Below, one piece after another: positions 1 to 64,000 of a stretch of DNA of 64,000 bases (position 1 is the first letter of the stretch; each line of letters starts with the position of its first letter). A program made the position numbers and the translations under genes. The notes under the pieces are model-generated. The model searched no databases, was not told the origin of the DNA, and saw only the letters and a program-made list of their open reading frames with translations. This DNA is from an uncultured Saprospiraceae bacterium (GTDB lineage: Bacteria > Bacteroidota > Bacteroidia > Chitinophagales > Saprospiraceae), in the NCBI GenBank assembly GCA_937944245.1, contig CALDYY010000005.1, forward strand, positions 1 to 64,000. The letters are read 5' to 3'.

Positions 1-191
1 CCGCAGGCGGGTTCCAGAAAACGCGATTCGATTCGTTCCGTTTCGTGTTTCACCAAGTCAAGCATAGCGTTTACTTCACGTGGGTTGGTAAAAACTTCCC
101 CGTGGTCGGTTACCCGCTTTTTGGATTTTACCTGATTATCCGTCAGGTTGGCTTGGTTGTCTGGAAAATGGGTTTGTTCCTTAGTTTCCAT
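1..191 (-). CDS. N6-adenine DNA methyltransferase, N-terminal fragment (cut by window edge)
   Basis: Reading the minus strand from an ATG at 191 gives 63 codons that stay open to the window edge. The peptide contains KSKKRVTDHGEVFT followed by a helix with NAMLDLVKHE and ends in RFLEPACG. The (D)HGEVFT segment and the (L)EPACG loop (motif I, the S-adenosylmethionine-binding loop) are typical of the N-terminus of large N6-adenine methyltransferases of restriction-modification or related defence systems (Eco57I/type IIG-like or type I HsdM-like). That it methylates adenine is inference from the family, because the NPPY/DPPY catalytic motif lies outside the window. Nothing in the window tells whether an endonuclease partner exists. 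Confidence 0.75.
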   Translation of the reverse strand, partial: METKEQTHFPDNQANLTDNQVKSKKRVTDHGEVFTNPREVNAMLDLVKHETERIESRFLEPAC

Positions 192-517
192 TTCTCTAAT
201 TGAATCAGGCACTGTATTTTTATTTTTTTGAATTAGCTACGTCAATTTCTCTAGTCTCTTGGCAATAAAACTAAGCATTATTTTCAAATACGCAAAAAAC
301 AGTGCTACTAATACTAAGTTTGATAGCTATTGTTAAGGAAAGTATGAGATAGGATACTATGTCTTAAAAAACACCTTTCATAAATATCTAATACTCAAAA
401 TATTGAAAATTAACAAATTTTGAAGAAAAATATAGACAATTTTCTTTTTTGCGCTGCCATACTAAAACCAATACTATTATGCGTTTAAAGACCGAACAAC
501 ATTACAACAACATCTTT
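192..517. other. Intergenic region between divergent genes
   Basis: AT-rich spacer between the methyltransferase (minus) and the papain-like gene (plus). No convincing ORF. A TAAGTTTG at 315-322 fits the Bacteroidota -7 box (TANNTTTG) on the plus strand, but there is no TTG at the right distance and the leader would be about 190 bases, so it is only a weak candidate. I see nothing else in it. Confidence 0.4.
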
Positions 518-1348
518 ATGAATAGCCGATTTATTGTTATCCTTTTCACTTTGTTAGGAATAAGTTTTTACGCGCAAGCACAAACATCCAAGTTTGTACC
601 AAGAAAAATAAGAGATGTCAGAGGACCGGTAGGCATTAACGATGCAGCATTAATAGATGCCAATATGATGATGATGGAAGGATTCACGAATGACCCTAGA
701 GCCACCTTGACCGAAAAAAGTGTGAAACCCTATATGATGCCACCTCGAAATGCGATTAATGACCAAACTGGAGTTGCTTATTCTCTGGCTAGTTGCTTAG
801 AATTTTATGTCAATTACAAAGAAAATTACAAACAAAATTTAAGTCCTGATTACATTTCCTTGAGTTTGCAGGCAATTGGACAAAGTAGTGCAACGACGGA
901 TGCACTTCGCTTTCTTATTGAGTATGGCACCGTCAATGCGGCGATTGTTAACTATGGTTCAAGTGCTATTTCCTCAAGTGTGTATGCCACACAAAAGTAT
1001 TCCATTCTAAATTATTTGCATATTTTTCGTGCAGATACAAGAGGAAAGCAAAAAATATTTGAAGTCAGGAAAGCCATTCTCAGAGGAAATCCAGTCTTAG
1101 TAGAAATGAAAGTGAATAATGGTTTTAATCAGTTGAGGGGGGTGGACTTTTGGGAGTACAATGGCGAACCACTTGATGCTACTAAAGTAATGCTGGTAGT
1201 TAGTTATAATGAAGAGCTAAAAGCCTTTGAATTGCAAAACACTAAAGGGAGTAACTGGGGTAACAGTGGATACATCTGGATGAAATATGACGATTTTGAG
1301 CAGCTAGCGCAAAATGGATATGTGTTGTTACCAAACCTAGAAAATTAA
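518..1348 (+). CDS. Secreted papain-fold (C1-like) protein with degenerate active site
   Basis: 276 residues from the ATG at 518, chosen because it begins directly with a signal peptide (MNSRFIVILF... ending AYAQAQ-like, SFYAQAQ); an ATG at 479 and a further upstream start would only add a polar leader. The C-terminal half follows the C1 peptidase layout: an N-DQ segment near residues 81-83, a helix (SLASCLEFYVNY), a long insert, then VMLVVSYNEE and FELQNTKGSNWGNSGYIWM, which matches the His and Asn regions of papain-like enzymes. The catalytic Cys loop is shortened (DQTGVAYSLAS in place of DQGxCGxCWAF) and has no Cys; the His position reads K-V-M; only the Asn remains. It is therefore probably not a protease. 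Role unknown; it may bind peptides or surface partners outside the inner membrane. Confidence 0.6.
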   Translation: MNSRFIVILFTLLGISFYAQAQTSKFVPRKIRDVRGPVGINDAALIDANMMMMEGFTNDPRATLTEKSVKPYMMPPRNAINDQTGVAYSLASCLEFYVNYKENYKQNLSPDYISLSLQAIGQSSATTDALRFLIEYGTVNAAIVNYGSSAISSSVYATQKYSILNYLHIFRADTRGKQKIFEVRKAILRGNPVLVEMKVNNGFNQLRGVDFWEYNGEPLDATKVMLVVSYNEELKAFELQNTKGSNWGNSGYIWMKYDDFEQLAQNGYVLLPNLEN

Positions 1349-1428
1349 AGATTAATTCATATAGTCTTTAGTATTTTTAAGGTTAGTAAGGTTTAGCTTA
1401 ATTTTACTTACGCCAATCACTCAATATG

Positions 1429-1467
1429 AAAAAAAATGAGTTCAGCATTTCCTAAAATGCTGAACTC
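1429..1467 (-). terminator. Rho-independent terminator of rnpB
   Basis: A perfect 13-bp stem (GAGTTCAGCATTT / AAATGCTGAACTC, 1438-1467) with a 4-base loop is followed on the minus strand by eight T (1429-1436). It sits just after the 3' end of the RNase P RNA. Confidence 0.9.
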
Positions 1468-1473
1468 AAAAAA

Positions 1474-1830
1474 AATACCACCAACCGATAAGCCGGATTC
1501 TGTCGTGTCCTATCATTTATCTAGGCTTAGTTTCACAACTAAGCTCTATCTGCCTACCCCTCGGCATCGGACGAGCAGCCCTACATACGCCGATATACAT
1601 GGCATTTCAACCCACGAGGTTTATCCACCTTTCGAGTTACCCCAAAACGTTGTGTGCTCTTACCACACATTTTCACCCTTACCTGCTTTTGGCAGGCGGT
1701 TATTTTCTGTGACACTCTCTGTCCTCCAACTTCTTGGAAGCCCATCCGTTAGATGGCGTGGTGCTCTGTGTTGTCCAGACTTTCCTCATGCTTGCCTAAG
1801 CAAACCCGCGATAGGATAGTTGGCAGTATT
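1474..1830 (-). ncRNA. rnpB: RNase P RNA (bacterial type A)
   Basis: The minus strand contains the conserved CR-I segment GAGGAAAGTCTGGACAA (about 1772-1789) near the 5' end and the CR-V segment ACAGAATCCGGCTTA (about 1489-1503) near the 3' end. The ends pair as helix P1: AATACTGCCAAC (1830-1819) with GTTGGTGGTATT (1485-1474), all Watson-Crick except two G-U pairs, which fixes the ends to within a few bases and gives about 357 nt, a normal size. The RNA is the catalytic subunit that removes 5' leaders from tRNA precursors. A strong terminator follows it. The open reading frame seen across the plus strand here is an artefact of the RNA gene. Confidence 0.95.
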
Positions 1831-1837
1831 ATTGAAA

Positions 1838-1846
1838 CAAATGATA
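1838..1846 (-). promoter_or_regulatory. Candidate -7 box of rnpB
   Basis: On the minus strand TATCATTTG lies 7 bases before the first base of helix P1, the right place for a Bacteroidota -7 element. It has one base more than the TANNTTTG consensus, and I found no clear TTG partner. Confidence 0.35.
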
Positions 1847-2057
1847 CGAGCAAAAGAAAAGTTCCTTAAAGTTTGTTATATGATAGAGTATTCTGTTTAA
1901 TACGTTAATTAAGAAAGGAATAAAAAAATATTTTCAGTTTTTGTAGCACACAATTTTTTGGTGTTATTTTTAGTGTAGCAACTTTGCTTAGAGCAAACAA
2001 ACTTAGGACGAATTTTTATTTTTATTATCAGACTTTTTGGTAGAATAAGCCATAAAA

Positions 2058-2096
2058 TTAAACTTTCGATTTTTTCAAAAAAAATTGAAAGTTTAA
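2058..2096. repeat. 18-bp inverted repeat upstream of act operon
   Basis: TTAAACTTTC at 2058-2067 pairs with GAAAGTTTAA at 2087-2096, and the stem continues inward through a G-U pair and ATTTTTT/AAAAAAT, leaving a 3-base loop. It lies about 140 bases before the candidate -7 box, so it would not be in the act mRNA leader. It may be a site for a DNA-binding protein or a terminator of an unseen transcript. Confidence 0.5.
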
Positions 2097-2236
2097 AAAT
2101 AAATCCCTATATTAGCGATGTTAATACAGAAATAGTGTTGCGAAATTTTATTTGGTGCTTATGTGTCTTTCTTTTTAGATTGAATCTAAATAATGAAATA
2201 AAATGTTCAGTTACTAAGCAAAATTGTGTATAGTGC

Positions 2237-2244
2237 TATATTTG
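2237..2244 (+). promoter_or_regulatory. Candidate -7 box of the act-cta operon
   Basis: TATATTTG matches the Bacteroidota -7 consensus TANNTTTG exactly. Transcription would start near 2251, giving a leader of about 45 bases before the actA ATG. The -33 TTG is not obvious at the usual distance. Confidence 0.5.
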
Positions 2245-2294
2245 CATTGACTTATGAATGACAAAACTACTTATCGTTATAAAAGTTCCTCATT

Positions 2295-3704
2295 ATGAGA
2301 TTGTATAGGTTAATATTTTTAATTTCATGCTTAATTTCTTCACTCGGTAGTACATCTGTGTTAGCACAGGGAGACCCTGCACTTGGAGAAGGATTATTTA
2401 CGGCAAACTGTGGTGCTTGCCATGTTAGAGACATGAAAACCAATGCTACTGGTCCTGCACTAGGTGGTACGCAACAGCGTTGGTCGGCATATCCACAAGA
2501 AGAATTGTATGCTTGGATTCGCAATTCACAAAAGTTGATTAGTGCAGGTCATCCAAGAGCTACTGAGCTTTGGAATCAATGGAAGCCAGTGGTGATGAAT
2601 AGTTTCAACGGGCTTTCAGATGATGATATTGCCAACCTCTTAGCTTACATTGACGGTGTTTATACAGGCACTTACGGTAAGGCAGCAGTAACAGCGGGTG
2701 GAGATGGCGTAGTAGTAGCTGAGGAAAAGAAAGGTATCAATACATATTTATTTGTAGGTCTTTTAGCTGCGTTAGTATTGTTGTCTGTTATCTTAGCAAG
2801 AATCATTGCTAATCTTAATTACCTATCTGAATTAAAGGCAGGAAACACAGAAGCAAAGCGTAAAACTTTAGTGGATATACTTACTAGTAGAGGTGTTATT
2901 AGTTTTGTTATTTTTACTGTAGTGGTGCTAGGTGGTTATACTACTGTAAACAATGCGATAGAATTAGGTCGTCAGCAAGGCTACCAGCCCGAGCAACCTA
3001 TTAAATTTTCTCACGCTACGCACTCAGGCTTGCACAAAATTGAATGCCAATATTGCCACGATGGTGCGCGTCGTTCAAAGCATTCTGTTATTCCAGCAAC
3101 AAATACGTGTATGAATTGCCACCGTGCCATCAAAAAAGGTTCTCAATATGGTACAGCGGAATTAACAAAAATTTATGCTTCTATTGGGTATGATCCAGTT
3201 TCAGATAAATACATTGACAATTATGATGATTTGAGCGAAGACGAAGTGAAAAAAATATTTACGAAGTGGATTGGAGACGAGTTTGTGAAAGACAATCCAG
3301 AAAAAACATCAGAAGTATCAAGTGTGATTGACGAACAATGGAAAGGTATAAAGAACTCCTTGACCAATGAGTTAAAGCCTAAGATACAAGGTCCGATAGA
3401 ATGGATTAGAATACATAACTTAGCTGATCACGCTTATTTCAATCATGCTCAACACGTAGCTGTTGGTAAGGTAGAGTGTCAAACTTGTCATGGACCTGTT
3501 CAAGAAATGGAAGTGGTATATCAATACTCATCACTTGGAATGGGTTGGTGTGTAAATTGCCATAGACAAACAGAAGTTCAGTTTGCAGGGAACGATTATT
3601 ACCAATCCTACGAAAAATATCACGAAGAGTTGAAATCGGGTGAAAGAACTAAAGTAACTGTGGAGGATATTGGTGGTTTAGGTTGCCAAAAATGCCACTA
3701 TTAA
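2295..3704 (+). CDS. actA: Alternative complex III subunit A, hexaheme (cytochrome c fused to pentaheme ActA)
   Basis: 469 residues. Signal peptide (residues 1-24, ending LAQ), a monoheme cytochrome c domain with CGACH at 39-43, a membrane helix at about 149-171, a second helix at about 200-219, then a pentaheme part with CxxCH at 251, 272, 395, 419 and 464 (the last two residues from the C-terminus are HY). ActA is the periplasmic multiheme subunit that passes electrons from the quinol-oxidising core toward cytochrome oxidase. The usual ActA has five hemes, so the N-terminal monoheme domain is an added module. First gene of the act operon; ActB follows after 78 bases. Confidence 0.93.
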   Translation: MRLYRLIFLISCLISSLGSTSVLAQGDPALGEGLFTANCGACHVRDMKTNATGPALGGTQQRWSAYPQEELYAWIRNSQKLISAGHPRATELWNQWKPVVMNSFNGLSDDDIANLLAYIDGVYTGTYGKAAVTAGGDGVVVAEEKKGINTYLFVGLLAALVLLSVILARIIANLNYLSELKAGNTEAKRKTLVDILTSRGVISFVIFTVVVLGGYTTVNNAIELGRQQGYQPEQPIKFSHATHSGLHKIECQYCHDGARRSKHSVIPATNTCMNCHRAIKKGSQYGTAELTKIYASIGYDPVSDKYIDNYDDLSEDEVKKIFTKWIGDEFVKDNPEKTSEVSSVIDEQWKGIKNSLTNELKPKIQGPIEWIRIHNLADHAYFNHAQHVAVGKVECQTCHGPVQEMEVVYQYSSLGMGWCVNCHRQTEVQFAGNDYYQSYEKYHEELKSGERTKVTVEDIGGLGCQKCHY

Positions 3705-3732
3705 TCAATTAACAAGTTTTGAGAAAAGTAAA

Positions 3733-3757
3733 GGTCAGGTTGTTAAACAATCTGACC
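3733..3757 (+). other. Hairpin between actA and actB
   Basis: GGTCAGGTTGTT and AACAATCTGACC form a near-perfect stem with one G-U pair and almost no loop. There is no T run after it, so it is not a terminator; it may mark an mRNA processing or stability site inside the operon. Confidence 0.4.
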
Positions 3758-3782
3758 AAAACCACATAAATTATAAGCAAAC

Positions 3783-6700
3783 ATGAAGCTAGAAGATAAT
3801 CAAGAGCTATGGTTAGGGGTCGAGCAACTAAACAATGACCCAGCACTAAAAAGCATTGCTAACCAAGAGTTCGTCGCTTTACCTATCATTCAAGAAATTG
3901 CTGAGGAAAAAATAACAGAGGCACCTGCTTCAAGAAGGGATTTCTTGAAATACTTAGGGTTCAGTGTAGGTGCAGCTACCCTTGCTGCAAGTTGTGATAT
4001 CCCTGTCCGCAGAGCTTTGCCTTATGTTGTAAAGCCTGATGAAATCGTACCAGGTGTAGCTACTTACTATGCTTCTTCTTTTGTTAGAGGAGGTGATTAT
4101 TGCGCGGTATTGGTCAAAACTCGTGAAGGAAGACCCATCAAGATAGAAGGAAATAGCTTATCGCCTGTAACCAAAGGTGGAACAAATGCACGAGCGCAGG
4201 CAAGCGTCTTAGATTTGTATGATACTAGCCGTTTAATGGCACCTTATAAAGTGGAAAACGGTACTTTTGATAAAAAAGCAAAGTTGGATTGGGCAGAAAT
4301 AGATGCCGAGATAAAATCAAAGTTGAATACAGGGGGAGACATTGTAATTATCTCTAACACCGTTTTAAGTCCAACGACAAAAGCAGTCATTGAGGAATTT
4401 AAAGCAAAATATCCAACTACTAACCATATAATTTATGATCCAATTTCTAGTGCTGCTATACTAGAGGCAAATCAAGAAACTTTTGGACAAAACGTTGTTC
4501 CTGCTTATCACTTCGATAAAGCAGAAGTAATTGTTAGCATTGGTGCAGACTTCTTAGGCACTTGGATTTCGCCAATAGAATATGCTGCTGATTATGTGAA
4601 AAATAGAAAGATTGAGCAAACAAAAGGAGCGCATATGTCTCGCCATATTCAAGTGGAAAGCCATATGTCTTTGACAGGTTCAAACGCTGATGATAGAGTA
4701 GTAATTCGCCCTTCTGAACAAGGTGCAGCTATTGCAGTGCTGTATAATGAAGTGGCTACATTAGCAGGTGGTCAGCGCATCACAGTTCCTGTACTGGAGC
4801 AAAAAGCAGCAGATGAACTGAAAAAATATGCAAAAGAACTCTATGATTTTAGAGGTAAATCTCTAGTGGTCTCAGGTTCAAACAATACAGGTGAGCAAAT
4901 ATTAGTGAATGCCATCAATGACTTGTTGGGGAATTACGGCACAACACTTGATTTCAATCATGCTTCTTTACAACGTCAAGGTAGCGATAGGGCTATCTCA
5001 ACTTTAATAGGTCGAATCAATAGTGGCAAAGTGCCAAGTGCAGTTATTATTTTAGATGATGCTAACCCAGCATTTGATTTGCCTAGTAGTGTGAAATTTG
5101 CGGAAGCAATGTCTAAAGTGAAGTTAAAAATTTCTTTTGCGAGCACATTTAATGAAACATCCGCACTTTGCGACTATTTAATGCCGAGTCACCACTACTT
5201 GGAGTCTTGGGGAGATGTAGAGCCTAAGCGTGGCATATTCAGCATTGTTCAGCCAACTATCCGTCCATTGTTCAATACGCGTCAGGCGGAGGAAACCTTA
5301 TTGATTTTGGCAGAAAGTCCAAATTATAACAGTGAGGCAGACCAGCCTTATTATGAATATTTGAAAAATAACTGGTTGACTAATATATTTGAGCGTCAGA
5401 CTAGGTTCAATAGTCAACAAATATTCTGGGATAATTTCCTACATGATGGCGTTTTAGAAACAGAAGTAGCAACTATCGCTACGGCGTTTTCTGGGAATGT
5501 AGCAGATGCTGCTCGTAAGATCAATCAACCGTCTAAAGCTGAATTGGAAGTAGCTTTGTTTGAAACGGTAGGAATTGGTGCTGGACAATATGCTAATAAT
5601 CCTTGGTTACAAGAACTGCCAGACCCAGTTACGCGCTGTACTTGGGGAAATTACTTGCAGATTCCTATTCAATGGGATGGCAACTGGAAGTTCACTGGAT
5701 TTAAAGGACTAAATAATAATGAGGTCTATGGTGAAGCAGATATTGCTACCATTAAAGCAAATGGTGTTGAAGCATCTGTAACTGCTATTAGAACCTTCGG
5801 ATTGAAGCCTACCACCGTAGCTGCTGCTTTGGGATACGGTAGAAACATAGTTGGTAAATCAGGTGAGAATATTGGAACAAATATTCAATCTTGGTTAACT
5901 GTGGATAAAAATGGTAATTTCCAATATTACGCTGACGCTGAATATATGGGTAAGGCAGGTGAGGATAAACGCTTGGCTTGTGTGCAGTATCACCATACTA
6001 TTGGCTTGCAAGAAGAAGAAGGGGGCATCAACATTGATGAAGAGGCAGTAACTACTATCAGAAGAGGTTTTCAAGGGGCTTTAACCAACTCTGTTGTCAT
6101 TAGAAGAACAAACTTGCAAGAGTTAGACCGTTTCGTTCATGGTGAGCATCATGACGATCACCACGAAGGGGAGGCAAGTCATCATGGCAGCATGAAGCCT
6201 TTTGCTGTGAACTATATGGGCTTAAAAGAGGAACGTAAGCACCACCAAGAATTAAACTCCTATCAGTTATATCCTGGACATGAAGACACTTTTAAGTTGG
6301 GACATCACTGGGGGATGCACGTTGATTTGAATGCTTGTATTGGCTGCGGTACTTGTGCAATAGCTTGTATGTCTGAGAACAATATTCCAGTGGTTGGAAA
6401 AACGGAGGTAGGCAGACACCATGAAATGGCTTGGTTGAGAATTGACCGCTACTATTATGGTGATTACGAAACGCCAAACGTAGTATATCAGCCACTTATG
6501 TGTCAACATTGCGATAATGCACCTTGTGAAAATGTATGTCCAGTAGCTGCAACGCCGCACAGTGAAGAAGGTCTGAATCAAATGGCTTACAACCGCTGCA
6601 TTGGTACGCGCTATTGTGCGAATAACTGCCCTTATAAAGTGCGTCGCTTCAATTGGATGGACTATACTACGGCAGATATTTTCCCTGCAAACGAGCCTCG

Positions 6701-7106
6701 TATCAATGGTGAAGAAGTTCCATTCGGTGCAGATAACTTAACTCGTATGGTCTTAAACCCAGATGTCACTGTGCGTTCTCGTGGTGTTATCGAAAAATGT
6801 AGCTTCTGTGTACAACGTATTCAGGCGGGCAAATTAACTGCTAAACGTGAAAATCGTCGTTTGCGCGATGCAGATGTAAGAACGGCTTGCCAAACGGCTT
6901 GTCCAACAGGTGCAATTACATTTGGAGATAGAAACGACAAAAATGGCGAGCTATCGAAGAAATGGCAAAATGAATTGAATTATATTGTGCTAGAGCAAAC
7001 TAATGTGCGCTCTTCTGTCCAATACACAGCCAAAGTGTTAAATAAGCCTTATGCAAAACCAGTTTATGCTGCCAAGGACGACCATAAGCAAGATGCACAT
7101 GGATAA
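3783..7106 (+). CDS. actB: Alternative complex III subunit B (molybdopterin-type domain fused to Fe-S domain)
   Basis: 1107 residues. A twin-arginine motif SRRDFLKYLG near residue 50 is followed by a hydrophobic stretch, so it is exported folded by Tat. The first ~750 residues resemble the molybdopterin oxidoreductase fold (ActB1), which in known complexes has no Mo cofactor. The C-terminal part (ActB2) has ferredoxin motifs: CIGCGTCAIAC, CQHCDNAPCENVC, CIGTRYCANNC and CSFCVQRI with CQTACP, consistent with four Fe-S clusters forming the electron wire to ActA. A His-rich linker (HGEHHDDHHEGEASHHG) separates the two. Very similar in length and order to other Bacteroidota ActB fusions. Confidence 0.94.
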   Translation: MKLEDNQELWLGVEQLNNDPALKSIANQEFVALPIIQEIAEEKITEAPASRRDFLKYLGFSVGAATLAASCDIPVRRALPYVVKPDEIVPGVATYYASSFVRGGDYCAVLVKTREGRPIKIEGNSLSPVTKGGTNARAQASVLDLYDTSRLMAPYKVENGTFDKKAKLDWAEIDAEIKSKLNTGGDIVIISNTVLSPTTKAVIEEFKAKYPTTNHIIYDPISSAAILEANQETFGQNVVPAYHFDKAEVIVSIGADFLGTWISPIEYAADYVKNRKIEQTKGAHMSRHIQVESHMSLTGSNADDRVVIRPSEQGAAIAVLYNEVATLAGGQRITVPVLEQKAADELKKYAKELYDFRGKSLVVSGSNNTGEQILVNAINDLLGNYGTTLDFNHASLQRQGSDRAISTLIGRINSGKVPSAVIILDDANPAFDLPSSVKFAEAMSKVKLKISFASTFNETSALCDYLMPSHHYLESWGDVEPKRGIFSIVQPTIRPLFNTRQAEETLLILAESPNYNSEADQPYYEYLKNNWLTNIFERQTRFNSQQIFWDNFLHDGVLETEVATIATAFSGNVADAARKINQPSKAELEVALFETVGIGAGQYANNPWLQELPDPVTRCTWGNYLQIPIQWDGNWKFTGFKGLNNNEVYGEADIATIKANGVEASVTAIRTFGLKPTTVAAALGYGRNIVGKSGENIGTNIQSWLTVDKNGNFQYYADAEYMGKAGEDKRLACVQYHHTIGLQEEEGGINIDEEAVTTIRRGFQGALTNSVVIRRTNLQELDRFVHGEHHDDHHEGEASHHGSMKPFAVNYMGLKEERKHHQELNSYQLYPGHEDTFKLGHHWGMHVDLNACIGCGTCAIACMSENNIPVVGKTEVGRHHEMAWLRIDRYYYGDYETPNVVYQPLMCQHCDNAPCENVCPVAATPHSEEGLNQMAYNRCIGTRYCANNCPYKVRRFNWMDYTTADIFPANEPRINGEEVPFGADNLTRMVLNPDVTVRSRGVIEKCSFCVQRIQAGKLTAKRENRRLRDADVRTACQTACPTGAITFGDRNDKNGELSKKWQNELNYIVLEQTNVRSSVQYTAKVLNKPYAKPVYAAKDDHKQDAHG

Positions 7107-7174
7107 AATTTTAGAATTGTAAAAAAAACTATTTTACCACTTTGAGGGTGGTGTTAAAAATAAATTATAAAACA

Positions 7175-8608
7175 ATGAGTGCTAAAGTTTCTCCGATTAG
7201 GGAGCCATTGATAAATGGTAATAAAACTTACCATCAGATTACAGAAGACATTTGTGCGCCTACGGAGCGCGTGCCAAGTTTGCCTTGGGTTATTGGCTTT
7301 ATTGTTGCCGTAACTGGTTTGGCGTTGTATGTATTTTGTCTAGCTTGGACTATTTGGTTCGGTATAGGTACATGGGATTTGAACAGAACCATTAACTGGG
7401 GCTGGGACATTACTAACTTCGTTTGGTGGGTCGGTATCGGACACGCAGGAACGCTAATTTCTGCTATCCTTTTGTTATTTCGTCAGAAATGGCGTACAGG
7501 GGTAAACCGAGCAGCAGAAGCAATGACTATTTTCGCTGTGGCTTGTGCAGGTCAATTCCCGCTCATTCACATGGGGCGTTTGTGGTTGGCTTTCTTTATT
7601 TTCCCTTATCCAAACACAAGAGGTCCGCTGTGGGTGAACTTTAATTCTCCACTACTTTGGGATGTATTTGCGATTTCAACGTACTTGACAGTATCATTAC
7701 TGTTCTGGTACACAGGTCTTGTACCTGACTTTGCAACTGTAAGGGATAGAGCAAAAGGTCTTCGCAAAAAGGTATATAACTTTTTATCTTTTGGTTGGAC
7801 AGGCTCTGCTAAGCATTGGCAACGCTGGGAGTCCTTATCATTAGTGTTAGCTGGTTTATCAACACCGTTGGTACTTTCTGTTCACACAATTGTGAGTTTT
7901 GACTTCGCCACATCTGTCATTCCCGGTTGGCATACCACGATTTTTCCTCCCTACTTCGTGGCAGGAGCTATTTTTTCTGGTTTTGCTATGGTGTTAACGC
8001 TAATGATAATCGCAAGAAAAATATTCAAACTAGAGGACTATATTACATTGGCGCACATTGAGTCTATGAATAAGGTTATCTTATTAACGGGTACTATTGT
8101 AGGTGTAGCTTACTTGACTGAGCTCTTCGTGGCTTGGTATTCTGGTTATCTGCCAGAGCAATGGGCGTTCTACAATCGTGTATTTGGTCCTTACTACTGG
8201 TCATATATTGGTATGATGACTTGTAATGTGTTATCACCACAAATTTTCTGGGTGCGCAAGTACAGAAGAAACATCGTTATCACTTTCGTATTGTCCATTT
8301 TTATCAATATCGGTATGTGGTTTGAGCGTTTTGTAATTATTGCTACCACATTAGCACGCGACTATTTACCATCAAGTTGGAGTTATTACACGCCTACTTG
8401 GGTGGAAATTGGTTTATTTGTGGGTACACTAGGATTATTCTTCACTTTATTCTTAATTTTTGCAAGAGTGGCACCAGTCATTGCAATCGCTGAAGTAAAA
8501 AGCATTTTAAAAACGGCTGGAAATCAATATGTTGGACCTGATGCAATACACCATCACCACGACCACGAGGTAAAAACAGTAGCAGAAGAGATTAAAGCAA
8601 TAAAATAA
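7175..8608 (+). CDS. actC: Alternative complex III subunit C, NrfD-like quinol-oxidising membrane subunit
   Basis: 477 residues from ATG 7175 (MSAKVSPIREPL); an upstream in-frame TTG at 7142 would add a leader not seen in the family. About ten membrane helices, with a His-rich hydrophilic tail (HHHHDHEVK). NrfD/PsrC family; in alternative complex III it holds a menaquinol site and docks on the ActB Fe-S part. Conserved polar segments such as GIGHAGTLISAILLLFRQKW and GQFPLIHMGRLW are in the helices that line the quinol pocket in the family (inference by position). Follows actB by 68 bases. Confidence 0.93.
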   Translation: MSAKVSPIREPLINGNKTYHQITEDICAPTERVPSLPWVIGFIVAVTGLALYVFCLAWTIWFGIGTWDLNRTINWGWDITNFVWWVGIGHAGTLISAILLLFRQKWRTGVNRAAEAMTIFAVACAGQFPLIHMGRLWLAFFIFPYPNTRGPLWVNFNSPLLWDVFAISTYLTVSLLFWYTGLVPDFATVRDRAKGLRKKVYNFLSFGWTGSAKHWQRWESLSLVLAGLSTPLVLSVHTIVSFDFATSVIPGWHTTIFPPYFVAGAIFSGFAMVLTLMIIARKIFKLEDYITLAHIESMNKVILLTGTIVGVAYLTELFVAWYSGYLPEQWAFYNRVFGPYYWSYIGMMTCNVLSPQIFWVRKYRRNIVITFVLSIFINIGMWFERFVIIATTLARDYLPSSWSYYTPTWVEIGLFVGTLGLFFTLFLIFARVAPVIAIAEVKSILKTAGNQYVGPDAIHHHHDHEVKTVAEEIKAIK

Positions 8609-8620
8609 GCAATAAAATAA

Positions 8621-8650
8621 ATGTTGCTTTCAAAGTATGGAAAGCAACAT
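8621..8650 (+). other. Hairpin between actC and actD
   Basis: Perfect 11-bp stem ATGTTGCTTTC / GAAAGCAACAT with an 8-base loop, 18 bases before the actD start. It is followed by A, not T, so it is not a terminator; possible mRNA stability or processing element. Confidence 0.5.
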
Positions 8651-8667
8651 CATAAAAAAATAAAACA

Positions 8668-9207
8668 ATGGCAGCAACAGTAAATAAAGAAGTATTATAT
8701 GGGGTTTATGATGATGAAGAAATCCTATTAGATGCCATCAAAGAAGCAAAAAGAGCGCATCTTGAAATCTGGGATGTGTTCTCACCATTTCCTGTGCATG
8801 GATTAGACCCACTACTAGGATTATCGGAATCGCGCCTACACATTGCAGGGTTTATCTATGGTGCAATTGGTACACTGACTGCGTTTTTATTTATGACTTG
8901 GGTATTCACAAGAGATTGGCCTATGATTTTTGGCGGTAAGCCTTACTGGTCAGTGCCATCTTTTATTCCAATAACTTTTGAATTGACCGTACTTTTTGCA
9001 GCGGTAGGTATGGTGGTTTCTTTTTATATTGTAAATGGTCAAGGTCCTGGTGTAAATAACGCTATCTTGGATGAGCGCATTACAGATGATAAATTCATTA
9101 TTGCTTTCAGCGTGAACAATTATTCAGAGGAAGAAAAGGAAAAGTTAAGTCAATTCCTAAGTGGAACTGGGGCTTCTGAAGTCCTCACTAAAGAAATGCC
9201 TGCATAA
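8668..9207 (+). CDS. actD: Alternative complex III subunit D (DUF3341)
   Basis: 179 residues with two membrane helices (about residues 62-81 and 103-124) and soluble ends. The pattern LYGVYDDEEILLDAI near the start and SPFPVHGLD in the middle is typical of the DUF3341/ActD family. It is a structural subunit that links the membrane core to ActE and the other peripheral parts; no cofactor is expected. Confidence 0.9.
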   Translation: MAATVNKEVLYGVYDDEEILLDAIKEAKRAHLEIWDVFSPFPVHGLDPLLGLSESRLHIAGFIYGAIGTLTAFLFMTWVFTRDWPMIFGGKPYWSVPSFIPITFELTVLFAAVGMVVSFYIVNGQGPGVNNAILDERITDDKFIIAFSVNNYSEEEKEKLSQFLSGTGASEVLTKEMPA

Positions 9208-9235
9208 ACTTATAAAACAGAAAAAATTAAGAACG

Positions 9236-10048
9236 ATGAATAAGCGACTAAAAAATATATTTTTCACATTGTTAATATCTATTGTGCTCTATTCCTGCCA
9301 AAATTCGGTAGGCAATAAAACGGGTAGTGAATACATGCCAGACATGGCGCATTCCATCGCCGTAGAAGCTACAACTTATAACTATTACTATCTAAATACT
9401 TGGGACGAGCAAAGTACAGTTAAGTTGAAAGATATGGCAGGTGGACGTTTACCTGTTAAAGGTACTGTACCCAGAGGATACGCTGCGATGGAAACGATAG
9501 AGGATGCCGTTAACACGCCGAATGCAATTGTAGTGCCAACTAATGGAAGCGTACCTTATCACTACGACGATACAGAGGAAGACAGAGCTAGAGCAACAGC
9601 AGATATACAAACCATTCCATTCCCGATTACTAAAATAGGTTTGGAAAAGGGAAAAGAACTTTACAATATATTTTGTGCAGTTTGTCATGGTACTGCTGGA
9701 AACTTCAATGATGGCATTTATGCTAGTGGCATCTATCCACTTGCTCCAGCAAACTTGATAAATGAAGAGTTCACACAAGCATCACCAGGAAGATATTATC
9801 ATGCTTTGATGTATGGTAAAAATGCAATGGGGGCTTACAAGGATAAAATTTCTTATGAAGAACGTTGGCAAGTCATTCACTATATTTATTCTCTACAAGC
9901 TAAAGAGAAAAAGTTAGTGTATGGCGAGGAAAAAAACACACTGAATAGCTATGCTATTCCATTAGCAGCAATGGCGAAGCCTTCGACAGATAATGAAGTA
10001 GCTCCTAATGAGGCAAAAGATAACAGTATGTTATCATCTATCAAATAG
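9236..10048 (+). CDS. actE: Alternative complex III subunit E, monoheme cytochrome c lipoprotein
   Basis: 270 residues from the ATG at 9236. An earlier in-frame start at 9161 would overlap actD and hide the lipobox, so it was rejected. Signal sequence ends in VLYSC, an SPII lipobox, so the protein is lipid-anchored on the periplasmic side. One heme motif, CAVCH, and a downstream Met-rich loop (HALMYGKNAMGAYKDKI) that can supply the axial ligand. It is the likely exit point of electrons from the complex, beside ActA. Confidence 0.92.
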   Translation: MNKRLKNIFFTLLISIVLYSCQNSVGNKTGSEYMPDMAHSIAVEATTYNYYYLNTWDEQSTVKLKDMAGGRLPVKGTVPRGYAAMETIEDAVNTPNAIVVPTNGSVPYHYDDTEEDRARATADIQTIPFPITKIGLEKGKELYNIFCAVCHGTAGNFNDGIYASGIYPLAPANLINEEFTQASPGRYYHALMYGKNAMGAYKDKISYEERWQVIHYIYSLQAKEKKLVYGEEKNTLNSYAIPLAAMAKPSTDNEVAPNEAKDNSMLSSIK

Positions 10049-10070
10049 TGTTAACACTGATAATGATAAC
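10030..10070 (+). other. Nested inverted repeats at the actE end
   Basis: GTTATCA (10030-10036) pairs with TGATAAC (10064-10070), and inside them AGTGTTAACACT (10047-10058) is a perfect 12-base palindrome. The element overlaps the actE stop codon and lies in the 88-base gap before actF. It has no T run. Role unknown; mRNA folding is the simplest guess. Confidence 0.4.
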
Positions 10071-10136
10071 TCGAAAGAGATAGAATTATTTTAATCAGAT
10101 ATTTACATATTATAAGCAACATTTAATCCTAGTGTA

Positions 10137-11429
10137 ATGGATAATACATTTAAGTTCGAATCAAAACAAAAAACATTTTTGCTAGGTGGTATGGCATTGG
10201 GATTGCTTTGCTTAGCCATCACCTTTCTAACAGATGATAGTCTGCACACTCGTTTCTGGACGAATTATTTACATAATGTTACTTTTTTTACAGGCATTTC
10301 CTTCATGTCAATGTTTATTCTAAGTGCATTTCTCATCGCTTGGGCAGGTTGGTACACCTATTTTAAGCGCGTGTGGGAAGCAATGACACAATTCATGATA
10401 GTAGGATTAGTATTAATGTTGCCTGTGGTTGCTGGAGTGTGGCTAGGTTTTCACCGACTTTATCACTGGGCAGATGCGGATTCTGTGGCGGGGGACGAAA
10501 TACTGCAATGGAAAAGTAGCTTTTTGAATCCTACAACATTTACTATAGCTTCTGTGCTGATTGTTGCCATTTGGTATTTCTTTGCCAATGCCTTCCGAAA
10601 AAGTTCTTTGGCAGAAGACCAAGGAGATGGTAGTTATGATCAAAATAAACGACAAACAGTTTTAGCATCTATATTTTTGCCAATAGCAGGTTTCTCCAGT
10701 GCTGCCGTGATTTGGCAGTGGATTATGTCTATTGATGCACATTGGTACAGTACATTATTCGCTTGGTACTGTGGTGCAAGTTGGTTTGTTTCAGCTATTG
10801 CGATTACGATTCTATTGTTGATTTATTTGAGAGGAAAAGGTTATTATAGTGATTTGAATGCTAGTCATTTGCACGATTTAGGTAAATATTTATTTGCATT
10901 TAGTATCTTTTGGACTTATTTATGGTTCTCCCAATTCATGTTAATTTGGTACGCAAATGTAGGTGAGGAAACAGTTTACTTTCAAACCCGTAGAGACGAG
11001 TATCCAGCATTATTTTTCTTGAATTTGGGCATCAATTTTCTAATTCCTTTCTTCGTATTAATGAGAAATGATACGAAGCGAAAAGCAGGTACAATGGCTT
11101 TTGTGGCTGGTATAGTCATATTAGGACACTGGATTGATTACTTTTTGATGATAAAGCCAGGTGCTTTGCATACTGCTCATGAGTTGATGGGGCATGCTCA
11201 TTCCGCAACTGCTGATGCAGCACATGCAGGTGAACATCACTCTACTATTTTAGCGGGTTTTCATTACCCTGGATTGTTAGAATTAGGCACAATGCTTGGT
11301 TTCTTGAGTCTGTTCTTGTATGTGTTTTTTAATCAACTGGCTAAAGCGCCATTGATAGCTAAGAATGATCCGTATTTAGAAGAGAGTTTGGCTCACCATA
11401 TAGAGCCACCTTATACAGATACTTTCTAA
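10137..11429 (+). CDS. actF: Alternative complex III subunit F, NrfD-like membrane subunit
   Basis: 430 residues with about ten membrane helices; a truncated relative of ActC. Contains a His-rich periplasmic or loop segment (HTAHELMGHAHSATADAAHA) between late helices. In known complexes ActF is the second NrfD-like subunit, packed against ActC, and has been proposed to take part in proton movement. It is the last act gene; ctaC starts 113 bases later on the same strand, so oxidoreductase and oxidase are probably co-expressed and may form a supercomplex. Confidence 0.92.
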   Translation: MDNTFKFESKQKTFLLGGMALGLLCLAITFLTDDSLHTRFWTNYLHNVTFFTGISFMSMFILSAFLIAWAGWYTYFKRVWEAMTQFMIVGLVLMLPVVAGVWLGFHRLYHWADADSVAGDEILQWKSSFLNPTTFTIASVLIVAIWYFFANAFRKSSLAEDQGDGSYDQNKRQTVLASIFLPIAGFSSAAVIWQWIMSIDAHWYSTLFAWYCGASWFVSAIAITILLLIYLRGKGYYSDLNASHLHDLGKYLFAFSIFWTYLWFSQFMLIWYANVGEETVYFQTRRDEYPALFFLNLGINFLIPFFVLMRNDTKRKAGTMAFVAGIVILGHWIDYFLMIKPGALHTAHELMGHAHSATADAAHAGEHHSTILAGFHYPGLLELGTMLGFLSLFLYVFFNQLAKAPLIAKNDPYLEESLAHHIEPPYTDTF

Positions 11430-11542
11430 ATAAGGTGTATTTATGCGAACTTACTTTTGAATAGTGTTGTTATGTTATTAACTTTGTTCAAAAGTTATTG
11501 AAAGATTTGAAAATAAAAATATCCACTTTAATTATATAGGAA

Positions 11543-13069
11543 ATGATAGGTTTAATAATTTTAGGCATCATTGCATTGGTTGCCATAGTTACAGTTCAGA
11601 TAGGTCGGTTAACAGAGTTATCGGCTAAAATTAGAGGTGAAGAAGAAGTACAGCTTCAAATAAATCGCAGCAGTGCAAACGGCTTAGTGTTATTTGGTGC
11701 AACCTTCCTAGTCGCTTGTGTCTGGTCTGCTCTGTATTATAAGAATTATATGCTAGGTTATGGACCGCATACATCAGCTTCTGTTCATGGAGCATCTTTG
11801 GATAGTCTGTTCAATTGGACATTATTCTTTACTGGAGTTGTGTTCTTTGCTACGCAGATTGCTTTATTTTGGTTTGCCTATAAATACAGAAGAACTAAAA
11901 CAAGTAAATCAGTCTTTTTAGACCACGATAATAAGTTGGAATTAATCTGGACTGCTATTCCTGCCGTAGTAATGACTTTTCTGGTAGTAGGTGGATTAGA
12001 TGCTTGGAACAAAGTAATGGCAGATGTTCCAGAGAATGGTACTGCTGTTTTAGTTCCTCAAAGCGATGAAGAGTACTTAGAAATAGAGGCAACAGGGTAT
12101 CAGTTTGCTTGGGATTTAAGGTATCCAGGTGAAGATGGCAGATTAGGAACGAAAGATTTCCGATTGATTAATCTAGGCAACAATCCTCTCGGTCAAGATT
12201 GGACAGATGAAAAGAATTTGGATGATTTCATGCCAGGTGAAATTGTATTACCGGTTGGTCGTACAGTGCGTGTTAGAATCACGGCAAAAGATGTATTACA
12301 TAACTTTTATCTGCCTCATTTTCGCGTAAAGATGGATGCTGTGCCAGGCATGCCGACTTATTTTGTGTTTACACCACAAGTAACAACAGAAGAGTATAGA
12401 GAAAGACTAAAAAATACACCCGAGTACAACCAGCCAGACCCAGATAGTCCAGATAAAATGAAATGGGAAACCTTTGAGTTTGAATTGGCTTGTGCAGAAC
12501 TATGTGGTAAAGGGCATTACAGCATGCGTAGAGTCGTAAAAGTAGTAGAAGAGCGCGAGTATAAGAATTGGTTGTCAAAGCAGCAATCTTATTATAAAAC
12601 TCAAGTGAGAGGGACTGATAGCGACCCAAATTTGGATAAGGTGTTGTCCTATGAAATAAAAGAACGTCGTGAAGAATTTAATCAAGCAGTAGAAAAGGCA
12701 TTGACTGCTGAGGTTACCGACGATAAAGTGATAAGATTGAATTATGTAACTTTTGAAACAGGTTCGGATAAGTTAACAGATTTGTCAAAATACGAATTAG
12801 AGAATCTTATTGAAGTGCTTGGACGTTATCCCAATATGAAGATTGAAGTAGCTGGACATACAGATAGTACAGGTGAGGAAGAAAGTAATCAAACTTTATC
12901 AAATAATAGAGCTAACGCAGTTTTTAATTACTTAGTAAACAACGGTAAAATTGATGCCAACAGGTTAACTGCTAGAGGATATGGACAGAATCGCCCGATT
13001 GACACTAACGATACAGAAGAAGGGCGTTCAAAAAATAGAAGGACAGAGTTCAAAATATTGACACAGTAA
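11543..13069 (+). CDS. ctaC: Cytochrome c oxidase subunit II fused to an OmpA-type peptidoglycan-binding domain
   Basis: 508 residues, far longer than the 250-350 usual for the family. Four predicted membrane helices (about 2-20, 46-64, 90-112, 136-153); the first two are an extension also seen in other Bacteroidota as I recall. The cupredoxin part carries the CuA ligands His253, Cys317, Glu319, Cys321, His325 and Met328 (CAELCGKGHYSM). After a charged linker (about 335-392) residues 395-508 form an OmpA/MotB domain: YVTFETGSDKLT, GHTDSTG and LSNNRANAV, ending in RSKNRRTEFKI. Asp441 and Arg456, 15 residues apart, match the two residues that hold diaminopimelate in OmpA domains. This domain sits where caa3 oxidases carry a cytochrome c domain, so it could tie the oxidase to the cell wall. 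Confidence 0.93.
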   Translation: MIGLIILGIIALVAIVTVQIGRLTELSAKIRGEEEVQLQINRSSANGLVLFGATFLVACVWSALYYKNYMLGYGPHTSASVHGASLDSLFNWTLFFTGVVFFATQIALFWFAYKYRRTKTSKSVFLDHDNKLELIWTAIPAVVMTFLVVGGLDAWNKVMADVPENGTAVLVPQSDEEYLEIEATGYQFAWDLRYPGEDGRLGTKDFRLINLGNNPLGQDWTDEKNLDDFMPGEIVLPVGRTVRVRITAKDVLHNFYLPHFRVKMDAVPGMPTYFVFTPQVTTEEYRERLKNTPEYNQPDPDSPDKMKWETFEFELACAELCGKGHYSMRRVVKVVEEREYKNWLSKQQSYYKTQVRGTDSDPNLDKVLSYEIKERREEFNQAVEKALTAEVTDDKVIRLNYVTFETGSDKLTDLSKYELENLIEVLGRYPNMKIEVAGHTDSTGEEESNQTLSNNRANAVFNYLVNNGKIDANRLTARGYGQNRPIDTNDTEEGRSKNRRTEFKILTQ

Positions 13070-13105
13070 TTAATTATCGAAACAAACTTAAATTATTATA
13101 GGTAT

Positions 13106-14971
13106 ATGGCTGACGTATTAAATAAAACTCAACAAGAAGAAGAAGTATTGATTGAGGAACTAGGCTACGATGATGAGTTCCATGAACACCATCATGGAGA
13201 TAAATATCAGTCTAATTTCATCACTACTTACATTTTTAGCCAAGACCATAAAATTATCGCTCGTCAGTTCTTGATTACAGGTATGATTTGGGCGATTATT
13301 GGTGGCTTAATGTCATTAGTTTTCCGTTTACAACTTGGTTTCCCCGCAGAAAATATTTCTTGGTTAAAGCCATTCTTAGGTAAGTGGATTCAAGTGAGTG
13401 GAGAAGGTGTAGGAACACTAGACCCACAATTCTACTACGCTTTGGTAACGATGCACGGTACTATCTTAGTATTTTTCGTGCTAACAGCCGGCTTGAGTGG
13501 AACATTTTCGAACTTGCTTATTCCATTGCAATTAGGTGCTAGAGATATGGCATCACCATTATTGAACATGTTATCTTACTGGTTCTTCTTTTTGTCCAGT
13601 GTAATCATGTTTTATTCTTTGTTCATTAGCACAGGACCATTCTCAGGGGGTTGGGTAGCTTATCCGCCATTGAGTGCGCTGCCACAAGCGTCTATGGGTT
13701 CTGGTGCAGGTATGACACTCTGGACAGTGAGTTTGGTTTTCTTTGTAGTTTCTGTACTACTAGGAGGGATAAACTACATAACAACAGTATTGAACTTGCG
13801 TACCAAAGGAATGACTTTGTGGAGAATGCCACTAACTATTTGGGCGTTTTTTGTAACAGCTATCATTGGTTTGTTATCATTCCCAGTATTAGTTTCTGCG
13901 TTTTTGTTATTAATGTTCGACAGAGGTTTAGGAACAAGTTTCTATTTAAGTGAGATATTCATCGGTGGTCAAGCATTAGACCATGTAGGTGGTAGCCCTA
14001 TTTTGTATCAGCATTTGTTCTGGTTCTTAGGACACCCAGAGGTATATATCATTATTTTACCTGCAATGGGTATTGTTTCAGAGGTATTGTCTGTGCATTC
14101 TCGCAAACCAATTTTTGGTTACAAGGCAATGGTGTTTTCTATACTAGCGATTGCATTTTTATCTTTCTTAGTTTGGGCACACCACATGTTTATGTCAGGT
14201 GTCAACCCATTCATTGCCAATATCTTCGTAATTTTCACATTGATTATTGCTGTACCTTCAGCAGTAAAAGTGTTTAACTGGATTACGACGCTATACAGAG
14301 GTAATGTGCAGTTTAATTCAGCAAGTTTATTTGCGATTGGTTTTGTATCCATGTTCATCTCTGGTGGTTTGACGGGTATATTCTTAGGAAACTCTGCTAT
14401 TGACATTCAACTGCACGATACTTATTTTGTAGTAGCTCACTTTCACATTGTAATGGGTATAGCAGCTTTCTTTGGTATGTATGCAGGGGTGTATCATTGG
14501 TTTCCTAAAATGTTCGGTCGTTTTATGAACGAAACACTAGGTAGAATTCATTTCTGGGGAACAATCATTGGTGCTTACGCTATTTTCTGGCCTATGCACT
14601 ATTTGGGCATGGCGGGTGTACCAAGAAGATATTACAGTTTCGATGCTTTTGAAACATTTGAAAGTTTCGCTGGCTTGAACCAATTCATTACAGTAGCAGC
14701 TATTATTACCTTTGGTTTCCAGTTGTTAATGGTAATTAATTTCTTCTATAGCATTTGGTATGGTAAGAAGGTAGAGGATAAAAACCCATGGAAAGCTACT
14801 ACATTAGAGTGGACGACACCTATCAAGCCTGGTCATGGTAATTGGGAAGGTAACATCCCTTCAGTACAGCGTTGGGCGTACGATTACAGAGAGGGTAGAG
14901 ATGGAAAGGATTTCATTTCTCAAATTGAGCCTTTGACAGAAGAAGAATTGAAACAAGGGGTAGCACATTAA
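13106..14971 (+). CDS. ctaD: Cytochrome c oxidase subunit I
   Basis: 621 residues, about twelve membrane helices, with a His-rich N-terminus (FHEHHHGDKY). Key motifs are in place: VTMHGTILVFFV (low-spin heme ligand), FLGHPEVYIIILP (CuB His and the Tyr cross-linked to it), WAHHMFMSG (two further CuB His) and HDTYFVVAHFHIVMG (high-spin and low-spin heme ligands). This is an A-type heme-copper oxidase that reduces oxygen and pumps protons. It follows ctaC by 36 bases. Confidence 0.96.
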   Translation: MADVLNKTQQEEEVLIEELGYDDEFHEHHHGDKYQSNFITTYIFSQDHKIIARQFLITGMIWAIIGGLMSLVFRLQLGFPAENISWLKPFLGKWIQVSGEGVGTLDPQFYYALVTMHGTILVFFVLTAGLSGTFSNLLIPLQLGARDMASPLLNMLSYWFFFLSSVIMFYSLFISTGPFSGGWVAYPPLSALPQASMGSGAGMTLWTVSLVFFVVSVLLGGINYITTVLNLRTKGMTLWRMPLTIWAFFVTAIIGLLSFPVLVSAFLLLMFDRGLGTSFYLSEIFIGGQALDHVGGSPILYQHLFWFLGHPEVYIIILPAMGIVSEVLSVHSRKPIFGYKAMVFSILAIAFLSFLVWAHHMFMSGVNPFIANIFVIFTLIIAVPSAVKVFNWITTLYRGNVQFNSASLFAIGFVSMFISGGLTGIFLGNSAIDIQLHDTYFVVAHFHIVMGIAAFFGMYAGVYHWFPKMFGRFMNETLGRIHFWGTIIGAYAIFWPMHYLGMAGVPRRYYSFDAFETFESFAGLNQFITVAAIITFGFQLLMVINFFYSIWYGKKVEDKNPWKATTLEWTTPIKPGHGNWEGNIPSVQRWAYDYREGRDGKDFISQIEPLTEEELKQGVAH

Positions 14972-15002
14972 AAAGTGTTCACCAATTTAGGATAAATCAA
15001 AT

Positions 15003-15037
15003 AAAAGGGTGACAGGCGTTCGTGCTGTTGCCCTTTT
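15003..15037 (+). terminator. Terminator-like hairpin between ctaD and ctaB
   Basis: AAAAGGGTGACAG and CTGTTGCCCTTTT form a 13-bp stem with two G-U pairs and a 9-base loop, followed by a T run. It stops 12 bases before the ctaB start. It has all features of an intrinsic terminator but lies inside the oxidase gene block, so it probably lowers transcription of the genes after ctaD. Confidence 0.7.
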
Positions 15038-15049
15038 TAACAAGTAAAA

Positions 15050-15967
15050 ATGAATCAAGGAAGAACAAACTCAATAGCACGTGGTGTTGAAACAAAAACA
15101 TTTGTCGTAGGGCATCACATTGCTGACTTCAATGCTTTGGTAAAATTAAGGCTTACTTTAACAGTTGTGTTTTCCTCTGTTATGGCGTTTTTGATTGCGA
15201 CGCAGGCAGTAATTAATCTTTCTCATGTTTTAGTGTTAACCATCGGCGGTTTTCTGGTAACTGGTTCAGCTAATATTATGAACCAAGTGCTTGAGCGCGA
15301 TTACGATAAACTAATGAAGAGAACTGCTAACCGTCCAATTGTACAGGGGCGTATAGAAGTACCAAATGCTGTATTGCTCTCCGGTTTAATGAGTTTATTT
15401 GGAATTACTTTTCTAGCTTTATTTAATGCAGGTACAGCCCTTTTGGGTATGGTGGCTTGGATGAGTTATGCTTTCATGTACACACCTTTAAAAAGAGTAA
15501 GTTCAGCAGCAGTAACTATTGGTGCAATATCAGGTGCATTACCAACTCTTATTGGCTGTGTAGCAGCTCAAGGCGGTATAACCTCGCTAGGGTTAACTCT
15601 TTTTGCCATACAATTTCTTTGGCAATTTACCCATTTTTGGTCAATTGGCTGGTTAGGTTTTGAAGATTATAAGAAAGCAGGTTATAAATTTATACCTCAA
15701 AATCAACAAGGAAATGTAGATAAGCGGATTGCTCATCAGGCATTATTATTTGCAATTTTGCTTGTGCCAGTTAGTGTACTTCCTTACTATTTAGGGATTA
15801 CCGGTGGTATTTCAATGGTATTTGTGGGAATATTAAGTCTTTTGTTTGCCTATTTCGCTTGGAATTTTTTGAAAAAATTTGACCGAAAAGCAGCATTGCA
15901 GTTGATGTTTAGTTCATTTTTCTACATTCCAGTAGTGTTATTGTTGTATTTTTTTGATAAACTATAA
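15050..15967 (+). CDS. ctaB: Protoheme IX farnesyltransferase (heme O synthase)
   Basis: 305 residues, a UbiA-type membrane prenyltransferase with about eight helices. The first Asp-rich motif is clear: NQVLERDYDKLMKRTANRP (about residues 82-100), which binds Mg-farnesyl diphosphate. It attaches a farnesyl chain to heme B to make heme O, the precursor of heme A for the oxidase encoded around it. Starts 12 bases after a terminator-like hairpin. Confidence 0.94.
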   Translation: MNQGRTNSIARGVETKTFVVGHHIADFNALVKLRLTLTVVFSSVMAFLIATQAVINLSHVLVLTIGGFLVTGSANIMNQVLERDYDKLMKRTANRPIVQGRIEVPNAVLLSGLMSLFGITFLALFNAGTALLGMVAWMSYAFMYTPLKRVSSAAVTIGAISGALPTLIGCVAAQGGITSLGLTLFAIQFLWQFTHFWSIGWLGFEDYKKAGYKFIPQNQQGNVDKRIAHQALLFAILLVPVSVLPYYLGITGGISMVFVGILSLLFAYFAWNFLKKFDRKAALQLMFSSFFYIPVVLLLYFFDKL

Positions 15968-16006
15968 TAAAACATTACAAAAAGCATAAAATCAATAAAA
16001 TTGAAT

Positions 16007-16585
16007 ATGGAAGTAGCAGCAAGACAAGAAAAAGTTAGAAATAAAATAGCGTCAAAGAAATTCACACTTTATGTGGCTTGTGCTAGCATCTTAATGATGT
16101 TTGCTGCATTTACGAGTGCTTATGTGGTAAGACAGGCAGCGGGTAACTGGCTTGAGTTTAAATTACCTGCTATTTTTTGGTACAATACAGCAGTTATTGT
16201 TGTTAGTAGTATTGTATTACAGTTATCTTTTTATAATTTCAAACGAGGAAATACCCTGATATATAGAAGTTTATTATCTTTAACTTTCTTATTGGGAGTA
16301 TTATTCGTTGTTCTGCAATATCAGGGTTGGTTAGCACTGGAGTCCATTGGCGTAGAATTGACTGGGAATCCATCGGGGTCTTTTATTTATGTTATCTCGG
16401 GTGTTCACGCAGCTCATGTACTTGGTGGTTTAGCTGCTTTGAGCGTAGCCATGATTCATGCCTTTGCCTTAAAGCACAAAGTGACACCTGCAAGAAAATT
16501 GCGCTTTGATTTAACACTAACTTACTGGCACTTTGTAGGTTTTCTTTGGATATATCTAATAGTGTTCTTTACTTTGCAGGGATAA
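16007..16585 (+). CDS. Cytochrome c oxidase subunit III family protein (short, first of two)
   Basis: 192 residues from ATG 16007 (an in-frame TTG two codons earlier is less likely). Five membrane helices and the subunit III signature GVHAAHVLGG together with YWHFVGFLWIYLI at the C-terminus. Bacteroidota oxidase operons often carry two subunit III-type genes side by side; this one is the shorter, and the longer one follows after 68 bases. Which of the two sits in the finished enzyme cannot be told from sequence. Confidence 0.88.
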   Translation: MEVAARQEKVRNKIASKKFTLYVACASILMMFAAFTSAYVVRQAAGNWLEFKLPAIFWYNTAVIVVSSIVLQLSFYNFKRGNTLIYRSLLSLTFLLGVLFVVLQYQGWLALESIGVELTGNPSGSFIYVISGVHAAHVLGGLAALSVAMIHAFALKHKVTPARKLRFDLTLTYWHFVGFLWIYLIVFFTLQG

Positions 16586-16653
16586 AACTTAAAAATGAAA
16601 ATTAGAGTGAAAAACTCTTAACATAATGTTGATCGCTTAAATATAAACAAACA

Positions 16654-17550
16654 ATGGCAACAGGTACAACTCTAGTCGAAAAAGACTTACATCACAGTGA
16701 GCATCATGAACACCACATAGAAGAGGGGTGGGACGGTGGCGACAAAAAGCCCTTTGCAGCCTCTTATGGTAAGTTGATGATGTGGTACTTCTTACTTTCG
16801 GATGCCTTTACTTTTGCAGGTTTCTTAATTGCCTATGGGGCGTTGCGTTTCAGTATGCCAACTTGGCCTGTTGCAGACGCAGTATTCTCCACTGCGCCAT
16901 TAGGTATTCACAATCTTTTCCCTGGCGGTAAAGCACCACTCATTTTTGTAACCTTCATGTCTTTCCTTTTGATTGTTAGTTCTGTAACAATGGTACGAGC
17001 GGTGCAAGAGGGGCGAAGAGAAAACAAGCAAGGAGTAGTGTTTTGGATGGTACTGACTATTATTGGTGGCATTGGATTCTTGAGCTGTCAGGCTTGGGAA
17101 TGGGCAAACCTAATTGGTGAAGAACACATGTCCGTTACCACAAATCCTTTCGGCACTCATAGGTTCGATGGCGTTTATTTAGATGATGAGCATGGACATC
17201 CTTACAAAGATGGTGAGGTAAGAGAAACATTTGAGGCAGGTGAGACCTACCTAATACATAAAGAAGAAGGTGAGTGGTTGCAACGCCGTTATGTAACCAA
17301 TGAAGGTGTAGAAGGCAAACAATCATTCGGTCCTTTCCAATTTGGTGCATTATTTTTCTTCATCACAGGTTTTCATGGATTTCACGTATTTTCCGGCATA
17401 GTCTTCTTGATTATTATTGCTTTGAATGCTGGAAGTGGTTTATATGTGGAAAGGCGAAATGGTTACGAAATGGTGGAGAAAATAGGCTTATATTGGCACT
17501 TTGTAGATTTAGTGTGGGTGTTTGTATTCCTTGTTTTCTATTTATTGTAG
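16654..17550 (+). CDS. ctaE: Cytochrome c oxidase subunit III
   Basis: 298 residues. N-terminus His/Glu-rich (HHSEHHEHHIEEG), then membrane helices with MMWYFLLSDAFTFAGFLIAYG, a soluble insert of about 80 residues between helices (EEHMSVTTNPFGTHRFDGVYLDD and on), and the family motif FHGFHVFSGIVFLI followed by YWHFVDLVWVFVFLVFYLL. Structural subunit that stabilises subunit I and the oxygen channel. The soluble insert is longer than in mitochondrial-type subunit III. Confidence 0.92.
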   Translation: MATGTTLVEKDLHHSEHHEHHIEEGWDGGDKKPFAASYGKLMMWYFLLSDAFTFAGFLIAYGALRFSMPTWPVADAVFSTAPLGIHNLFPGGKAPLIFVTFMSFLLIVSSVTMVRAVQEGRRENKQGVVFWMVLTIIGGIGFLSCQAWEWANLIGEEHMSVTTNPFGTHRFDGVYLDDEHGHPYKDGEVRETFEAGETYLIHKEEGEWLQRRYVTNEGVEGKQSFGPFQFGALFFFITGFHGFHVFSGIVFLIIIALNAGSGLYVERRNGYEMVEKIGLYWHFVDLVWVFVFLVFYLL

Positions 17551-17599
17551 AATAGGTCGTTGATAATCAAATTCGTTCACAACAGAAAAAATAAAAATA

Positions 17600-18010
17600 A
17601 TGAGCCAAATATCTTACGAGCAAGCCAAAAAAGATGTCTTTAGAGGCTTTTGGTTGCTTTTTATCATTACTATCATTGAAGTTGTTATATCCCTTTTTGG
17701 AAAAGGTTGGTTAGGTATTCCTGTACATAAAATTTGGTGGCTCTACGGTATTGCTGCCTTAGTAATTATTGGACTTTCTATTTACAAAGCCAATTATATT
17801 ATCATGGAGTTTATGCACTTAGGGCATGAGGTAAAAGGATTGAAATTCAGTGTGTTATTGCCAACTGCACTTTTGATTTGGGCAATTATTGCTTTCTTTC
17901 AGGAAGGAGATTCCTGGAAAAATAGAAGGGAATTGATTAAATCAAAAAATGCTATCCAAGTGGATGAAGCTAGTCAAAAAACGGATGATGCGCTCGATTT
18001 GAGAGACTAA
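17600..18010 (+). CDS. ctaF: Cytochrome c oxidase subunit IV (prokaryotic)
   Basis: 136 residues with three membrane helices and a charged tail. The helix segment YIIMEFMHLGHE is the signature of prokaryotic subunit IV (COX4_pro). Small accessory subunit of the oxidase. A strong terminator begins 15 bases after the stop, closing the main operon. Confidence 0.9.
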   Translation: MSQISYEQAKKDVFRGFWLLFIITIIEVVISLFGKGWLGIPVHKIWWLYGIAALVIIGLSIYKANYIIMEFMHLGHEVKGLKFSVLLPTALLIWAIIAFFQEGDSWKNRRELIKSKNAIQVDEASQKTDDALDLRD

Positions 18011-18024
18011 TTGCAAATGCAATT

Positions 18025-18057
18025 TAAAAAAGGCGAGCTTTTCAGTTCGCCTTTTTT
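18025..18057 (+). terminator. Rho-independent terminator after the oxidase operon
   Basis: An A run, then GGCGA paired with TCGCC across a 10-base loop, then six T. The A and T runs lengthen the stem. It lies between the subunit IV stop and the next gene, and it argues against an upstream start for that gene. Confidence 0.85.
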
Positions 18058-18112
18058 ATTTCAAACCTTCCATAATGAGTTTTGTTATCCAATTAGTCAA
18101 TTAAAGCATTTC

Positions 18113-18715
18113 ATGATAAAAAAAATCATTCAGTTCTCAGCATTAGGGCTTATGCTCGTAGTATTACCGTTAGGTTCGCTTATTTATTTGCGAAAAGGTT
18201 ATTTTGAAAGATATGATGCCTTGCAAATGTTAAAAGACTACGGTAAAGTACCCATTTTTGAACTTCGGCAGCAGGATGGTAGCCCTTTCACTAATGCTAA
18301 TTTGAAAGGTCGCTATGCCGTAATTGGAAAAATAGAATCTTTCGATGAGGCAAACCCTGTCATTGAACAATCAAAAAAGTTGTTTAAACAATTTGGTGAT
18401 TCCAAAGAAATGGCACTTTGTACTTATGTCGCAGATTTTGATTCCATAAAGATTCACGATTTTATGGAAAAAGTAGCTTTTCAAGACACTGTTAGTCGTT
18501 GGTATTTTTTACATGGCGATGATGCTATTACTAGCATTTTGGCAAATCAACCAAGTGAAATACTGGCGTTGGTGGATACTGCTTCAGTTGTAAGGAATTT
18601 TTACAAAGTGTCTGATAATCAGTCAATTGGTGAAATGGCAAAACATATTGCTATGTTTGTTGCTCCATTAAAGAGACGGGCTGAATTAGAGTTTAAAAGG
18701 GAAAAAGAAAAATAA
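18113..18715 (+). CDS. SCO-like thioredoxin-fold protein lacking the copper site
   Basis: 200 residues from ATG 18113; a longer reading frame from 18011 crosses a terminator and was rejected. N-terminal membrane anchor (about residues 1-25), then a thioredoxin-like domain: VPIFELRQQDGSPFTNANLKG resembles the start of SCO1/SenC domains, and its place between subunit IV and the DUF420 gene is where Bacteroidota oxidase loci keep SCO1. The CxxxC motif that binds copper is absent (the segment reads YAVIGKIESFDEANPVIEQ) and the distal His is not evident. It cannot load CuA in the usual way; it may be a structural relic or a partner of a true SCO encoded elsewhere. Confidence 0.6.
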   Translation: MIKKIIQFSALGLMLVVLPLGSLIYLRKGYFERYDALQMLKDYGKVPIFELRQQDGSPFTNANLKGRYAVIGKIESFDEANPVIEQSKKLFKQFGDSKEMALCTYVADFDSIKIHDFMEKVAFQDTVSRWYFLHGDDAITSILANQPSEILALVDTASVVRNFYKVSDNQSIGEMAKHIAMFVAPLKRRAELEFKREKEK

Positions 18716-18741
18716 ATCGGTTAAATTAATATAACAAAACT

Positions 18742-19341
18742 ATGGCAACAGACAATTTTCTTTTGAAAACTCCAAATACCAAAGCAGCTAAACAACTTAA
18801 TTTGTTAGCGTGGATTGTTACAGTGGCTGTACTTTTTTTAGTAGGGCTTATGCGTCAGGTAAGCCTACCACTACCTAACGGTTGGGACTTAAGTTTTTTA
18901 CCACCTTTTCATGCTAGCTTGAATGCTTTGACTGCAGTGTCACTCATCGTTGCACTTGTATTTATTAAGCAAAGAAATTTCAAAGCGCATCGTGCAGCGA
19001 TGACTGTTGCGATTGTGCTTTCAGCAATGTTTTTATTGTCTTATGTAGCTTATCATTTCACGCATAATTCTACCATTTATGGTGATTTCAACAAAGATGG
19101 TATTTTGGATGCTACCGAAAAAGCTAGTATTGGTAGTGCAAGAACGTTGTATTTAGTGCTGTTGCTGTCGCATATTGCGCTGGCAGCTATTATTTTTCCG
19201 TTTATTTTATTTACTTACATTAGAGCATTTACCAATCAATTCACAAGACACAAAAAAATGGCGAGATGGGTTTATCCCTTTTGGTTATATGTCGCCATTA
19301 CAGGACCTGTGGTTTATTGGATGCTACGACCTTTTTATTAG
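18742..19341 (+). CDS. DUF420 membrane protein, cytochrome oxidase locus
   Basis: 199 residues, five membrane helices. LPPFHASLNALTAVSLIVAL, HRAAMTVAIVLSAMFLLSY and RHKKMARWVYPFWLYVAITG match the DUF420 family (related to CtaM/YozB), whose members are needed for oxidase assembly or activity in Bacillus relatives. A loop with DFNKDGILDATEK between helices 3 and 4 has the spacing of an EF-hand-like calcium loop. It follows the SCO-like gene by 26 bases. Confidence 0.85.
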   Translation: MATDNFLLKTPNTKAAKQLNLLAWIVTVAVLFLVGLMRQVSLPLPNGWDLSFLPPFHASLNALTAVSLIVALVFIKQRNFKAHRAAMTVAIVLSAMFLLSYVAYHFTHNSTIYGDFNKDGILDATEKASIGSARTLYLVLLLSHIALAAIIFPFILFTYIRAFTNQFTRHKKMARWVYPFWLYVAITGPVVYWMLRPFY

Positions 19342-19407
19342 AACTAGGTTAGCTATTAAGGTGTTTTATAAGTGTTGGTATAGATGGTAAAATTTAATCG
19401 TAAAACA

Positions 19408-19659
19408 ATGAACAAGCAAATTATAAAAACCGGAATATTATTTTTCATCGTCCTGATATTGCTGATGGGTTTTAGTGAAACGCTGGAAGCGCAATGTCCG
19501 ATGTGTAAGATTGCAGCCCAATCCAATATGAAAAACGGAGGTACAGCAGGTAGGGGTTTGAATGCTGGTATTCTTTACATGTTAGCTACGCCTTATCTTA
19601 TTGTTGGCACAATTGGCTTTATTTGGTGGCGCAACAGGAAAAAGCAAAAAGAGGAATAA
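19408..19659 (+). CDS. Small CPMC-containing membrane protein
   Basis: 83 residues from ATG 19408 (an in-frame ATG at 19384 adds eight residues without purpose). Signal sequence or first helix (residues 1-28, ending TLEAQ), then CPMCKIAAQSNMKNGG, then a second helix (ILYMLATPYLIVGTIGFIWW) and a basic tail. The mature protein would begin beside Cys-Pro-Met-Cys, a CxxC pair facing the periplasm. From memory, similar small proteins sit after DUF420 in other Bacteroidota oxidase loci. Function unknown; metal or redox help in oxidase assembly is an inference from the motif and position. Confidence 0.7.
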   Translation: MNKQIIKTGILFFIVLILLMGFSETLEAQCPMCKIAAQSNMKNGGTAGRGLNAGILYMLATPYLIVGTIGFIWWRNRKKQKEE

Positions 19660-19728
19660 ACAATCCTTTGGTCTAAAACTTGGGTGGTAATTTTCCTTAT
19701 TTCACTCAGTATGCTCAGTTTTTACAAA

Positions 19729-19763
19729 AAAACGGCTAAGATGAGTTCTATTTTAGCCGTTTT
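19729..19763. terminator. Bidirectional terminator
   Basis: AAAACGGCTAA and TTAGCCGTTTT form an 11-bp stem with a 13-base loop. It lies between two convergent genes and has A on one side and T on the other, so it can serve both. Confidence 0.85.
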
Positions 19764-19787
19764 CTTTATCATTATTAGTAGTTTAAC

Positions 19788-22700
19788 TTATCGCACCAGC
19801 GTAACATCACCTTTTCCAGTAAAAGTTTCTGAGACACTTCTCAATCGGATAGTGTAGTAATAAACATAAACATCAGAAGCCAATTCTGTGTTGCCATCAC
19901 CATTTTTAGTACCATCCCAACCATTGTTAATGTTGTTGCTTTGGAATACTAAATTTCCCCAACGACTAAATATTTTCATATCGAAAGATTCAATCTCTAG
20001 CCCTTGTGGATAAAGCACTCTGAACACATCATTTCGCTGATCGCCGTTCGGTGAAAACGCATTTGGTACTTCAAATGTCACAGGAAGCACTACTATTGAG
20101 ATGTTTCTTATCGTCTGGCAACCGTTTGGTGTAGTTATCCGCACTTGATATTGAATAAGACCTGCCACTGCTGCGTCAGTATTATCTGAAGTAGTACGTT
20201 CGCCACTATCAATAAGTCCACCGTTGGCAAACCATTCGATTTTAGCATTTCCCAAGTTTGTACCCAACTCAGCTTCCAAGAAAATAGTTGTTCCAGCAAA
20301 AACAGTGTCAATTACCCGATTATTTGCGTTTCTAGCAACTAGATTAGTAATTGGAATAACCGCTTCTGGCGTGACTGTAACACGCTGTGTAAGTATGCCA
20401 CATGCGTAAGTGAACGTTACTTCGTAAGTGGTTGTTTCTGTATCATTTATAGTTATTGCTCTGTTGGTGGTTATCACAGCTGGATTGCCTAGCACACGCC
20501 ACGCTACATTACCAGCAACAGGACTTTGTAAAGTCAAAGTAGTTGAACTTCCTGCGCAATAAGTAAGATTGCCTGTCACTTGAATGTTTTGTTCACTTAA
20601 TACTTGAATGACAACAGAAGTTTCTACTGCTGGGCAATCACCATTCTGAGCGATTACCCTGTAAGTAGTGGTAACTATTGGACTAACTTCGGGCGTTGGA
20701 TTGGTTACTGTACCAAAAGTTGGGTCAGTAGAAGTCCAAATGTAAGTTGCTCCTGGCGTAACGCTTGTATTTAGTCGAACAGTTTCTCCAGGACAAATGA
20801 TGGTATTTGCTGGTGGGCTAATCATCGGAGGAGGTAGGGATTCTATTGTGACTGAAGCAGTTCCCGGGCACATTTTATCAGACATAACTTGAACATTGTA
20901 TGAACCTCCCTGCGATGCAACAGGGTTTGGGCAATCCGTACAACTTAGTCCCTCCGTTGGTGTCCACATGTAAGATGATATTGGCACATTATTTAAAGGG
21001 GCAACAGTTAGATTAACTCCACTGCCACCTGCACAAATCTTGGCATCTTGTGGTAATATTTCTACTTCTGGTAATGGATTTACTTCAATTCTTGCAGAAT
21101 CATTGGAAACACAAACGCCATTGGTTGTTTTTCTGAGATAAAATCGAGTAGTATCGGGCGTTACCACTAAGTTAAATAGACTATCTGGTGTTTGTTGCCC
21201 ATCAGAAGGTGTCCACTCGAATTTGATATTAGGAAATTCAAATGGCTCATAGGTAGTTGAAGTAAGAATGACAAATTCACCTTCACAAATGGTCGTATCC
21301 GCAGGCATTATGCTGAGGTCAACGGGAAGGGAATCCACGCTAATCACAATAGAATCTATTGCTATACAACCTTGATTTTCAATTTGTACAAAATATTTGG
21401 TTAATTGACTTGGCGAAGCGGTTACCCTTAATCCAACTGTGGTAGAAAGCGACCCATCATTAGGAGTCCAAGTAGGTTGCACTGTGGAAGGTTGTGTCCT
21501 CAAGGAATCTAGTCGTAATTCAATGGAAGTGCCTTTGCAGATTGATGCGTTTACTGTTTCTGGTGCAAACACAACAGCAGCAGGAGTAACGTTAATCTGA
21601 ACATCTTGAATTACCTCACAAGCACCTCTTGTGGCAGTTAAGCGATATACACCTGAATTTTGAGGTCTTGCAGTAGTATTCAGTTGGTTAACGTTCTCGA
21701 AATCACGGGTATCTACTCCTGACCATAAGTAAGTTACTCCATTTTCTGGCTGTGAAAAAGAGAGGGTCAATGTTTCATTTTGGCAAATTGTAGTGTCCTC
21801 CAAAATTTGAAACACAGGCGGCGTAAACACTTCTACCAAAACACTATCCAAAGAAGCCAAAGGGCAAATACCATTTTCTACGGAAACAAAGTATTTAGTG
21901 GTCTGTGTAGGCGTAACTTGGGGGTTGCGTTCATTGGAGATAAATCCCTCAGGCACAGAACGCCAAGTGTATCTTAAATCACCTGAATTATTGTTGCTTC
22001 CTAAGAAAAGGCTATCCCCAAGACACAACTTTGCATCGTTTGCAACCTCAAATTGAGGTGCGGGTTGTGAAAGTACGGTTAATCTAAATTCATCCGATGT
22101 TGGACAATCAGGTGTATTTAAGCGAACAGAAATAGTATAAGTCCCTGCAACAGAAGAAGTAATAATAGGATTAGGACAATCAGTGCAACTTAATGCCACT
22201 TGTGAAGGTGCTGTCCATTCATAAGTGGCACCAACAAAATCTGAACCAGCATTTACTTGAAACGATTCGCCTAGACAAATCGTCACGTCGGGTCCTGCTT
22301 CGACACCGAGAACTTTTACTTCTACTGCAACAGTGTCCTGTGTACAAACACTAGAAACAATTGCTTTGTAAATCGTTGTTTCTGTTGGTGAGGCAATGGG
22401 ATTTAAGCAATTAGCACAAGAAAGCGATTCACTAGGCGACCAAACGATGTTATCAAGACCAGGACTTAGAAGCAGTTGAGCAGAACTACCTCTACAGATT
22501 TCTGCATCTTCTATTAGTGGTTTCACTGGAATACGTGCTAGCACTTCTGGTGTTGAAGGCGACCAATTCACCAGAATACCATTATTTTGAATGTCATTGC
22601 CAAAATCATTAATTAACACTACATAAACTTGTCCTTCTTGCACGTCAATCGTGCGCACAAAATCATCGCCAAGTGGACTAGGGAGTAGTGGAGTTAAGCA

Positions 22701-24380
22701 GTCAAAATTATCGGTTATGCGATAGCGGAAAATGGGGTGAATGTCCGCCAAACCTGTACGTCCTGTGTTAGGCGCCCATGAGCTTCTGATTGGTTGATTT
22801 CGTTCTATGAAGCGGACGATGCCTGCTTTGTCGTTGCATACCTGTTCACTGGTAAAAGGACCCCAAATGTTGAAGTCTATGTCGGAAGGCACATCCGCAC
22901 TTTCTAAAATGAAACCAAATTTTCCATTAGCTTGTGCCTGAATGGTGAACCAAAAAAAATCTGCCTGCAAACCTTCATTTTGCCAACAACCCGAGTTAAC
23001 ACCTTCTCGAAGTTGAACGTCCTTAAAGCCATCTTGAAAGACAAATAGTGAAGGCACACCACCATCTACTGCCAAACAGCCATTAAGTGGATTGCAAAGT
23101 GCATCCAATAAGGCAGGAGAAAGCGTGCAATCCGATTCTTGAATAGAGATATTGAAATTAGTGCATCCCAAAGGTTGAGCTACCACGATGTAGTAAGTTC
23201 CTCTTGTTTCAAAGTTTACGCTACGCAAAAATCCGCTAGTGGATTTGGCAACACAAGTTGCATTTGGGTCAGTTGGCGGTGCGTCCAATACTAAAACGCC
23301 TGTGTTAGGTTGTGCATTTTCCACAGCAATAGTGGCACAAATACCACCGGGCGAGTTGAAAATTAAGACTTTTTCAGGGCCATTGAGAAAAATATCTGTA
23401 CCGCAGGCGGTTTGTGCAAAAGTAGCTGGTGTACCGCAGGAAGTTAAGTTGGCACTAAATGGTAAAGTGTTGACCACAGTGGCCTGCTCAATGCTTGTTC
23501 GTGCGCAACCTGCTGTGTTACAACGCCATCGCAATTCAAAACCAGGTCGGCGAGTAGCAAAATCAGAAACAAATCTAGCGGTTACACAATTTGAACTGGC
23601 TTGTATTGGGAATGGCGTGCCTAAATTTGCACCTGTTATGCGTGCAATAAGTGGTGCTTGTATGTTATCGCCTGCATGTAAGGAAAGAATATCAAAGCCA
23701 AACTCCATATCGTAGTTGACGATTTCCATTTGGATGCAGCTATGCGGCAAACTTGGACAAATAGTAAAAGTTAGGTCTTCATTATTTTGATAGTTGCCAC
23801 TTGAACCTCCAGAGTCAAACAGCGTTCCACTACAAGCCGTTGAGCCAGCAGCACTTCCCATATTGAAGGGCGGAACAAATTCTTCAATGCAAAGTGAAAA
23901 ATCACCTGCATTGGGTGTTGCAGAGGCTGTATAATCGTTAACTCTAATGAAGAATTGCTGATTTGCAGGTAAATTATTAATCTGAAGCGATACGCTGCGT
24001 TGCCCATTTTCAGCGGAAACACACTGCAACTCTGAAAGCGCGTTACAATTACCTCGATAAAGGGTTACTTGTGGATTGGTCAGTGGATTATTCGTTCCAC
24101 GCACGCCATCTACTCGAATGATGTAGTTTTGAATGCCTGCTGTGGTCGTAAATCGAAACCATACATCGCGTTGTGTTGTACCGCCTACAAAACAACTTGG
24201 GCTATTGTTGCTGCCAATATTGGAAGTTGTTGCCCCAACATTGGTAAATCTGACATCAGGCTGACAAATAGGGGCTGCACCTAAATTGATACCTGTTGAG
24301 CATTCATCGTTCACTACCTGCCCAAAAGCATTGATAGATAACCCAATAAAGAAGAAAAGTAGAAGTTGAAAATATCTCAT
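19788..24380 (-). CDS. Giant secreted multi-domain protein with gliding-type (type B) T9SS C-terminal domain
   Basis: 1530 residues from the ATG at 24380 (a GTG two codons before is possible). Signal peptide MRYFQLLLFFFIGLSINAFGQ. Residues about 20-170 resemble a pre-peptidase/lectin-like beta domain; about 180-290 look like a CUB domain (ACSGTLFDSGG, then FGFDILSLHAGD). From about 620 to 1400 come many Ig/PKD-like repeats, each near 75-85 residues, with recurring W(T/S)P and C-x-x-C-x-NP pairs (LSCTDCPNPI, LSCANCLNPI). The last ~90 residues are the CHU_C/gliding motility-associated domain: VPNAFSPNGDQRNDVF, RWGNLVF, GWDGT and YYYTI. It should be exported by the type IX system and held at or released from the cell surface, perhaps as an adhesin. 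Confidence 0.9.
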   Translation of the reverse strand: MRYFQLLLFFFIGLSINAFGQVVNDECSTGINLGAAPICQPDVRFTNVGATTSNIGSNNSPSCFVGGTTQRDVWFRFTTTAGIQNYIIRVDGVRGTNNPLTNPQVTLYRGNCNALSELQCVSAENGQRSVSLQINNLPANQQFFIRVNDYTASATPNAGDFSLCIEEFVPPFNMGSAAGSTACSGTLFDSGGSSGNYQNNEDLTFTICPSLPHSCIQMEIVNYDMEFGFDILSLHAGDNIQAPLIARITGANLGTPFPIQASSNCVTARFVSDFATRRPGFELRWRCNTAGCARTSIEQATVVNTLPFSANLTSCGTPATFAQTACGTDIFLNGPEKVLIFNSPGGICATIAVENAQPNTGVLVLDAPPTDPNATCVAKSTSGFLRSVNFETRGTYYIVVAQPLGCTNFNISIQESDCTLSPALLDALCNPLNGCLAVDGGVPSLFVFQDGFKDVQLREGVNSGCWQNEGLQADFFWFTIQAQANGKFGFILESADVPSDIDFNIWGPFTSEQVCNDKAGIVRFIERNQPIRSSWAPNTGRTGLADIHPIFRYRITDNFDCLTPLLPSPLGDDFVRTIDVQEGQVYVVLINDFGNDIQNNGILVNWSPSTPEVLARIPVKPLIEDAEICRGSSAQLLLSPGLDNIVWSPSESLSCANCLNPIASPTETTIYKAIVSSVCTQDTVAVEVKVLGVEAGPDVTICLGESFQVNAGSDFVGATYEWTAPSQVALSCTDCPNPIITSSVAGTYTISVRLNTPDCPTSDEFRLTVLSQPAPQFEVANDAKLCLGDSLFLGSNNNSGDLRYTWRSVPEGFISNERNPQVTPTQTTKYFVSVENGICPLASLDSVLVEVFTPPVFQILEDTTICQNETLTLSFSQPENGVTYLWSGVDTRDFENVNQLNTTARPQNSGVYRLTATRGACEVIQDVQINVTPAAVVFAPETVNASICKGTSIELRLDSLRTQPSTVQPTWTPNDGSLSTTVGLRVTASPSQLTKYFVQIENQGCIAIDSIVISVDSLPVDLSIMPADTTICEGEFVILTSTTYEPFEFPNIKFEWTPSDGQQTPDSLFNLVVTPDTTRFYLRKTTNGVCVSNDSARIEVNPLPEVEILPQDAKICAGGSGVNLTVAPLNNVPISSYMWTPTEGLSCTDCPNPVASQGGSYNVQVMSDKMCPGTASVTIESLPPPMISPPANTIICPGETVRLNTSVTPGATYIWTSTDPTFGTVTNPTPEVSPIVTTTYRVIAQNGDCPAVETSVVIQVLSEQNIQVTGNLTYCAGSSTTLTLQSPVAGNVAWRVLGNPAVITTNRAITINDTETTTYEVTFTYACGILTQRVTVTPEAVIPITNLVARNANNRVIDTVFAGTTIFLEAELGTNLGNAKIEWFANGGLIDSGERTTSDNTDAAVAGLIQYQVRITTPNGCQTIRNISIVVLPVTFEVPNAFSPNGDQRNDVFRVLYPQGLEIESFDMKIFSRWGNLVFQSNNINNGWDGTKNGDGNTELASDVYVYYYTIRLRSVSETFTGKGDVTLVR

Positions 24381-24495
24381 TCGCACAATTTGTATTTGTA
24401 TTTGTATTTGTTAAGGGAAAACGCTTTTGTTATTGAAGAATCTGTTTACATTATTGTCAATGTGATGAAAAATATCCCTTAGAACTCTCGTTAGC

Positions 24496-24523
24496 CAAAA
24501 ATAGTGATTTTTTGATATTCCAA
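24496..24523 (-). promoter_or_regulatory. Promoter of the giant surface protein gene
   Basis: On the minus strand a TTG (24523-24521) is followed after 17 bases by TATTTTTG (24503-24496), which fits the Bacteroidota promoter pattern. The leader would be about 110 bases. The rest of the 24387-24729 spacer shows only the operator of the divergent regulator gene. Confidence 0.55.
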
Positions 24524-24705
24524 TCCTTAAAATAAGGATTCTTTACAAACATACTAATATAAAGCGTCAATAACAACGATTTTATTTTGCGATAAATTAG
24601 ATTCTACGGTATTTTGACTGCTAATCCCCATAGATTGGAAAGACCATTTATCAAAACAAAAGAAAAAAAATACTATTTACAGAACATTGACAAAAATTGA
24701 ATAGT

Positions 24706-24719
24706 TATGTATATACATA
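24706..24719. promoter_or_regulatory. Palindromic operator before the ArsR-type gene
   Basis: TATGTATATACATA is a perfect 14-base palindrome ending 10 bases before the start codon at 24730. Its place next to an ArsR-type regulator suggests self-repression. Confidence 0.6.
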
Positions 24720-24729
24720 GAATTAATAA

Positions 24730-25029
24730 ATGAATAACTTGAATACCAGATTTACAGAAGCTTTCCTTGAAGATGCTACCGAAACACTTCGTGCAGTTGC
24801 ACATCCTATTCGATTAGCAATGATTGATTTGCTGGCTCATCATGGGCAGCTATCCGTTTCTGATATACACGAAACGCTAGATATACAACAAGCTGTGGCT
24901 TCTCATCATCTTAGAATCCTCAAAGGTAAGGGTGTTGTAGAGGTAACTAGAGATGGGAAAAACTCTATCTATGCCCTTTCTACGGAAGATTTTCGTTTAA
25001 TTCTGAATATACTTGAAAAGGTTAAGTAA
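24730..25029 (+). CDS. ArsR-family winged-helix transcriptional regulator
   Basis: 99 residues. The fold is the ArsR type: LRAVAHPIRLAMIDLLAHHG, then a helix-turn-helix with DIHETLDIQQAVASHHLRIL and a beta wing (VVEVTRDGKNSIYAL). There are no Cys residues, so it is not a classic thiol-metal sensor such as ArsR/SmtB with Cys sites. No target gene stands beside it: it is alone, with threonine aldolase convergent after 41 bases. A palindrome directly before it suggests autoregulation. Confidence 0.88.
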   Translation: MNNLNTRFTEAFLEDATETLRAVAHPIRLAMIDLLAHHGQLSVSDIHETLDIQQAVASHHLRILKGKGVVEVTRDGKNSIYALSTEDFRLILNILEKVK

Positions 25030-25070
25030 TTAATCGAATAACCACTATTACTTTACAGATACTTTAATGA

Positions 25071-26087
25071 TTACCGAACTGCTTGCAAAACCCTAATGGT
25101 ATATTCAACCATATCGGCTGTAATGTCCATGTGCATAACAAAACGCACTGTTTGTGTGCCAAAAGCAACTGCTAAAATTCCTTTTGCCTTAAGCTGCTCC
25201 AAAAAAGTAGCTGCTGTAAAAGGCGCTTTTACAGCAAAAATCAAAATATTGGTGTGAACAGGGCGAATATGAGCAACATACGGCTGCTCGCTTAGAACTT
25301 TTGCCAGCATTTTAGCGCGGTCATTGTCTATTTTCAATCGAGTTATGTGATGGTCTAAGGCATAAATGCCGGCAGCAGCAAGGTATCCCGCTTGGCGCAT
25401 TCCGCCACCCATTACTTTGCGATAGCGCCGAGCTTGTTGTATGAAATCAGTATTGCCGACTAGCAAAGACCCCACGGGCGCACCTAAACCTTTGGAAAGA
25501 CAAATGGAAATGCTATCGAACATCGCACCTACGGCTTCTGTACTTTCGCCTGTTTCCACTAGCGCATTGAAAAGTCGTGCACCATCCAGATGTAAGGCTA
25601 AATTTTTTGCCTTGCAAAGTTGATGAATCGGCATAATTTCTTCCAAATTATAGTAACTACCACCCCCCTTATTGCAAGTATTTTCTAGCACCACTAATTT
25701 TGTTCTAGGCAACCAATCGTAATTGGGTTTAATGGCACTATCAATTTGCGCAGCCGTAATTTTTCCGTTCTCTCCTTTTATCAAGTTTATCGCTACGCCT
25801 GAATGAAAGGCATACCCGCCCGTTTCGTATTGATAGATATGGGAGTTTTCGTCGCAGATGACTTCATCCAAAGGTTGTGTATGGGTTTTGATGGCAATTT
25901 GATTGGTCATCGTGCCAGAAGGACAAAATAGAGCAGCTTCCTTGCCAAACATCTCAGCTACTTTGGCTTCTAAGGCGTTTACGGTAGGGTCTTCCCTAAA
26001 AACATCGTCACCTACTTCTGCTGAAAACATGGCATTTAGCATCGCTGGTGTAGGCTTGGTAACCGTGTCGCTAATTAAATTGACCAT
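25071..26087 (-). CDS. ltaE: Low-specificity L-threonine aldolase
   Basis: 338 residues starting [17 protein letters not shown], the normal start of the family; the reading frame extends 13 codons upstream but that part looks like leader. PLP-dependent fold type I enzyme that cleaves L-threonine or L-allo-threonine to glycine and acetaldehyde. Visible marks: [12 protein letters not shown] (phosphate cup), [10 protein letters not shown] (Asp that holds the pyridine nitrogen) and [13 protein letters not shown] with the Schiff-base Lys. Divergent from the lipoprotein gene at 26157. Confidence 0.93.
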
Positions 26088-26110
26088 CATATAATCTTTT
26101 CTTAATTTAG

Positions 26111-26138
26111 TTGTTATTATTGGCAAAGTCTATCTTTG
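26111..26138 (+). promoter_or_regulatory. Bacteroidota-type promoter
   Basis: TTG (26111-26113), 17 bases, then TATCTTTG (26131-26138): an exact TTG-N17-TANNTTTG match. It would start transcription near 26145, a few bases before the lipoprotein ATG at 26157. Confidence 0.75.
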
Positions 26139-26156
26139 TTTTCAAATATAAAAGTA

Positions 26157-27161
26157 ATGATTCGTTTAGCAGTATTTGTTTTTGTCCTTCTTTTCTTGTC
26201 TAGTTGCGACAATGAAATCAACCTTACTACCGACTGGAAAGATATTCCTATTGTTTACGGCATACTAGATAAAAATGCTATGGTCAATTACATACGTGTA
26301 GAAAAAGCATTTCTCGACTCAAAAACCAATGCTTTTGAGATTGCCAAAATAGCAGATTCTATCTATTATCAAGAGGTATTGGTGCAACTGGAGCGTCCAA
26401 AAAGAAATGAACGCATCACTTTGCAGCGGGTGGATGCAAGCAAAGAAGGTATTGCAAGAGAGAAGGGAATATTTGCTACTGAACCTAATATCCTTTATAA
26501 ACTAGATTTACCACGCTCCGAACAGTTACAAAATGGGGAAGAAGTGCGCATCATCGTTACGCGCAGTGATAAATCCACACCAGCTACGGCTACAACAATC
26601 ATTATTGACGACTTCATCATCATCGCAGGGCAACCCGCTGACTTAGTAAATTGGAGCGAGTATGACCGCCCAGTGCGCATCTCATGGCGACCTGAAGGTA
26701 GAGCCGCTACCGTTTATGATGTCAAGTTTCTCATTAATTACGATGAATCCACTAGCAACGGCGAATTTTTACCCAAAGTCTTAGAATGGACAGTAGCTAG
26801 AAACTTTGCACGCGAGGATTTCAATAGCCAACGATTGGGAGTAGAAGTGTTGGGGCAAGCATTTTATCGTTTTCTACAAAGTGAACTGCCCACTTCTTCC
26901 AATGTGCGTCGCCGATTCAAAAATATGGACTTGCAAGTTATCGCTGGTGGGCGAGAATTGCTAGAATACATTGCGCTTCGCAATGTGAATGCTGGCATTA
27001 CCAGTTCACAGGAAATACCATCTTACACCAATGTGCAGAATGGGCTGGGTGTGTTTACTTCCATCAATATAGCAGAAAAAAAGGGTATCCGTTTAACTGG
27101 ACCTGCTATTGATTCTTTAAAAGAGGGTAGAATCACTAGAAACCTAAACTTTATGGACTAG
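26157..27161 (+). CDS. DUF4249-like lipoprotein
   Basis: 334 residues from ATG 26157, seven codons inside the longest frame and directly after a good promoter. Signal peptide with lipobox FLSSC at about residues 15-19, so the protein is a lipoprotein, probably in the outer membrane. The pattern IPIVYGILDKNAMVNYIRVEKAFL and ADSIYYQEVLVQLER resembles the DUF4249 family found in Bacteroidota beside TonB receptors, here without such a neighbour. Function unknown; beta-rich throughout. Confidence 0.7.
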   Translation: MIRLAVFVFVLLFLSSCDNEINLTTDWKDIPIVYGILDKNAMVNYIRVEKAFLDSKTNAFEIAKIADSIYYQEVLVQLERPKRNERITLQRVDASKEGIAREKGIFATEPNILYKLDLPRSEQLQNGEEVRIIVTRSDKSTPATATTIIIDDFIIIAGQPADLVNWSEYDRPVRISWRPEGRAATVYDVKFLINYDESTSNGEFLPKVLEWTVARNFAREDFNSQRLGVEVLGQAFYRFLQSELPTSSNVRRRFKNMDLQVIAGGRELLEYIALRNVNAGITSSQEIPSYTNVQNGLGVFTSINIAEKKGIRLTGPAIDSLKEGRITRNLNFMD

Positions 27162-27174
27162 CTCTTGGCTAGTC
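27156..27174. terminator. Short hairpin between convergent genes
   Basis: GACTAGC and GCTAGTC make a 7-bp stem with a 5-base loop, overlapping the stop of the upstream gene. No proper T run on either side, so a weak terminator at best. Confidence 0.35.
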
Positions 27175-27175
27175 T

Positions 27176-27604
27176 CTACAAATATTTTGTTAAATTACGA
27201 TCCGTTAGAATATCTTTCAGCTCTTTTAGCTGCTGATAACGCTTAGGCAATACCCGCTTAAATGCTTCTTTGACTGCTACAAAAGTTCCTCTTTCCATCA
27301 TGTCAGGAACCATTTTTTTGACGGTATCTGTTACAAACATTAAGTCGTGCAACAAAATAGACTTCAATGAAGGAATGTCATGCCAATCTGCTTCTACAGC
27401 ATATGCCTGCTCAAAGATACCTTCTTCGCTATCTTCCACAGCATCAAGTTCTATAATTTGAGCATTTTTCTCCAAAGCAATCGCTCTGACCGTTTCTATA
27501 TCGCCTGTCGGTAATTCCCAGTATTCATCGCCTTTTTTCATCATAAAGACCTCTAAACCATTGTCATTCACACGATAGATGAATAAATTGGATGTGTTTT
27601 TCAT
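27176..27604 (-). CDS. Hypothetical protein with degenerate Nudix-like N-terminus
   Basis: 142 residues, no signal peptide. The first 50 residues read like the start of a Nudix fold: SNLFIYRVNDNGLEVFMMKKGDEYWELPTGDIE. The catalytic Nudix box (GX5EX7REUXEEXGU) is missing: after LPTGD the sequence runs into AIALEKNAQIIELD without the REUxEE residues. The C-terminal half is helical (SLKSILLHDLMFVTDTVKKM). I infer a Nudix-fold relative that binds rather than hydrolyses a nucleotide compound; function not known. Confidence 0.6.
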   Translation of the reverse strand: MKNTSNLFIYRVNDNGLEVFMMKKGDEYWELPTGDIETVRAIALEKNAQIIELDAVEDSEEGIFEQAYAVEADWHDIPSLKSILLHDLMFVTDTVKKMVPDMMERGTFVAVKEAFKRVLPKRYQQLKELKDILTDRNLTKYL

Positions 27605-27750
27605 GCATTAAATTTAAATAATAAGCACTTTAACAGATGCTCGCAAAAAAAGGTTGTCAAATAGTTAACAAAGAAAAGTGGTAATCTCTGATTTGTAAGT
27701 TGGGTGGTTGATGGTTAGCGAGTTAGCACGTTGGCTTTTTGGGTAACATC

Positions 27751-27772
27751 GCCCACGAATTAATTCGTAGGC
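27751..27772. repeat. 22-base imperfect palindrome in an intergenic region
   Basis: ACGAATTAATTCGT is a perfect 14-base palindrome; adding one mismatch and GCC/GGC extends it to 22 bases. It lies in a 223-base spacer with repetitive wording (GTTAGCGAGTTAGCACGTTGGC at 27713-27734) unlike coding sequence. It may be a copy of a dispersed genomic repeat; I found no second copy in this window. Confidence 0.45.
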
Positions 27773-27827
27773 TATTGCTGTTATTATAGGGTTAATTCCT
27801 TTTCGCAGGTATGAAAGATTAAACACT

Positions 27828-28214
27828 CTACAACGCTTTATCAATTTCCTTGAGTTCGATTTCCTCATAATTGCCGAACCAGTCGGTCAATTTTTGGCGG
27901 GCTTTGGTGCGCACTTCTTCATTGATATAAGAAGCTACTGTGACCAAGCCAAAACTAAGAATGCCAATATCATCGGTGAAGCCCACAAACGGTGTGATGT
28001 CTGGCACAGCATCAGAAATCAACACCAAATAGCCCAACGCCCCCATGATGATGCGCTTTGCCCATGCAGGCGTTTCCTTACGTTGGTAGGCATACCAAAG
28101 CAGCAGCACCATGTAAGTCGCTTTGATGCCAAGACCTTTAGCAAAACGCTTGAATTTTCCCCAAAAACTACTTTCGTCAAAGTGCTGCTCGGTTTTTTCC
28201 AATTCTTGCTTCAT
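27828..28214 (-). CDS. DUF1232 (YkvA-like) membrane protein
   Basis: 128 residues from the ATG at 28214 (MKQELEKTEQ); the longer frame upstream has no support. The core YLVLISDAVPDITPFVGFTDDIGIL is the DUF1232 signature (Y-x-x-S/P-x-D-x-x-P-D with F/Y-x-D-D), with hydrophobic segments on both sides. Function unknown in the family. Confidence 0.85.
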   Translation of the reverse strand: MKQELEKTEQHFDESSFWGKFKRFAKGLGIKATYMVLLLWYAYQRKETPAWAKRIIMGALGYLVLISDAVPDITPFVGFTDDIGILSFGLVTVASYINEEVRTKARQKLTDWFGNYEEIELKEIDKAL

Positions 28215-28475
28215 GTTTTTTAGCTTATTTGTAAGTGTAAAACAATGCTGACGAAAAAGTAGTTGTAGCGATTCAACGATTCTACATGGCGTTTCGTCGG
28301 AAACTAAAGATGAGGTTGATAATAAATGTTCATTTCTTATGTTTAGTTTTTCTCGGAATACCACTATTTCTAACACGCTTACATTCCAAGCAAAACTCAA
28401 TAATGAACATTTTTTTTATTATCAAACCTTAGTAGCTTTACGCACCATTATTTTGACAATTGTAAACACAAACAG

Positions 28476-29864
28476 ATGCTTTCAAAAGGGCTTTATTTAC
28501 AACGACGCAAGCAACTCATGGAGCAAATAGGGGAGGGGCTTATTGTTCTAATAGGCAATGAAGAGGTGGGCATGAATTGCACTGCCAATCCTTATCCATT
28601 TCGGCAGGATAGTTCTTTTTTGTATTTTATTGGATTAAACCAACCGAATTTAGTGGCAATTATTGATGTGGATGCTTATAAAACGCATCTTTTCGGCAGT
28701 GATTCCACGATGGAAGATATTATTTGGATGGGTGAACAAAGCAGTATAAAGGAATTAGCAGCTCAGGTGGGAATACATAATTGCGCCGACCATCAACAAC
28801 TGGCTTCTATGTTGCATCAAGCTAAGAAAGCCAATCGCACCATTCATTTTTTGCCGCCCTATCGCTTGCGCAATGCACAAAAACTAAGTGCTTGGTTGAA
28901 TATTCCTTTGGAAGCTATTGGTTCGCATGCTTCTCAAAAGCTAGTAAAAGCAGTGATTGCACAGCGTTCTGTAAAAACAGCCGAAGAAATTGCGGAAATG
29001 GAAAAAGCTCTGAATTGTAGCAAAATCATCCACGAAACGCTAATGCAGCGTGCCAAAGCAGGTATGAAAGAAGCAGCATTAGTAGGAATGGCGAAAGGCA
29101 TTGCTTTGGCAATGGAAGGCGATTTGGCATATCCACCCATAGTAACTGTAAACGGACAAACACTTCATAATCACTACTATGGCAATACTTTGCAATCAGG
29201 ACAACTGCTATTGGCAGACGTAGGGGCAGATGTTGCCAGCCATTACGCCAGCGACATCACGCGAACTTTCCCTGTGGATACTACTTTTTCAACCCAACAA
29301 AAAGAAATTTACGAAATTGTCCTTCAAGCGAACACCACCGTCATTACACAACTAAAACCCAATGTTGCTTATCGAGATATGCACTTTTTGGCAGTAAAAA
29401 TTATTGCAGAAGGTTTAATTGCACTGGGTTTGATGAAAGGCAATGCCGATGAAGCAGTGGCAGCAGGCGCACATGCGTTATTCATGCCGCACGGTTTGGG
29501 ACATATGATTGGTTTGGATGTGCATGATATGGAGGATTTAGGCGAAGATTATGTTGGTTACGACGAAAATCAACAACGAAGCGAGCAATTTGGGACTGCC
29601 TATTTGCGCTTGGCGAAAAAAATGTTGGCGGGTTACACCTTGACCGTTGAACCCGGCATTTACTTTATTCCCCAACTGATAGACCAATTTCAACAGGAGC
29701 GCAAGTTTACCAATTTCATTGAATATGCTAAATTAGATGAGTACCGAACTTTTGGTGGTATTCGCATTGAAGATAATATACTGATAACCAATGACGGTTG
29801 CCGAGTTTTAGGAGAACCCATCGCCAAAACAGTAGCAGAAGTGGAAGCGTTGAGAAGTAAATAG
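28476..29864 (+). CDS. pepP: Xaa-Pro aminopeptidase (M24 family)
   Basis: 462 residues in two domains: an N-terminal creatinase-like domain (residues 1-165, with QDSSFLYFIGLNQPN) and the C-terminal pita-bread metallopeptidase. Metal ligands are visible: LLADVGADVASHYASDITRTF (two Asp), HGLGHMIGLDVHDM (His), TVEPGIYF (Glu) and GGIRIEDN (Glu). It removes the first residue from peptides with Pro in second place. Cytoplasmic, no signal peptide. Another peptidase gene follows after 13 bases, so the two are probably one transcript. Confidence 0.93.
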   Translation: MLSKGLYLQRRKQLMEQIGEGLIVLIGNEEVGMNCTANPYPFRQDSSFLYFIGLNQPNLVAIIDVDAYKTHLFGSDSTMEDIIWMGEQSSIKELAAQVGIHNCADHQQLASMLHQAKKANRTIHFLPPYRLRNAQKLSAWLNIPLEAIGSHASQKLVKAVIAQRSVKTAEEIAEMEKALNCSKIIHETLMQRAKAGMKEAALVGMAKGIALAMEGDLAYPPIVTVNGQTLHNHYYGNTLQSGQLLLADVGADVASHYASDITRTFPVDTTFSTQQKEIYEIVLQANTTVITQLKPNVAYRDMHFLAVKIIAEGLIALGLMKGNADEAVAAGAHALFMPHGLGHMIGLDVHDMEDLGEDYVGYDENQQRSEQFGTAYLRLAKKMLAGYTLTVEPGIYFIPQLIDQFQQERKFTNFIEYAKLDEYRTFGGIRIEDNILITNDGCRVLGEPIAKTVAEVEALRSK

Positions 29865-29877
29865 CAAAAAAAATATA

Positions 29878-31071
29878 ATGAACATAAAAGATAACATACA
29901 ACGATTGGCTGCTGATTATCATCAAGAAGTGATTGGTGTGAGAAGACATTTACATCAATTTCCTGAGTTGTCTTTTGAAGAAAAGGCGACTGGTCAATTC
30001 ATCGCCAACACTTTAGCTGAAATGGAAATTCCACATCAACATGGTTGGGCAGAAAATGGAGTGGTGGCTATCATTCAGGGTAAAAATCCCGACAAAAAGA
30101 CAATTGCGCTGCGTGCAGATATAGATGCTTTGCCGATACAAGAAGCCAATGAAGTAGCCTATAAGTCGCAACATGAAGGCATTATGCACGCTTGTGGACA
30201 CGATGTACATACGGCTTCATTGTTAGGTTCTGCAAAAATTTTACATCAACTTAGACATCAATTTGAAGGGCAAATAAAACTGATTTTTCAGCCTGCTGAA
30301 GAAAAAGCACCTGGTGGCGCATCTATACTCATCAAAGAAGGAGTTTTGAAAAACCCTGCACCTTTGAGCATTCTTGGGCAACATGTTCATCCACCTTTGG
30401 AAGTAGGTAAAATTGGTGTTAAAGCGGGAATGTTTATGGCTTCTACAGATGAAATCTATGTGACCATTACAGGAAAAGGTGGACACGGTGCAACACCGCA
30501 TCAATGCGTTGACCCTGTACTCATTGCATCGCACATGATAGTAGCTTTGCAGCAAATTGTCAGTAGAAATAGCGACCCAACCATGCCTTCGGTATTAACC
30601 TTTGGATATATTGCTTCACAAGGTGGAGCAAATAATGTGATTCCTAACACAGTGCGTTTGGAGGGTACTTTCCGAACGATGGATGAACAGTGGCGCAAAG
30701 CAGCCCATCAGAAAATGCAAAAAATGGCACTTGCCATAGCAGAAGGTATGGGGGGGACTTGCGAATTTAATATTGTGGTAGGCTATCCTTTTCTGGTTAA
30801 TGAGGAGCAACTCACGGCTAGAGTGCGCACTTTTGCTGAAGATTATTTAGGCAAAGAACAAGTCGTGGATTTGCCCATACGAATGACGGGTGAAGATTTT
30901 GCCTTTTACACTCAAGAAATTCCAGGCTGTTTTTATCGCTTAGGTGTCCGCAACGAGGCAAAAAAAATTACTTCTAGTGTGCACACCAATACTTTTGATG
31001 TGGATGAAGATTGTTTGTTGCACGGCATGGGTTTAATGGCTTGGTTGGCGATTAAGGAGTTGGGGAATTGA
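29878..31071 (+). CDS. M20-family amidohydrolase (N-acyl-amino acid / hippurate hydrolase type)
   Basis: 397 residues. M20D pattern: RRHLHQFPELSFEE at the start, ALRADIDALPIQE, MHACGHDVHTASLLGSAKIL (metal site), IFQPAEEKAPGGAS, GKGGHGATPHQCVDPV (dimerisation domain) and MTGEDFAFY near the end. It hydrolyses N-acyl amino acids or related amides with two metal ions; exact substrate unknown. Co-directional with pepP, suggesting joint use in peptide or amino acid recovery. Confidence 0.92.
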   Translation: MNIKDNIQRLAADYHQEVIGVRRHLHQFPELSFEEKATGQFIANTLAEMEIPHQHGWAENGVVAIIQGKNPDKKTIALRADIDALPIQEANEVAYKSQHEGIMHACGHDVHTASLLGSAKILHQLRHQFEGQIKLIFQPAEEKAPGGASILIKEGVLKNPAPLSILGQHVHPPLEVGKIGVKAGMFMASTDEIYVTITGKGGHGATPHQCVDPVLIASHMIVALQQIVSRNSDPTMPSVLTFGYIASQGGANNVIPNTVRLEGTFRTMDEQWRKAAHQKMQKMALAIAEGMGGTCEFNIVVGYPFLVNEEQLTARVRTFAEDYLGKEQVVDLPIRMTGEDFAFYTQEIPGCFYRLGVRNEAKKITSSVHTNTFDVDEDCLLHGMGLMAWLAIKELGN

Positions 31072-31199
31072 ATCAATATTTTGATGGATAAATTGGTATT
31101 CTTAAGAAATTAAAAATTTAAACATGCTCTAAGGTCTAATATTAGTAAATTAACATTATCATTAAAAAACTTTATAGCAGTTTTGATGTTTTTGTATTT

Positions 31200-31218
31200 A
31201 TAATAGTATTACTATTAT
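31200..31218. promoter_or_regulatory. 19-base palindrome upstream of the carbonic anhydrase gene
   Basis: ATAATAGTATTACTATTAT is a perfect palindrome around a central T. It lies 34 bases before the -7 box at 31252-31259, where a regulator could bind. AT-rich sequence makes chance palindromes more likely. Confidence 0.4.
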
Positions 31219-31251
31219 TGTAGAATGTAATTAAAGAAAATAGTGATGACT

Positions 31252-31259
31252 TATATTTG
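31252..31259 (+). promoter_or_regulatory. Candidate -7 box of the carbonic anhydrase gene
   Basis: TATATTTG fits TANNTTTG exactly. Transcription would start near 31266, 50 bases before the ATG. No TTG at the usual distance was found. Confidence 0.4.
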
Positions 31260-31315
31260 AAATTCAGCAGATTATTACACCATTCTAGTTCATTCACATA
31301 AAACAACCATTAACT

Positions 31316-32083
31316 ATGCAAATGCAGGAAATTGTTAGACAACATTATCCCAATGCAAAAACAGGTGCAGAGGTAACCGAAACTTTTCTTGACCTTTTAC
31401 AAAGTGAATATAAAAGCAACCTAAAAAAAATGCTTTTTGCCACTTCTGTATGTTCCGATGACGTTAACGTCTCCACAGATTTTAGACGTGTATTGAGCCG
31501 ACCTTTCACTATGGGTGGACTAGGGGGGTTACCTTACGCTGGTTTTACAGGTATGGTAGCTTTTTCTCACCATATTCCAGATGGTGGCGATGCGCTTATA
31601 TTTTACGGACCGCACATTGGTATTACTGATGATGGTGAATTGGGGAGAATGCGCCGATTGGGACAAAAGCGTTTAACCAACAGCTGTGGAGCGTTGATGT
31701 TAGCCTTAGATAGATTTCAGCACGAAGAAAATGATGAGGATATATATGTACCTCAAAATGTAGATTATGATTATCAGCAGGTATTGTTAGAGAGAACGCT
31801 AATGCCTTTTAAAACTCAGATTTTAGAATCAGAAAATCCTAAGAAAGCAATTACAGATTATACTTATATGCAAATAAATAAGCAAATTCAAAGGCTTGTT
31901 AGAATGTCCATCAAAGAATTTAATTGCGAAAAGATTTTTTTATTGGGAGGTGTAATCATCAACACTTCAGAGGAATTTAATGATTATGTGGACATCAGAA
32001 ATTTTGATGTGATTCATGTGAAAGATGGCATCCAAGCAAAATCTATTTCTATTTTAGAATCAGAAGCATTCCAAAATTTATAA
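31316..32083 (+). CDS. LCIB/C-type (beta-like) carbonic anhydrase
   Basis: 255 residues, cytoplasmic. It matches the limiting-CO2-inducible protein B/C domain first known from algae: TSVCSDDVN (Cys46 and Asp48), FTMGGLGGLPYAGFTGMVAFSHH, FYGPHIGITDDGELGRM (His100) and TNSCGAL (Cys124). Cys46, His100 and Cys124 would bind zinc, and the 24-residue His-to-Cys distance fits the family. The C-terminal part (MSIKEFNCEKIFLLGGVIINTSE) also matches. It should interconvert CO2 and bicarbonate. No other CO2-related gene lies nearby. Some family members are inactive when assayed, so activity is an inference. Confidence 0.8.
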   Translation: MQMQEIVRQHYPNAKTGAEVTETFLDLLQSEYKSNLKKMLFATSVCSDDVNVSTDFRRVLSRPFTMGGLGGLPYAGFTGMVAFSHHIPDGGDALIFYGPHIGITDDGELGRMRRLGQKRLTNSCGALMLALDRFQHEENDEDIYVPQNVDYDYQQVLLERTLMPFKTQILESENPKKAITDYTYMQINKQIQRLVRMSIKEFNCEKIFLLGGVIINTSEEFNDYVDIRNFDVIHVKDGIQAKSISILESEAFQNL

Positions 32084-32096
32084 TACTATATTTTAA

Positions 32097-32142
32097 ATAA
32101 TAATTTTGAAGTCTCTACTTATGGAGACTTCAAAATTATTAT
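32097..32142. terminator. Strong bidirectional terminator
   Basis: A 19-bp perfect stem built on AATTTTGAAGTCTC (32102-32115) and GAGACTTCAAAATT (32124-32137) plus five outer A-T pairs, with an 8-base loop. It separates two convergent genes and stops one base before the minus-strand stop codon. Confidence 0.9.
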
Positions 32143-32143
32143 C

Positions 32144-32611
32144 TTATCGCCTGCCGCCTTCCACAAAAACAAAACGTGCTAGCGGTGCCATTCTTGCCTT
32201 GTTCAAAGATAAAGTATCTCCGGAAACAGTAAGCGTGTAGCTGTCCGCCATTTCCAATACATTAATGAACTGATACTCCATTTCCATTTTAGGACAAGCC
32301 ATTCTGGTGGAAAATAAATCAGAGAATCTAATACCATTACCTTCCAAAAGTTGATAATTGCCACCAAAGTTATTGCAACCGCCATTGCCCACTACTCTAT
32401 TATTGTCTTGTTGTAATACGAAATGGGCTTCTCTGCCTTGCAACATTGAATTCTCTATTTTCTGACCATTTAACTCAATCAATTTCCAATATTTTTCAAC
32501 GATACTAATGTCGTTATTATTTATAGGTAAATTCTTAATGGTTTCTTTTTTAGTATTGCACGCCAATAAGATGAAAACCAGACCAGTAAAAAGAATAATA
32601 TTATTTTTCAT
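32144..32611 (-). CDS. META/HslJ-domain lipoprotein
   Basis: 155 residues from the ATG at 32611 (MKNNIILFTG); lipobox FILLAC. The META domain is seen in KYWKLIELNGQKIE, REAHFVLQQDNNRVVGNGGCNNFGGNYQL and STRMACPKMEMEYQF, the typical pair of Cys in GxGGCNxFxG and MACP. HslJ-type lipoproteins are linked to stress tolerance in E. coli; role here unknown. Alone, with an unrelated lipoprotein gene just upstream on the same strand. Confidence 0.85.
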   Translation of the reverse strand: MKNNIILFTGLVFILLACNTKKETIKNLPINNNDISIVEKYWKLIELNGQKIENSMLQGREAHFVLQQDNNRVVGNGGCNNFGGNYQLLEGNGIRFSDLFSTRMACPKMEMEYQFINVLEMADSYTLTVSGDTLSLNKARMAPLARFVFVEGGRR

Positions 32612-32648
32612 AAGCATTTTTCAACAAAACGATGTTATAACAATTATA

Positions 32649-33248
32649 TTATTGCACGCAAAAACACTTAGTCTCCGAAGTGATGTTGGCTTCCGTTGTA
32701 TTGAAATCAAAGTAGCTAACTAGCCCTATTTCAGTGTTCAATCCATTGGCTTCGCAACCAGATTGAGTTTTGCACTGCTTTAAAGCCTCCTCTAACACTT
32801 GCGATTTTTGGGCAATACTCAAATAAGCTAATTGGTCATTATTTATTTTTAAATCACCTTCATATTTTGTACTGAATGCTAATGATTTTGAAGGAATATT
32901 ATAGATTTTCAACATTCTGCCCGTTACCCCTGTACCGCTATCAACGATAAGGAAATTTTTATAAATGCCTGCAAAAAAATGTGTACCTTCATTTTTAATT
33001 TCAAAATCATTAATCGTAATGTCTTCTCCAACTCCTGTTTCGCTAGGCGTAGTTTTGACTGTAGCTGTACTAAAGACAATGGCGTTCTCTGCTGTTATTT
33101 TACCCATTTCAGAACCCTCAATTCCCTCATAGGTTACTGCATTTTCTAAGTCCTCTATTGTGTTTCCGTCAACTTTTTCAGAAGGTTCAGGCGCATTACA
33201 AGCCATTAGACTCGTAAAAATGATAGAAAATAGTAATAATTGTTTCAT
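32649..33248 (-). CDS. Hypothetical lipoprotein
   Basis: 199 residues, lipobox FTSLMAC at about residues 12-17. I do not recognise the family. The mature part is acidic and beta-rich, with a helical stretch near residues 140-160 and four Cys in its last third, ending CFCVQ. It is 37 bases upstream of the META lipoprotein on the same strand, so the two are probably transcribed together. Confidence 0.75.
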   Translation of the reverse strand: MKQLLLFSIIFTSLMACNAPEPSEKVDGNTIEDLENAVTYEGIEGSEMGKITAENAIVFSTATVKTTPSETGVGEDITINDFEIKNEGTHFFAGIYKNFLIVDSGTGVTGRMLKIYNIPSKSLAFSTKYEGDLKINNDQLAYLSIAQKSQVLEEALKQCKTQSGCEANGLNTEIGLVSYFDFNTTEANITSETKCFCVQ

Positions 33249-33395
33249 TGTGAATTAACTTTATTGTTTAAAATGAGTGTAAAATTAGCGATAATCAATA
33301 GATATACAATGAGGATAAATTATATTTACAAAAAGGATTGGTAGAACTTTCAAGACTTTACAAAGGGCTACTCAAGAAATATAAAATTACTTTTG

Positions 33396-33803
33396 ATGAA
33401 AATTGAATTAAAAGAGATAAAAAATATACCATTCGCCAAAATTTTAGCTTTATATAAAGCCAATAACTGGTCAGCAGCAGATAAACCTAAGGCGCTAGAA
33501 CAGGCTCTTCAACATGCGAGTACCCTTGTGAGTGCTTGGCACAACGAGGAGTTAGTAGGCTTGGGAACAGCATTATCCGATGGTTTTTTAGTGGTTTATT
33601 ATCCTCATTTAATTGTTCATCCTAATTATCATAAACAAGGAGTTGGAAAAAAAATAATGGATAAAATGCAAGAAAAATATGGCAATTTCCATCAGCAAGT
33701 TTTAATTGCGGAAGCATCCTCTATTCCTTTCTATGAAAAATGTGGCTTTGAACGCGCTGCAAATACCCAATCCATGTGGATACACCATGAAGGAGGTGAA
33801 TAA
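33396..33803 (+). CDS. GNAT-family N-acetyltransferase
   Basis: 135 residues from ATG 33396 (a TTG one codon earlier is unlikely). GNAT fold: NEELVGLGTALSDGF (beta 2-3), LIVHPNYHKQGVGKKIMDKM, whose Q-x-x-G-V-G-K loop binds acetyl-CoA, and SIPFYEKCGFERA near the end. Acetyl acceptor unknown. Convergent with the hexosaminidase gene, two bases apart. Confidence 0.88.
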   Translation: MKIELKEIKNIPFAKILALYKANNWSAADKPKALEQALQHASTLVSAWHNEELVGLGTALSDGFLVVYYPHLIVHPNYHKQGVGKKIMDKMQEKYGNFHQQVLIAEASSIPFYEKCGFERAANTQSMWIHHEGGE

Positions 33804-33805
33804 AT

Positions 33806-36358
33806 TTAAAACTCCACCATATATCCGCTTCTACCATTTTTATCAAATGCGCAGAGTTTTACCTTACCATTCACGGGAACAGGCTGAGTATAAAGGATGG
33901 ATTTATTAGTTGGCTCATCTCCATTTACGGTATATCGAATATCAAAGCCGGGCAAAGAAATATTGGCATACAATGTTCCATCTTTTATAATAGCACCTGG
34001 TGTTGGAATTTTATAATGATAACCACCTGATAGTTTTGAGAATAGTGGCAACTCTGCTTGAGCAATCGTGTTAGCAAATTGATTCCAAGCAATATCTAGC
34101 ATTTTTTCATCTGCATTTGCCCACTGTGGTTGAGGATTCCAAGCACGTTCTGCAAGACAAATCATTCTGGGTAAATAATAATATTCTAGCATATTTTGTC
34201 CCTTTGTTGTCTCGCCCCAAAGTTGTCCTTGAATACCCAAGATATTACTATAGGCTTCCTTTTTTAATGGCTGCATATTTTTATAATCCTCCGAAGTGAG
34301 TTTATTGCCCATAGCATCTGTTTTAGTACATTTTAACACATCAAAAGGCAATAATTCATAAGTTTTTCGAGCATCTAAAAAACCACCCCAATAAAAACCA
34401 GGTTCTCTTGGGTCGTTATTATAAGCCAAATCAAAATATAAATGGGTTACATTACACAGCACAACAGGATAACCAGCGTTGGCTAAGCGATTGCCTAAAT
34501 CTTGATTGCCCCATAAATTTTGCCATACATAAGGCTGTACATTTTTGCCAATAAAATTAGGATGAGGAATATAACCTTCTCCTTGTTTTAACATCGCTAT
34601 TTCTTCCCAGCCTGCTGTTTTTATATTTTCTTTTATTAAAATTGCATTGATCCGTTCTAAAAAATAAGTAGAAAGTGCTGTTATAGAATTTAATTCAGGT
34701 ACTTGCTGCATAAGTTGTTTGCAAATAGCGGAATTTTCCCACACGCCTTTAGGTACTTCATCTCCGCCAGTATGTATGGTTGTAAGTGGCACACCAGCCT
34801 CCTTGAACATCGCTACAATTTCTTTCACTACTTTGCTATAAAAAGTGTAAACTGATTCCTTGCAAATGCAAATAACATTATCCGGATAATCCTGAACAGA
34901 TTTATAAACGGATTTATCTTCTAAATCGCTTAATAAATATTCTTCTGCTTTGGCTTCATCGTGTTGCAACATAAACTTTTTATAACGCGCTTCCATCGCT
35001 TTTATCGCTGCACGCGCATGCCCCGGAACATTGATTTCTGGAATAATCTCAACATGGCGATCATGGGCATATTGAATCAGTTCAATAAACTGTGCTCTTG
35101 TGTAGTAGCCATTTCCGTATGATTTTGGGTCGTTAGGGTCAGCACCTGAACCATAAGATGGATGTAGATGCTGTTCGCTGGTTAAGGTATGCCCTCTTCT
35201 TGCGCCTATTTCTGTTAGTTCAGGTAAACCTGGAATTTCTAAACGCCAACCTTCGTCTTCTGTAAGATGAAAATGGAGCTTATTCATTTTATAAAAAGCC
35301 ATTGCATCTACCAATTGCTTTATAGTTTCTACGGATTGAAAATTGCGCGCCACGTCCACGTGCATGCCTCGATAAGTAAGGCTAGGACTATCCTTGACGC
35401 TTATGGATACAAGTTGTATTTTTTCACCGTTACCATTCAAATACTTACTTGAGAAAAGGGAAATGAGCGATTGAATCCCATAAAAAATACCTGCCTTATC
35501 TTTACCATTTATAATAATATTATTCGGTGTTATATCTAGCGTGTAAGCCTCATTTTCTTGAATAGCTTTATTGAAATTAAGTATGATTTGCTTTGCAGTA
35601 GCATTATTTTTTTGAGGCGAAATATTAGTATTAATATTATATAATTCCTTGATTCTTGTTTTTAAATAATTGGCTTCTTTTTTTAATCCTTCTTCAAAAT
35701 AAATCGTCAGATTATTCTCCCATTCAAAAAAATCCTGCTTAAACGTTATATTTTTTGGTGTAGGAATAATGGGTAGCAACTCATTTTCAGGAAGCAGGGT
35801 TAAATATTCATTTTGTTTGTATTCTTCCTCTGGCGACCACATGGGCAATTGCTCGCCAGAGTGCCGAAGCACTTGTTCCTTACGAGTAAAAGGGCGAATG
35901 GAAAATTGTGTTAATGGAACTTGTTGCGTAGTGCTGTCTTTTTGTTGAACACTCCAATATAAACCATGTGGCGCATCAGTTTCCTTAATCAACCAAGCAC
36001 TTCCTTCGTAAGTAATGGCAATACTATCGCCAGGTGATAGAGAGAATCCCTTTTCCGGTCTAAGTTGATAAAAATCGCCAATAATTTGCTTCACTTTAGC
36101 TACTTCGCTAGAAGTGTTGACTATTTTTCGATTGGTTTGATTAAAATAGAGCGTCCAATCTTTATCGGTCAACGTATTTTTTCCTTGATTGTAAAAAGTA
36201 AATGTGGCAGCAAATTGAGGCTGGTCTTTTATAAAGTTGCTGTTTAACTCCCAAACAATTCTAATATCAGAAAAATCAAATGCAGTTGCCTTTTCTTGAG
36301 TGCAACGCAAAGAATATAAGCTAATTAAAATTAATGTTGAAAAGGACAGATAACGCAT
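33806..36358 (-). CDS. Beta-N-acetylhexosaminidase lipoprotein (GH20)
   Basis: 850 residues from the ATG at 36358, which starts a signal peptide with lipobox LYSLRC; the frame upstream has no function. Order: CHB_HEX-type carbohydrate-binding domain (about 30-150), GH20b domain (about 190-320), catalytic barrel (about 325-700) with HTGGDEVPKGVW, where Asp533 and Glu534 are the catalytic pair, and a C-terminal CHB_HEX_C-like beta domain. It removes terminal GlcNAc or GalNAc from chitin oligomers, peptidoglycan fragments or glycans at the cell surface. Single gene, no polysaccharide-utilisation partners around it. Confidence 0.93.
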   Translation of the reverse strand: MRYLSFSTLILISLYSLRCTQEKATAFDFSDIRIVWELNSNFIKDQPQFAATFTFYNQGKNTLTDKDWTLYFNQTNRKIVNTSSEVAKVKQIIGDFYQLRPEKGFSLSPGDSIAITYEGSAWLIKETDAPHGLYWSVQQKDSTTQQVPLTQFSIRPFTRKEQVLRHSGEQLPMWSPEEEYKQNEYLTLLPENELLPIIPTPKNITFKQDFFEWENNLTIYFEEGLKKEANYLKTRIKELYNINTNISPQKNNATAKQIILNFNKAIQENEAYTLDITPNNIIINGKDKAGIFYGIQSLISLFSSKYLNGNGEKIQLVSISVKDSPSLTYRGMHVDVARNFQSVETIKQLVDAMAFYKMNKLHFHLTEDEGWRLEIPGLPELTEIGARRGHTLTSEQHLHPSYGSGADPNDPKSYGNGYYTRAQFIELIQYAHDRHVEIIPEINVPGHARAAIKAMEARYKKFMLQHDEAKAEEYLLSDLEDKSVYKSVQDYPDNVICICKESVYTFYSKVVKEIVAMFKEAGVPLTTIHTGGDEVPKGVWENSAICKQLMQQVPELNSITALSTYFLERINAILIKENIKTAGWEEIAMLKQGEGYIPHPNFIGKNVQPYVWQNLWGNQDLGNRLANAGYPVVLCNVTHLYFDLAYNNDPREPGFYWGGFLDARKTYELLPFDVLKCTKTDAMGNKLTSEDYKNMQPLKKEAYSNILGIQGQLWGETTKGQNMLEYYYLPRMICLAERAWNPQPQWANADEKMLDIAWNQFANTIAQAELPLFSKLSGGYHYKIPTPGAIIKDGTLYANISLPGFDIRYTVNGDEPTNKSILYTQPVPVNGKVKLCAFDKNGRSGYMVEF

Positions 36359-36450
36359 TATTTTGTTAGGCTTTGATAACAAATTCAAGTATAAATTAGT
36401 CAAATATACCAATAGTAATAAAAAATACTAACAAAATATGCTGTTTTTTA

Positions 36451-36999
36451 TTATTTGATTTTTACAGCATCCACAGCTTCCAATGTACGGATGATTTGCT
36501 TCTTATGGCGTTTGAAATGGGCATGAAAAAATTCAACCATCGCTCCTAATGTCATTTTTCCTGCCATGGGGTGTTTGTAAATTTCCTTATCAAATAGTTC
36601 ATTAGGCAATTGCATCAAGTAGCTATTCAAGGCTTCCCGCTGATTTTTCCATATTTTAGCCACTTCCCAGAAAGTAGAATATTCAGGTAGGTCCTCACCG
36701 ACTGGGGCAGGAGCTTTTACCTTAAACGGAGATTTGATATAACTTTTAAGGATAAACTTTCGAGCATAAGCTAGTAAACCTGCTTTGGGTAAATCAGGAT
36801 TAAAACTCAACTTTTTTTGTACATATTTTAGAGACAAATCCTCTGTACGCACTAAATGGTGCATCACTTGAAAAACAGTCCAGCCGTTTTCACTTGGCTT
36901 TTGGTTCAGTTTTTGTTCGGAGTAGCCATCTAAATCAGTTAGTAGCAAACGCAAGTCTTCATCTAGTGCGGCTAATTGCTGCTTTATTTTTGGATTCAT
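36451..36999 (-). CDS. DinB-family protein
   Basis: 182 residues, four-helix bundle. His in QVMHHLVR and the pair in FFHAHFKRHKKQI give the three-His metal site of the DinB/YfiT superfamily. Some members are thiol S-transferases (bacillithiol or similar), but the substrate here is unknown. Cytoplasmic. Confidence 0.82.
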   Translation of the reverse strand: MNPKIKQQLAALDEDLRLLLTDLDGYSEQKLNQKPSENGWTVFQVMHHLVRTEDLSLKYVQKKLSFNPDLPKAGLLAYARKFILKSYIKSPFKVKAPAPVGEDLPEYSTFWEVAKIWKNQREALNSYLMQLPNELFDKEIYKHPMAGKMTLGAMVEFFHAHFKRHKKQIIRTLEAVDAVKIK

Positions 37000-37232
37000 T
37001 TTATTTCCTTTTGAAGTAATACAAAGTTAGCGAATGAAATGGAATCATAGTGTGATTTTTGCTGTTTTTTAATGTAAAGTCATAGAATGCTTAGGTAGAA
37101 ACATTTCTTGTCTGCTGCTGCAAAATGCAGTTATTGCCACTCATTTTTTAACAGAAATGAATAACTATAAATAACGATGTTGTTTTTTTTATACAAACCT
37201 CAACCCAAGCTTTACTTTTCTGTTACAATAAA

Positions 37233-37952
37233 ATGGAGAATTTGAACAATAAAACTGCCCTTATTACAGGCGGGTCAAAGGGAATAGGATTAGGCATCGC
37301 CGAAGCATTTGTGAGTGAGGGAATGAATGTATTAATAACAGGTAGAACAGCTTCGGATGTTGAAATGGCAGTGTCACAACTCAATGCAATAGGCAAAGGT
37401 AAAGCCATTGGTGCAGCAATGGATGTGCGCAATTTAGAAGCACAAGCGCAAGCAATAGCGATGGTGAATAAGCAATTTGGTGCATTAGATGTACTGATTG
37501 CCAATGCAGGTGTGGGGCATTTTGCCTCTATTGAGGACTTGACTTCGGAGCAATGGCACGATGTTATGGACATCAATTTGACAGGTGTTTTTTACAGTGT
37601 TAAAGCGGCACTTCCAAGTCTGAAGAAATCAAAAGGTTATATTATTACCATTGCCAGCCTGGCAGGCACTAACTTTTTTGCAGGCGGCGCGGCTTACAAT
37701 GCCAGCAAATTTGGCTTAGTGGGTTTCACACAAGCTATCATGCTCGATTTGAGAAAATATGGCATTAAGGTTTCCACGATTATGCCAGGCTCTGTGGCGA
37801 CTTATTTCAATGGTCATACGCCCAGCGATGCAGATGCGTGGAAAATACAACCTGAAGATATTGGACAAATGACCGTAGATTTGCTAAAGATGAATCCTCG
37901 CACCCTGCCAAGTAAAGTAGAAGTGCGTCCAACGATGCCGCCAAAGGGGTGA
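37233..37952 (+). CDS. Short-chain dehydrogenase/reductase (SDR)
   Basis: 239 residues, classical SDR: TGGSKGIGLG (NAD(P)-binding), NAG motif in LIANAGVG, Ser in IITIASLAG and Y-x-x-x-K in AAYNASKFG. The residue after the first strand and the Arg in TGRTASD suggest NADPH preference. Substrate not predictable. Convergent with the acyl-CoA ligase gene, 20 bases apart. Confidence 0.9.
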   Translation: MENLNNKTALITGGSKGIGLGIAEAFVSEGMNVLITGRTASDVEMAVSQLNAIGKGKAIGAAMDVRNLEAQAQAIAMVNKQFGALDVLIANAGVGHFASIEDLTSEQWHDVMDINLTGVFYSVKAALPSLKKSKGYIITIASLAGTNFFAGGAAYNASKFGLVGFTQAIMLDLRKYGIKVSTIMPGSVATYFNGHTPSDADAWKIQPEDIGQMTVDLLKMNPRTLPSKVEVRPTMPPKG

Positions 37953-37972
37953 TTTTTATAAACGTAGCTAAA

Positions 37973-39454
37973 TTAACTTTTTAATAATTTTTTATCTATT
38001 TTACCAGTATCACTTTTGGGTAACGTAGATAAAAAACTAAAATATTTGGGTATTTTAAATTTAGCTAAGTTTTTTTGACAATAGTTAATTATCATCTCTT
38101 CTGTTAAACGTTCATCTGATTTTACAATGAATGCTTTGCCTACCTCACCCCATTTTTCATCAGAAACGCCAATGACAGCAGCTTCTGCAACAAATGGATG
38201 TTGAACTATTACACGTTCTATTTCGGCTGGATAAACATTTTCACCACCTGAAATATACATGTTTTTTATCCTATCTACAATGAATAGGTAGCCTTCTTCA
38301 TCTACAATAACGACATCACCTGTGTGAAACCATCCATTCTTTTTTGCATTTAATGTAGCTACTTCGTTTCTCCAATAGCCAGGAGTAACGTTTGGACCAC
38401 TTAATAGTAATTCGCCTGCTTCATTTGCTTGACATTCTTGACCTAACTCATTGACTATTTTTATTTGTACATAAAAGTTAGGACGACCGATAGACCCTTT
38501 TTTTACAATAGCATCTTCTTGATGTAGTGAAGTTATATTCGGACCAACTTCTGTCATGCCATAACCTTGTCTGATAAATACACCTTTATTATGCCACTGC
38601 TCAATGGCGGGAATGGGCATCGGTTCACCTCCAACAATGGCGTAGAGTACACTTGACATATCTGTATTTTTAAAAAGAGGCAAATCTGCCATCATTTTCA
38701 TCATTGTGGGAACGGCAAATAAAATAGTAGGCTTTTCTTTTTCTATGAGTGATAATAATGCATTTGCATCAAATTTCTTCATGATGCAAATGTATCCACC
38801 ATGATGTAAAAACGGAGTGTTAAGTACATTCCATCCACCGGTATGAAAGGGCGGCATACAGTGAATGGCTCTACTTTCTGTATTGACAATCAAGCTAATA
38901 GAAGTGTTTATACTATTCCATAATAGCATTTTGTGCGTGTAAATTGCACCTTTGGGAAATCCTGTTGTACCAGAAGTATAAAGTATAAAAATAGGGTCAT
39001 TTTCTTCAATATTTATACTGGATAAATCTAGTTTTTGGGTTTCATTTAGTTCGTGCAATCTTTCGATATTAAATTGATAGTTGATTTTTGATTGGTAATG
39101 GGTTTGTTTTATTTTTTCATAATATTGATTTTCATAAATTATTATACTAGGCTCTGCATCTTTTAGCAAATAATCTATTTCATTAGGACTTAATCTATAA
39201 TTAAGTGGTACTAAAATAATACCTAATTTTTGGGCAACTGAAAAAAGTATAAAGTATGCTATACAATTTTCAGCCATAATAGCTATTCGGTCTCCTGTTT
39301 TTAATTGGCATTGATAAAAAAAATAAGCAGTTAGTGCTTCTGCTTGTTGATTTAGCTGAGCATATGTTATTGTTTTCCCTGTTTCGTATTCTTTTAAAGC
39401 GATTTTGTGAGGGCTATAAATTGCCCATTTGCTCACCCAATCTTTAGTTACCAT
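37973..39454 (-). CDS. Acyl-CoA ligase (AMP-forming), last gene of the uptake operon
   Basis: 493 residues, ANL superfamily: LYTSGTTGFPKGAIYTH (P-loop, A3), RQGYGMTEVGP (A5), WFHTGDVVIVDEEGY (A7), DRIKNMYISGGENVYPAEIE (hinge, A8) and the catalytic Lys in KSDTGKIDKK at the C-terminus. It activates a carboxylic acid to an acyl-AMP and then the CoA thioester. Substrate may be a fatty or aryl acid. It follows the KAS III-like gene by 20 bases and closes a four-gene operon with TonB receptor and symporter, so its substrate is probably the compound that these import. Confidence 0.9.
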   Translation of the reverse strand: MVTKDWVSKWAIYSPHKIALKEYETGKTITYAQLNQQAEALTAYFFYQCQLKTGDRIAIMAENCIAYFILFSVAQKLGIILVPLNYRLSPNEIDYLLKDAEPSIIIYENQYYEKIKQTHYQSKINYQFNIERLHELNETQKLDLSSINIEENDPIFILYTSGTTGFPKGAIYTHKMLLWNSINTSISLIVNTESRAIHCMPPFHTGGWNVLNTPFLHHGGYICIMKKFDANALLSLIEKEKPTILFAVPTMMKMMADLPLFKNTDMSSVLYAIVGGEPMPIPAIEQWHNKGVFIRQGYGMTEVGPNITSLHQEDAIVKKGSIGRPNFYVQIKIVNELGQECQANEAGELLLSGPNVTPGYWRNEVATLNAKKNGWFHTGDVVIVDEEGYLFIVDRIKNMYISGGENVYPAEIERVIVQHPFVAEAAVIGVSDEKWGEVGKAFIVKSDERLTEEMIINYCQKNLAKFKIPKYFSFLSTLPKSDTGKIDKKLLKS

Positions 39455-39474
39455 CGTTAAATAACATTTTGTAA

Positions 39475-40464
39475 TTATAATCTAAATGCTGCACTGGCAA
39501 AGGTTAATCCACCGCCAGAACCAATGAAAAAAACTAAATCACCTGTTTTTACTACTTGCTTTTCCATAGCGTCATTAAATGCCATCGGAATACAAGCAGA
39601 ACCCGTATAACCATAATAGTGCATGATAGTATGTCCTTTTTCGCGCGGAACGTTGAGAAGGTCTAAGGTTTCCCAAATGCTGTTAATATTAATCTGAGTG
39701 ATAAAATATTTACTAACATCTGCTGGCGAGGTATTGGTTTTACGATTTAACGTTTTTGCCATATTGCTCCAATAAGTCGGATTCAGTTCTTTGGGAAATT
39801 TATGTATAAATTTTAAGTGATGATCATGGTTTTTGATAACTTCGTCGTTTATTGGCTGATGTGTGCCACCGCCGTAAATACCCATCCAACCTGCATATTC
39901 TCCTCTGGAGATTAATTCGCTTGCTAGAAAACCTTGATTTGTATTGGATGTATTTTTTAAAATGACAGCCCCTGCTCCATCGGCAAAAAGTGTAACTGTT
40001 TTTTTATCCTCTTTATTTAAAAATTTGCTCATGGCATAAGCGCCAATTACTAGAACTGTATTGTACTGTTCATCGGATTTTATGTACTTTGTGCCAATAT
40101 CTAGGGCTGTTACAAATCCTGCACATGCAGTGTTAATGTCGAAAGTACCTGCATTTTTAGCACCTAATCTATGCTGAACAACGGAAGCCGTAGAAGGCGA
40201 AATATACTCTGGAGTATCCGTAGAGATGATGATTAAATCTATTTCCTCTGCTTTTATAGCTGCTCTTTCTATGGCTTGCTTAGCGGCTGCCTCTGCTAAG
40301 TCGGCAGTGCTTTCTTGATCACTGCACCATCTACGCTCATAAATGTGCACATTTTCGCGTAGCCATGTATCCACATCTTGACCAAGTAATTCATTAAAAT
40401 ATTGATTGGAAATTATTTGTTCTGGAGCATAAGCACCCGTCGAAACAATAATTGCATTTCGCAT
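39475..40464 (-). CDS. KAS III-like (FabH-family) enzyme with altered active site
   Basis: 329 residues with thiolase fold. The nucleophile Cys114 is present in FDINTACAGF. In FabH the decarboxylation pair is His in the PHQAN segment and Asn in YGNTSAASIP; here these read FITQININ (Gln257) and YYGYTGSACIP (Tyr286), so both are gone. It can probably still form a Cys-acyl intermediate but not decarboxylate malonyl-ACP in the usual way; acyl transfer to another acceptor is more likely. It is not the cell's FabH for fatty acid synthesis by context: neighbours are a symporter before and an acyl-CoA ligase after. Confidence 0.88.
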   Translation of the reverse strand: MRNAIIVSTGAYAPEQIISNQYFNELLGQDVDTWLRENVHIYERRWCSDQESTADLAEAAAKQAIERAAIKAEEIDLIIISTDTPEYISPSTASVVQHRLGAKNAGTFDINTACAGFVTALDIGTKYIKSDEQYNTVLVIGAYAMSKFLNKEDKKTVTLFADGAGAVILKNTSNTNQGFLASELISRGEYAGWMGIYGGGTHQPINDEVIKNHDHHLKFIHKFPKELNPTYWSNMAKTLNRKTNTSPADVSKYFITQININSIWETLDLLNVPREKGHTIMHYYGYTGSACIPMAFNDAMEKQVVKTGDLVFFIGSGGGLTFASAAFRL

Positions 40465-40507
40465 AGTGATTTAATATTTTTTACTTTTATAATTTTAAAT
40501 AGGTTTT

Positions 40508-42007
40508 CTAGTTAGTTTTGGCTTTTTTGTTATGATAAAAAGTAATGATTAATATGGGGATTGTACTAATTAATAACGCCAGAGTAGCTGTTACTCCAGG
40601 ATTAGCAAAAGCTAAACGGCTATTGGGGAATAAAAAATTACCATAAAAAAATAATGTAAAATGAATGGTTAATGCTAAAATAGAACCTAGCCAAACTAAG
40701 GAGATATTAACTTGGCGAAACAGAATACCAGTTAAAAGAGGAGGTACAGTTGCGACTACCAATCCATAAACGCCGGCTTGACCAAAAATGCCAAGTAGTT
40801 TAGGAGGATTCAACGTTAGTATAAAAGTTAAAATGGCAATAACGATAAGTATGATATGACTAGCTCTATAAGCGATTTTCATTTTTTCGACCTCACTTTT
40901 GCTGGATTGTTTTCTGTTGATGAGGTTTAATATTAAATCATTAGCAGTAATCGTAGAAATACCTACCAATAGCCCATCAAGTGTGGACATGGCTGCTGCT
41001 AGTAGAACAACGCTAATGAGTGTGAAAATCCAGTTAGGAAAAGCATTTTGCAAGTATAATGTCATGACTAAATCCTGTCGGAAGTTACCTGTTGTTGCAT
41101 CTGTAAGCATTGTTTTATCTATGGTAAAGTGCGCCCAAAATCCAGCTAATAGTAACAGTGAAAATAAAAAAAAGCAAATGCTAAAAATAATAATGTAGTT
41201 TCTGACGGCTTTATTTGTTTTTACGTATAGTGCTTTTGTTAAAATGTGAGGTTGACAAACTAGGGCTGCACCAATACAAAACCCAGCAACATAAACAGAA
41301 AAGAAATCATTGTACAAGCTACTACTAGGATTAATTGCTTTTATTAAATTAGGGTCAATACTGGATAATGTTTCCCAAAAGTTGATATTATTACGAAAAA
41401 TAAAGTAAAATCCATTCACTAATATACATAAGGTAATTAATATCATCAGTGAGCCTTGCAATAAATTGGTAAATACATGTGCATAAGTGCCACCAAAGAG
41501 TACGTAACCTGTTACAAAGATTAAGATAATTAATAATGCTGTTGTATTATCAATATCTAGTAATTTTTGCATAACGATGGAAGTACCACCAACAAGTAAA
41601 ACAATAAAAGCAAGCGTAAATAAATTTATAATAGAAAAATAGAGTGAAAAATTTTTTGAACGATAACGCTTACCAATCCAATCGGGAATGGTAAGTGCTT
41701 TCATTTCCGTCCCCATGCTTCTAAAACGGAAAGAAAGTAAAATGAGCATAAATACAAAACCAAGATATACAGCTAAGGCTAGATGTATAAAAGCTGCTAA
41801 TCCATCTACATACACGAAACCAGGATTTATAATAAAAGTAGCTGCGGAAGCTGTACTGGCTGCCAATGTTATGCCTACCACCAGTGGAGAAAGGTCGCCA
41901 TTACCAATTGCAAAACTTCCAAAACCATCTGTCCGCTTGAATCCTAACCATCCCAAGTAGGATGTTCCAATAAGGTAAACCGAAAATAAAGACCAAGCAA
42001 GTATCAT
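40508..42007 (-). CDS. Sodium:solute symporter (SSS family)
   Basis: 499 residues from ATG 42007; an in-frame GTG at 42058 would add 17 residues and is possible. About thirteen membrane helices in the LeuT-type SSS pattern, with GDLSPLVVGITLAASTASAATFI near helix 2 and LLAAAMSTLDGLLVGISTITAND near helix 9, both characteristic. Members import sugars, amino acids or short carboxylates with sodium. Its neighbours suggest a carboxylate. Confidence 0.9.
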   Translation of the reverse strand: MILAWSLFSVYLIGTSYLGWLGFKRTDGFGSFAIGNGDLSPLVVGITLAASTASAATFIINPGFVYVDGLAAFIHLALAVYLGFVFMLILLSFRFRSMGTEMKALTIPDWIGKRYRSKNFSLYFSIINLFTLAFIVLLVGGTSIVMQKLLDIDNTTALLIILIFVTGYVLFGGTYAHVFTNLLQGSLMILITLCILVNGFYFIFRNNINFWETLSSIDPNLIKAINPSSSLYNDFFSVYVAGFCIGAALVCQPHILTKALYVKTNKAVRNYIIIFSICFFLFSLLLLAGFWAHFTIDKTMLTDATTGNFRQDLVMTLYLQNAFPNWIFTLISVVLLAAAMSTLDGLLVGISTITANDLILNLINRKQSSKSEVEKMKIAYRASHIILIVIAILTFILTLNPPKLLGIFGQAGVYGLVVATVPPLLTGILFRQVNISLVWLGSILALTIHFTLFFYGNFLFPNSRLAFANPGVTATLALLISTIPILIITFYHNKKAKTN

Positions 42008-42113
42008 AATTCCTCTGAGTTGTTGTATTATAGTTTTTGTGTTTAAATCCAGATTCACTATATTAATTTGTAAATCTGGATTTGTCTTTACGATTAATTA
42101 TTATCAGTTAATG

Positions 42114-44594
42114 TTATTTCTTTTTTTGAATTGCTGGTAAGTTAATTCTTAGTTCCATCGTGTAAAGCCCTCGCGTTGGTGCGGAAGCTGTAAATTCTCT
42201 CAACGTTTGATTGAATAAATTGGACGCTGCTAAACCAAGCGTAATGATATTGCTGAATCTATAACCTACTCCTACATCCACAGTAGCAAAACCACCTAAT
42301 GGTCCATAATTAAATGTGTCGGCACTTCTTGCATTTTCTACTATTGGTTTGCCTCTATAAGTAAAGCCTGGTAGGGTTTCTGATGCAATCTGAAAGCTAG
42401 AAAAATAGTTGTATTTTTCTACAAAACGCGCATAACCATTAGCAAAGAATTTCTTGCCACTGTAGTTTAAACCAATACCGCCTTTGTTTTTGGGTGCATT
42501 TACCAAAATATCCAGAAAGTTAACTTTACCATCTCTGTTAAAATCGTTATCCGCATTATCCTCATCTACTGAATAATCAAAGAATGAATAGTTCACTACT
42601 GCGCTTAGGGCTGGTGAAAATACATAGGTTAATCCTAAATCAAAACCATAAGTATTTACCTCTCCGAAGTTTACATAAGTGGCGACTAAGCCCCTATAAA
42701 TTGCAAATCCGGATTGTACTTCTTGAATAGGTGTATTTCCTCTTTTGGTAGCTGCACCGATAACTGTTACAGGGCTAAGAAAATCCTTAGAAATATTGTA
42801 ATAAGCATTTGCATCAATGAATAATTTGTTTTTTGCTACTTGTCCTCGATAGCCCAACTCGAAGGTTTGCAACTGTTCTACTCGTTGTTTATCAATTACT
42901 CGACCATCTGCTAGTGTAAAGCCTTCAGCATTGCCTAAGATTAAACCTGAGAATAAATCACCAAACATGTTTAAGATAGTTGGTGCAGCAATCCCCTTTC
43001 CGTAGGTTAAACGCCAAGTGCTTTTATCGCTGATTTTTAGAATACCTAATTTAGGAACAAAGTTGAAATCATAAATTTCATGGTTATCGGCACGCGCTGC
43101 GGCAATAGCTCTCCAACCGCCGTTAAAATTGTAAGTTAAATGCGCATAAGCCCCAATTTGGCTTACATTAATAAAATCATTTTCATCTTTATCTAGCAAG
43201 TAAGTACCCAAGCTATTAGCTTGGTCTAGCTGCCATTGCACCCCTCCGATAACATTTAACTTACCGAAGGTATTATTGTACTGTGCTTCTGCATTCCAAC
43301 GCTGCGAATCATCCTTAAATCTTGCACCAGTAGCGTAAGAGGCTTCACCTCTAGCTACTTCATCAGGTACTCCAGCATCAATCAAGCGATAATACTGCTT
43401 AGTACGGTCATCAATAGAATAAGTGTCATCAGTTTTACTTTGTGTGTAATACACCTGCGCAAAAAAGTTCTTGGTGTTGTAACGCAACTGATAATAGTTG
43501 ATTCGCCAATCAATAATTTGATTACGTCCAACATTAGTAGGCGCGAGATAGTTACTATTGCTTCTACCCCAGTTAAAAATAATATCTGAATTTGTAGTAG
43601 GACTGAAATATAAACCAGCTTCTGTTCTTAGAAATGAAATATCTCTGTTTAGTTCTAATTCTGGATAACCTTCTGCCTGCCCATCTCTAATAGGGTTTCC
43701 GTTAGCGTCAAATGCCCCTACACGGTCAATAAACACAGAATCTACAAATTCAAATTCAGTGGCTGTAGTATATTCTCCCATCACTTTAAAAGCAAATTTA
43801 TCGCTTAGCTTTTGCGCATGGCGCACGCGAGTAGAGAAAAAGGCATCGCCATCACCGCTCACTCCAGGGTTGACAGCAATAATCGTACCCTGAGAAGTGC
43901 GTGGGTCTTTAGTAATAGTGTTTAACAGACCATTGTGCGCATTCGGTCCATAAAGCGTAGAGTTAGGACCTAATACCACTTCAAAACGCTCTACATCTTC
44001 TTTGATGGTTGTGCTTAGAGGTCCGAATGGTAAGCCTGTTGCTACAAGCGTTGAAAAACGTCCGTCTGTCACTTGAAGATTTTTAGCGTTAAAGTTAGAA
44101 TTGAAGCCTCGAATGTTGAATGCAGGCGTGGCAATACCTGCCCTAAAATAATCTACACCTTTTTGCCGTGCAATTAACTCTGCTGGGTTGCCAGCGTATT
44201 CTTCAATTTGTCTTGAAAAAACAGTAACAATGGTTGCAGGGCTTTCTGTCAATTTTTCCAAACGTTTACTACTAGACAATACGACTACTTCTGATAAATT
44301 TGCACCAAATTCAAGTTCGAAGTTCAATGTCTTACTTTCTGCTAGATTAATCTCTTTGGTTGTTGTGTTATAGCCAGTGTAGGAGACTCCAATGGTGTAG
44401 ATTCCATCGCCACCTGTGTTCAGGCTATAGTTTCCTTCGGCATCTGTTATTGTGCCGATATTTGTGCTCTGTATAAATACATTAGCTCCAATGAGCGGTT
44501 CGCCATTAGTAGCATCTGTTACTTTTCCTGTAATTTGGGAAAAGGCGAAATTGACTAGACTCATCAGGCATAAGAGCGTCATTAACTGTTTCAT
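42114..44594 (-). CDS. TonB-dependent outer-membrane receptor with CarboxypepD-reg-like domain
   Basis: 826 residues. Signal peptide to about residue 19 (ending NFAFSQ), then a CarboxypepD-reg-like beta domain (ITGKVTDATNGEPLIGANVF), a plug domain (about 110-230, with GFNSNFNAKNLQVTDG and VVLGPNSTLYGPNAHNG) and the beta barrel ending in LYTMELRINLPAIQ. No SusD partner. A loop has DFNRDGKVNFLD at residues 684-695 with the spacing of a calcium EF-hand/dockerin loop. It begins the operon and should import the substrate across the outer membrane. Confidence 0.92.
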   Translation of the reverse strand: MKQLMTLLCLMSLVNFAFSQITGKVTDATNGEPLIGANVFIQSTNIGTITDAEGNYSLNTGGDGIYTIGVSYTGYNTTTKEINLAESKTLNFELEFGANLSEVVVLSSSKRLEKLTESPATIVTVFSRQIEEYAGNPAELIARQKGVDYFRAGIATPAFNIRGFNSNFNAKNLQVTDGRFSTLVATGLPFGPLSTTIKEDVERFEVVLGPNSTLYGPNAHNGLLNTITKDPRTSQGTIIAVNPGVSGDGDAFFSTRVRHAQKLSDKFAFKVMGEYTTATEFEFVDSVFIDRVGAFDANGNPIRDGQAEGYPELELNRDISFLRTEAGLYFSPTTNSDIIFNWGRSNSNYLAPTNVGRNQIIDWRINYYQLRYNTKNFFAQVYYTQSKTDDTYSIDDRTKQYYRLIDAGVPDEVARGEASYATGARFKDDSQRWNAEAQYNNTFGKLNVIGGVQWQLDQANSLGTYLLDKDENDFINVSQIGAYAHLTYNFNGGWRAIAAARADNHEIYDFNFVPKLGILKISDKSTWRLTYGKGIAAPTILNMFGDLFSGLILGNAEGFTLADGRVIDKQRVEQLQTFELGYRGQVAKNKLFIDANAYYNISKDFLSPVTVIGAATKRGNTPIQEVQSGFAIYRGLVATYVNFGEVNTYGFDLGLTYVFSPALSAVVNYSFFDYSVDEDNADNDFNRDGKVNFLDILVNAPKNKGGIGLNYSGKKFFANGYARFVEKYNYFSSFQIASETLPGFTYRGKPIVENARSADTFNYGPLGGFATVDVGVGYRFSNIITLGLAASNLFNQTLREFTASAPTRGLYTMELRINLPAIQKKK

Positions 44595-44654
44595 ACTTTA
44601 ATCTTTGATTTTGTAATTAAATTTTTTCTATCTACTAAATTTGAATTTTAATTA

Positions 44655-44669
44655 TACAAACAATTTGTA
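44655..44669. promoter_or_regulatory. Inverted repeat upstream of the TonB receptor gene
   Basis: TACAAA - CAA - TTTGTA, a perfect 6-3-6 repeat 61 bases before the ATG, in the promoter region of the uptake operon. Possible operator. The rest of the 44595-44918 spacer has only the terminator at 44873-44906. Confidence 0.35.
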
Positions 44670-44872
44670 AATAGTATTTATATTTCGTTACACAAATTAA
44701 AGCCAATAGAATAGATGTTGTGGATTTTAGAAAAACGAAAAAGAGGTTGACTGTTCTAAGGTAAGGAAAAGAAATTGCTGCTAGGAAAGTGATGATTAAA
44801 GGAAAATAAGCCTTTTAAAAAGGGGTTGACTTTTAATTTAAATAGTTTTTGTTTACTTAATTTTTTCAGAAT

Positions 44873-44906
44873 AAAAAATGGGCTAAATTGATTTAGCCCA
44901 TTTTTT
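44873..44906. terminator. Terminator after the alpha/beta hydrolase gene
   Basis: AAAAAATGGGCTAAA and TTTAGCCCATTTTTT form a perfect 15-bp stem with a 4-base loop; on the minus strand the hairpin ends in six T. It separates the hydrolase gene from the TonB receptor operon, showing they are different transcripts. Confidence 0.92.
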
Positions 44907-44918
44907 TAAGTAAATTCG

Positions 44919-45857
44919 TTACTTTTCGGCAATAAAAGTAATTATTGCTTCATTAAATGCTGCTGCTGCTTCCCATTGCACAAAATGCCCAGCATTGTCC
45001 ATCATCAGTAATTTAGCCTGTTTTATCTCTGCAATACCTTGATTAGCAACTTTTTCTGTTGTTAAGTCGGGATGTAAGTAAGTATTAGGAATTAAATAAT
45101 CATTGTTACCAAAGATAACTAAAGTAGGAAGTTTGATTTTGTGCAATTCATCAAATACAGGTTCTTCAAGCATTCCTGCAACGCATTTGGGAATCATCTC
45201 ACAATAGCGATTGTACTCTTGTGTAGCTTTCATGCTCAAGCGATCTTCAATCATGAATTGAGCATCTTCAGGCATATTGAAGAAGTTAATTTGAAAATTT
45301 TTCTTGATTTGTTCATCAGAAGTTGCTTTGATGAAGGCTGCGTTATAGACAGTTGTCAAAAAAGATTTGTCTTTGATGGTAAAGGTTTCAAAGCCTGCTG
45401 GTGCAGCTAGCACCAATCGCTTTACCTGTGAAGTAGTATCTCTTAAAACCGTGTGAATGGCAATTTGTCCACCCATAGAATGTCCTACAAGCGTAACGTT
45501 GGTCAACTCCAATTGCCGCACAAAGGCTGAAACTACTTCGGCAAAGAAGCGCATTGTTTGTGGTCCACTGGCTTCTACTGACTTTCCATAGCCCGGCAAA
45601 TCCAATGCGATACAACGGTAATGATGTTTTAAGGAGTCCACATTTTTTTGCCAAGCGCGTAAGTAACTACCCAAACCATGAATAAACAATAATGTTTCTT
45701 CCCCCTCACCTTCATCTATGTATCCAATCGTTGTTTGCTCATCAATCTTTGCTTCTTTAACTTCGTAAGGATAGTTCCAATCTTTCATTGATGTTGTGGT
45801 TTGGCTGCTCAAGCAAATACTAGATAGTAGCAGCAGCGTGAGAAAAATAGTTTTCAT
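44919..45857 (-). CDS. Exported alpha/beta hydrolase
   Basis: 312 residues with a signal peptide (MKTIFLTLLLLSSICLSSQ). Alpha/beta hydrolase fold: LLFIHGLGSYLRAW (oxyanion loop), LVGHSMGGQIA (nucleophile Ser), FGNNDYLIP (acid region) and DNAGHFVQWE (catalytic His). Probably a periplasmic or exported esterase/lipase-like enzyme; substrate unknown. Its own terminator separates it from the downstream TonB operon, but an exported esterase beside a carboxylate uptake operon could supply its substrate (inference). Confidence 0.88.
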   Translation of the reverse strand: MKTIFLTLLLLSSICLSSQTTTSMKDWNYPYEVKEAKIDEQTTIGYIDEGEGEETLLFIHGLGSYLRAWQKNVDSLKHHYRCIALDLPGYGKSVEASGPQTMRFFAEVVSAFVRQLELTNVTLVGHSMGGQIAIHTVLRDTTSQVKRLVLAAPAGFETFTIKDKSFLTTVYNAAFIKATSDEQIKKNFQINFFNMPEDAQFMIEDRLSMKATQEYNRYCEMIPKCVAGMLEEPVFDELHKIKLPTLVIFGNNDYLIPNTYLHPDLTTEKVANQGIAEIKQAKLLMMDNAGHFVQWEAAAAFNEAIITFIAEK

Positions 45858-45963
45858 CTTTTCTTTTTTTTAAATGAATGTATAATAGTTATATCAAAAA
45901 CACAATACTTAACTTTTAGTCAATAGCAAATTATTTTAAGTCTAAATACTTGTAAATAAGTAA

Positions 45964-45993
45964 TTTACTATTTGTTTAGTGCTGCTATCTTTG
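45964..45993 (+). promoter_or_regulatory. Candidate promoter of the FabG-like gene
   Basis: TTTA (45964-45967), 18 bases, then TATCTTTG (45986-45993). The -7 box is an exact match and the -33 box is one base off TTTG. The leader would be about 90 bases. Confidence 0.5.
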
Positions 45994-46089
45994 AAAGTCA
46001 ATGCTTGTAATTGATGCCTGCAATCCCTATCTAAGGAAATAAAAAATAATTTTGTACTACAAGAATAAAACAAAAATAAATTATTTTAT

Positions 46090-46833
46090 ATGAAATCATT
46101 GCACAACAAAGTTGCTATTATAACAGGTGGAGCACAAGGAATCGGTAAGGCGACAGCTTTAAGATTTTTAGCAGAAGGTGCTAAGGTTGCTATTTGGGAC
46201 ATTAACAAGGTAGCAGGATTATCTTTTGTTGATGAATTACAATTGCAAGGGCAGGCAGTAAAATTCTATGAAGTCAATACTATTGATATGGATGCTGTGG
46301 AACAAGCTACAAAAGCAGTAGCTAATGATTTTGGTGCTATTCATATTCTTATCAATAACGCAGGAATTACTAGAGATGCCACTTTGAAAAAGATAACTCC
46401 AGAGCAATGGCGACAAGTAATTGAGGTGAATTTAACAGGCGTTTTTAATTGTACAAAAGCCGTGCATCCATACATGATTGAGATAGGGTGGGGGCGTATT
46501 ATAAATGCTTCCTCCGTAGTCGGGCTACAAGGTAATTTTGGGCAAACTAATTATGCAGCCACTAAAGCAGGCGTGATTGGTATGACCAAAGTATGGGCAA
46601 GAGAATTAGGAAGTAAGGGCATTACTGTCAATGCAGTAGCACCTGGCTTTATTGATACAGAAATGATGAGCACTATTCCCGAAAAAGTATTGGATACTTT
46701 TCGCAGTAAGACCCCACTCAATCGGTTAGGTAAAGTGGAGGAAATTGCTGCAACTTATGCTTTTTTAGCTTCTGAGGATGCTGGATACATTACGGGAACA
46801 ACAATAAGCGTAGATGGTGGTGTTTCTGTTTAG
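46090..46833 (+). CDS. 3-oxoacyl-ACP reductase-like SDR (FabG family)
   Basis: 247 residues. TGGAQGIGKAT (NADP-binding), LINNAGITRDATLKKI, INASSVVGLQG (Ser) and YAATKAGVIGMTK (Tyr, Lys), ending GGVSV; the INNAGITRD segment is typical of FabG and acetoacetyl-CoA reductases. It reduces a 3-oxoacyl thioester with NADPH. It is followed by an unrelated helical-repeat gene after 16 bases, and is divergent from the exported hydrolase, so it may serve a side pathway and not bulk fatty acid synthesis. Confidence 0.9.
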   Translation: MKSLHNKVAIITGGAQGIGKATALRFLAEGAKVAIWDINKVAGLSFVDELQLQGQAVKFYEVNTIDMDAVEQATKAVANDFGAIHILINNAGITRDATLKKITPEQWRQVIEVNLTGVFNCTKAVHPYMIEIGWGRIINASSVVGLQGNFGQTNYAATKAGVIGMTKVWARELGSKGITVNAVAPGFIDTEMMSTIPEKVLDTFRSKTPLNRLGKVEEIAATYAFLASEDAGYITGTTISVDGGVSV

Positions 46834-46849
46834 AAAAAATCACTTCACT

Positions 46850-48232
46850 ATGCGCAGTAAGTTGCAAAAATTTATAGAATTTACTAACTCATTACTACCT
46901 CACGAAACGGCTTATTTGATTAATCAACAGAAATTTATAGATGAAGAAAGGTTTAATATTTTAAAACAGATTGATTATAACTGTCAGAATATTCACCAAT
47001 TCACGCCCTATGACGAGGGCATTGATAAACGTACTTACTCCCATCTCAAAACTTGGATTAGCAATCGTTTAGAAGCCATAGATGTAGATGTTCAATACCA
47101 ATGGATTAGTGAAATGGATCAAAAAATTATGACAGATTCTATTTTACCCGTAGAAGAGCAAAAGCTGCTAAAAGCAATTAGAAATTATCAACATCCTATG
47201 TTCTTTTTCATGCGATTCTATGAATTAGTGCAGCATTATCGCCAGTTTTTATTAATTAGGATACGCTATACAGATCATAAATGTACTGATGATTTTTTAA
47301 AAAAATATGAAACGTCATATTTATATGCTAAGCAGACCTATGAGCAGTTACACCTTGCTACTCAAGATATTGTCAATCATTACAAAGCTGCCAGTAATGA
47401 AAGTATTCAATGGGAGAAGTGGCTCACTCAAAATTTTTATAATCAACAACTTGATGGCTTAAACCGCTATCAAGCGCTCATTCGGCTGAATTTTATTGGC
47501 TTTAATTACAGGAAATTCGATACTATTGTCGAAAAATTTGATTATTTAGATGAGCAATTTAAAATGGGAAATTATTACTCTAAACGCTTGCTCATCAATT
47601 ACTATGGTAACCGACTGTTAGTCCACTCTAAATTTAGAGAACTGGAAAAAGCTGCTTATTATGGCTACTTGTCTATTCGTTCTAAAAACCACGATTATTT
47701 ATATTATCTCACCAATTTGTGTGCGATTTTACTAAGGCAAAAAAAACATAAAGAGGCTTTGGAAATAATGAAGCAAGGTGCTACGGAAGCGAAGTCCACC
47801 AAAAATATGCACGTTAAAATAGGATATATTGCTTTTTATATTGAATGTTTAAATGCTTGTGAGCATTATAAAAATGCAGAAAATTATGCGTTAACTTACC
47901 TTAAGGCTTATGCCAAAGAAATAAAAGAATATCGTTGGCATTTATTTTTTTCAGCGTATTTGAAAGCAGTGCTTCAACAGCGGAAGTATAAAGAAGTTAT
48001 TGCTATTATTCGCCAAAATCGTCTGTTGGAAAAAGAAAATGAATATCAGAGTAAAGCCACCTATTTACCTACTATTTTATGGTTTAAAGCAGTAGCAGAA
48101 TACCAAGAAGGTATTATTGGGCAAAAAGAACTTTACGAGGTGTTGCATGCTTACAAGAACCTTGCCTTTCCAGATGAGGGTAAACAGTTTTTATTAGATG
48201 AACTGCGCACGCTAGTTAATCGGCATATTTGA
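46850..48232 (+). CDS. Hypothetical helical-repeat (TPR-like) protein
   Basis: 460 residues from ATG 46850; the frame extends upstream over the fabG-like stop, which is unlikely. Almost all alpha-helical; the C-terminal half (about 230-460) has paired helices such as FRELEKAAYYGYLSIRS, KKHKEALEIMKQGATEA and YKNAENYALTYLKAYA, about 35-40 residues apart, like tetratricopeptide repeats. I do not recognise the N-terminal part. No signal peptide. Co-transcribed with the FabG-like gene (16 bases apart). Confidence 0.75.
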   Translation: MRSKLQKFIEFTNSLLPHETAYLINQQKFIDEERFNILKQIDYNCQNIHQFTPYDEGIDKRTYSHLKTWISNRLEAIDVDVQYQWISEMDQKIMTDSILPVEEQKLLKAIRNYQHPMFFFMRFYELVQHYRQFLLIRIRYTDHKCTDDFLKKYETSYLYAKQTYEQLHLATQDIVNHYKAASNESIQWEKWLTQNFYNQQLDGLNRYQALIRLNFIGFNYRKFDTIVEKFDYLDEQFKMGNYYSKRLLINYYGNRLLVHSKFRELEKAAYYGYLSIRSKNHDYLYYLTNLCAILLRQKKHKEALEIMKQGATEAKSTKNMHVKIGYIAFYIECLNACEHYKNAENYALTYLKAYAKEIKEYRWHLFFSAYLKAVLQQRKYKEVIAIIRQNRLLEKENEYQSKATYLPTILWFKAVAEYQEGIIGQKELYEVLHAYKNLAFPDEGKQFLLDELRTLVNRHI

Positions 48233-48242
48233 GCAACAACAT

Positions 48243-48719
48243 TCACTTCCCATCCAAAATGGGGCGTAAAGTTTGGACAATGCTTCTAACATCGTAGTGT
48301 TGATTAGAAAGTACATACGATTTGCCACTTTTTTCTTCAAAATAGGCAAGGTAAACCGTGTCTATCCTGATGGTAGGCGCAAGGAAAGAAGTGGCGCCTG
48401 TTTCTTGCAAATAGACATAACGCAAGTCGTCGAAGCTGACTTTTCCATAACCCGTCTCTACGGCATTTTCATATATTTTGACGCTTTTTAAGCGTTGCAA
48501 ATTAAATATGCCACCAAAAATAGACCCTAAACTGATGATGAGTACAAAGCCAGAAAGCATTTGTCCCAACTGCCGATAGTGGCGTCGCTCATAGTTAGCA
48601 GGGCGTTTTTTGAGGTAATATAGAAAACCTGCTGCAAGCAGCGTAATTACAATAGCAATAATGAGTGTAGTGGTTTCTTTTGAGGCATTGGCTTCAAATA
48701 CATAAAGCGGAGTATCCAT
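48243..48719 (-). CDS. Hypothetical two-helix membrane protein
   Basis: 158 residues. Two membrane helices (about 18-36 and 51-72) with a basic loop between (KKRPANYERRHYRQ), then a beta-rich soluble domain of about 80 residues with SFDDLRYVYLQETG, resembling membrane proteins with a PH-like or bPH domain. No family assigned with certainty. Convergent with the helical-repeat gene. Confidence 0.7.
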   Translation of the reverse strand: MDTPLYVFEANASKETTTLIIAIVITLLAAGFLYYLKKRPANYERRHYRQLGQMLSGFVLIISLGSIFGGIFNLQRLKSVKIYENAVETGYGKVSFDDLRYVYLQETGATSFLAPTIRIDTVYLAYFEEKSGKSYVLSNQHYDVRSIVQTLRPILDGK

Positions 48720-48766
48720 AATGGCGAACGTTTTTATGCAATAATGAAAAAAATACTAAAAAGTTT

Positions 48767-49843
48767 TCACACCATTTTGAACGCCACTGTTTTTACACGT
48801 TTTGCTTTGCCATAATTAGGAATTTCGTCTTCCAAAATTATGGATTGTGCCAGTGGCAACTCAAATACCTCAGGTAGTGTGCGTATTTGCCCAAAAGGAA
48901 TGCCGTGTTGATGCAGTATTTTGATTGTCGTTTGAAAATCGCGTTGTTCAAAGACAGAAGTTAGGAAGTCGTTGAGTATTTCTCGATGGATAACTCGATT
49001 GTCGTTTTTAGTAAATCGCTCATCATCAATAAGATGTGAGGCTTCAAGTGCTGTACACATTTGCTCAAATTGCTTATCTGTCCCAATAGCAAGGACAATG
49101 GCTTTTTGGTCTTTAGTGTAAAAAAAATCGCCGTAAGGTGCGATATTGGGATGTTTTGTACCTATTCGTTGTGGTACATGCCCTGCCATCAGCCAGTTGG
49201 TAGCCTGATTGGCAAGGGACGCCAGCGCCGATTCCAACAAGGAAACCGTAATGTAACTACCTTCTCCAGTGCGCTCTTTTTTGAGCAACGCTAGTAAAAT
49301 ACCTTCTTTAAGTTGATGGGCTGCCATTATATCAATGAGCGCAACGGGCATCTTTACTGGATTTCCGTTTGGTTCGCCCGTCATGTGAAGGAATCCTGCT
49401 TCAGCTTGTAGCACCACATCAAAACCTGGACGCTCATCTTGTTCGCCAAAAGCAGTCAGTTGTGCAAAAATAATATTTGGGCAAACTTGTTTAACGCTAT
49501 TGTAGTCCATGCCAATTTTCTTGGCAGACGCTAATTTGAAATTGCTAATTACCACATCAGCAGTACGCATGATTTCATAAAGCTGTGTTTGGTCTTGTTT
49601 CGTTTTTAGGTCTAAAAATAATACCTCTTTTCCCCAGTTTACGCTGCAATAATATGCGGAACAATTTACATCGAGTGGCTCATTTGGCAATTTCCACTTT
49701 CGGGTGAGGTCGCCACCTTCATTTTTATTTTCAACTTTGATGACCTTTGCTCCGAGTTCAGCAAAAAACATACCCACAGCTGGACCTGCCAGTACGCTCG
49801 CCAATTCCACGACACAAAGTCCTTTAAAAAAGCTATCTTGCAT
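48767..49843 (-). CDS. Family III CoA-transferase (CaiB/BaiF)
   Basis: 358 residues. Family features: CVVELASVLAGPAVGMFFAELGA at the start, a GGDL-type loop, and the conserved Asp in MPVALIDIMAAHQLK that forms the acyl-aspartyl intermediate. It moves CoA between carboxylic acids (formyl-, oxalyl-, succinyl- or carnitine-type). Donor and acceptor unknown. Divergent from the NAD(P)HX repair gene, 47 bases apart. Together with the acyl-CoA ligase and FabG-like enzyme it adds to the acyl-CoA chemistry of this stretch. Confidence 0.9.
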   Translation of the reverse strand: MQDSFFKGLCVVELASVLAGPAVGMFFAELGAKVIKVENKNEGGDLTRKWKLPNEPLDVNCSAYYCSVNWGKEVLFLDLKTKQDQTQLYEIMRTADVVISNFKLASAKKIGMDYNSVKQVCPNIIFAQLTAFGEQDERPGFDVVLQAEAGFLHMTGEPNGNPVKMPVALIDIMAAHQLKEGILLALLKKERTGEGSYITVSLLESALASLANQATNWLMAGHVPQRIGTKHPNIAPYGDFFYTKDQKAIVLAIGTDKQFEQMCTALEASHLIDDERFTKNDNRVIHREILNDFLTSVFEQRDFQTTIKILHQHGIPFGQIRTLPEVFELPLAQSIILEDEIPNYGKAKRVKTVAFKMV

Positions 49844-49890
49844 AAAATCTAATTAGAATATACTCACTCAATTTATCCTTGCGTAAACAT

Positions 49891-51366
49891 ATGAAAATCC
49901 TTTCTGCTGAACAAATTCGCCAATGGGACGCCTACACAATTGCTAATGAACCGATTGCATCTATTGATTTAATGGAGCGTGCTTCACGAGAATTTACCTT
50001 ATGGATAATGCAGCGATTTCCTCAAAAGGCATATCCAATATACATCGTTTGTGGAACGGGCAATAATGGTGGCGATGGCTTTGCAGTAGCACGCTTGCTC
50101 CAAGCATTTGATTATGACATTACTGTTATTTATTGTCTTGTCAGTAATGTTTGTAGTGAAGATAACCAAATCAATCGTCAACGATTGGAGAACATACCCG
50201 TAATTGAATTAAGCGAAAATGCTGTATTTCCTGTTTTCAAGGAAAATAGTATTTTGATTGATGCTCTTTTTGGCGCTGGTTTAAATCGCGCTATCGCAGG
50301 TTATTGGGGCGAGTGGATTAATTATTTGAATCGGCAATCTGGTATAAAAGTTGCCATAGATATTCCTTCTGGCTTGTTTGCGGATAAATCTTCTGAGGGC
50401 AATATTTTGAAGGCTGATTTTACAGTCTCATTTCAAAAGCCCAAACTAGCGTTCTTTTTTGCTGAAAATCAAGACTTTATTGGCGAATGGGAAGTGTTGC
50501 CCATAGGGCTTTCGCCTGAATTTCAAGTAGAAACTCCATTTTACACGATAGATAAATCAGTTAGACAAATATTGAAAAAAAGAAAAAAACACGACCACAA
50601 GGGGACTTTTGGTCATGGCTTGATGGTAGCAGGTAGTTATGGTAAAATGGGGGCAGCTATTCTGGCCGCCAAAGCTGTTTTGCGTTCAGGTGCAGGTCTA
50701 GTAAGCGCACATATTCCAGCGTGCGGTTATGACATTATGCAAACTGCTTTTCCCGAAGCTATGGTACAAATAGATGAAAATGAACACATCATCACCGAAA
50801 TTGAGCTTAATGGAAACTATAAAGCGATTGGTATTGGACCTGGCATGGGAACTTCTGCTGCAACTGCTAAGGCACTGAAGCAGTTGCTACAACAAACCAA
50901 TACACCTTTGGTCTTAGATGCCGATGCGCTCAATATCTTGGCACAACAAACTGATTTACAATCTAATATACCCAATGGCAGTATTTTAACGCCTCATCCA
51001 AAGGAATTTGAACGACTTTTTGGTCGTGCCAGAAATGACTTTGAGCGTAACCATTTGCAACGCACTAAGGCAAAAGAATGGCAAATTTACCTCATCTTGA
51101 AAGGCGCATACACAGCTATTGCCACTCCTGAAGGCGATTGTTATTTCAATACAACCGGTAATCCGGGCATGGGAACAGCTGGCATGGGCGATGTGCTAAC
51201 AGGTGTATTGGTTGGGCTATTGGCACAAGGTTACACTCCTTTGGAAGCATCTTTACTTGGTGTTTATGTGCATGGTTTAGCTGGGGATTTAGCCGTAGTA
51301 ACCAAAAGTCAAGAAAGCCTTATTGCCAGCGATGTTTTAGAGTATTTGGGCAAAGCATTTCAATAG
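49891..51366 (+). CDS. nnr: Bifunctional NAD(P)H-hydrate epimerase / ADP-dependent NAD(P)H-hydrate dehydratase
   Basis: 491 residues from ATG 49891 (a TTG four codons earlier is less likely). N-terminal YjeF_N epimerase domain (about 1-210) with VCGTGNNGGDGFAVAR and DALFGAGLNR; C-terminal ribokinase-like dehydratase (about 225-490) with HKGTFGHGLMVAGS, LTPHPKEFERLFG and NPGMGTAGMGDVLTGVL. It repairs hydrated NADH and NADPH. The fused form is the common bacterial one. Confidence 0.95.
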   Translation: MKILSAEQIRQWDAYTIANEPIASIDLMERASREFTLWIMQRFPQKAYPIYIVCGTGNNGGDGFAVARLLQAFDYDITVIYCLVSNVCSEDNQINRQRLENIPVIELSENAVFPVFKENSILIDALFGAGLNRAIAGYWGEWINYLNRQSGIKVAIDIPSGLFADKSSEGNILKADFTVSFQKPKLAFFFAENQDFIGEWEVLPIGLSPEFQVETPFYTIDKSVRQILKKRKKHDHKGTFGHGLMVAGSYGKMGAAILAAKAVLRSGAGLVSAHIPACGYDIMQTAFPEAMVQIDENEHIITEIELNGNYKAIGIGPGMGTSAATAKALKQLLQQTNTPLVLDADALNILAQQTDLQSNIPNGSILTPHPKEFERLFGRARNDFERNHLQRTKAKEWQIYLILKGAYTAIATPEGDCYFNTTGNPGMGTAGMGDVLTGVLVGLLAQGYTPLEASLLGVYVHGLAGDLAVVTKSQESLIASDVLEYLGKAFQ

Positions 51367-51383
51367 TTGCAGGATAGCCAAAT

Positions 51384-52175
51384 TTAATTTTGATTTTGTC
51401 CTCTAATCATCTTTACAAATTGGTTAATGTCCTCGCCTAAGTCGTCCGAGTGTTCTAGCATTTTGATAAACGCACTGCCGATAATTGCGCCTTGAGCATA
51501 CTTGCATGCAGTTTTAAACGTTTCGTGATTAGAAATACCAAAACCAATTAAGCGTGGATTGGTCAAATTCATTTCATTGATGTAATTAAAATAAGTCAAC
51601 TGCTTTTCGGAAATTTCACTTTTTGCTCCTGTAATGGAAGAATTGGACACCATGTAAATAAACCCATTGGTGAGTTCATCCACTTTTCGGATGCGTTTTT
51701 CACTGGTTTGTGGTGTAATTAAAAAGTTTATACAGATACCTGCTTCTTCTACTAAATTTTTGTAATAAGTTTCGTACTCCAATAAAGGCAAATCAGGTAA
51801 AATTAAACCATCAATCCCAATTTCCGCACACTTTTCGATAAAGGCTTTTTCGCCATATTGCATCACTTGGTTAAAATAACCCATCAGCACTAAAGGCACT
51901 TCTACTTGAGGGCGAATGATTTTGAGTTGTTCAAATAGGACAGATAGCGTCATTCCATTTTCAATAGCTTTTTGCCCACTTTGCTGAATAGTTGGTCCAT
52001 CCGCTAACGGGTCGGAGTAAGGTATGCCAACCTCTATCAAATCTACGCCAGCTCTAGCCAATGAAAGAATAATGCTTTCTGTATCATTTAGACTTGGAAA
52101 ACCTGCCGTGAAATAGATGTTGAGGATATGATGTTGCTTTTTAGCAAATAGTTGTTGTAAGCGATTTAATTGCAT
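51384..52175 (-). CDS. trpA: Tryptophan synthase alpha subunit
   Basis: 263 residues, TIM barrel. Catalytic Glu48 in LIEVGIPYSDPLADG and Asp59 in the same segment are in place, and GFGISNHETFK near the end is the phosphate-binding loop. It cleaves indole-3-glycerol phosphate to indole for TrpB. No trpB or other trp gene is in the window: the genes on both sides are unrelated, so either the trp genes are scattered or this copy was moved. Confidence 0.94.
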   Translation of the reverse strand: MQLNRLQQLFAKKQHHILNIYFTAGFPSLNDTESIILSLARAGVDLIEVGIPYSDPLADGPTIQQSGQKAIENGMTLSVLFEQLKIIRPQVEVPLVLMGYFNQVMQYGEKAFIEKCAEIGIDGLILPDLPLLEYETYYKNLVEEAGICINFLITPQTSEKRIRKVDELTNGFIYMVSNSSITGAKSEISEKQLTYFNYINEMNLTNPRLIGFGISNHETFKTACKYAQGAIIGSAFIKMLEHSDDLGEDINQFVKMIRGQNQN

Positions 52176-52226
52176 AAGCTTAAAGTTGATATTTTTATCA
52201 CTTTTTGGATTGTCTCAATAAATTGA

Positions 52227-52697
52227 TTATAGGCAAGGCTCAGTTCCCCAATCTTGATGCCCCCTATTTTGAGCGCACTTGAAATTTTCTTTTATATCAA
52301 TCACCTCCCATTTTTTTTGATTCATTTTCATTGTCATCACTACTTTTCTACCTCGAATCGAATCATCAGGTAATCCTTCTTGAATAAAAATAACTTCTTT
52401 TTGGCGGCGACCTAATTTGCGCTCTGCAATTTCATACTTCCCAAACCCTTCACCCTCAAACTCTTGTACATATTCTTTTATCATCTCCTCTACAACATCA
52501 ATTTCTTTTTCGGCTATGGCTTGGTTTAATCGAACTACATTTTCTATTTGAATAGTAGTAAACGATTCATCGCCGCTATCGAAGGATAAGCCTTTTTGTT
52601 TAGCTTCTTTTTTAGCTAGCGGTTGAATGATATTGCAACTTGCCAGTAAGGCTAAAGCAATTAAATTGAATAAAATGAAGTAATTATTAATTTTCAT
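52227..52697 (-). CDS. Hypothetical lipoprotein
   Basis: 156 residues; signal peptide with lipobox LALLASC. The mature protein has a helical part (VVRLNQAIAEKEIDVVEEMIKEYVQEF) followed by a beta part (VVMTMKMNQKKWEVIDI) reminiscent of small ligand-binding folds, and ends with CAQNRGHQDWGTEPCL, two Cys that could form a disulfide. Family not recognised. Divergent from the sigma factor gene and next to trpA. Confidence 0.7.
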   Translation of the reverse strand: MKINNYFILFNLIALALLASCNIIQPLAKKEAKQKGLSFDSGDESFTTIQIENVVRLNQAIAEKEIDVVEEMIKEYVQEFEGEGFGKYEIAERKLGRRQKEVIFIQEGLPDDSIRGRKVVMTMKMNQKKWEVIDIKENFKCAQNRGHQDWGTEPCL

Positions 52698-52886
52698 ACA
52701 CCAAAGAATAATTAGCTATTAAAAGTAAAACATTGAAACACCAAAATTATATCTTTTTGCATCTAAATTGATAAAATTATTCAACTGATGCAATAGTTAA
52801 CAAGTAGTATAAAGTTATTTGTAGCATAAAACGGAAGGGTTGACGTGAAAGTCAAACATAAAGTTCTCTAAACCAGCTGATTCAAC

Positions 52887-53426
52887 TTGACGGAACAAGA
52901 CATCATCAATGCATGCAAAAAAGGTGAGCGCACCGCCCAAAAGTGGATTTATGATCGCTACGCTGCTGCTATGTTAGGCGTTTGTAGGCGTTATGTGTTG
53001 TCCAAAGAAGATGCAGAAGATGTGCTATTGGAGGGATTTTTTAAGGTATTGACAAAAATAGACCAGTTTTCAGGTCAGGGAAGTTTTGAAGGTTGGATAC
53101 GACGTATTATAGTGAATGAAGCCTTAATGTTTTTGAGGAAGAAGAATCATCTAGCACTGGCATCGTCATTGGAATCTATTGACATACCAACCTTACAAGG
53201 AAATCCTGTCGAGGTATTAAAAGCAGCCGATATTCTAAAATTATTAGAAACACTGCCTGCTGGTTATCGCACCGTTTTTAATTTGTATGTCATTGAAGGA
53301 TACAAGCATCGAGAAATAGCAGAACTTTTAGGGATTAGCATTAACACCTCGAAGTCGCAGTTGATACTGGCAAAGCAGAAAATGCAATTACTATTACAAA
53401 AAATAGATGACGAAAAGCCAGCTTAA
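52887..53426 (+). CDS. ECF-type RNA polymerase sigma factor
   Basis: 179 residues. Region 2 (about 20-85) with YDRYAAAMLGVCRRYVLSKEDAEDVLLEGFFKVL and region 4 (about 120-175) with LPAGYRTVFNLYVIEGYKHREIAELLGISINTSKSQL. The start is a TTG: an in-frame stop lies 9 bases before it and the first ATG is 28 codons in, inside region 2, so TTG is required. Similar to Bacteroidota ECF factors that use an LxEGFFKVL core. The next gene, 21 bases later, is the likely anti-sigma factor. Confidence 0.93.
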   Translation: MTEQDIINACKKGERTAQKWIYDRYAAAMLGVCRRYVLSKEDAEDVLLEGFFKVLTKIDQFSGQGSFEGWIRRIIVNEALMFLRKKNHLALASSLESIDIPTLQGNPVEVLKAADILKLLETLPAGYRTVFNLYVIEGYKHREIAELLGISINTSKSQLILAKQKMQLLLQKIDDEKPA

Positions 53427-53447
53427 TAACAAAATTTTATTTGGAAC

Positions 53448-54326
53448 ATGAATAATATATTTGAACAATTTAAAAATAAAGCACAGCAAATAGAGCAAAC
53501 GCCTTCCGCTCAGGTGTGGGAACGGCTGTCAGCGCGTTTGGATCAGCATAAAAAAACAAATAAAATCATTTGGCGGCGACGCTTGGCAGTAGCTGCTTCT
53601 TTTCTAGCATTGCTGGGTTTTGCCTCGCTTTGGTCGGTTTATTTTATTACGCCAAAGGTGCAATTTGCCGCTTTAGAGGAATTACCTACAACCAACGATT
53701 TACCTTATAACATTTCTGCTATCAATCGCGAATATGTGTTAGGGCGCACGAATGTTGAAGAGGGCAATCCTTCTAGGCGACTGGTGGCTGCATTCAATTA
53801 TTTTTACAATGAGCCTAACACGAATATCAACACACCAAAACTTGCTGATACCCTAAAAAAAGTTTGGTCAGATACTTTGGCTAATGCTCAACGCCAATTT
53901 GATTGGCTATTGGGTACATGGCGCGCCAACTTACAGCATGGCATGTCTGTAGAGCAATGGAAAAAAGGCAAAGATAATACCTTAGAAGGTAGGGGCTATA
54001 TTGTGCAGGCAGAGGATACACTTTTTATGGAGCGTATGAGATTAGTAAACAAAGGAAAAGATTGGTTTTATATTCTACAAATCAATACTTTTTTAGCTAC
54101 TGAAGCCTACCAGTTGAAATACTTAACAGAAGAACAAGCTATTTTTGTTAACAACACAGTGCAATTTCCAAATAAAATTGTGTTAAAACGAAATGCGGAA
54201 GATGGCTTTTCTACTATTTTTCTGCCCGCTACTGTTATTGAACTCGAACCTGCACAACTCAATTTTATGATGCACCGCAATGTGCTAATGTCAGACAAAT
54301 CGGTGCGCAATCTTTGGAGGCTTTAA
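53448..54326 (+). CDS. Anti-sigma-like membrane protein with C-terminal DUF6265-like domain
   Basis: 292 residues: cytoplasmic N-terminus of about 45 residues, one membrane helix (about 48-67, LAVAASFLALLGFASLWSVYF), then a periplasmic part. The last ~150 residues resemble DUF6265: QFDWLLGTWRANLQHG, EQWKKGKDNTLEGRGYIV and EDTLFMERMRLV. Position 21 bases after the ECF gene and the single-helix layout suggest that the N-terminus holds the sigma factor and the outer domain senses a signal. The N-terminus has no zinc-binding His-x3-Cys-x2-Cys motif. Confidence 0.75.
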   Translation: MNNIFEQFKNKAQQIEQTPSAQVWERLSARLDQHKKTNKIIWRRRLAVAASFLALLGFASLWSVYFITPKVQFAALEELPTTNDLPYNISAINREYVLGRTNVEEGNPSRRLVAAFNYFYNEPNTNINTPKLADTLKKVWSDTLANAQRQFDWLLGTWRANLQHGMSVEQWKKGKDNTLEGRGYIVQAEDTLFMERMRLVNKGKDWFYILQINTFLATEAYQLKYLTEEQAIFVNNTVQFPNKIVLKRNAEDGFSTIFLPATVIELEPAQLNFMMHRNVLMSDKSVRNLWRL

Positions 54327-54351
54327 CATCAACAAAAATTTTAGCGATTGC

Positions 54352-54858
54352 TTATTTTATCTTTATCATGCTCAAAAATGTGCCAACAAACCAGTTGGAA
54401 TCAGCATTGATGAGGGTATCTAAGGTGGTGTCAGCTTTGGTGGAGAAAAGTTTGATGTTGCGGACTACCGTTCTAAATTCTTCTGCTTCTTCGCTATTGC
54501 CTTCTACGCTAGAAATATCATCCAGCACTTTTAGCATAGGCTCTAGCTCTTTTTTCTTTCTTTGGATAATGATGTTTTTCACCACTTCCCACATGTCTTT
54601 TTCGGCAACAAAATATTCTTTGCGTTCGCCCGATTTCAATTTTTTGTGCGCTAAACCCCAGTCAATTAAAGAGCGGATATTCATATTGGCATTCCCTCTT
54701 GATATTTGTAGTTCTTCCATAATGTCTTCAGCGCATAGCGGATGAGCGGAAATAAGCAGCAAAGCGTGAATTTGCGCCATTGTTCTTGTAATGCCCCAGC
54801 TAGAACCCAGTGTTCCCCACGATTGTATGAATTGCTCTTTACCTTCTTCTATGGTCAT
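54352..54858 (-). CDS. GbsR/MarR-type transcriptional regulator
   Basis: 168 residues: a MarR-like winged helix (AQIHALLLISAHPLCAEDIMEELQISRGNANMNIRSLIDWGL) and a helical tail, as in the GbsR family, which in Bacillus senses choline. Targets here unknown. A perfect inverted repeat 46 bases before its start could be its own operator. Located downstream of gcvT on the same strand but after a 92-base gap. Confidence 0.88.
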   Translation of the reverse strand: MTIEEGKEQFIQSWGTLGSSWGITRTMAQIHALLLISAHPLCAEDIMEELQISRGNANMNIRSLIDWGLAHKKLKSGERKEYFVAEKDMWEVVKNIIIQRKKKELEPMLKVLDDISSVEGNSEEAEEFRTVVRNIKLFSTKADTTLDTLINADSNWFVGTFLSMIKIK

Positions 54859-54903
54859 ATGCTAAATATCACTGATATAGAATAACAATCTTTCAAATTA
54901 TTC

Positions 54904-54922
54904 TGTAAATTCTAAATTTACA
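54904..54922. promoter_or_regulatory. Inverted repeat operator before the GbsR-type gene
   Basis: TGTAAATT - CTA - AATTTACA is a perfect 8-3-8 inverted repeat, 46 bases upstream of the regulator's ATG at 54858. Size and symmetry fit a MarR/GbsR dimer site. Confidence 0.55.
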
Positions 54923-54950
54923 AATAGTTTTCTGATTTTCTATTTTTAAT

Positions 54951-56057
54951 TTACAAAAATGGTAGTTTCACTACTTTTGCTTCTAATTTTTTACGTCCAG
55001 TTGAAACAAAAAAGGATGTTCCCTCTTGTGCGTAAGGGGTATGTACATAACCTGTCCCAATGGGTTGGTCAAGGCTAGGTGATAAAGTGCCAGAAGTAAC
55101 TTTTCCAATTTCTTCTCCCTGTTCATTTTCAATCAGATAGTCATGTCGTGCTACTCGACGATCATTCACGACAAAACCTACCAATTTTCGAGTTACACCT
55201 TCTTCTTTTTGTTTGATAAGTACATCGCTACCGATAAAGTTCCCTTTTTGTAATTTTGTAATCCAGCCCAAGCCAGCTTCTAAAGGGGTAGTGGTGTCGT
55301 TGAGGTCATTTCCGTAAAGGCAATAGCCCTTTTCTAATCTCAAGGTATCTCTTGCACCTAGCCCAATAGGTTTTAAATCAATACCTACTTTTTTAGCAGC
55401 ATTAAATACTTCGTGCCAAATGCTGACAATTTGCTCATTTCTACCATAAATTTCTACGCCACCAGCACCTGTGTAGCCTGTGGCAGAGATTAAAATATTG
55501 TCTTGTCCTGCAAAATCAGATTTGGCAAAAGTGTAATATCTTAATTGCTGTAAATCAATAGTACACAAAGATTGTATGGCTGCAATAGCTTTAGGACCTT
55601 GAATAGCTAATAAACCCGTTTGTGCGGAAATATTAATCATTTCTGCGCCAAAAGTATTGTGTTGACTAATCCAATTCCAATCCTTTTCAATGTTAGAGGC
55701 ATTCACGACCAACATGTAGGCATCTTCCCCGTTAGTCATCATATTTTCTGGAAGACGATAGACTAATAAGTCATCCACAATTCCGCCATTGGCATTAGTC
55801 ATGCAAGAATACTGTGCTTGTCCTAGTTTGAGCTTGGAAGCATCGTTAGTAGTCACCTTTTGAATTAAATCGAGCGCGCCCTTGCCTCTAATTACAAATT
55901 CCCCCATGTGAGAAACGTCAAAAATGCCAGCTTCTTGTCGAACGGCTAGATGTTCTTCTTTTAAACTGGTGTAGGAAATTGGCATGTTATATCCAGCAAA
56001 ATCAGTCATTTTTGCACCAAGTGCGATATGAATATCTGTTAGTGGTGTTGTTTTCAT
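54951..56057 (-). CDS. gcvT: Aminomethyltransferase, glycine cleavage T protein
   Basis: 368 residues, the normal length. MKTTPLTDIHIALGAKMTDFAGYNMPISY at the start, DVSHMGEFVIRG, ATGYTGAGGVEIY and GLGARDTLRLEKGYCLYGNDL are family hallmarks, the last including the folate-site region. It releases ammonia and passes the methylene group to tetrahydrofolate. The other glycine cleavage genes are not in this window. It ends a same-strand run with the HEAT/cyclophilin gene 34 bases before. Confidence 0.95.
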   Translation of the reverse strand: MKTTPLTDIHIALGAKMTDFAGYNMPISYTSLKEEHLAVRQEAGIFDVSHMGEFVIRGKGALDLIQKVTTNDASKLKLGQAQYSCMTNANGGIVDDLLVYRLPENMMTNGEDAYMLVVNASNIEKDWNWISQHNTFGAEMINISAQTGLLAIQGPKAIAAIQSLCTIDLQQLRYYTFAKSDFAGQDNILISATGYTGAGGVEIYGRNEQIVSIWHEVFNAAKKVGIDLKPIGLGARDTLRLEKGYCLYGNDLNDTTTPLEAGLGWITKLQKGNFIGSDVLIKQKEEGVTRKLVGFVVNDRRVARHDYLIENEQGEEIGKVTSGTLSPSLDQPIGTGYVHTPYAQEGTSFFVSTGRKKLEAKVVKLPFL

Positions 56058-56091
56058 TGTGTTTAAATAGTCTTTTTTTTGTTTGCTTAAC

Positions 56092-58131
56092 TTAAATGGT
56101 AATTAAATTTTCAATGGTAATGCTTTTGATAACATCACCAATTTGAATCTGGTGAATTACCTTCATCCCATCCACAACTTGAGCAAAAATGGTGTAGTTG
56201 CCATCCAAATGCAAGGCTGGGGCATGAGTAATGAAAAATTGCGTTCCCTCTGTATGATTCCCTGCGGAAGCCATCCCTACTAGACCTGCTTTGTTGTAGG
56301 ACATAGGAGGCAACTCCGAGCGAATGGAATAGTCTAAACTGCCATAACCATCCCCTCTTGGGCATCCCCCTTGAAGGACAAAATTAGTGACTACGCGGTG
56401 AAAATTTTTGCCATTGTAAAAACCGTTTCGTGCTAACTTAATGAAATTGGCAACAGAACCAGGTGCTTTGTTGGGAAAAAATTGAAGTGTGATATTGCCT
56501 TTTTCTGTTTGGATAATAGCCTTAGTGGTCTCCGTTACTTGGTTGAGTAATTTCCAATCAATAGGTTGGTTGAAAGGCAATTTATTAGGTGTAAATTGAT
56601 TATCTCCCTTGAAAAAGGCAATTGTTTTCGCTAATTCATTGTAAGCTTCAATTTCTCTGGGTAGCGATAATTTGTTTAACGCCGTTTCCAAAATAGCTAA
56701 GCTGTCTTTTAGAATATTTGGGAAGTTTCTCGCTGGCGAGCGCAAGGCTTCTGCGGCTAGAGCTATTGCTCCTACGTCGTTTGTCTTTATAGCATTGAGT
56801 AAGTAATTTCCTAAATTAATATTTGCTCTTGCTGCACCTATTCCAAATAGTGCATCAAAGCGTTTGCTTTCGCTGATATTTTTTAGTGCTTCCACAATAG
56901 CCGTGCGAATGACGGTATCTTGAGTTGTTTTCAATAGGTCGCCTAAGTAAATGTACATTCGCTCATAGTACCCCATTCCTTTTATGGCTGCTGCTTTAAG
57001 GTAGATATTCTGTTGTTTTTCAATTTGTTGCTGTAACTCGAGATTAGTTCTACCCAAGTAGTCTGCAAAGTAGGGCGGTAAGTATTTATTGGAGGCAGTG
57101 AGCAATCCAATTTGAACCACAGGGGAATACATTGTATCTGTTGCCATCCTGCGGTAGTTGTTGGCTTCGTCTGCTACACCATTATTGATGAGGTATTCCA
57201 CCGCTACATTAGCAATGTGTGAACTTTTGTTTTTTAGTGCTTGGAAGACTGTATCGCGCACCTCTGCATAATTAAAATTCGCAAAAGAGCGAATGATATT
57301 AGCTTTTACTCGATAGTCGTTACTACTGCTGTAGGCTTGGAATAATGTTGCTTTAGCGATGTTGCTTTTGGTCTTTCCAAGTGCAATGGCTAAATACATT
57401 TTAAGAATAGGGTCTGGTTCTGAGATGAAAATATTGGCTAAACTGCTGTCTATTTTCATGGTATCCAGCCTAATATCATTTGACCTGAATAAGTAATTGG
57501 AGGCAATTAGTCTTGCCTCTCGATGATAAGTCGGATTTTGTACTAGATGAAGCATTCGCTTTGTCCCTTCAGTTGTTGTGATGTTGCGAAGGGCGTAACG
57601 ATAGATACAAAGTGCTTGTCCTTCTATTAAAGTGGTATCTTTTGGATAATAAGTGCTAACGGTACTGACCAATTTTAGATAATCTGGCGTTCCAACTTTT
57701 CCAATGGCTTCAAGAATAAACTTATTGAGTTGCCCTGTCGTATCTGTGGGTTGAAAGGCTTTTACTAGACTATCTTGCGCGCTGACATTTCCTATTTGCC
57801 CTAGCGCATAAGCTGCTGCAATACGCACATCCTCAATGGGGTCTTTGAGCAAAGAAATAAGTGCATCCACTGCCTTTTCATCTCTAATGGAGGCAAAAGC
57901 CATTGCTGCCCAGTAGCGAGTATTTGCGTCTTTATCCTTCGTCAAAAGGAGTAACGAATCCGCCTTTTGTTGATCTTGAAGGTCATAAATGGCTTGCGTA
58001 GCAGGGCTAGTCAAGAGATAATTAATTTTAGTGAGGTCATTGCTATTGAAGTCGGGTGGCAAACAACTTTGGATGCCTGCCACCAATGCTACTATAATTA
58101 TTAATCCGCTAATGAAACGGTGGATACTCAT
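56092..58131 (-). CDS. HEAT-repeat lipoprotein with C-terminal cyclophilin-type peptidyl-prolyl isomerase
   Basis: 679 residues. Lipobox GIQSC near residue 23. Residues about 40-530 are helical HEAT-like repeats (DANTRYWAAMAFASIRD, EDVRIAAAYALGQIGN and others), a curved scaffold for binding proteins. From about 540 to the end is a cyclophilin domain: NGKNFHRVVTNFVLQGGCPRGDG with the catalytic Arg, TEGTQFFITHAPALHLDGNYTIFAQVV. It would fold or hold outer-membrane or secreted proteins in the periplasm. Sits between a PBP1A-containing operon part and gcvT. Confidence 0.9.
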   Translation of the reverse strand: MSIHRFISGLIIIVALVAGIQSCLPPDFNSNDLTKINYLLTSPATQAIYDLQDQQKADSLLLLTKDKDANTRYWAAMAFASIRDEKAVDALISLLKDPIEDVRIAAAYALGQIGNVSAQDSLVKAFQPTDTTGQLNKFILEAIGKVGTPDYLKLVSTVSTYYPKDTTLIEGQALCIYRYALRNITTTEGTKRMLHLVQNPTYHREARLIASNYLFRSNDIRLDTMKIDSSLANIFISEPDPILKMYLAIALGKTKSNIAKATLFQAYSSSNDYRVKANIIRSFANFNYAEVRDTVFQALKNKSSHIANVAVEYLINNGVADEANNYRRMATDTMYSPVVQIGLLTASNKYLPPYFADYLGRTNLELQQQIEKQQNIYLKAAAIKGMGYYERMYIYLGDLLKTTQDTVIRTAIVEALKNISESKRFDALFGIGAARANINLGNYLLNAIKTNDVGAIALAAEALRSPARNFPNILKDSLAILETALNKLSLPREIEAYNELAKTIAFFKGDNQFTPNKLPFNQPIDWKLLNQVTETTKAIIQTEKGNITLQFFPNKAPGSVANFIKLARNGFYNGKNFHRVVTNFVLQGGCPRGDGYGSLDYSIRSELPPMSYNKAGLVGMASAGNHTEGTQFFITHAPALHLDGNYTIFAQVVDGMKVIHQIQIGDVIKSITIENLITI

Positions 58132-58163
58132 ATTAAAATTATTTCAGTCATAAATGTTCTTAC

Positions 58164-58514
58164 CTAGCCTCTTGCCCTTCTTGCATCCGCAAAACTTTTG
58201 ATATAAATAATCATGGCAACAATAGAAAATCCAATCATTGTGGCTACCCTAGCAATGCCAAGTGTATCTTCTGCATTAATTCTGCTTCTTAAAGGCATGA
58301 ATAAGGCAATGATGAGCAACAGTGTTAGTAGAACAATAATGTGCGCCACTACTTTATTTCCTTTTTTAAACAAAGGTGTTGCAAAGAGAAAAATTGCACC
58401 AAACCCCACTGGAATAAGTGCAGTAGGTGAGGCTTTGTCTGCTGTTAAATACGCCCAAAGTCCTAATGCAATCAGTACAATTGCATTGATAAGATTAATT
58501 TGAAATGGTTTCAT
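58164..58514 (-). CDS. Small four-helix membrane protein
   Basis: 116 residues with four hydrophobic segments separated by short loops (MKPFQINLINAIVLIALGLW; ALIPVGFGAIFLFATPLF; VAHIIVLLTLLLIIALFMPL; IGFSIVAMIIYIKSFADA). No catalytic residues apparent and no family recognised with certainty. It is between PBP1A and the HEAT/cyclophilin gene, 37 and 32 bases away, so almost surely in the same operon. Confidence 0.78.
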   Translation of the reverse strand: MKPFQINLINAIVLIALGLWAYLTADKASPTALIPVGFGAIFLFATPLFKKGNKVVAHIIVLLTLLLIIALFMPLRSRINAEDTLGIARVATMIGFSIVAMIIYIKSFADARRARG

Positions 58515-58551
58515 TTTCTGTTTATAATTTTATTTAATAGTTCTTAATCAC

Positions 58552-61086
58552 TTACAGTTCGTCGCCAAAGCCATCGTCTAGCTTATCGTTTGTATTTAAA
58601 CCATTAAGTCTATTGTAAGCACTACAATCCATTTCGATGCCAATATCTCCTGTTGGTCGCTTGAATTGTGCGGTTGCGTCCCAACCGTATTTAGGGTCTT
58701 TTTCTAGGGCTTCTATTAACAGTTGAAAGAAAGGTCTTGCCATTCTTGCCCCTTGCCCAAATTCGATAGAGCGGAATCGAATCCATCGTTCCTCCCCACC
58801 TACCCAAGTACCAACGACCAAGTTAGGTGTAACGCCCATGTACCAACCATCCACAAAACTGTTGGTTGTCCCTGTTTTTCCACCAGTTGGGGTTTTAATT
58901 TTATTGAAACCGCCAGCAGTTGAGTTGTTGTAACGCAACATATCTAGCATCACATAGTTGTATTCCGGCTTGAGTGCGAGACTTTGTTCAGGTATTTTTT
59001 CATACAGCACTTTTCCGTTTTTATCCTCAATTTTTCGGATGTGGTAAGGTTCACTATAAGTTCCATTATTGGCAAATGTGGTGTAAGCACCTGCCATTTC
59101 CCAAACCATTAAATCGGCAGCCCCCAAAACAATAGAAGGTACTCTCGGAATAATGGGCTGTCCATTAGGGTATTTAGCATCTTTTTCAATACCCATACCG
59201 TCTAGCATACTAATAACTGGTTCTACCGAGCCAATTTGCTTGAGTAAATAGACCGTAATAGAGTTTTTAGATACCCTAAGTGCATCGCGTAGGGTTAATG
59301 GCTGATAGGACCATTTACCATCTGAGTTGGAAGGTGCCCATTCTTTAATGAGGTCAAAATTAGATTCGCCCGGCGTAATGGTATAAGGCATATCTTGCAC
59401 TTTGAAACAAGGCGAAAATCCTTGACGCGAAATGGCAGTGGCGTAAACAAAGGGTTTAAATGTAGAACCGACTTGTCTTCTGGAGCGGATGTGGTCGAAT
59501 TTGAACCATCTATGATCCACGCCGCCAACCCATGCTTTTATTTCTCCACTGTAAGGGTCAACTGCTAAAGAACCGATTTGCAGAAACATACGCAGGTATT
59601 TGATGGAATCAATAGGACTCATTATAGTATCTTTCTGCATTTTGTCGTTATAAGCAAAAATAGTCATTTTGACAGGCTCCTTAAATTGTGCTCTCACAGC
59701 GGATTGCAGTTTATTCCACTGCGAACGTAAGGTTGAAAAATGCTCGCTCTTGAGTATTTTTCGATAAGTGTTTGCCATATCGTTGGAAATGAACTTTTTA
59801 TCCAATAATTCGGCAATGTGTCCCGGTTTCTTTGATTCGTTGAGTATGCGTTCAATATCAATGTCTCTCAAGTTGAGGTCTTTAATTTCAGCGGCTAATT
59901 TATCCTCTACGCCACTTAAATATTTGCTTCGTAGAGCTTGGTATCGGTCTGATTCTCTTACCAGCTTTGTTAATGCGTTTTCTCTAATATCCATTTCACT
60001 AGCACTGGTGTTATTGTCTTTGTACTTCCATGGGTCTTTGTCTTTCCAATGTTTAAAGTAGCTGCTTTGTAGTGAAGCCATATGTTTTATCATTTCTCGT
60101 TCAGCAATGCGTTGCAGTTGAGGGTCAATGGTGGTATAAATTTTTAATCCATCCCTGTAAATATTATATGGTCTTCCATCTGTGGTCGTTTGACCTTCCA
60201 GTAGCTGCCGCACATCTTTTGATAATTCTGCTCGGTAATAGGGTGCAATTCCTTCACTTTGACTTGAGCGTTTGAATTTGGACATATCCAGCGGTTTGGC
60301 TTTGTAACGTTCATACTGCTCATTGGTAAGAAAACCGTTCTTGCACATTTGGAGTAGGACTACGTCTCTGCGTTCTTTTGAGCGTTCTGGAAAACGTTTA
60401 GGATTATAAAGCCAAGGGTTCTTAAGCATCCCAACTAGCGTAGCGGCTTCTTCTACATCCAGCGAATCTTGAGATTTGGCAAAATAAATTTCGGCTGCTG
60501 CTTTTATACCATCTCCATCATTGATAAAATCAAATTTATTGAGGTACATGGCAATAATTTCTTCCTTGGTATAGTTTCGCTCTAGGCGAATGGCGATAAT
60601 CCACTCTTTAAATTTCTGCAAAGCACGTTCAAGACCTGAACCGGGCTTGCCGGTAAAAAGTAATTTAGCCAACTGCTGGGTAATGGTGCTACCCCCGCCT
60701 GCGTCTCTCCCAAGTACAACGGTTTTGAAGATGACTCGACCCAATGCTTCAATATCAATACCACTGTGTTTGTAGTATCGTTCATCCTCCGTAGCAATAA
60801 GGGCATTCACTACATTTTTGGATAACTGTTGGTAAGAAACGGGTACACGATTTTCGATGTAGTAACGCCCTAGCACCTCCATATTGTCGCCATAAATTTG
60901 CGATGCTAGTTCACTTTTAGGATTTTCCAATTCTTTTAATGAAGGTAGATTCGTACGCGACAGTAGGAAAAAGAAAATAATAACAGCAACGACTGCCAAA
61001 GCCAAACCAATCCACAATAAGCGCATTAGCCACTTGTAAGTGTTTTGCCTTTTTTGGCGAATATCTAAGATGGTAGTATCTTTCAT
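58552..61086 (-). CDS. mrcA: Class A penicillin-binding protein (PBP1A)
   Basis: 844 residues from the ATG at 61086 (an in-frame TTG seven codons earlier is less likely). A short basic cytoplasmic tail, one membrane helix (about 27-48), then the GT51 transglycosylase with ATEDERYYKHSGIDIEA and GGSTITQQLAKLL, and the transpeptidase with RRQVGSTFKPFVYA (Ser and Lys) and KTGTTNSFVDGWY. It polymerises and cross-links peptidoglycan on the outer face of the inner membrane. It is preceded by aroB (24 bases) and followed by a small membrane protein gene. Confidence 0.95.
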   Translation of the reverse strand: MKDTTILDIRQKRQNTYKWLMRLLWIGLALAVVAVIIFFFLLSRTNLPSLKELENPKSELASQIYGDNMEVLGRYYIENRVPVSYQQLSKNVVNALIATEDERYYKHSGIDIEALGRVIFKTVVLGRDAGGGSTITQQLAKLLFTGKPGSGLERALQKFKEWIIAIRLERNYTKEEIIAMYLNKFDFINDGDGIKAAAEIYFAKSQDSLDVEEAATLVGMLKNPWLYNPKRFPERSKERRDVVLLQMCKNGFLTNEQYERYKAKPLDMSKFKRSSQSEGIAPYYRAELSKDVRQLLEGQTTTDGRPYNIYRDGLKIYTTIDPQLQRIAEREMIKHMASLQSSYFKHWKDKDPWKYKDNNTSASEMDIRENALTKLVRESDRYQALRSKYLSGVEDKLAAEIKDLNLRDIDIERILNESKKPGHIAELLDKKFISNDMANTYRKILKSEHFSTLRSQWNKLQSAVRAQFKEPVKMTIFAYNDKMQKDTIMSPIDSIKYLRMFLQIGSLAVDPYSGEIKAWVGGVDHRWFKFDHIRSRRQVGSTFKPFVYATAISRQGFSPCFKVQDMPYTITPGESNFDLIKEWAPSNSDGKWSYQPLTLRDALRVSKNSITVYLLKQIGSVEPVISMLDGMGIEKDAKYPNGQPIIPRVPSIVLGAADLMVWEMAGAYTTFANNGTYSEPYHIRKIEDKNGKVLYEKIPEQSLALKPEYNYVMLDMLRYNNSTAGGFNKIKTPTGGKTGTTNSFVDGWYMGVTPNLVVGTWVGGEERWIRFRSIEFGQGARMARPFFQLLIEALEKDPKYGWDATAQFKRPTGDIGIEMDCSAYNRLNGLNTNDKLDDGFGDEL

Positions 61087-61110
61087 AGATAATTTCTTTT
61101 GCTTCAATAA

Positions 61111-62196
61111 TTAATTTGTTATGATGGTTTGAGGTATTAATTCATTGTAAAAGTGTAAACTTTCTATAATTTCTACCCAATGGCTTGTTTGATTGATATG
61201 TACCTTACCAATAGGGTGAATCAATGAAAAGTTGATTAAATCTTGCTCATTTTTTTTGTCTTTTTTCATCATTTCAATCAGCCATGAAAATGCAATATTT
61301 GGAATAATAACCTCATCGTAAATACGCAATAAAAATTGGCTTATATGTTCCAACTCGATGTAGGCTAATCCCAATTTCTTGTAAGACAAATAGGCTTCGC
61401 TAATCATACCAATGGCAATGGCTTCACCATGCAATAGTGGACGTTCGGATTGTAAAAAGTAACTTTCCACAGCATGCCCTACGGTATGACCAAAATTTAG
61501 TGCCTTTCGCAAGCCTTTTTCGTAGGGGTCTGCTTCTACAATTTGCTGTTTGATGCGCAGAGAAGGTACTAAAAAATGGGTCCAATCCACTTGCTGGAGA
61601 TCGGTAATTGCCTGAATTTGCTGCCATTGTTGTGCATCGTAAATTAAACTATGCTTTATGATTTCAGCAAATCCACTTCTGATTTCTCTTGCAGGAAGGG
61701 TATCCAAAAAATGTGGCTCAATAAAAACTGCTTTTGGATTAGCAAAAACACCAATACTATTTTTAACTTCTTGAAAATCAATTCCTAACTTGCCACCAAT
61801 AGAGGCATCTACTTGGGAAAGTAGCGTTGTTGGAAATTGTACAAAATCAATACCTCGTTTGAACGTACTAGCGCAAAAGCCTCCCATATCACCGATAACG
61901 CCTCCTCCTAAGTTAACCATTAGGGCTTTTCGGTCAACATTAGCATCCATCATTTTTGACCAAATGATTTGGCAAGTGTCAATATTTTTATGTTGTTCCC
62001 CTGAAGGAATTTCAATGACAAAAAAATGCTCGAAATTTGTGTTTTCGCTGAACATCGGCAGGCAATACTTACGAGTATTTTCATCCACTAAAACTACAAT
62101 TTTAGATGGTTGTAGGCTATGGAGTAAGGCATTCCACTGTTGCCAAATTGCCCCTATGTGTATTGTATAGTTTTGCAACGAAATTGTCTGTATCAT
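61111..62196 (-). CDS. aroB: 3-dehydroquinate synthase
   Basis: 361 residues, family-typical length. VLVDENTRKYCLP, IPSGEQHKN, LGGGVIGDMGGFCASTFKRG and FPTTLLSQVDASIGGKLGIDF show the NAD and substrate sites, and FGHTVGHAVES and LLHGEAIAIGM provide zinc-ligand His residues. Second step of the shikimate pathway. First gene of the minus-strand run aroB - mrcA - membrane protein - HEAT/cyclophilin - gcvT. Confidence 0.95.
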   Translation of the reverse strand: MIQTISLQNYTIHIGAIWQQWNALLHSLQPSKIVVLVDENTRKYCLPMFSENTNFEHFFVIEIPSGEQHKNIDTCQIIWSKMMDANVDRKALMVNLGGGVIGDMGGFCASTFKRGIDFVQFPTTLLSQVDASIGGKLGIDFQEVKNSIGVFANPKAVFIEPHFLDTLPAREIRSGFAEIIKHSLIYDAQQWQQIQAITDLQQVDWTHFLVPSLRIKQQIVEADPYEKGLRKALNFGHTVGHAVESYFLQSERPLLHGEAIAIGMISEAYLSYKKLGLAYIELEHISQFLLRIYDEVIIPNIAFSWLIEMMKKDKKNEQDLINFSLIHPIGKVHINQTSHWVEIIESLHFYNELIPQTIITN

Positions 62197-62348
62197 ACTT
62201 TATTTTTTTATCTACTGGTTAAGGCAGATAAATTGATTTGACCAATCTGATTGAATCTGATGCAAAGATAAACGAAAGGAGCATACTATTTATCATCTTA
62301 TTTCACGCAATATTGGTTGAGCTAACAATTCTTTAGGTAAAAATGACG

Positions 62349-62378
62349 TTTGAGGATGACTAAAAAGAGTTATCTTGC
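62349..62378 (+). promoter_or_regulatory. Candidate promoter of the T9SS protein gene
   Basis: TTTG (62349-62352), 18 bases, then TATCTTGC (62371-62378), which has six of eight bases in common with an ideal TATCTTTG. It lies 37 bases before the ATG at 62415. Confidence 0.5.
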
Positions 62379-62414
62379 AGTTTAATTAATTTTTATTCAA
62401 TCACGCTTCGTATT

Positions 62415-63233
62415 ATGAAACAACTGTACATTATTTCTGCTATTTTGTTAGCAACCAGTTCATTCGTTTTTGCTCAAATAGGGCAGCCCTGTAAGCCAGA
62501 CGAATCCTTGAAAGATTCGCTCGGTGTTTTTCCACTTCCTTTCGATTCAATACTTAGCCCACTGGGCGGCATCAAGGAAATTGCTTGTTTAGGTAAACCC
62601 TACGAAACAGTATTCACCGTAGCTATTGGTGGTGCACTTAATTTTTCTGGGACGGAAATTACAATTGACTCTATTCGCCTTGCTACTACTGGTGCTGTAA
62701 CAGGACTGCCAGCAGGTTTGACTTACGAGTGCGGCACGCCTGATTGTACTTTTAGAAAAGGAAAACTAGGTTGTTTTGTTGTTAAAGGGACTACTAGAGA
62801 AACCAATATACCTCGTAGCTATCCATTGACCATTAAAGGCGTTATTTTCTCAGGCGTTATTCCTATTGAGTTGACGTTTCCAAATGAATTAATTGCTGTT
62901 GGAACATATACTATTACTGTTGCCTCTGCCGATAGTGAGGCTTGCATGACCTCTAGTTTGAATGAGCTTAGTCGGCAAACGCTGAATGCTCAACTTGCGC
63001 CTAACCCTCTTGCTGAGTTTGGTATCTTGAACATCAATGCACAACAAGCTGGTCGCTATCAACTTAATATTTTTGATTTGTTAGGCAAAGTGGTGTCAAC
63101 AGAGATGATATTTTTGCAAGTAGGTGAAAATCAGATAGATTTGGATGCTAATAAACTATCCGATGGAATGTATATTTTCAACCTTAAAAATGATAATACT
63201 CAAATAAGTCAACGATTCGTAGTAAAAAAATAA
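62415..63233 (+). CDS. Secreted protein with type A T9SS C-terminal sorting domain
   Basis: 272 residues. Signal peptide to about residue 20 (SFVFAQ), a central beta domain with IDSIRLATTGAVTGLPAGLTYEC and CTFRKGKLGCFVVKG, then the type A T9SS sorting domain in the last ~80 residues (LAPNPLAEFGILNIN, LNIFDLLGKVVSTEM, LSDGMYIFNLKND, SQRFVVKK). It would be exported across the outer membrane and attached to or released from the surface. Function of the central domain unknown. A related gene follows. Confidence 0.9.
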   Translation: MKQLYIISAILLATSSFVFAQIGQPCKPDESLKDSLGVFPLPFDSILSPLGGIKEIACLGKPYETVFTVAIGGALNFSGTEITIDSIRLATTGAVTGLPAGLTYECGTPDCTFRKGKLGCFVVKGTTRETNIPRSYPLTIKGVIFSGVIPIELTFPNELIAVGTYTITVASADSEACMTSSLNELSRQTLNAQLAPNPLAEFGILNINAQQAGRYQLNIFDLLGKVVSTEMIFLQVGENQIDLDANKLSDGMYIFNLKNDNTQISQRFVVKK

Positions 63234-63491
63234 ACTATTTTGTTGGAATCAGTTTGTTTAACAGCTTAAAGGTTTTAAACATCTGAATATTATCTATTTA
63301 GTACCAGTGAATTTAACTATTGGCTTTTTCTTCTGATTCTGACAAAATTATCACCTTCACCTTTAACAACCTTTTCTCATAGAGGCATCCAGCACATGCA
63401 CCCACTGTCTGTAATCATTATGCTTTCAGTGGAACTTACACATACAAACACACCAAACAGATTTTTTTAACGTGCTAAAAATAAGTGCTTT

Positions 63492-64000
63492 ATGAAGAAA
63501 ATGATTACATTGATGTTCATTTGTGTAACTGCACAAATGCTAATTGCACAAGTTGGTTGTCCAGGATGTCAAGTTGTGTTATCACAAAATTTAGCTTTAG
63601 ACACTATATATATAGGTGGTCTCCCAGATGGAAAAGCAGGTGAACCTTATGAAGCAGACCTAAGTTTTAGGATGCCTAAAACAACAACTCCCGTAGCAAG
63701 TGTGGATTCTACGGTGTTAGGTGGCTTGCCTATTTCTCGAATTACTATTTCTAAGGTTGACGGTTTGCCTGCGGGCATAGCGTGGGAGGCAAGCCAGTTA
63801 GAGTTTGCGGTAGCTAATGAAACCGACGGCTGCGCTAGATTTTGTGGATTACCAACGGCTGCTGGTTTGTATATGGTCAAAATTACCTTAAAAGCTAGAA
63901 TCCTCATTATTGAGCGAGAAACTTCTTTTGAAATTCCACTTTACATTGCTCCACCATCAGACACTATGGGCGCATTTAGTTTAGAAAATAATATTGCTTG
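63492..64000 (+). CDS. Secreted protein related to its upstream neighbour (partial, cut by window edge)
   Basis: ATG at 63492; 169 codons open to the right edge. Signal peptide MKKMITLMFICVTAQMLIAQ, then VGCPGCQVVLSQN with a CxxC pair, then a beta domain with ISRITISKVDGLPAGIAW and a C-x-x-x-C pair (GCARFC). The S-I/K-x-D/A-GLPAG-L/I layout and the paired Cys match the central domain of the gene at 62415, so the two are tandem paralogs. The C-terminal sorting domain expected for it lies outside the window. Confidence 0.85.
   Translation, partial: MKKMITLMFICVTAQMLIAQVGCPGCQVVLSQNLALDTIYIGGLPDGKAGEPYEADLSFRMPKTTTPVASVDSTVLGGLPISRITISKVDGLPAGIAWEASQLEFAVANETDGCARFCGLPTAAGLYMVKITLKARILIIERETSFEIPLYIAPPSDTMGAFSLENNIA

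Follow-up and report, generated by a model that had tools for sequence, protein, structure and literature searches.

The stretch of DNA analysed here (64,000 nucleotides, hereafter the window) carries an operon for alternative complex III (ACIII) and an aa3 oxidase, and within it lies a gene for a cytochrome c oxidase subunit II that ends in an OmpA domain (11543-13069). The operon genes described below are all on the forward strand. The ACIII genes for ActA to ActF (2295-11429) are directly upstream of the fusion gene and encode ActA (2295-3704), a multihaem cytochrome whose residues 29-120 form an N-terminal cytochrome c domain; ActB (3783-7106), which has molybdopterin-enzyme-like and Fe-S parts; ActC (7142-8608), of the NrfD family; ActD (8668-9207); ActE (9161-10048, with the ATG at 9236 as its more likely start), a mono-haem cytochrome c that has no OmpA domain here; and ActF (10137-11429). 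ActE (PDB 6f0k_E and 6btm_E) and ActF (6btm_F, E 1.6e-62) match solved ACIII subunits of Rhodothermus marinus and Flavobacterium johnsoniae, and an N-terminal cytochrome c domain has been described for ActA of F. johnsoniae (PMC5928083). On the other side of the fusion gene are cytochrome c oxidase subunit I (COX1, 13106-14971), a UbiA-family prenyltransferase that is probably the haem O synthase CtaB (15050-15967), a subunit III-like protein (16001-16585), subunit III (16654-17550) and subunit IV (COX4_pro, 17600-18010). The order of the ACIII-aa3 genes is maintained across the operons examined.

Three further genes of the window were noted in passing. The one at 18011-18715 is a conserved member of the operon with zero Pfam or NCBIfam matches, the one at 449-1348 has a weak match to the papain-family cysteine peptidases (PF00112) slightly below the cut-off, and the one at 19788-24386, on the reverse strand, encodes a protein of 1532 amino acids with Ig-like repeats, a CUB domain and a CHU_C type IX secretion signal.

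The fused subunit II is encoded by one uninterrupted frame and is a single protein of 508 amino acids, as judged from its translation, Pfam matches and orthologues. Its transmembrane domain (COX2_TM, PF02790; residues 77-148, 11771-11986) is preceded in the AF2 model by two additional predicted helices (residues 2-29 and 34-70) and followed by the periplasmic cupredoxin domain (PF00116; residues 181-270, 12083-12352). Both Pfam matches are above cut-off, the latter ending at residue 270, which corresponds to position 84 of the 120 in the profile; the CoxB model TIGR02866 also matches with an E-value of 8e-36, yet its 123 bits fall short of the cut-off of 147.7. The six CuA ligands H253, C317, E319, C321, H325 and M328 (12299-12526) are invariant in 40/40 fused homologues, so that the subunit II recognised in the sequence-only reading, which had placed the ligands at these same positions, is upheld. 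More residues separate H253 from C317 here than in textbook subunits II, whereas the C-E-C-H-M spacing is intact.

The OmpA domain and its predicted pocket

The C-terminal part of the protein (residues 396-508, 12728-13066) is a predicted OmpA-type peptidoglycan-binding domain, an assignment based on Pfam, PDB sequence matches, the AF2 model and VIA-align comparisons. It matches PF00691 over all 98 positions of the profile (residues 403-499, E 2.3e-23, 82.8 bits), in agreement with the earlier description of a complete domain at this end, and is the top scorer among the 28 OmpA domain matches of its own genome (86.8 bits). The full-length Pfam match together with the PDB sequence matches rules out chance similarity. 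Neither a cytochrome c match (Pfam) nor a CXXCH motif (translation) is present in this part of the protein. AF2 modelling of residues 337-508 gave a mean pLDDT of 81 and a pTM of 0.76, and superposition of the C-terminal part with VIA-align returned an OmpA_C-like fold, close both to OmpA with bound diaminopimelate (DAP; 3td4, Z 13.4, 2.5 A) and to Capnocytophaga OmpA (5wtp, Z 16.3). Modelling of the whole protein was confident mainly for this C-terminal part, and with a pTM of 0.43 the domain orientation in that model is unreliable. By its sequence and predicted fold, the C-terminal domain is thus a canonical OmpA domain.

Three residues of this domain, D441, N449 and R456 (12863-12910), are predicted to contact diaminopimelate on the grounds of alignment, spacing and conservation. 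The pair D441 and R456, 15 residues apart, had already been singled out from the sequence; both are indeed invariant, and N449 can be added as a refinement, since its counterpart in PorE touches the stem peptide through its side chain. D441 and R456 align, by PDB sequence match, with the diaminopimelate-binding residues D271 and R286 of Acinetobacter baumannii OmpA (PMC12108004), numbered here from the offset of the alignment with a tag of four residues assumed. The spacing of the three residues (8 and 15) is also that of D576, N584 and R591 of Porphyromonas gingivalis PorE, which hold a DAP-containing stem peptide in the crystal (PMC7192894). All three are unvarying in 40/40 fused homologues, among which the mean pairwise identity of the OmpA domain is 49%, and the domain has a dN/dS of 0.06-0.15 (four computable pairs, with synonymous sites near saturation). 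Conservation and dN/dS show that purifying selection acts on the domain. The MurE of the host contains the motif DNPR, which is typical of meso-DAP-adding MurE enzymes.

The CuA and OmpA domains are joined by a linker of about 50 amino acids (residues 347-395 by AF2, 12581-12727), modelled with low confidence at residues 347-364 and then as a predicted helix at about 369-387. The segment from 344 to 395 is 48-60 amino acids long in 39/40 homologues, and the linker has a mean pairwise identity of 35%. MotB/MotS-type proteins are among the structural matches and likewise have a helix ahead of the OmpA domain, a likeness that might point to a sensor, in which the domain would inform the oxidase of stress in the wall or envelope instead of merely holding it. 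Such signalling seems very improbable, since the operon has no recognised signalling partner and the linker is poorly conserved.

Distribution and history of the fusion

Full-length relatives of the fused protein, 54-70% identical to it, come from loci titled Saprospiraceae or Lewinellaceae. A profile built from 32 fused proteins matched at full length solely in Saprospiraceae, in 6/6 members of the family among 395 genomes of the class, and a search of 390 genomes of the phylum found the same six and no other family. Among the matches listed, none from another family reaches past position 409 of 499, and the ones that extend beyond about 380 run through stop codons. A search within Saprospiraceae gave, among the matches listed, more than 150 at full length, in more than 150 genomes. 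These genomes, and the orthologues on independent contigs, exclude chance as well as an assembly error or chimera; the sequence-only reading had considered an assembly error unlikely. One homologous locus (L016) does have a broken frame, probably a sequencing error because the coverage of its contig is just 1.9-fold. The combination of COX2 with PF00691 is a family-wide trait of Saprospiraceae: the fused subunit II was found in 83 of the 118 genomes (out of 150) that could be classified as fused or not, and the remaining 35 have a subunit II without an OmpA domain. Long COX2 frames (450-560 amino acids) elsewhere in the class were considered as further fusions and discarded, the ones examined having long N-termini, short tails and no OmpA domain.

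In a tree of the COX2 core and COX1 with 84 rows, for which Chitinophagaceae and another group of the class served as the root, several fused lineages branch off at the family's base. The tree requires 12 changes of state, a count that cannot by itself separate gain from loss. The fusion was probably gained before or early in the history of Saprospiraceae and then lost many times, and since the domain has apparently been lost so often, the anchor would be dispensable for oxidase function. Where the OmpA domain is missing, the tail of subunit II is short and acidic or proline-rich, or consists of longer, other sequence. A histidine/acidic-rich tail, possibly metal-binding, replaces the domain at L035 and L207, and a Saprospira-type clade (L014, L015, L110, L118, L122, L129 and L130) has a different, helical-looking tail of 139-175 amino acids. 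In one genus (L050 and L051) the OmpA domain of subunit II is present in decayed form, with the pocket aspartate and arginine changed to proline and lysine.

A history of this kind could also be that of a passenger: one chance fusion, tolerated and repeatedly shed, which might well bind peptidoglycan yet would bring no benefit. The dozen or so changes on the tree, the low complexity of many replacement tails and the decayed copies that have lost both the aspartate and the arginine would all fit a neutral history of this sort. It would not lead one to expect invariant pocket residues and a low dN/dS, nor retention by most of the sampled members of a deep family, nor that the domain was gained on ActE too, both inside and outside Saprospiraceae (see below). 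A neutral passenger is therefore quite unlikely.

OmpA domains on ActE

The OmpA domains of subunit II were made into a profile to search 20 operon regions, and 150 Saprospiraceae genomes were then surveyed for an ActE with an OmpA domain. In the 20 regions, ActE bears an OmpA domain in six genomes with a domain-free subunit II, and the wider search brought the number of Saprospiraceae genomes with such an ActE to 12 (L177, L183, L188, L190, L191, L192 and L207-L212), all with a subunit II that lacks the domain. An OmpA domain on ActE is thus found in 12 of the 35 genomes without the subunit II domain, against none of the 83 fused genomes, where no second anchor was seen on ActE (Fisher p 9.8e-8, ignoring relatedness); this exclusivity reflects few independent events, for which an independent-pairs test is without power. 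On the tree, the OmpA domain of ActE requires about 5 changes. In the other 23 of these 35 genomes, ActE too lacks the domain, and a search over about 20 kb around the 13 operons of this kind that were examined found no OmpA domain (E 1e-3). All 14 ActE copies in the tree of OmpA domains retain the GHTD motif and the arginine, and the tree, which is weak for so short a domain, is compatible with a single clade of the subunit II copies and those of Saprospiraceae ActE (p 0.68 against its rejection). The domain of ActE may thus have come from subunit II by transfer inside the operon.

Outside Saprospiraceae, ActE with an OmpA domain is encoded in two genomes of another, distant Bacteroidia family, f109 (L204, 9640-10701; L205, 4396-5439). 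The linker of these proteins differs, being of a DxDxDG type that resembles calcium repeats, and they apparently represent an independent recruitment of the domain. In a third family, f100, an ActE (L206, 9221-10264) has a decayed OmpA domain that has lost the GHTD motif.

In the supercomplex of R. marinus, ActE adjoins subunit II (PMC5928083), and because of this an anchor would emerge in the same region from either subunit. That the domain is confined to subunits at the interface of ACIII and the oxidase could equally reflect docking, in which the domain would bind ACIII (or, from ActE, the oxidase) and so join the two complexes, any binding of peptidoglycan being incidental or absent. OmpA-like domains are able to bind proteins, and the YfiB-YfiR and TolB-Pal complexes are among the PDB matches. 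Docking, however, needs neither the DAP-contact residues, which are kept in 40/40 copies on subunit II, nor GHTD and the arginine, which are kept in 14/14 on ActE, while elsewhere the domain has diverged to about 49% identity. It is for this reason that docking is considered an unlikely main role.

A putative wall anchor and its known counterparts

Collectively these results suggest that the OmpA domain probably tethers the ACIII-aa3 supercomplex to peptidoglycan; from them we infer peptidoglycan binding, a position in the envelope, tethering and a benefit. Subunit II would be embedded in the inner membrane, the CuA domain and C-terminus facing the periplasm, and the flexible stretch and helix of the linker would raise the OmpA domain away from the CuA domain. 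The pocket formed by D441, N449 and R456 would then grip the stem peptide by its meso-diaminopimelate, as the pockets of OmpA, PorE and Pal do. Since the oxidase works with ACIII, one anchored subunit might suffice to hold the whole supercomplex in place, and it would matter little whether this is subunit II, as in most Saprospiraceae, or ActE, as in some. The benefit may lie in keeping the respiratory assembly in place, or in limiting its diffusion and dissociation.

The sequence-only reading had already suggested that the oxidase, and perhaps a supercomplex with ACIII, would be pinned to the wall, and this idea gains support because the OmpA domain is found on ActE where subunit II has none. 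The choice of subunit II or ActE as the carrier suggests that the entire respiratory assembly is pinned. The tether would nonetheless be optional, given its frequent loss and the 23/35 genomes with no OmpA domain on either subunit. We lean slightly towards anchoring of respiration to the wall as a recurrent adaptation, in which Saprospiraceae have one OmpA anchor that is exchangeable between subunit II and ActE and a separate case on ActE has arisen elsewhere in Bacteroidia.

In the usual picture, respiratory complexes diffuse freely in the inner membrane. If the tether is real, some bacteria instead hold their main respiratory supercomplex fixed by means of a built-in and strictly conserved wall anchor, and the natural variants, with the anchor on subunit II, on ActE, decayed or absent, offer a ready comparison for the effects of supercomplex position and mobility on respiration. 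No COX2-OmpA or ActE-OmpA fusion was found in a literature search that paired the oxidase or ACIII with OmpA or peptidoglycan and that covered few subscription journals.

Several known systems offer close parallels. The subunit II of the caa3 oxidases (e.g., Thermus, 2yev) likewise consists of a COX2 core with an extra periplasmic C-terminal domain, and in R. marinus it is a caa3 oxidase that partners ACIII, to which the oxidase of the window is also linked. However, the extra domain of caa3 is a cytochrome c, whereas that of the window protein is an OmpA domain with no haem, and in the window operon it is ActA that has an N-terminal cytochrome c domain instead, as reported for F. johnsoniae. 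The ACIII-aa3 of F. johnsoniae (6btm) is encoded by the same kind of operon with the same subunits, including an ActA with this N-terminal domain; the publications found on it make no mention of OmpA, which here is on subunit II and in some relatives on ActE. A further parallel is the C-terminal domain of PorE, from the type IX secretion system of Bacteroidota (6top), which has the same D-N-R contacts and was solved with a DAP stem peptide, although PorE is an outer-membrane-associated lipoprotein of another system, unlike subunit II of the window. The MotB, MotS and PomB stators and TagL of the T6SS belong to inner-membrane complexes that a C-terminal OmpA domain, placed after a helix or linker, holds to peptidoglycan, but the machine in the present case is a respiratory oxidase, with no known role in force generation or secretion. 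OmpA-anchored machines of the inner membrane, such as those of MotB and TagL, are thus already known, and a terminal oxidase anchored to the wall would apparently be a new form of the same arrangement.
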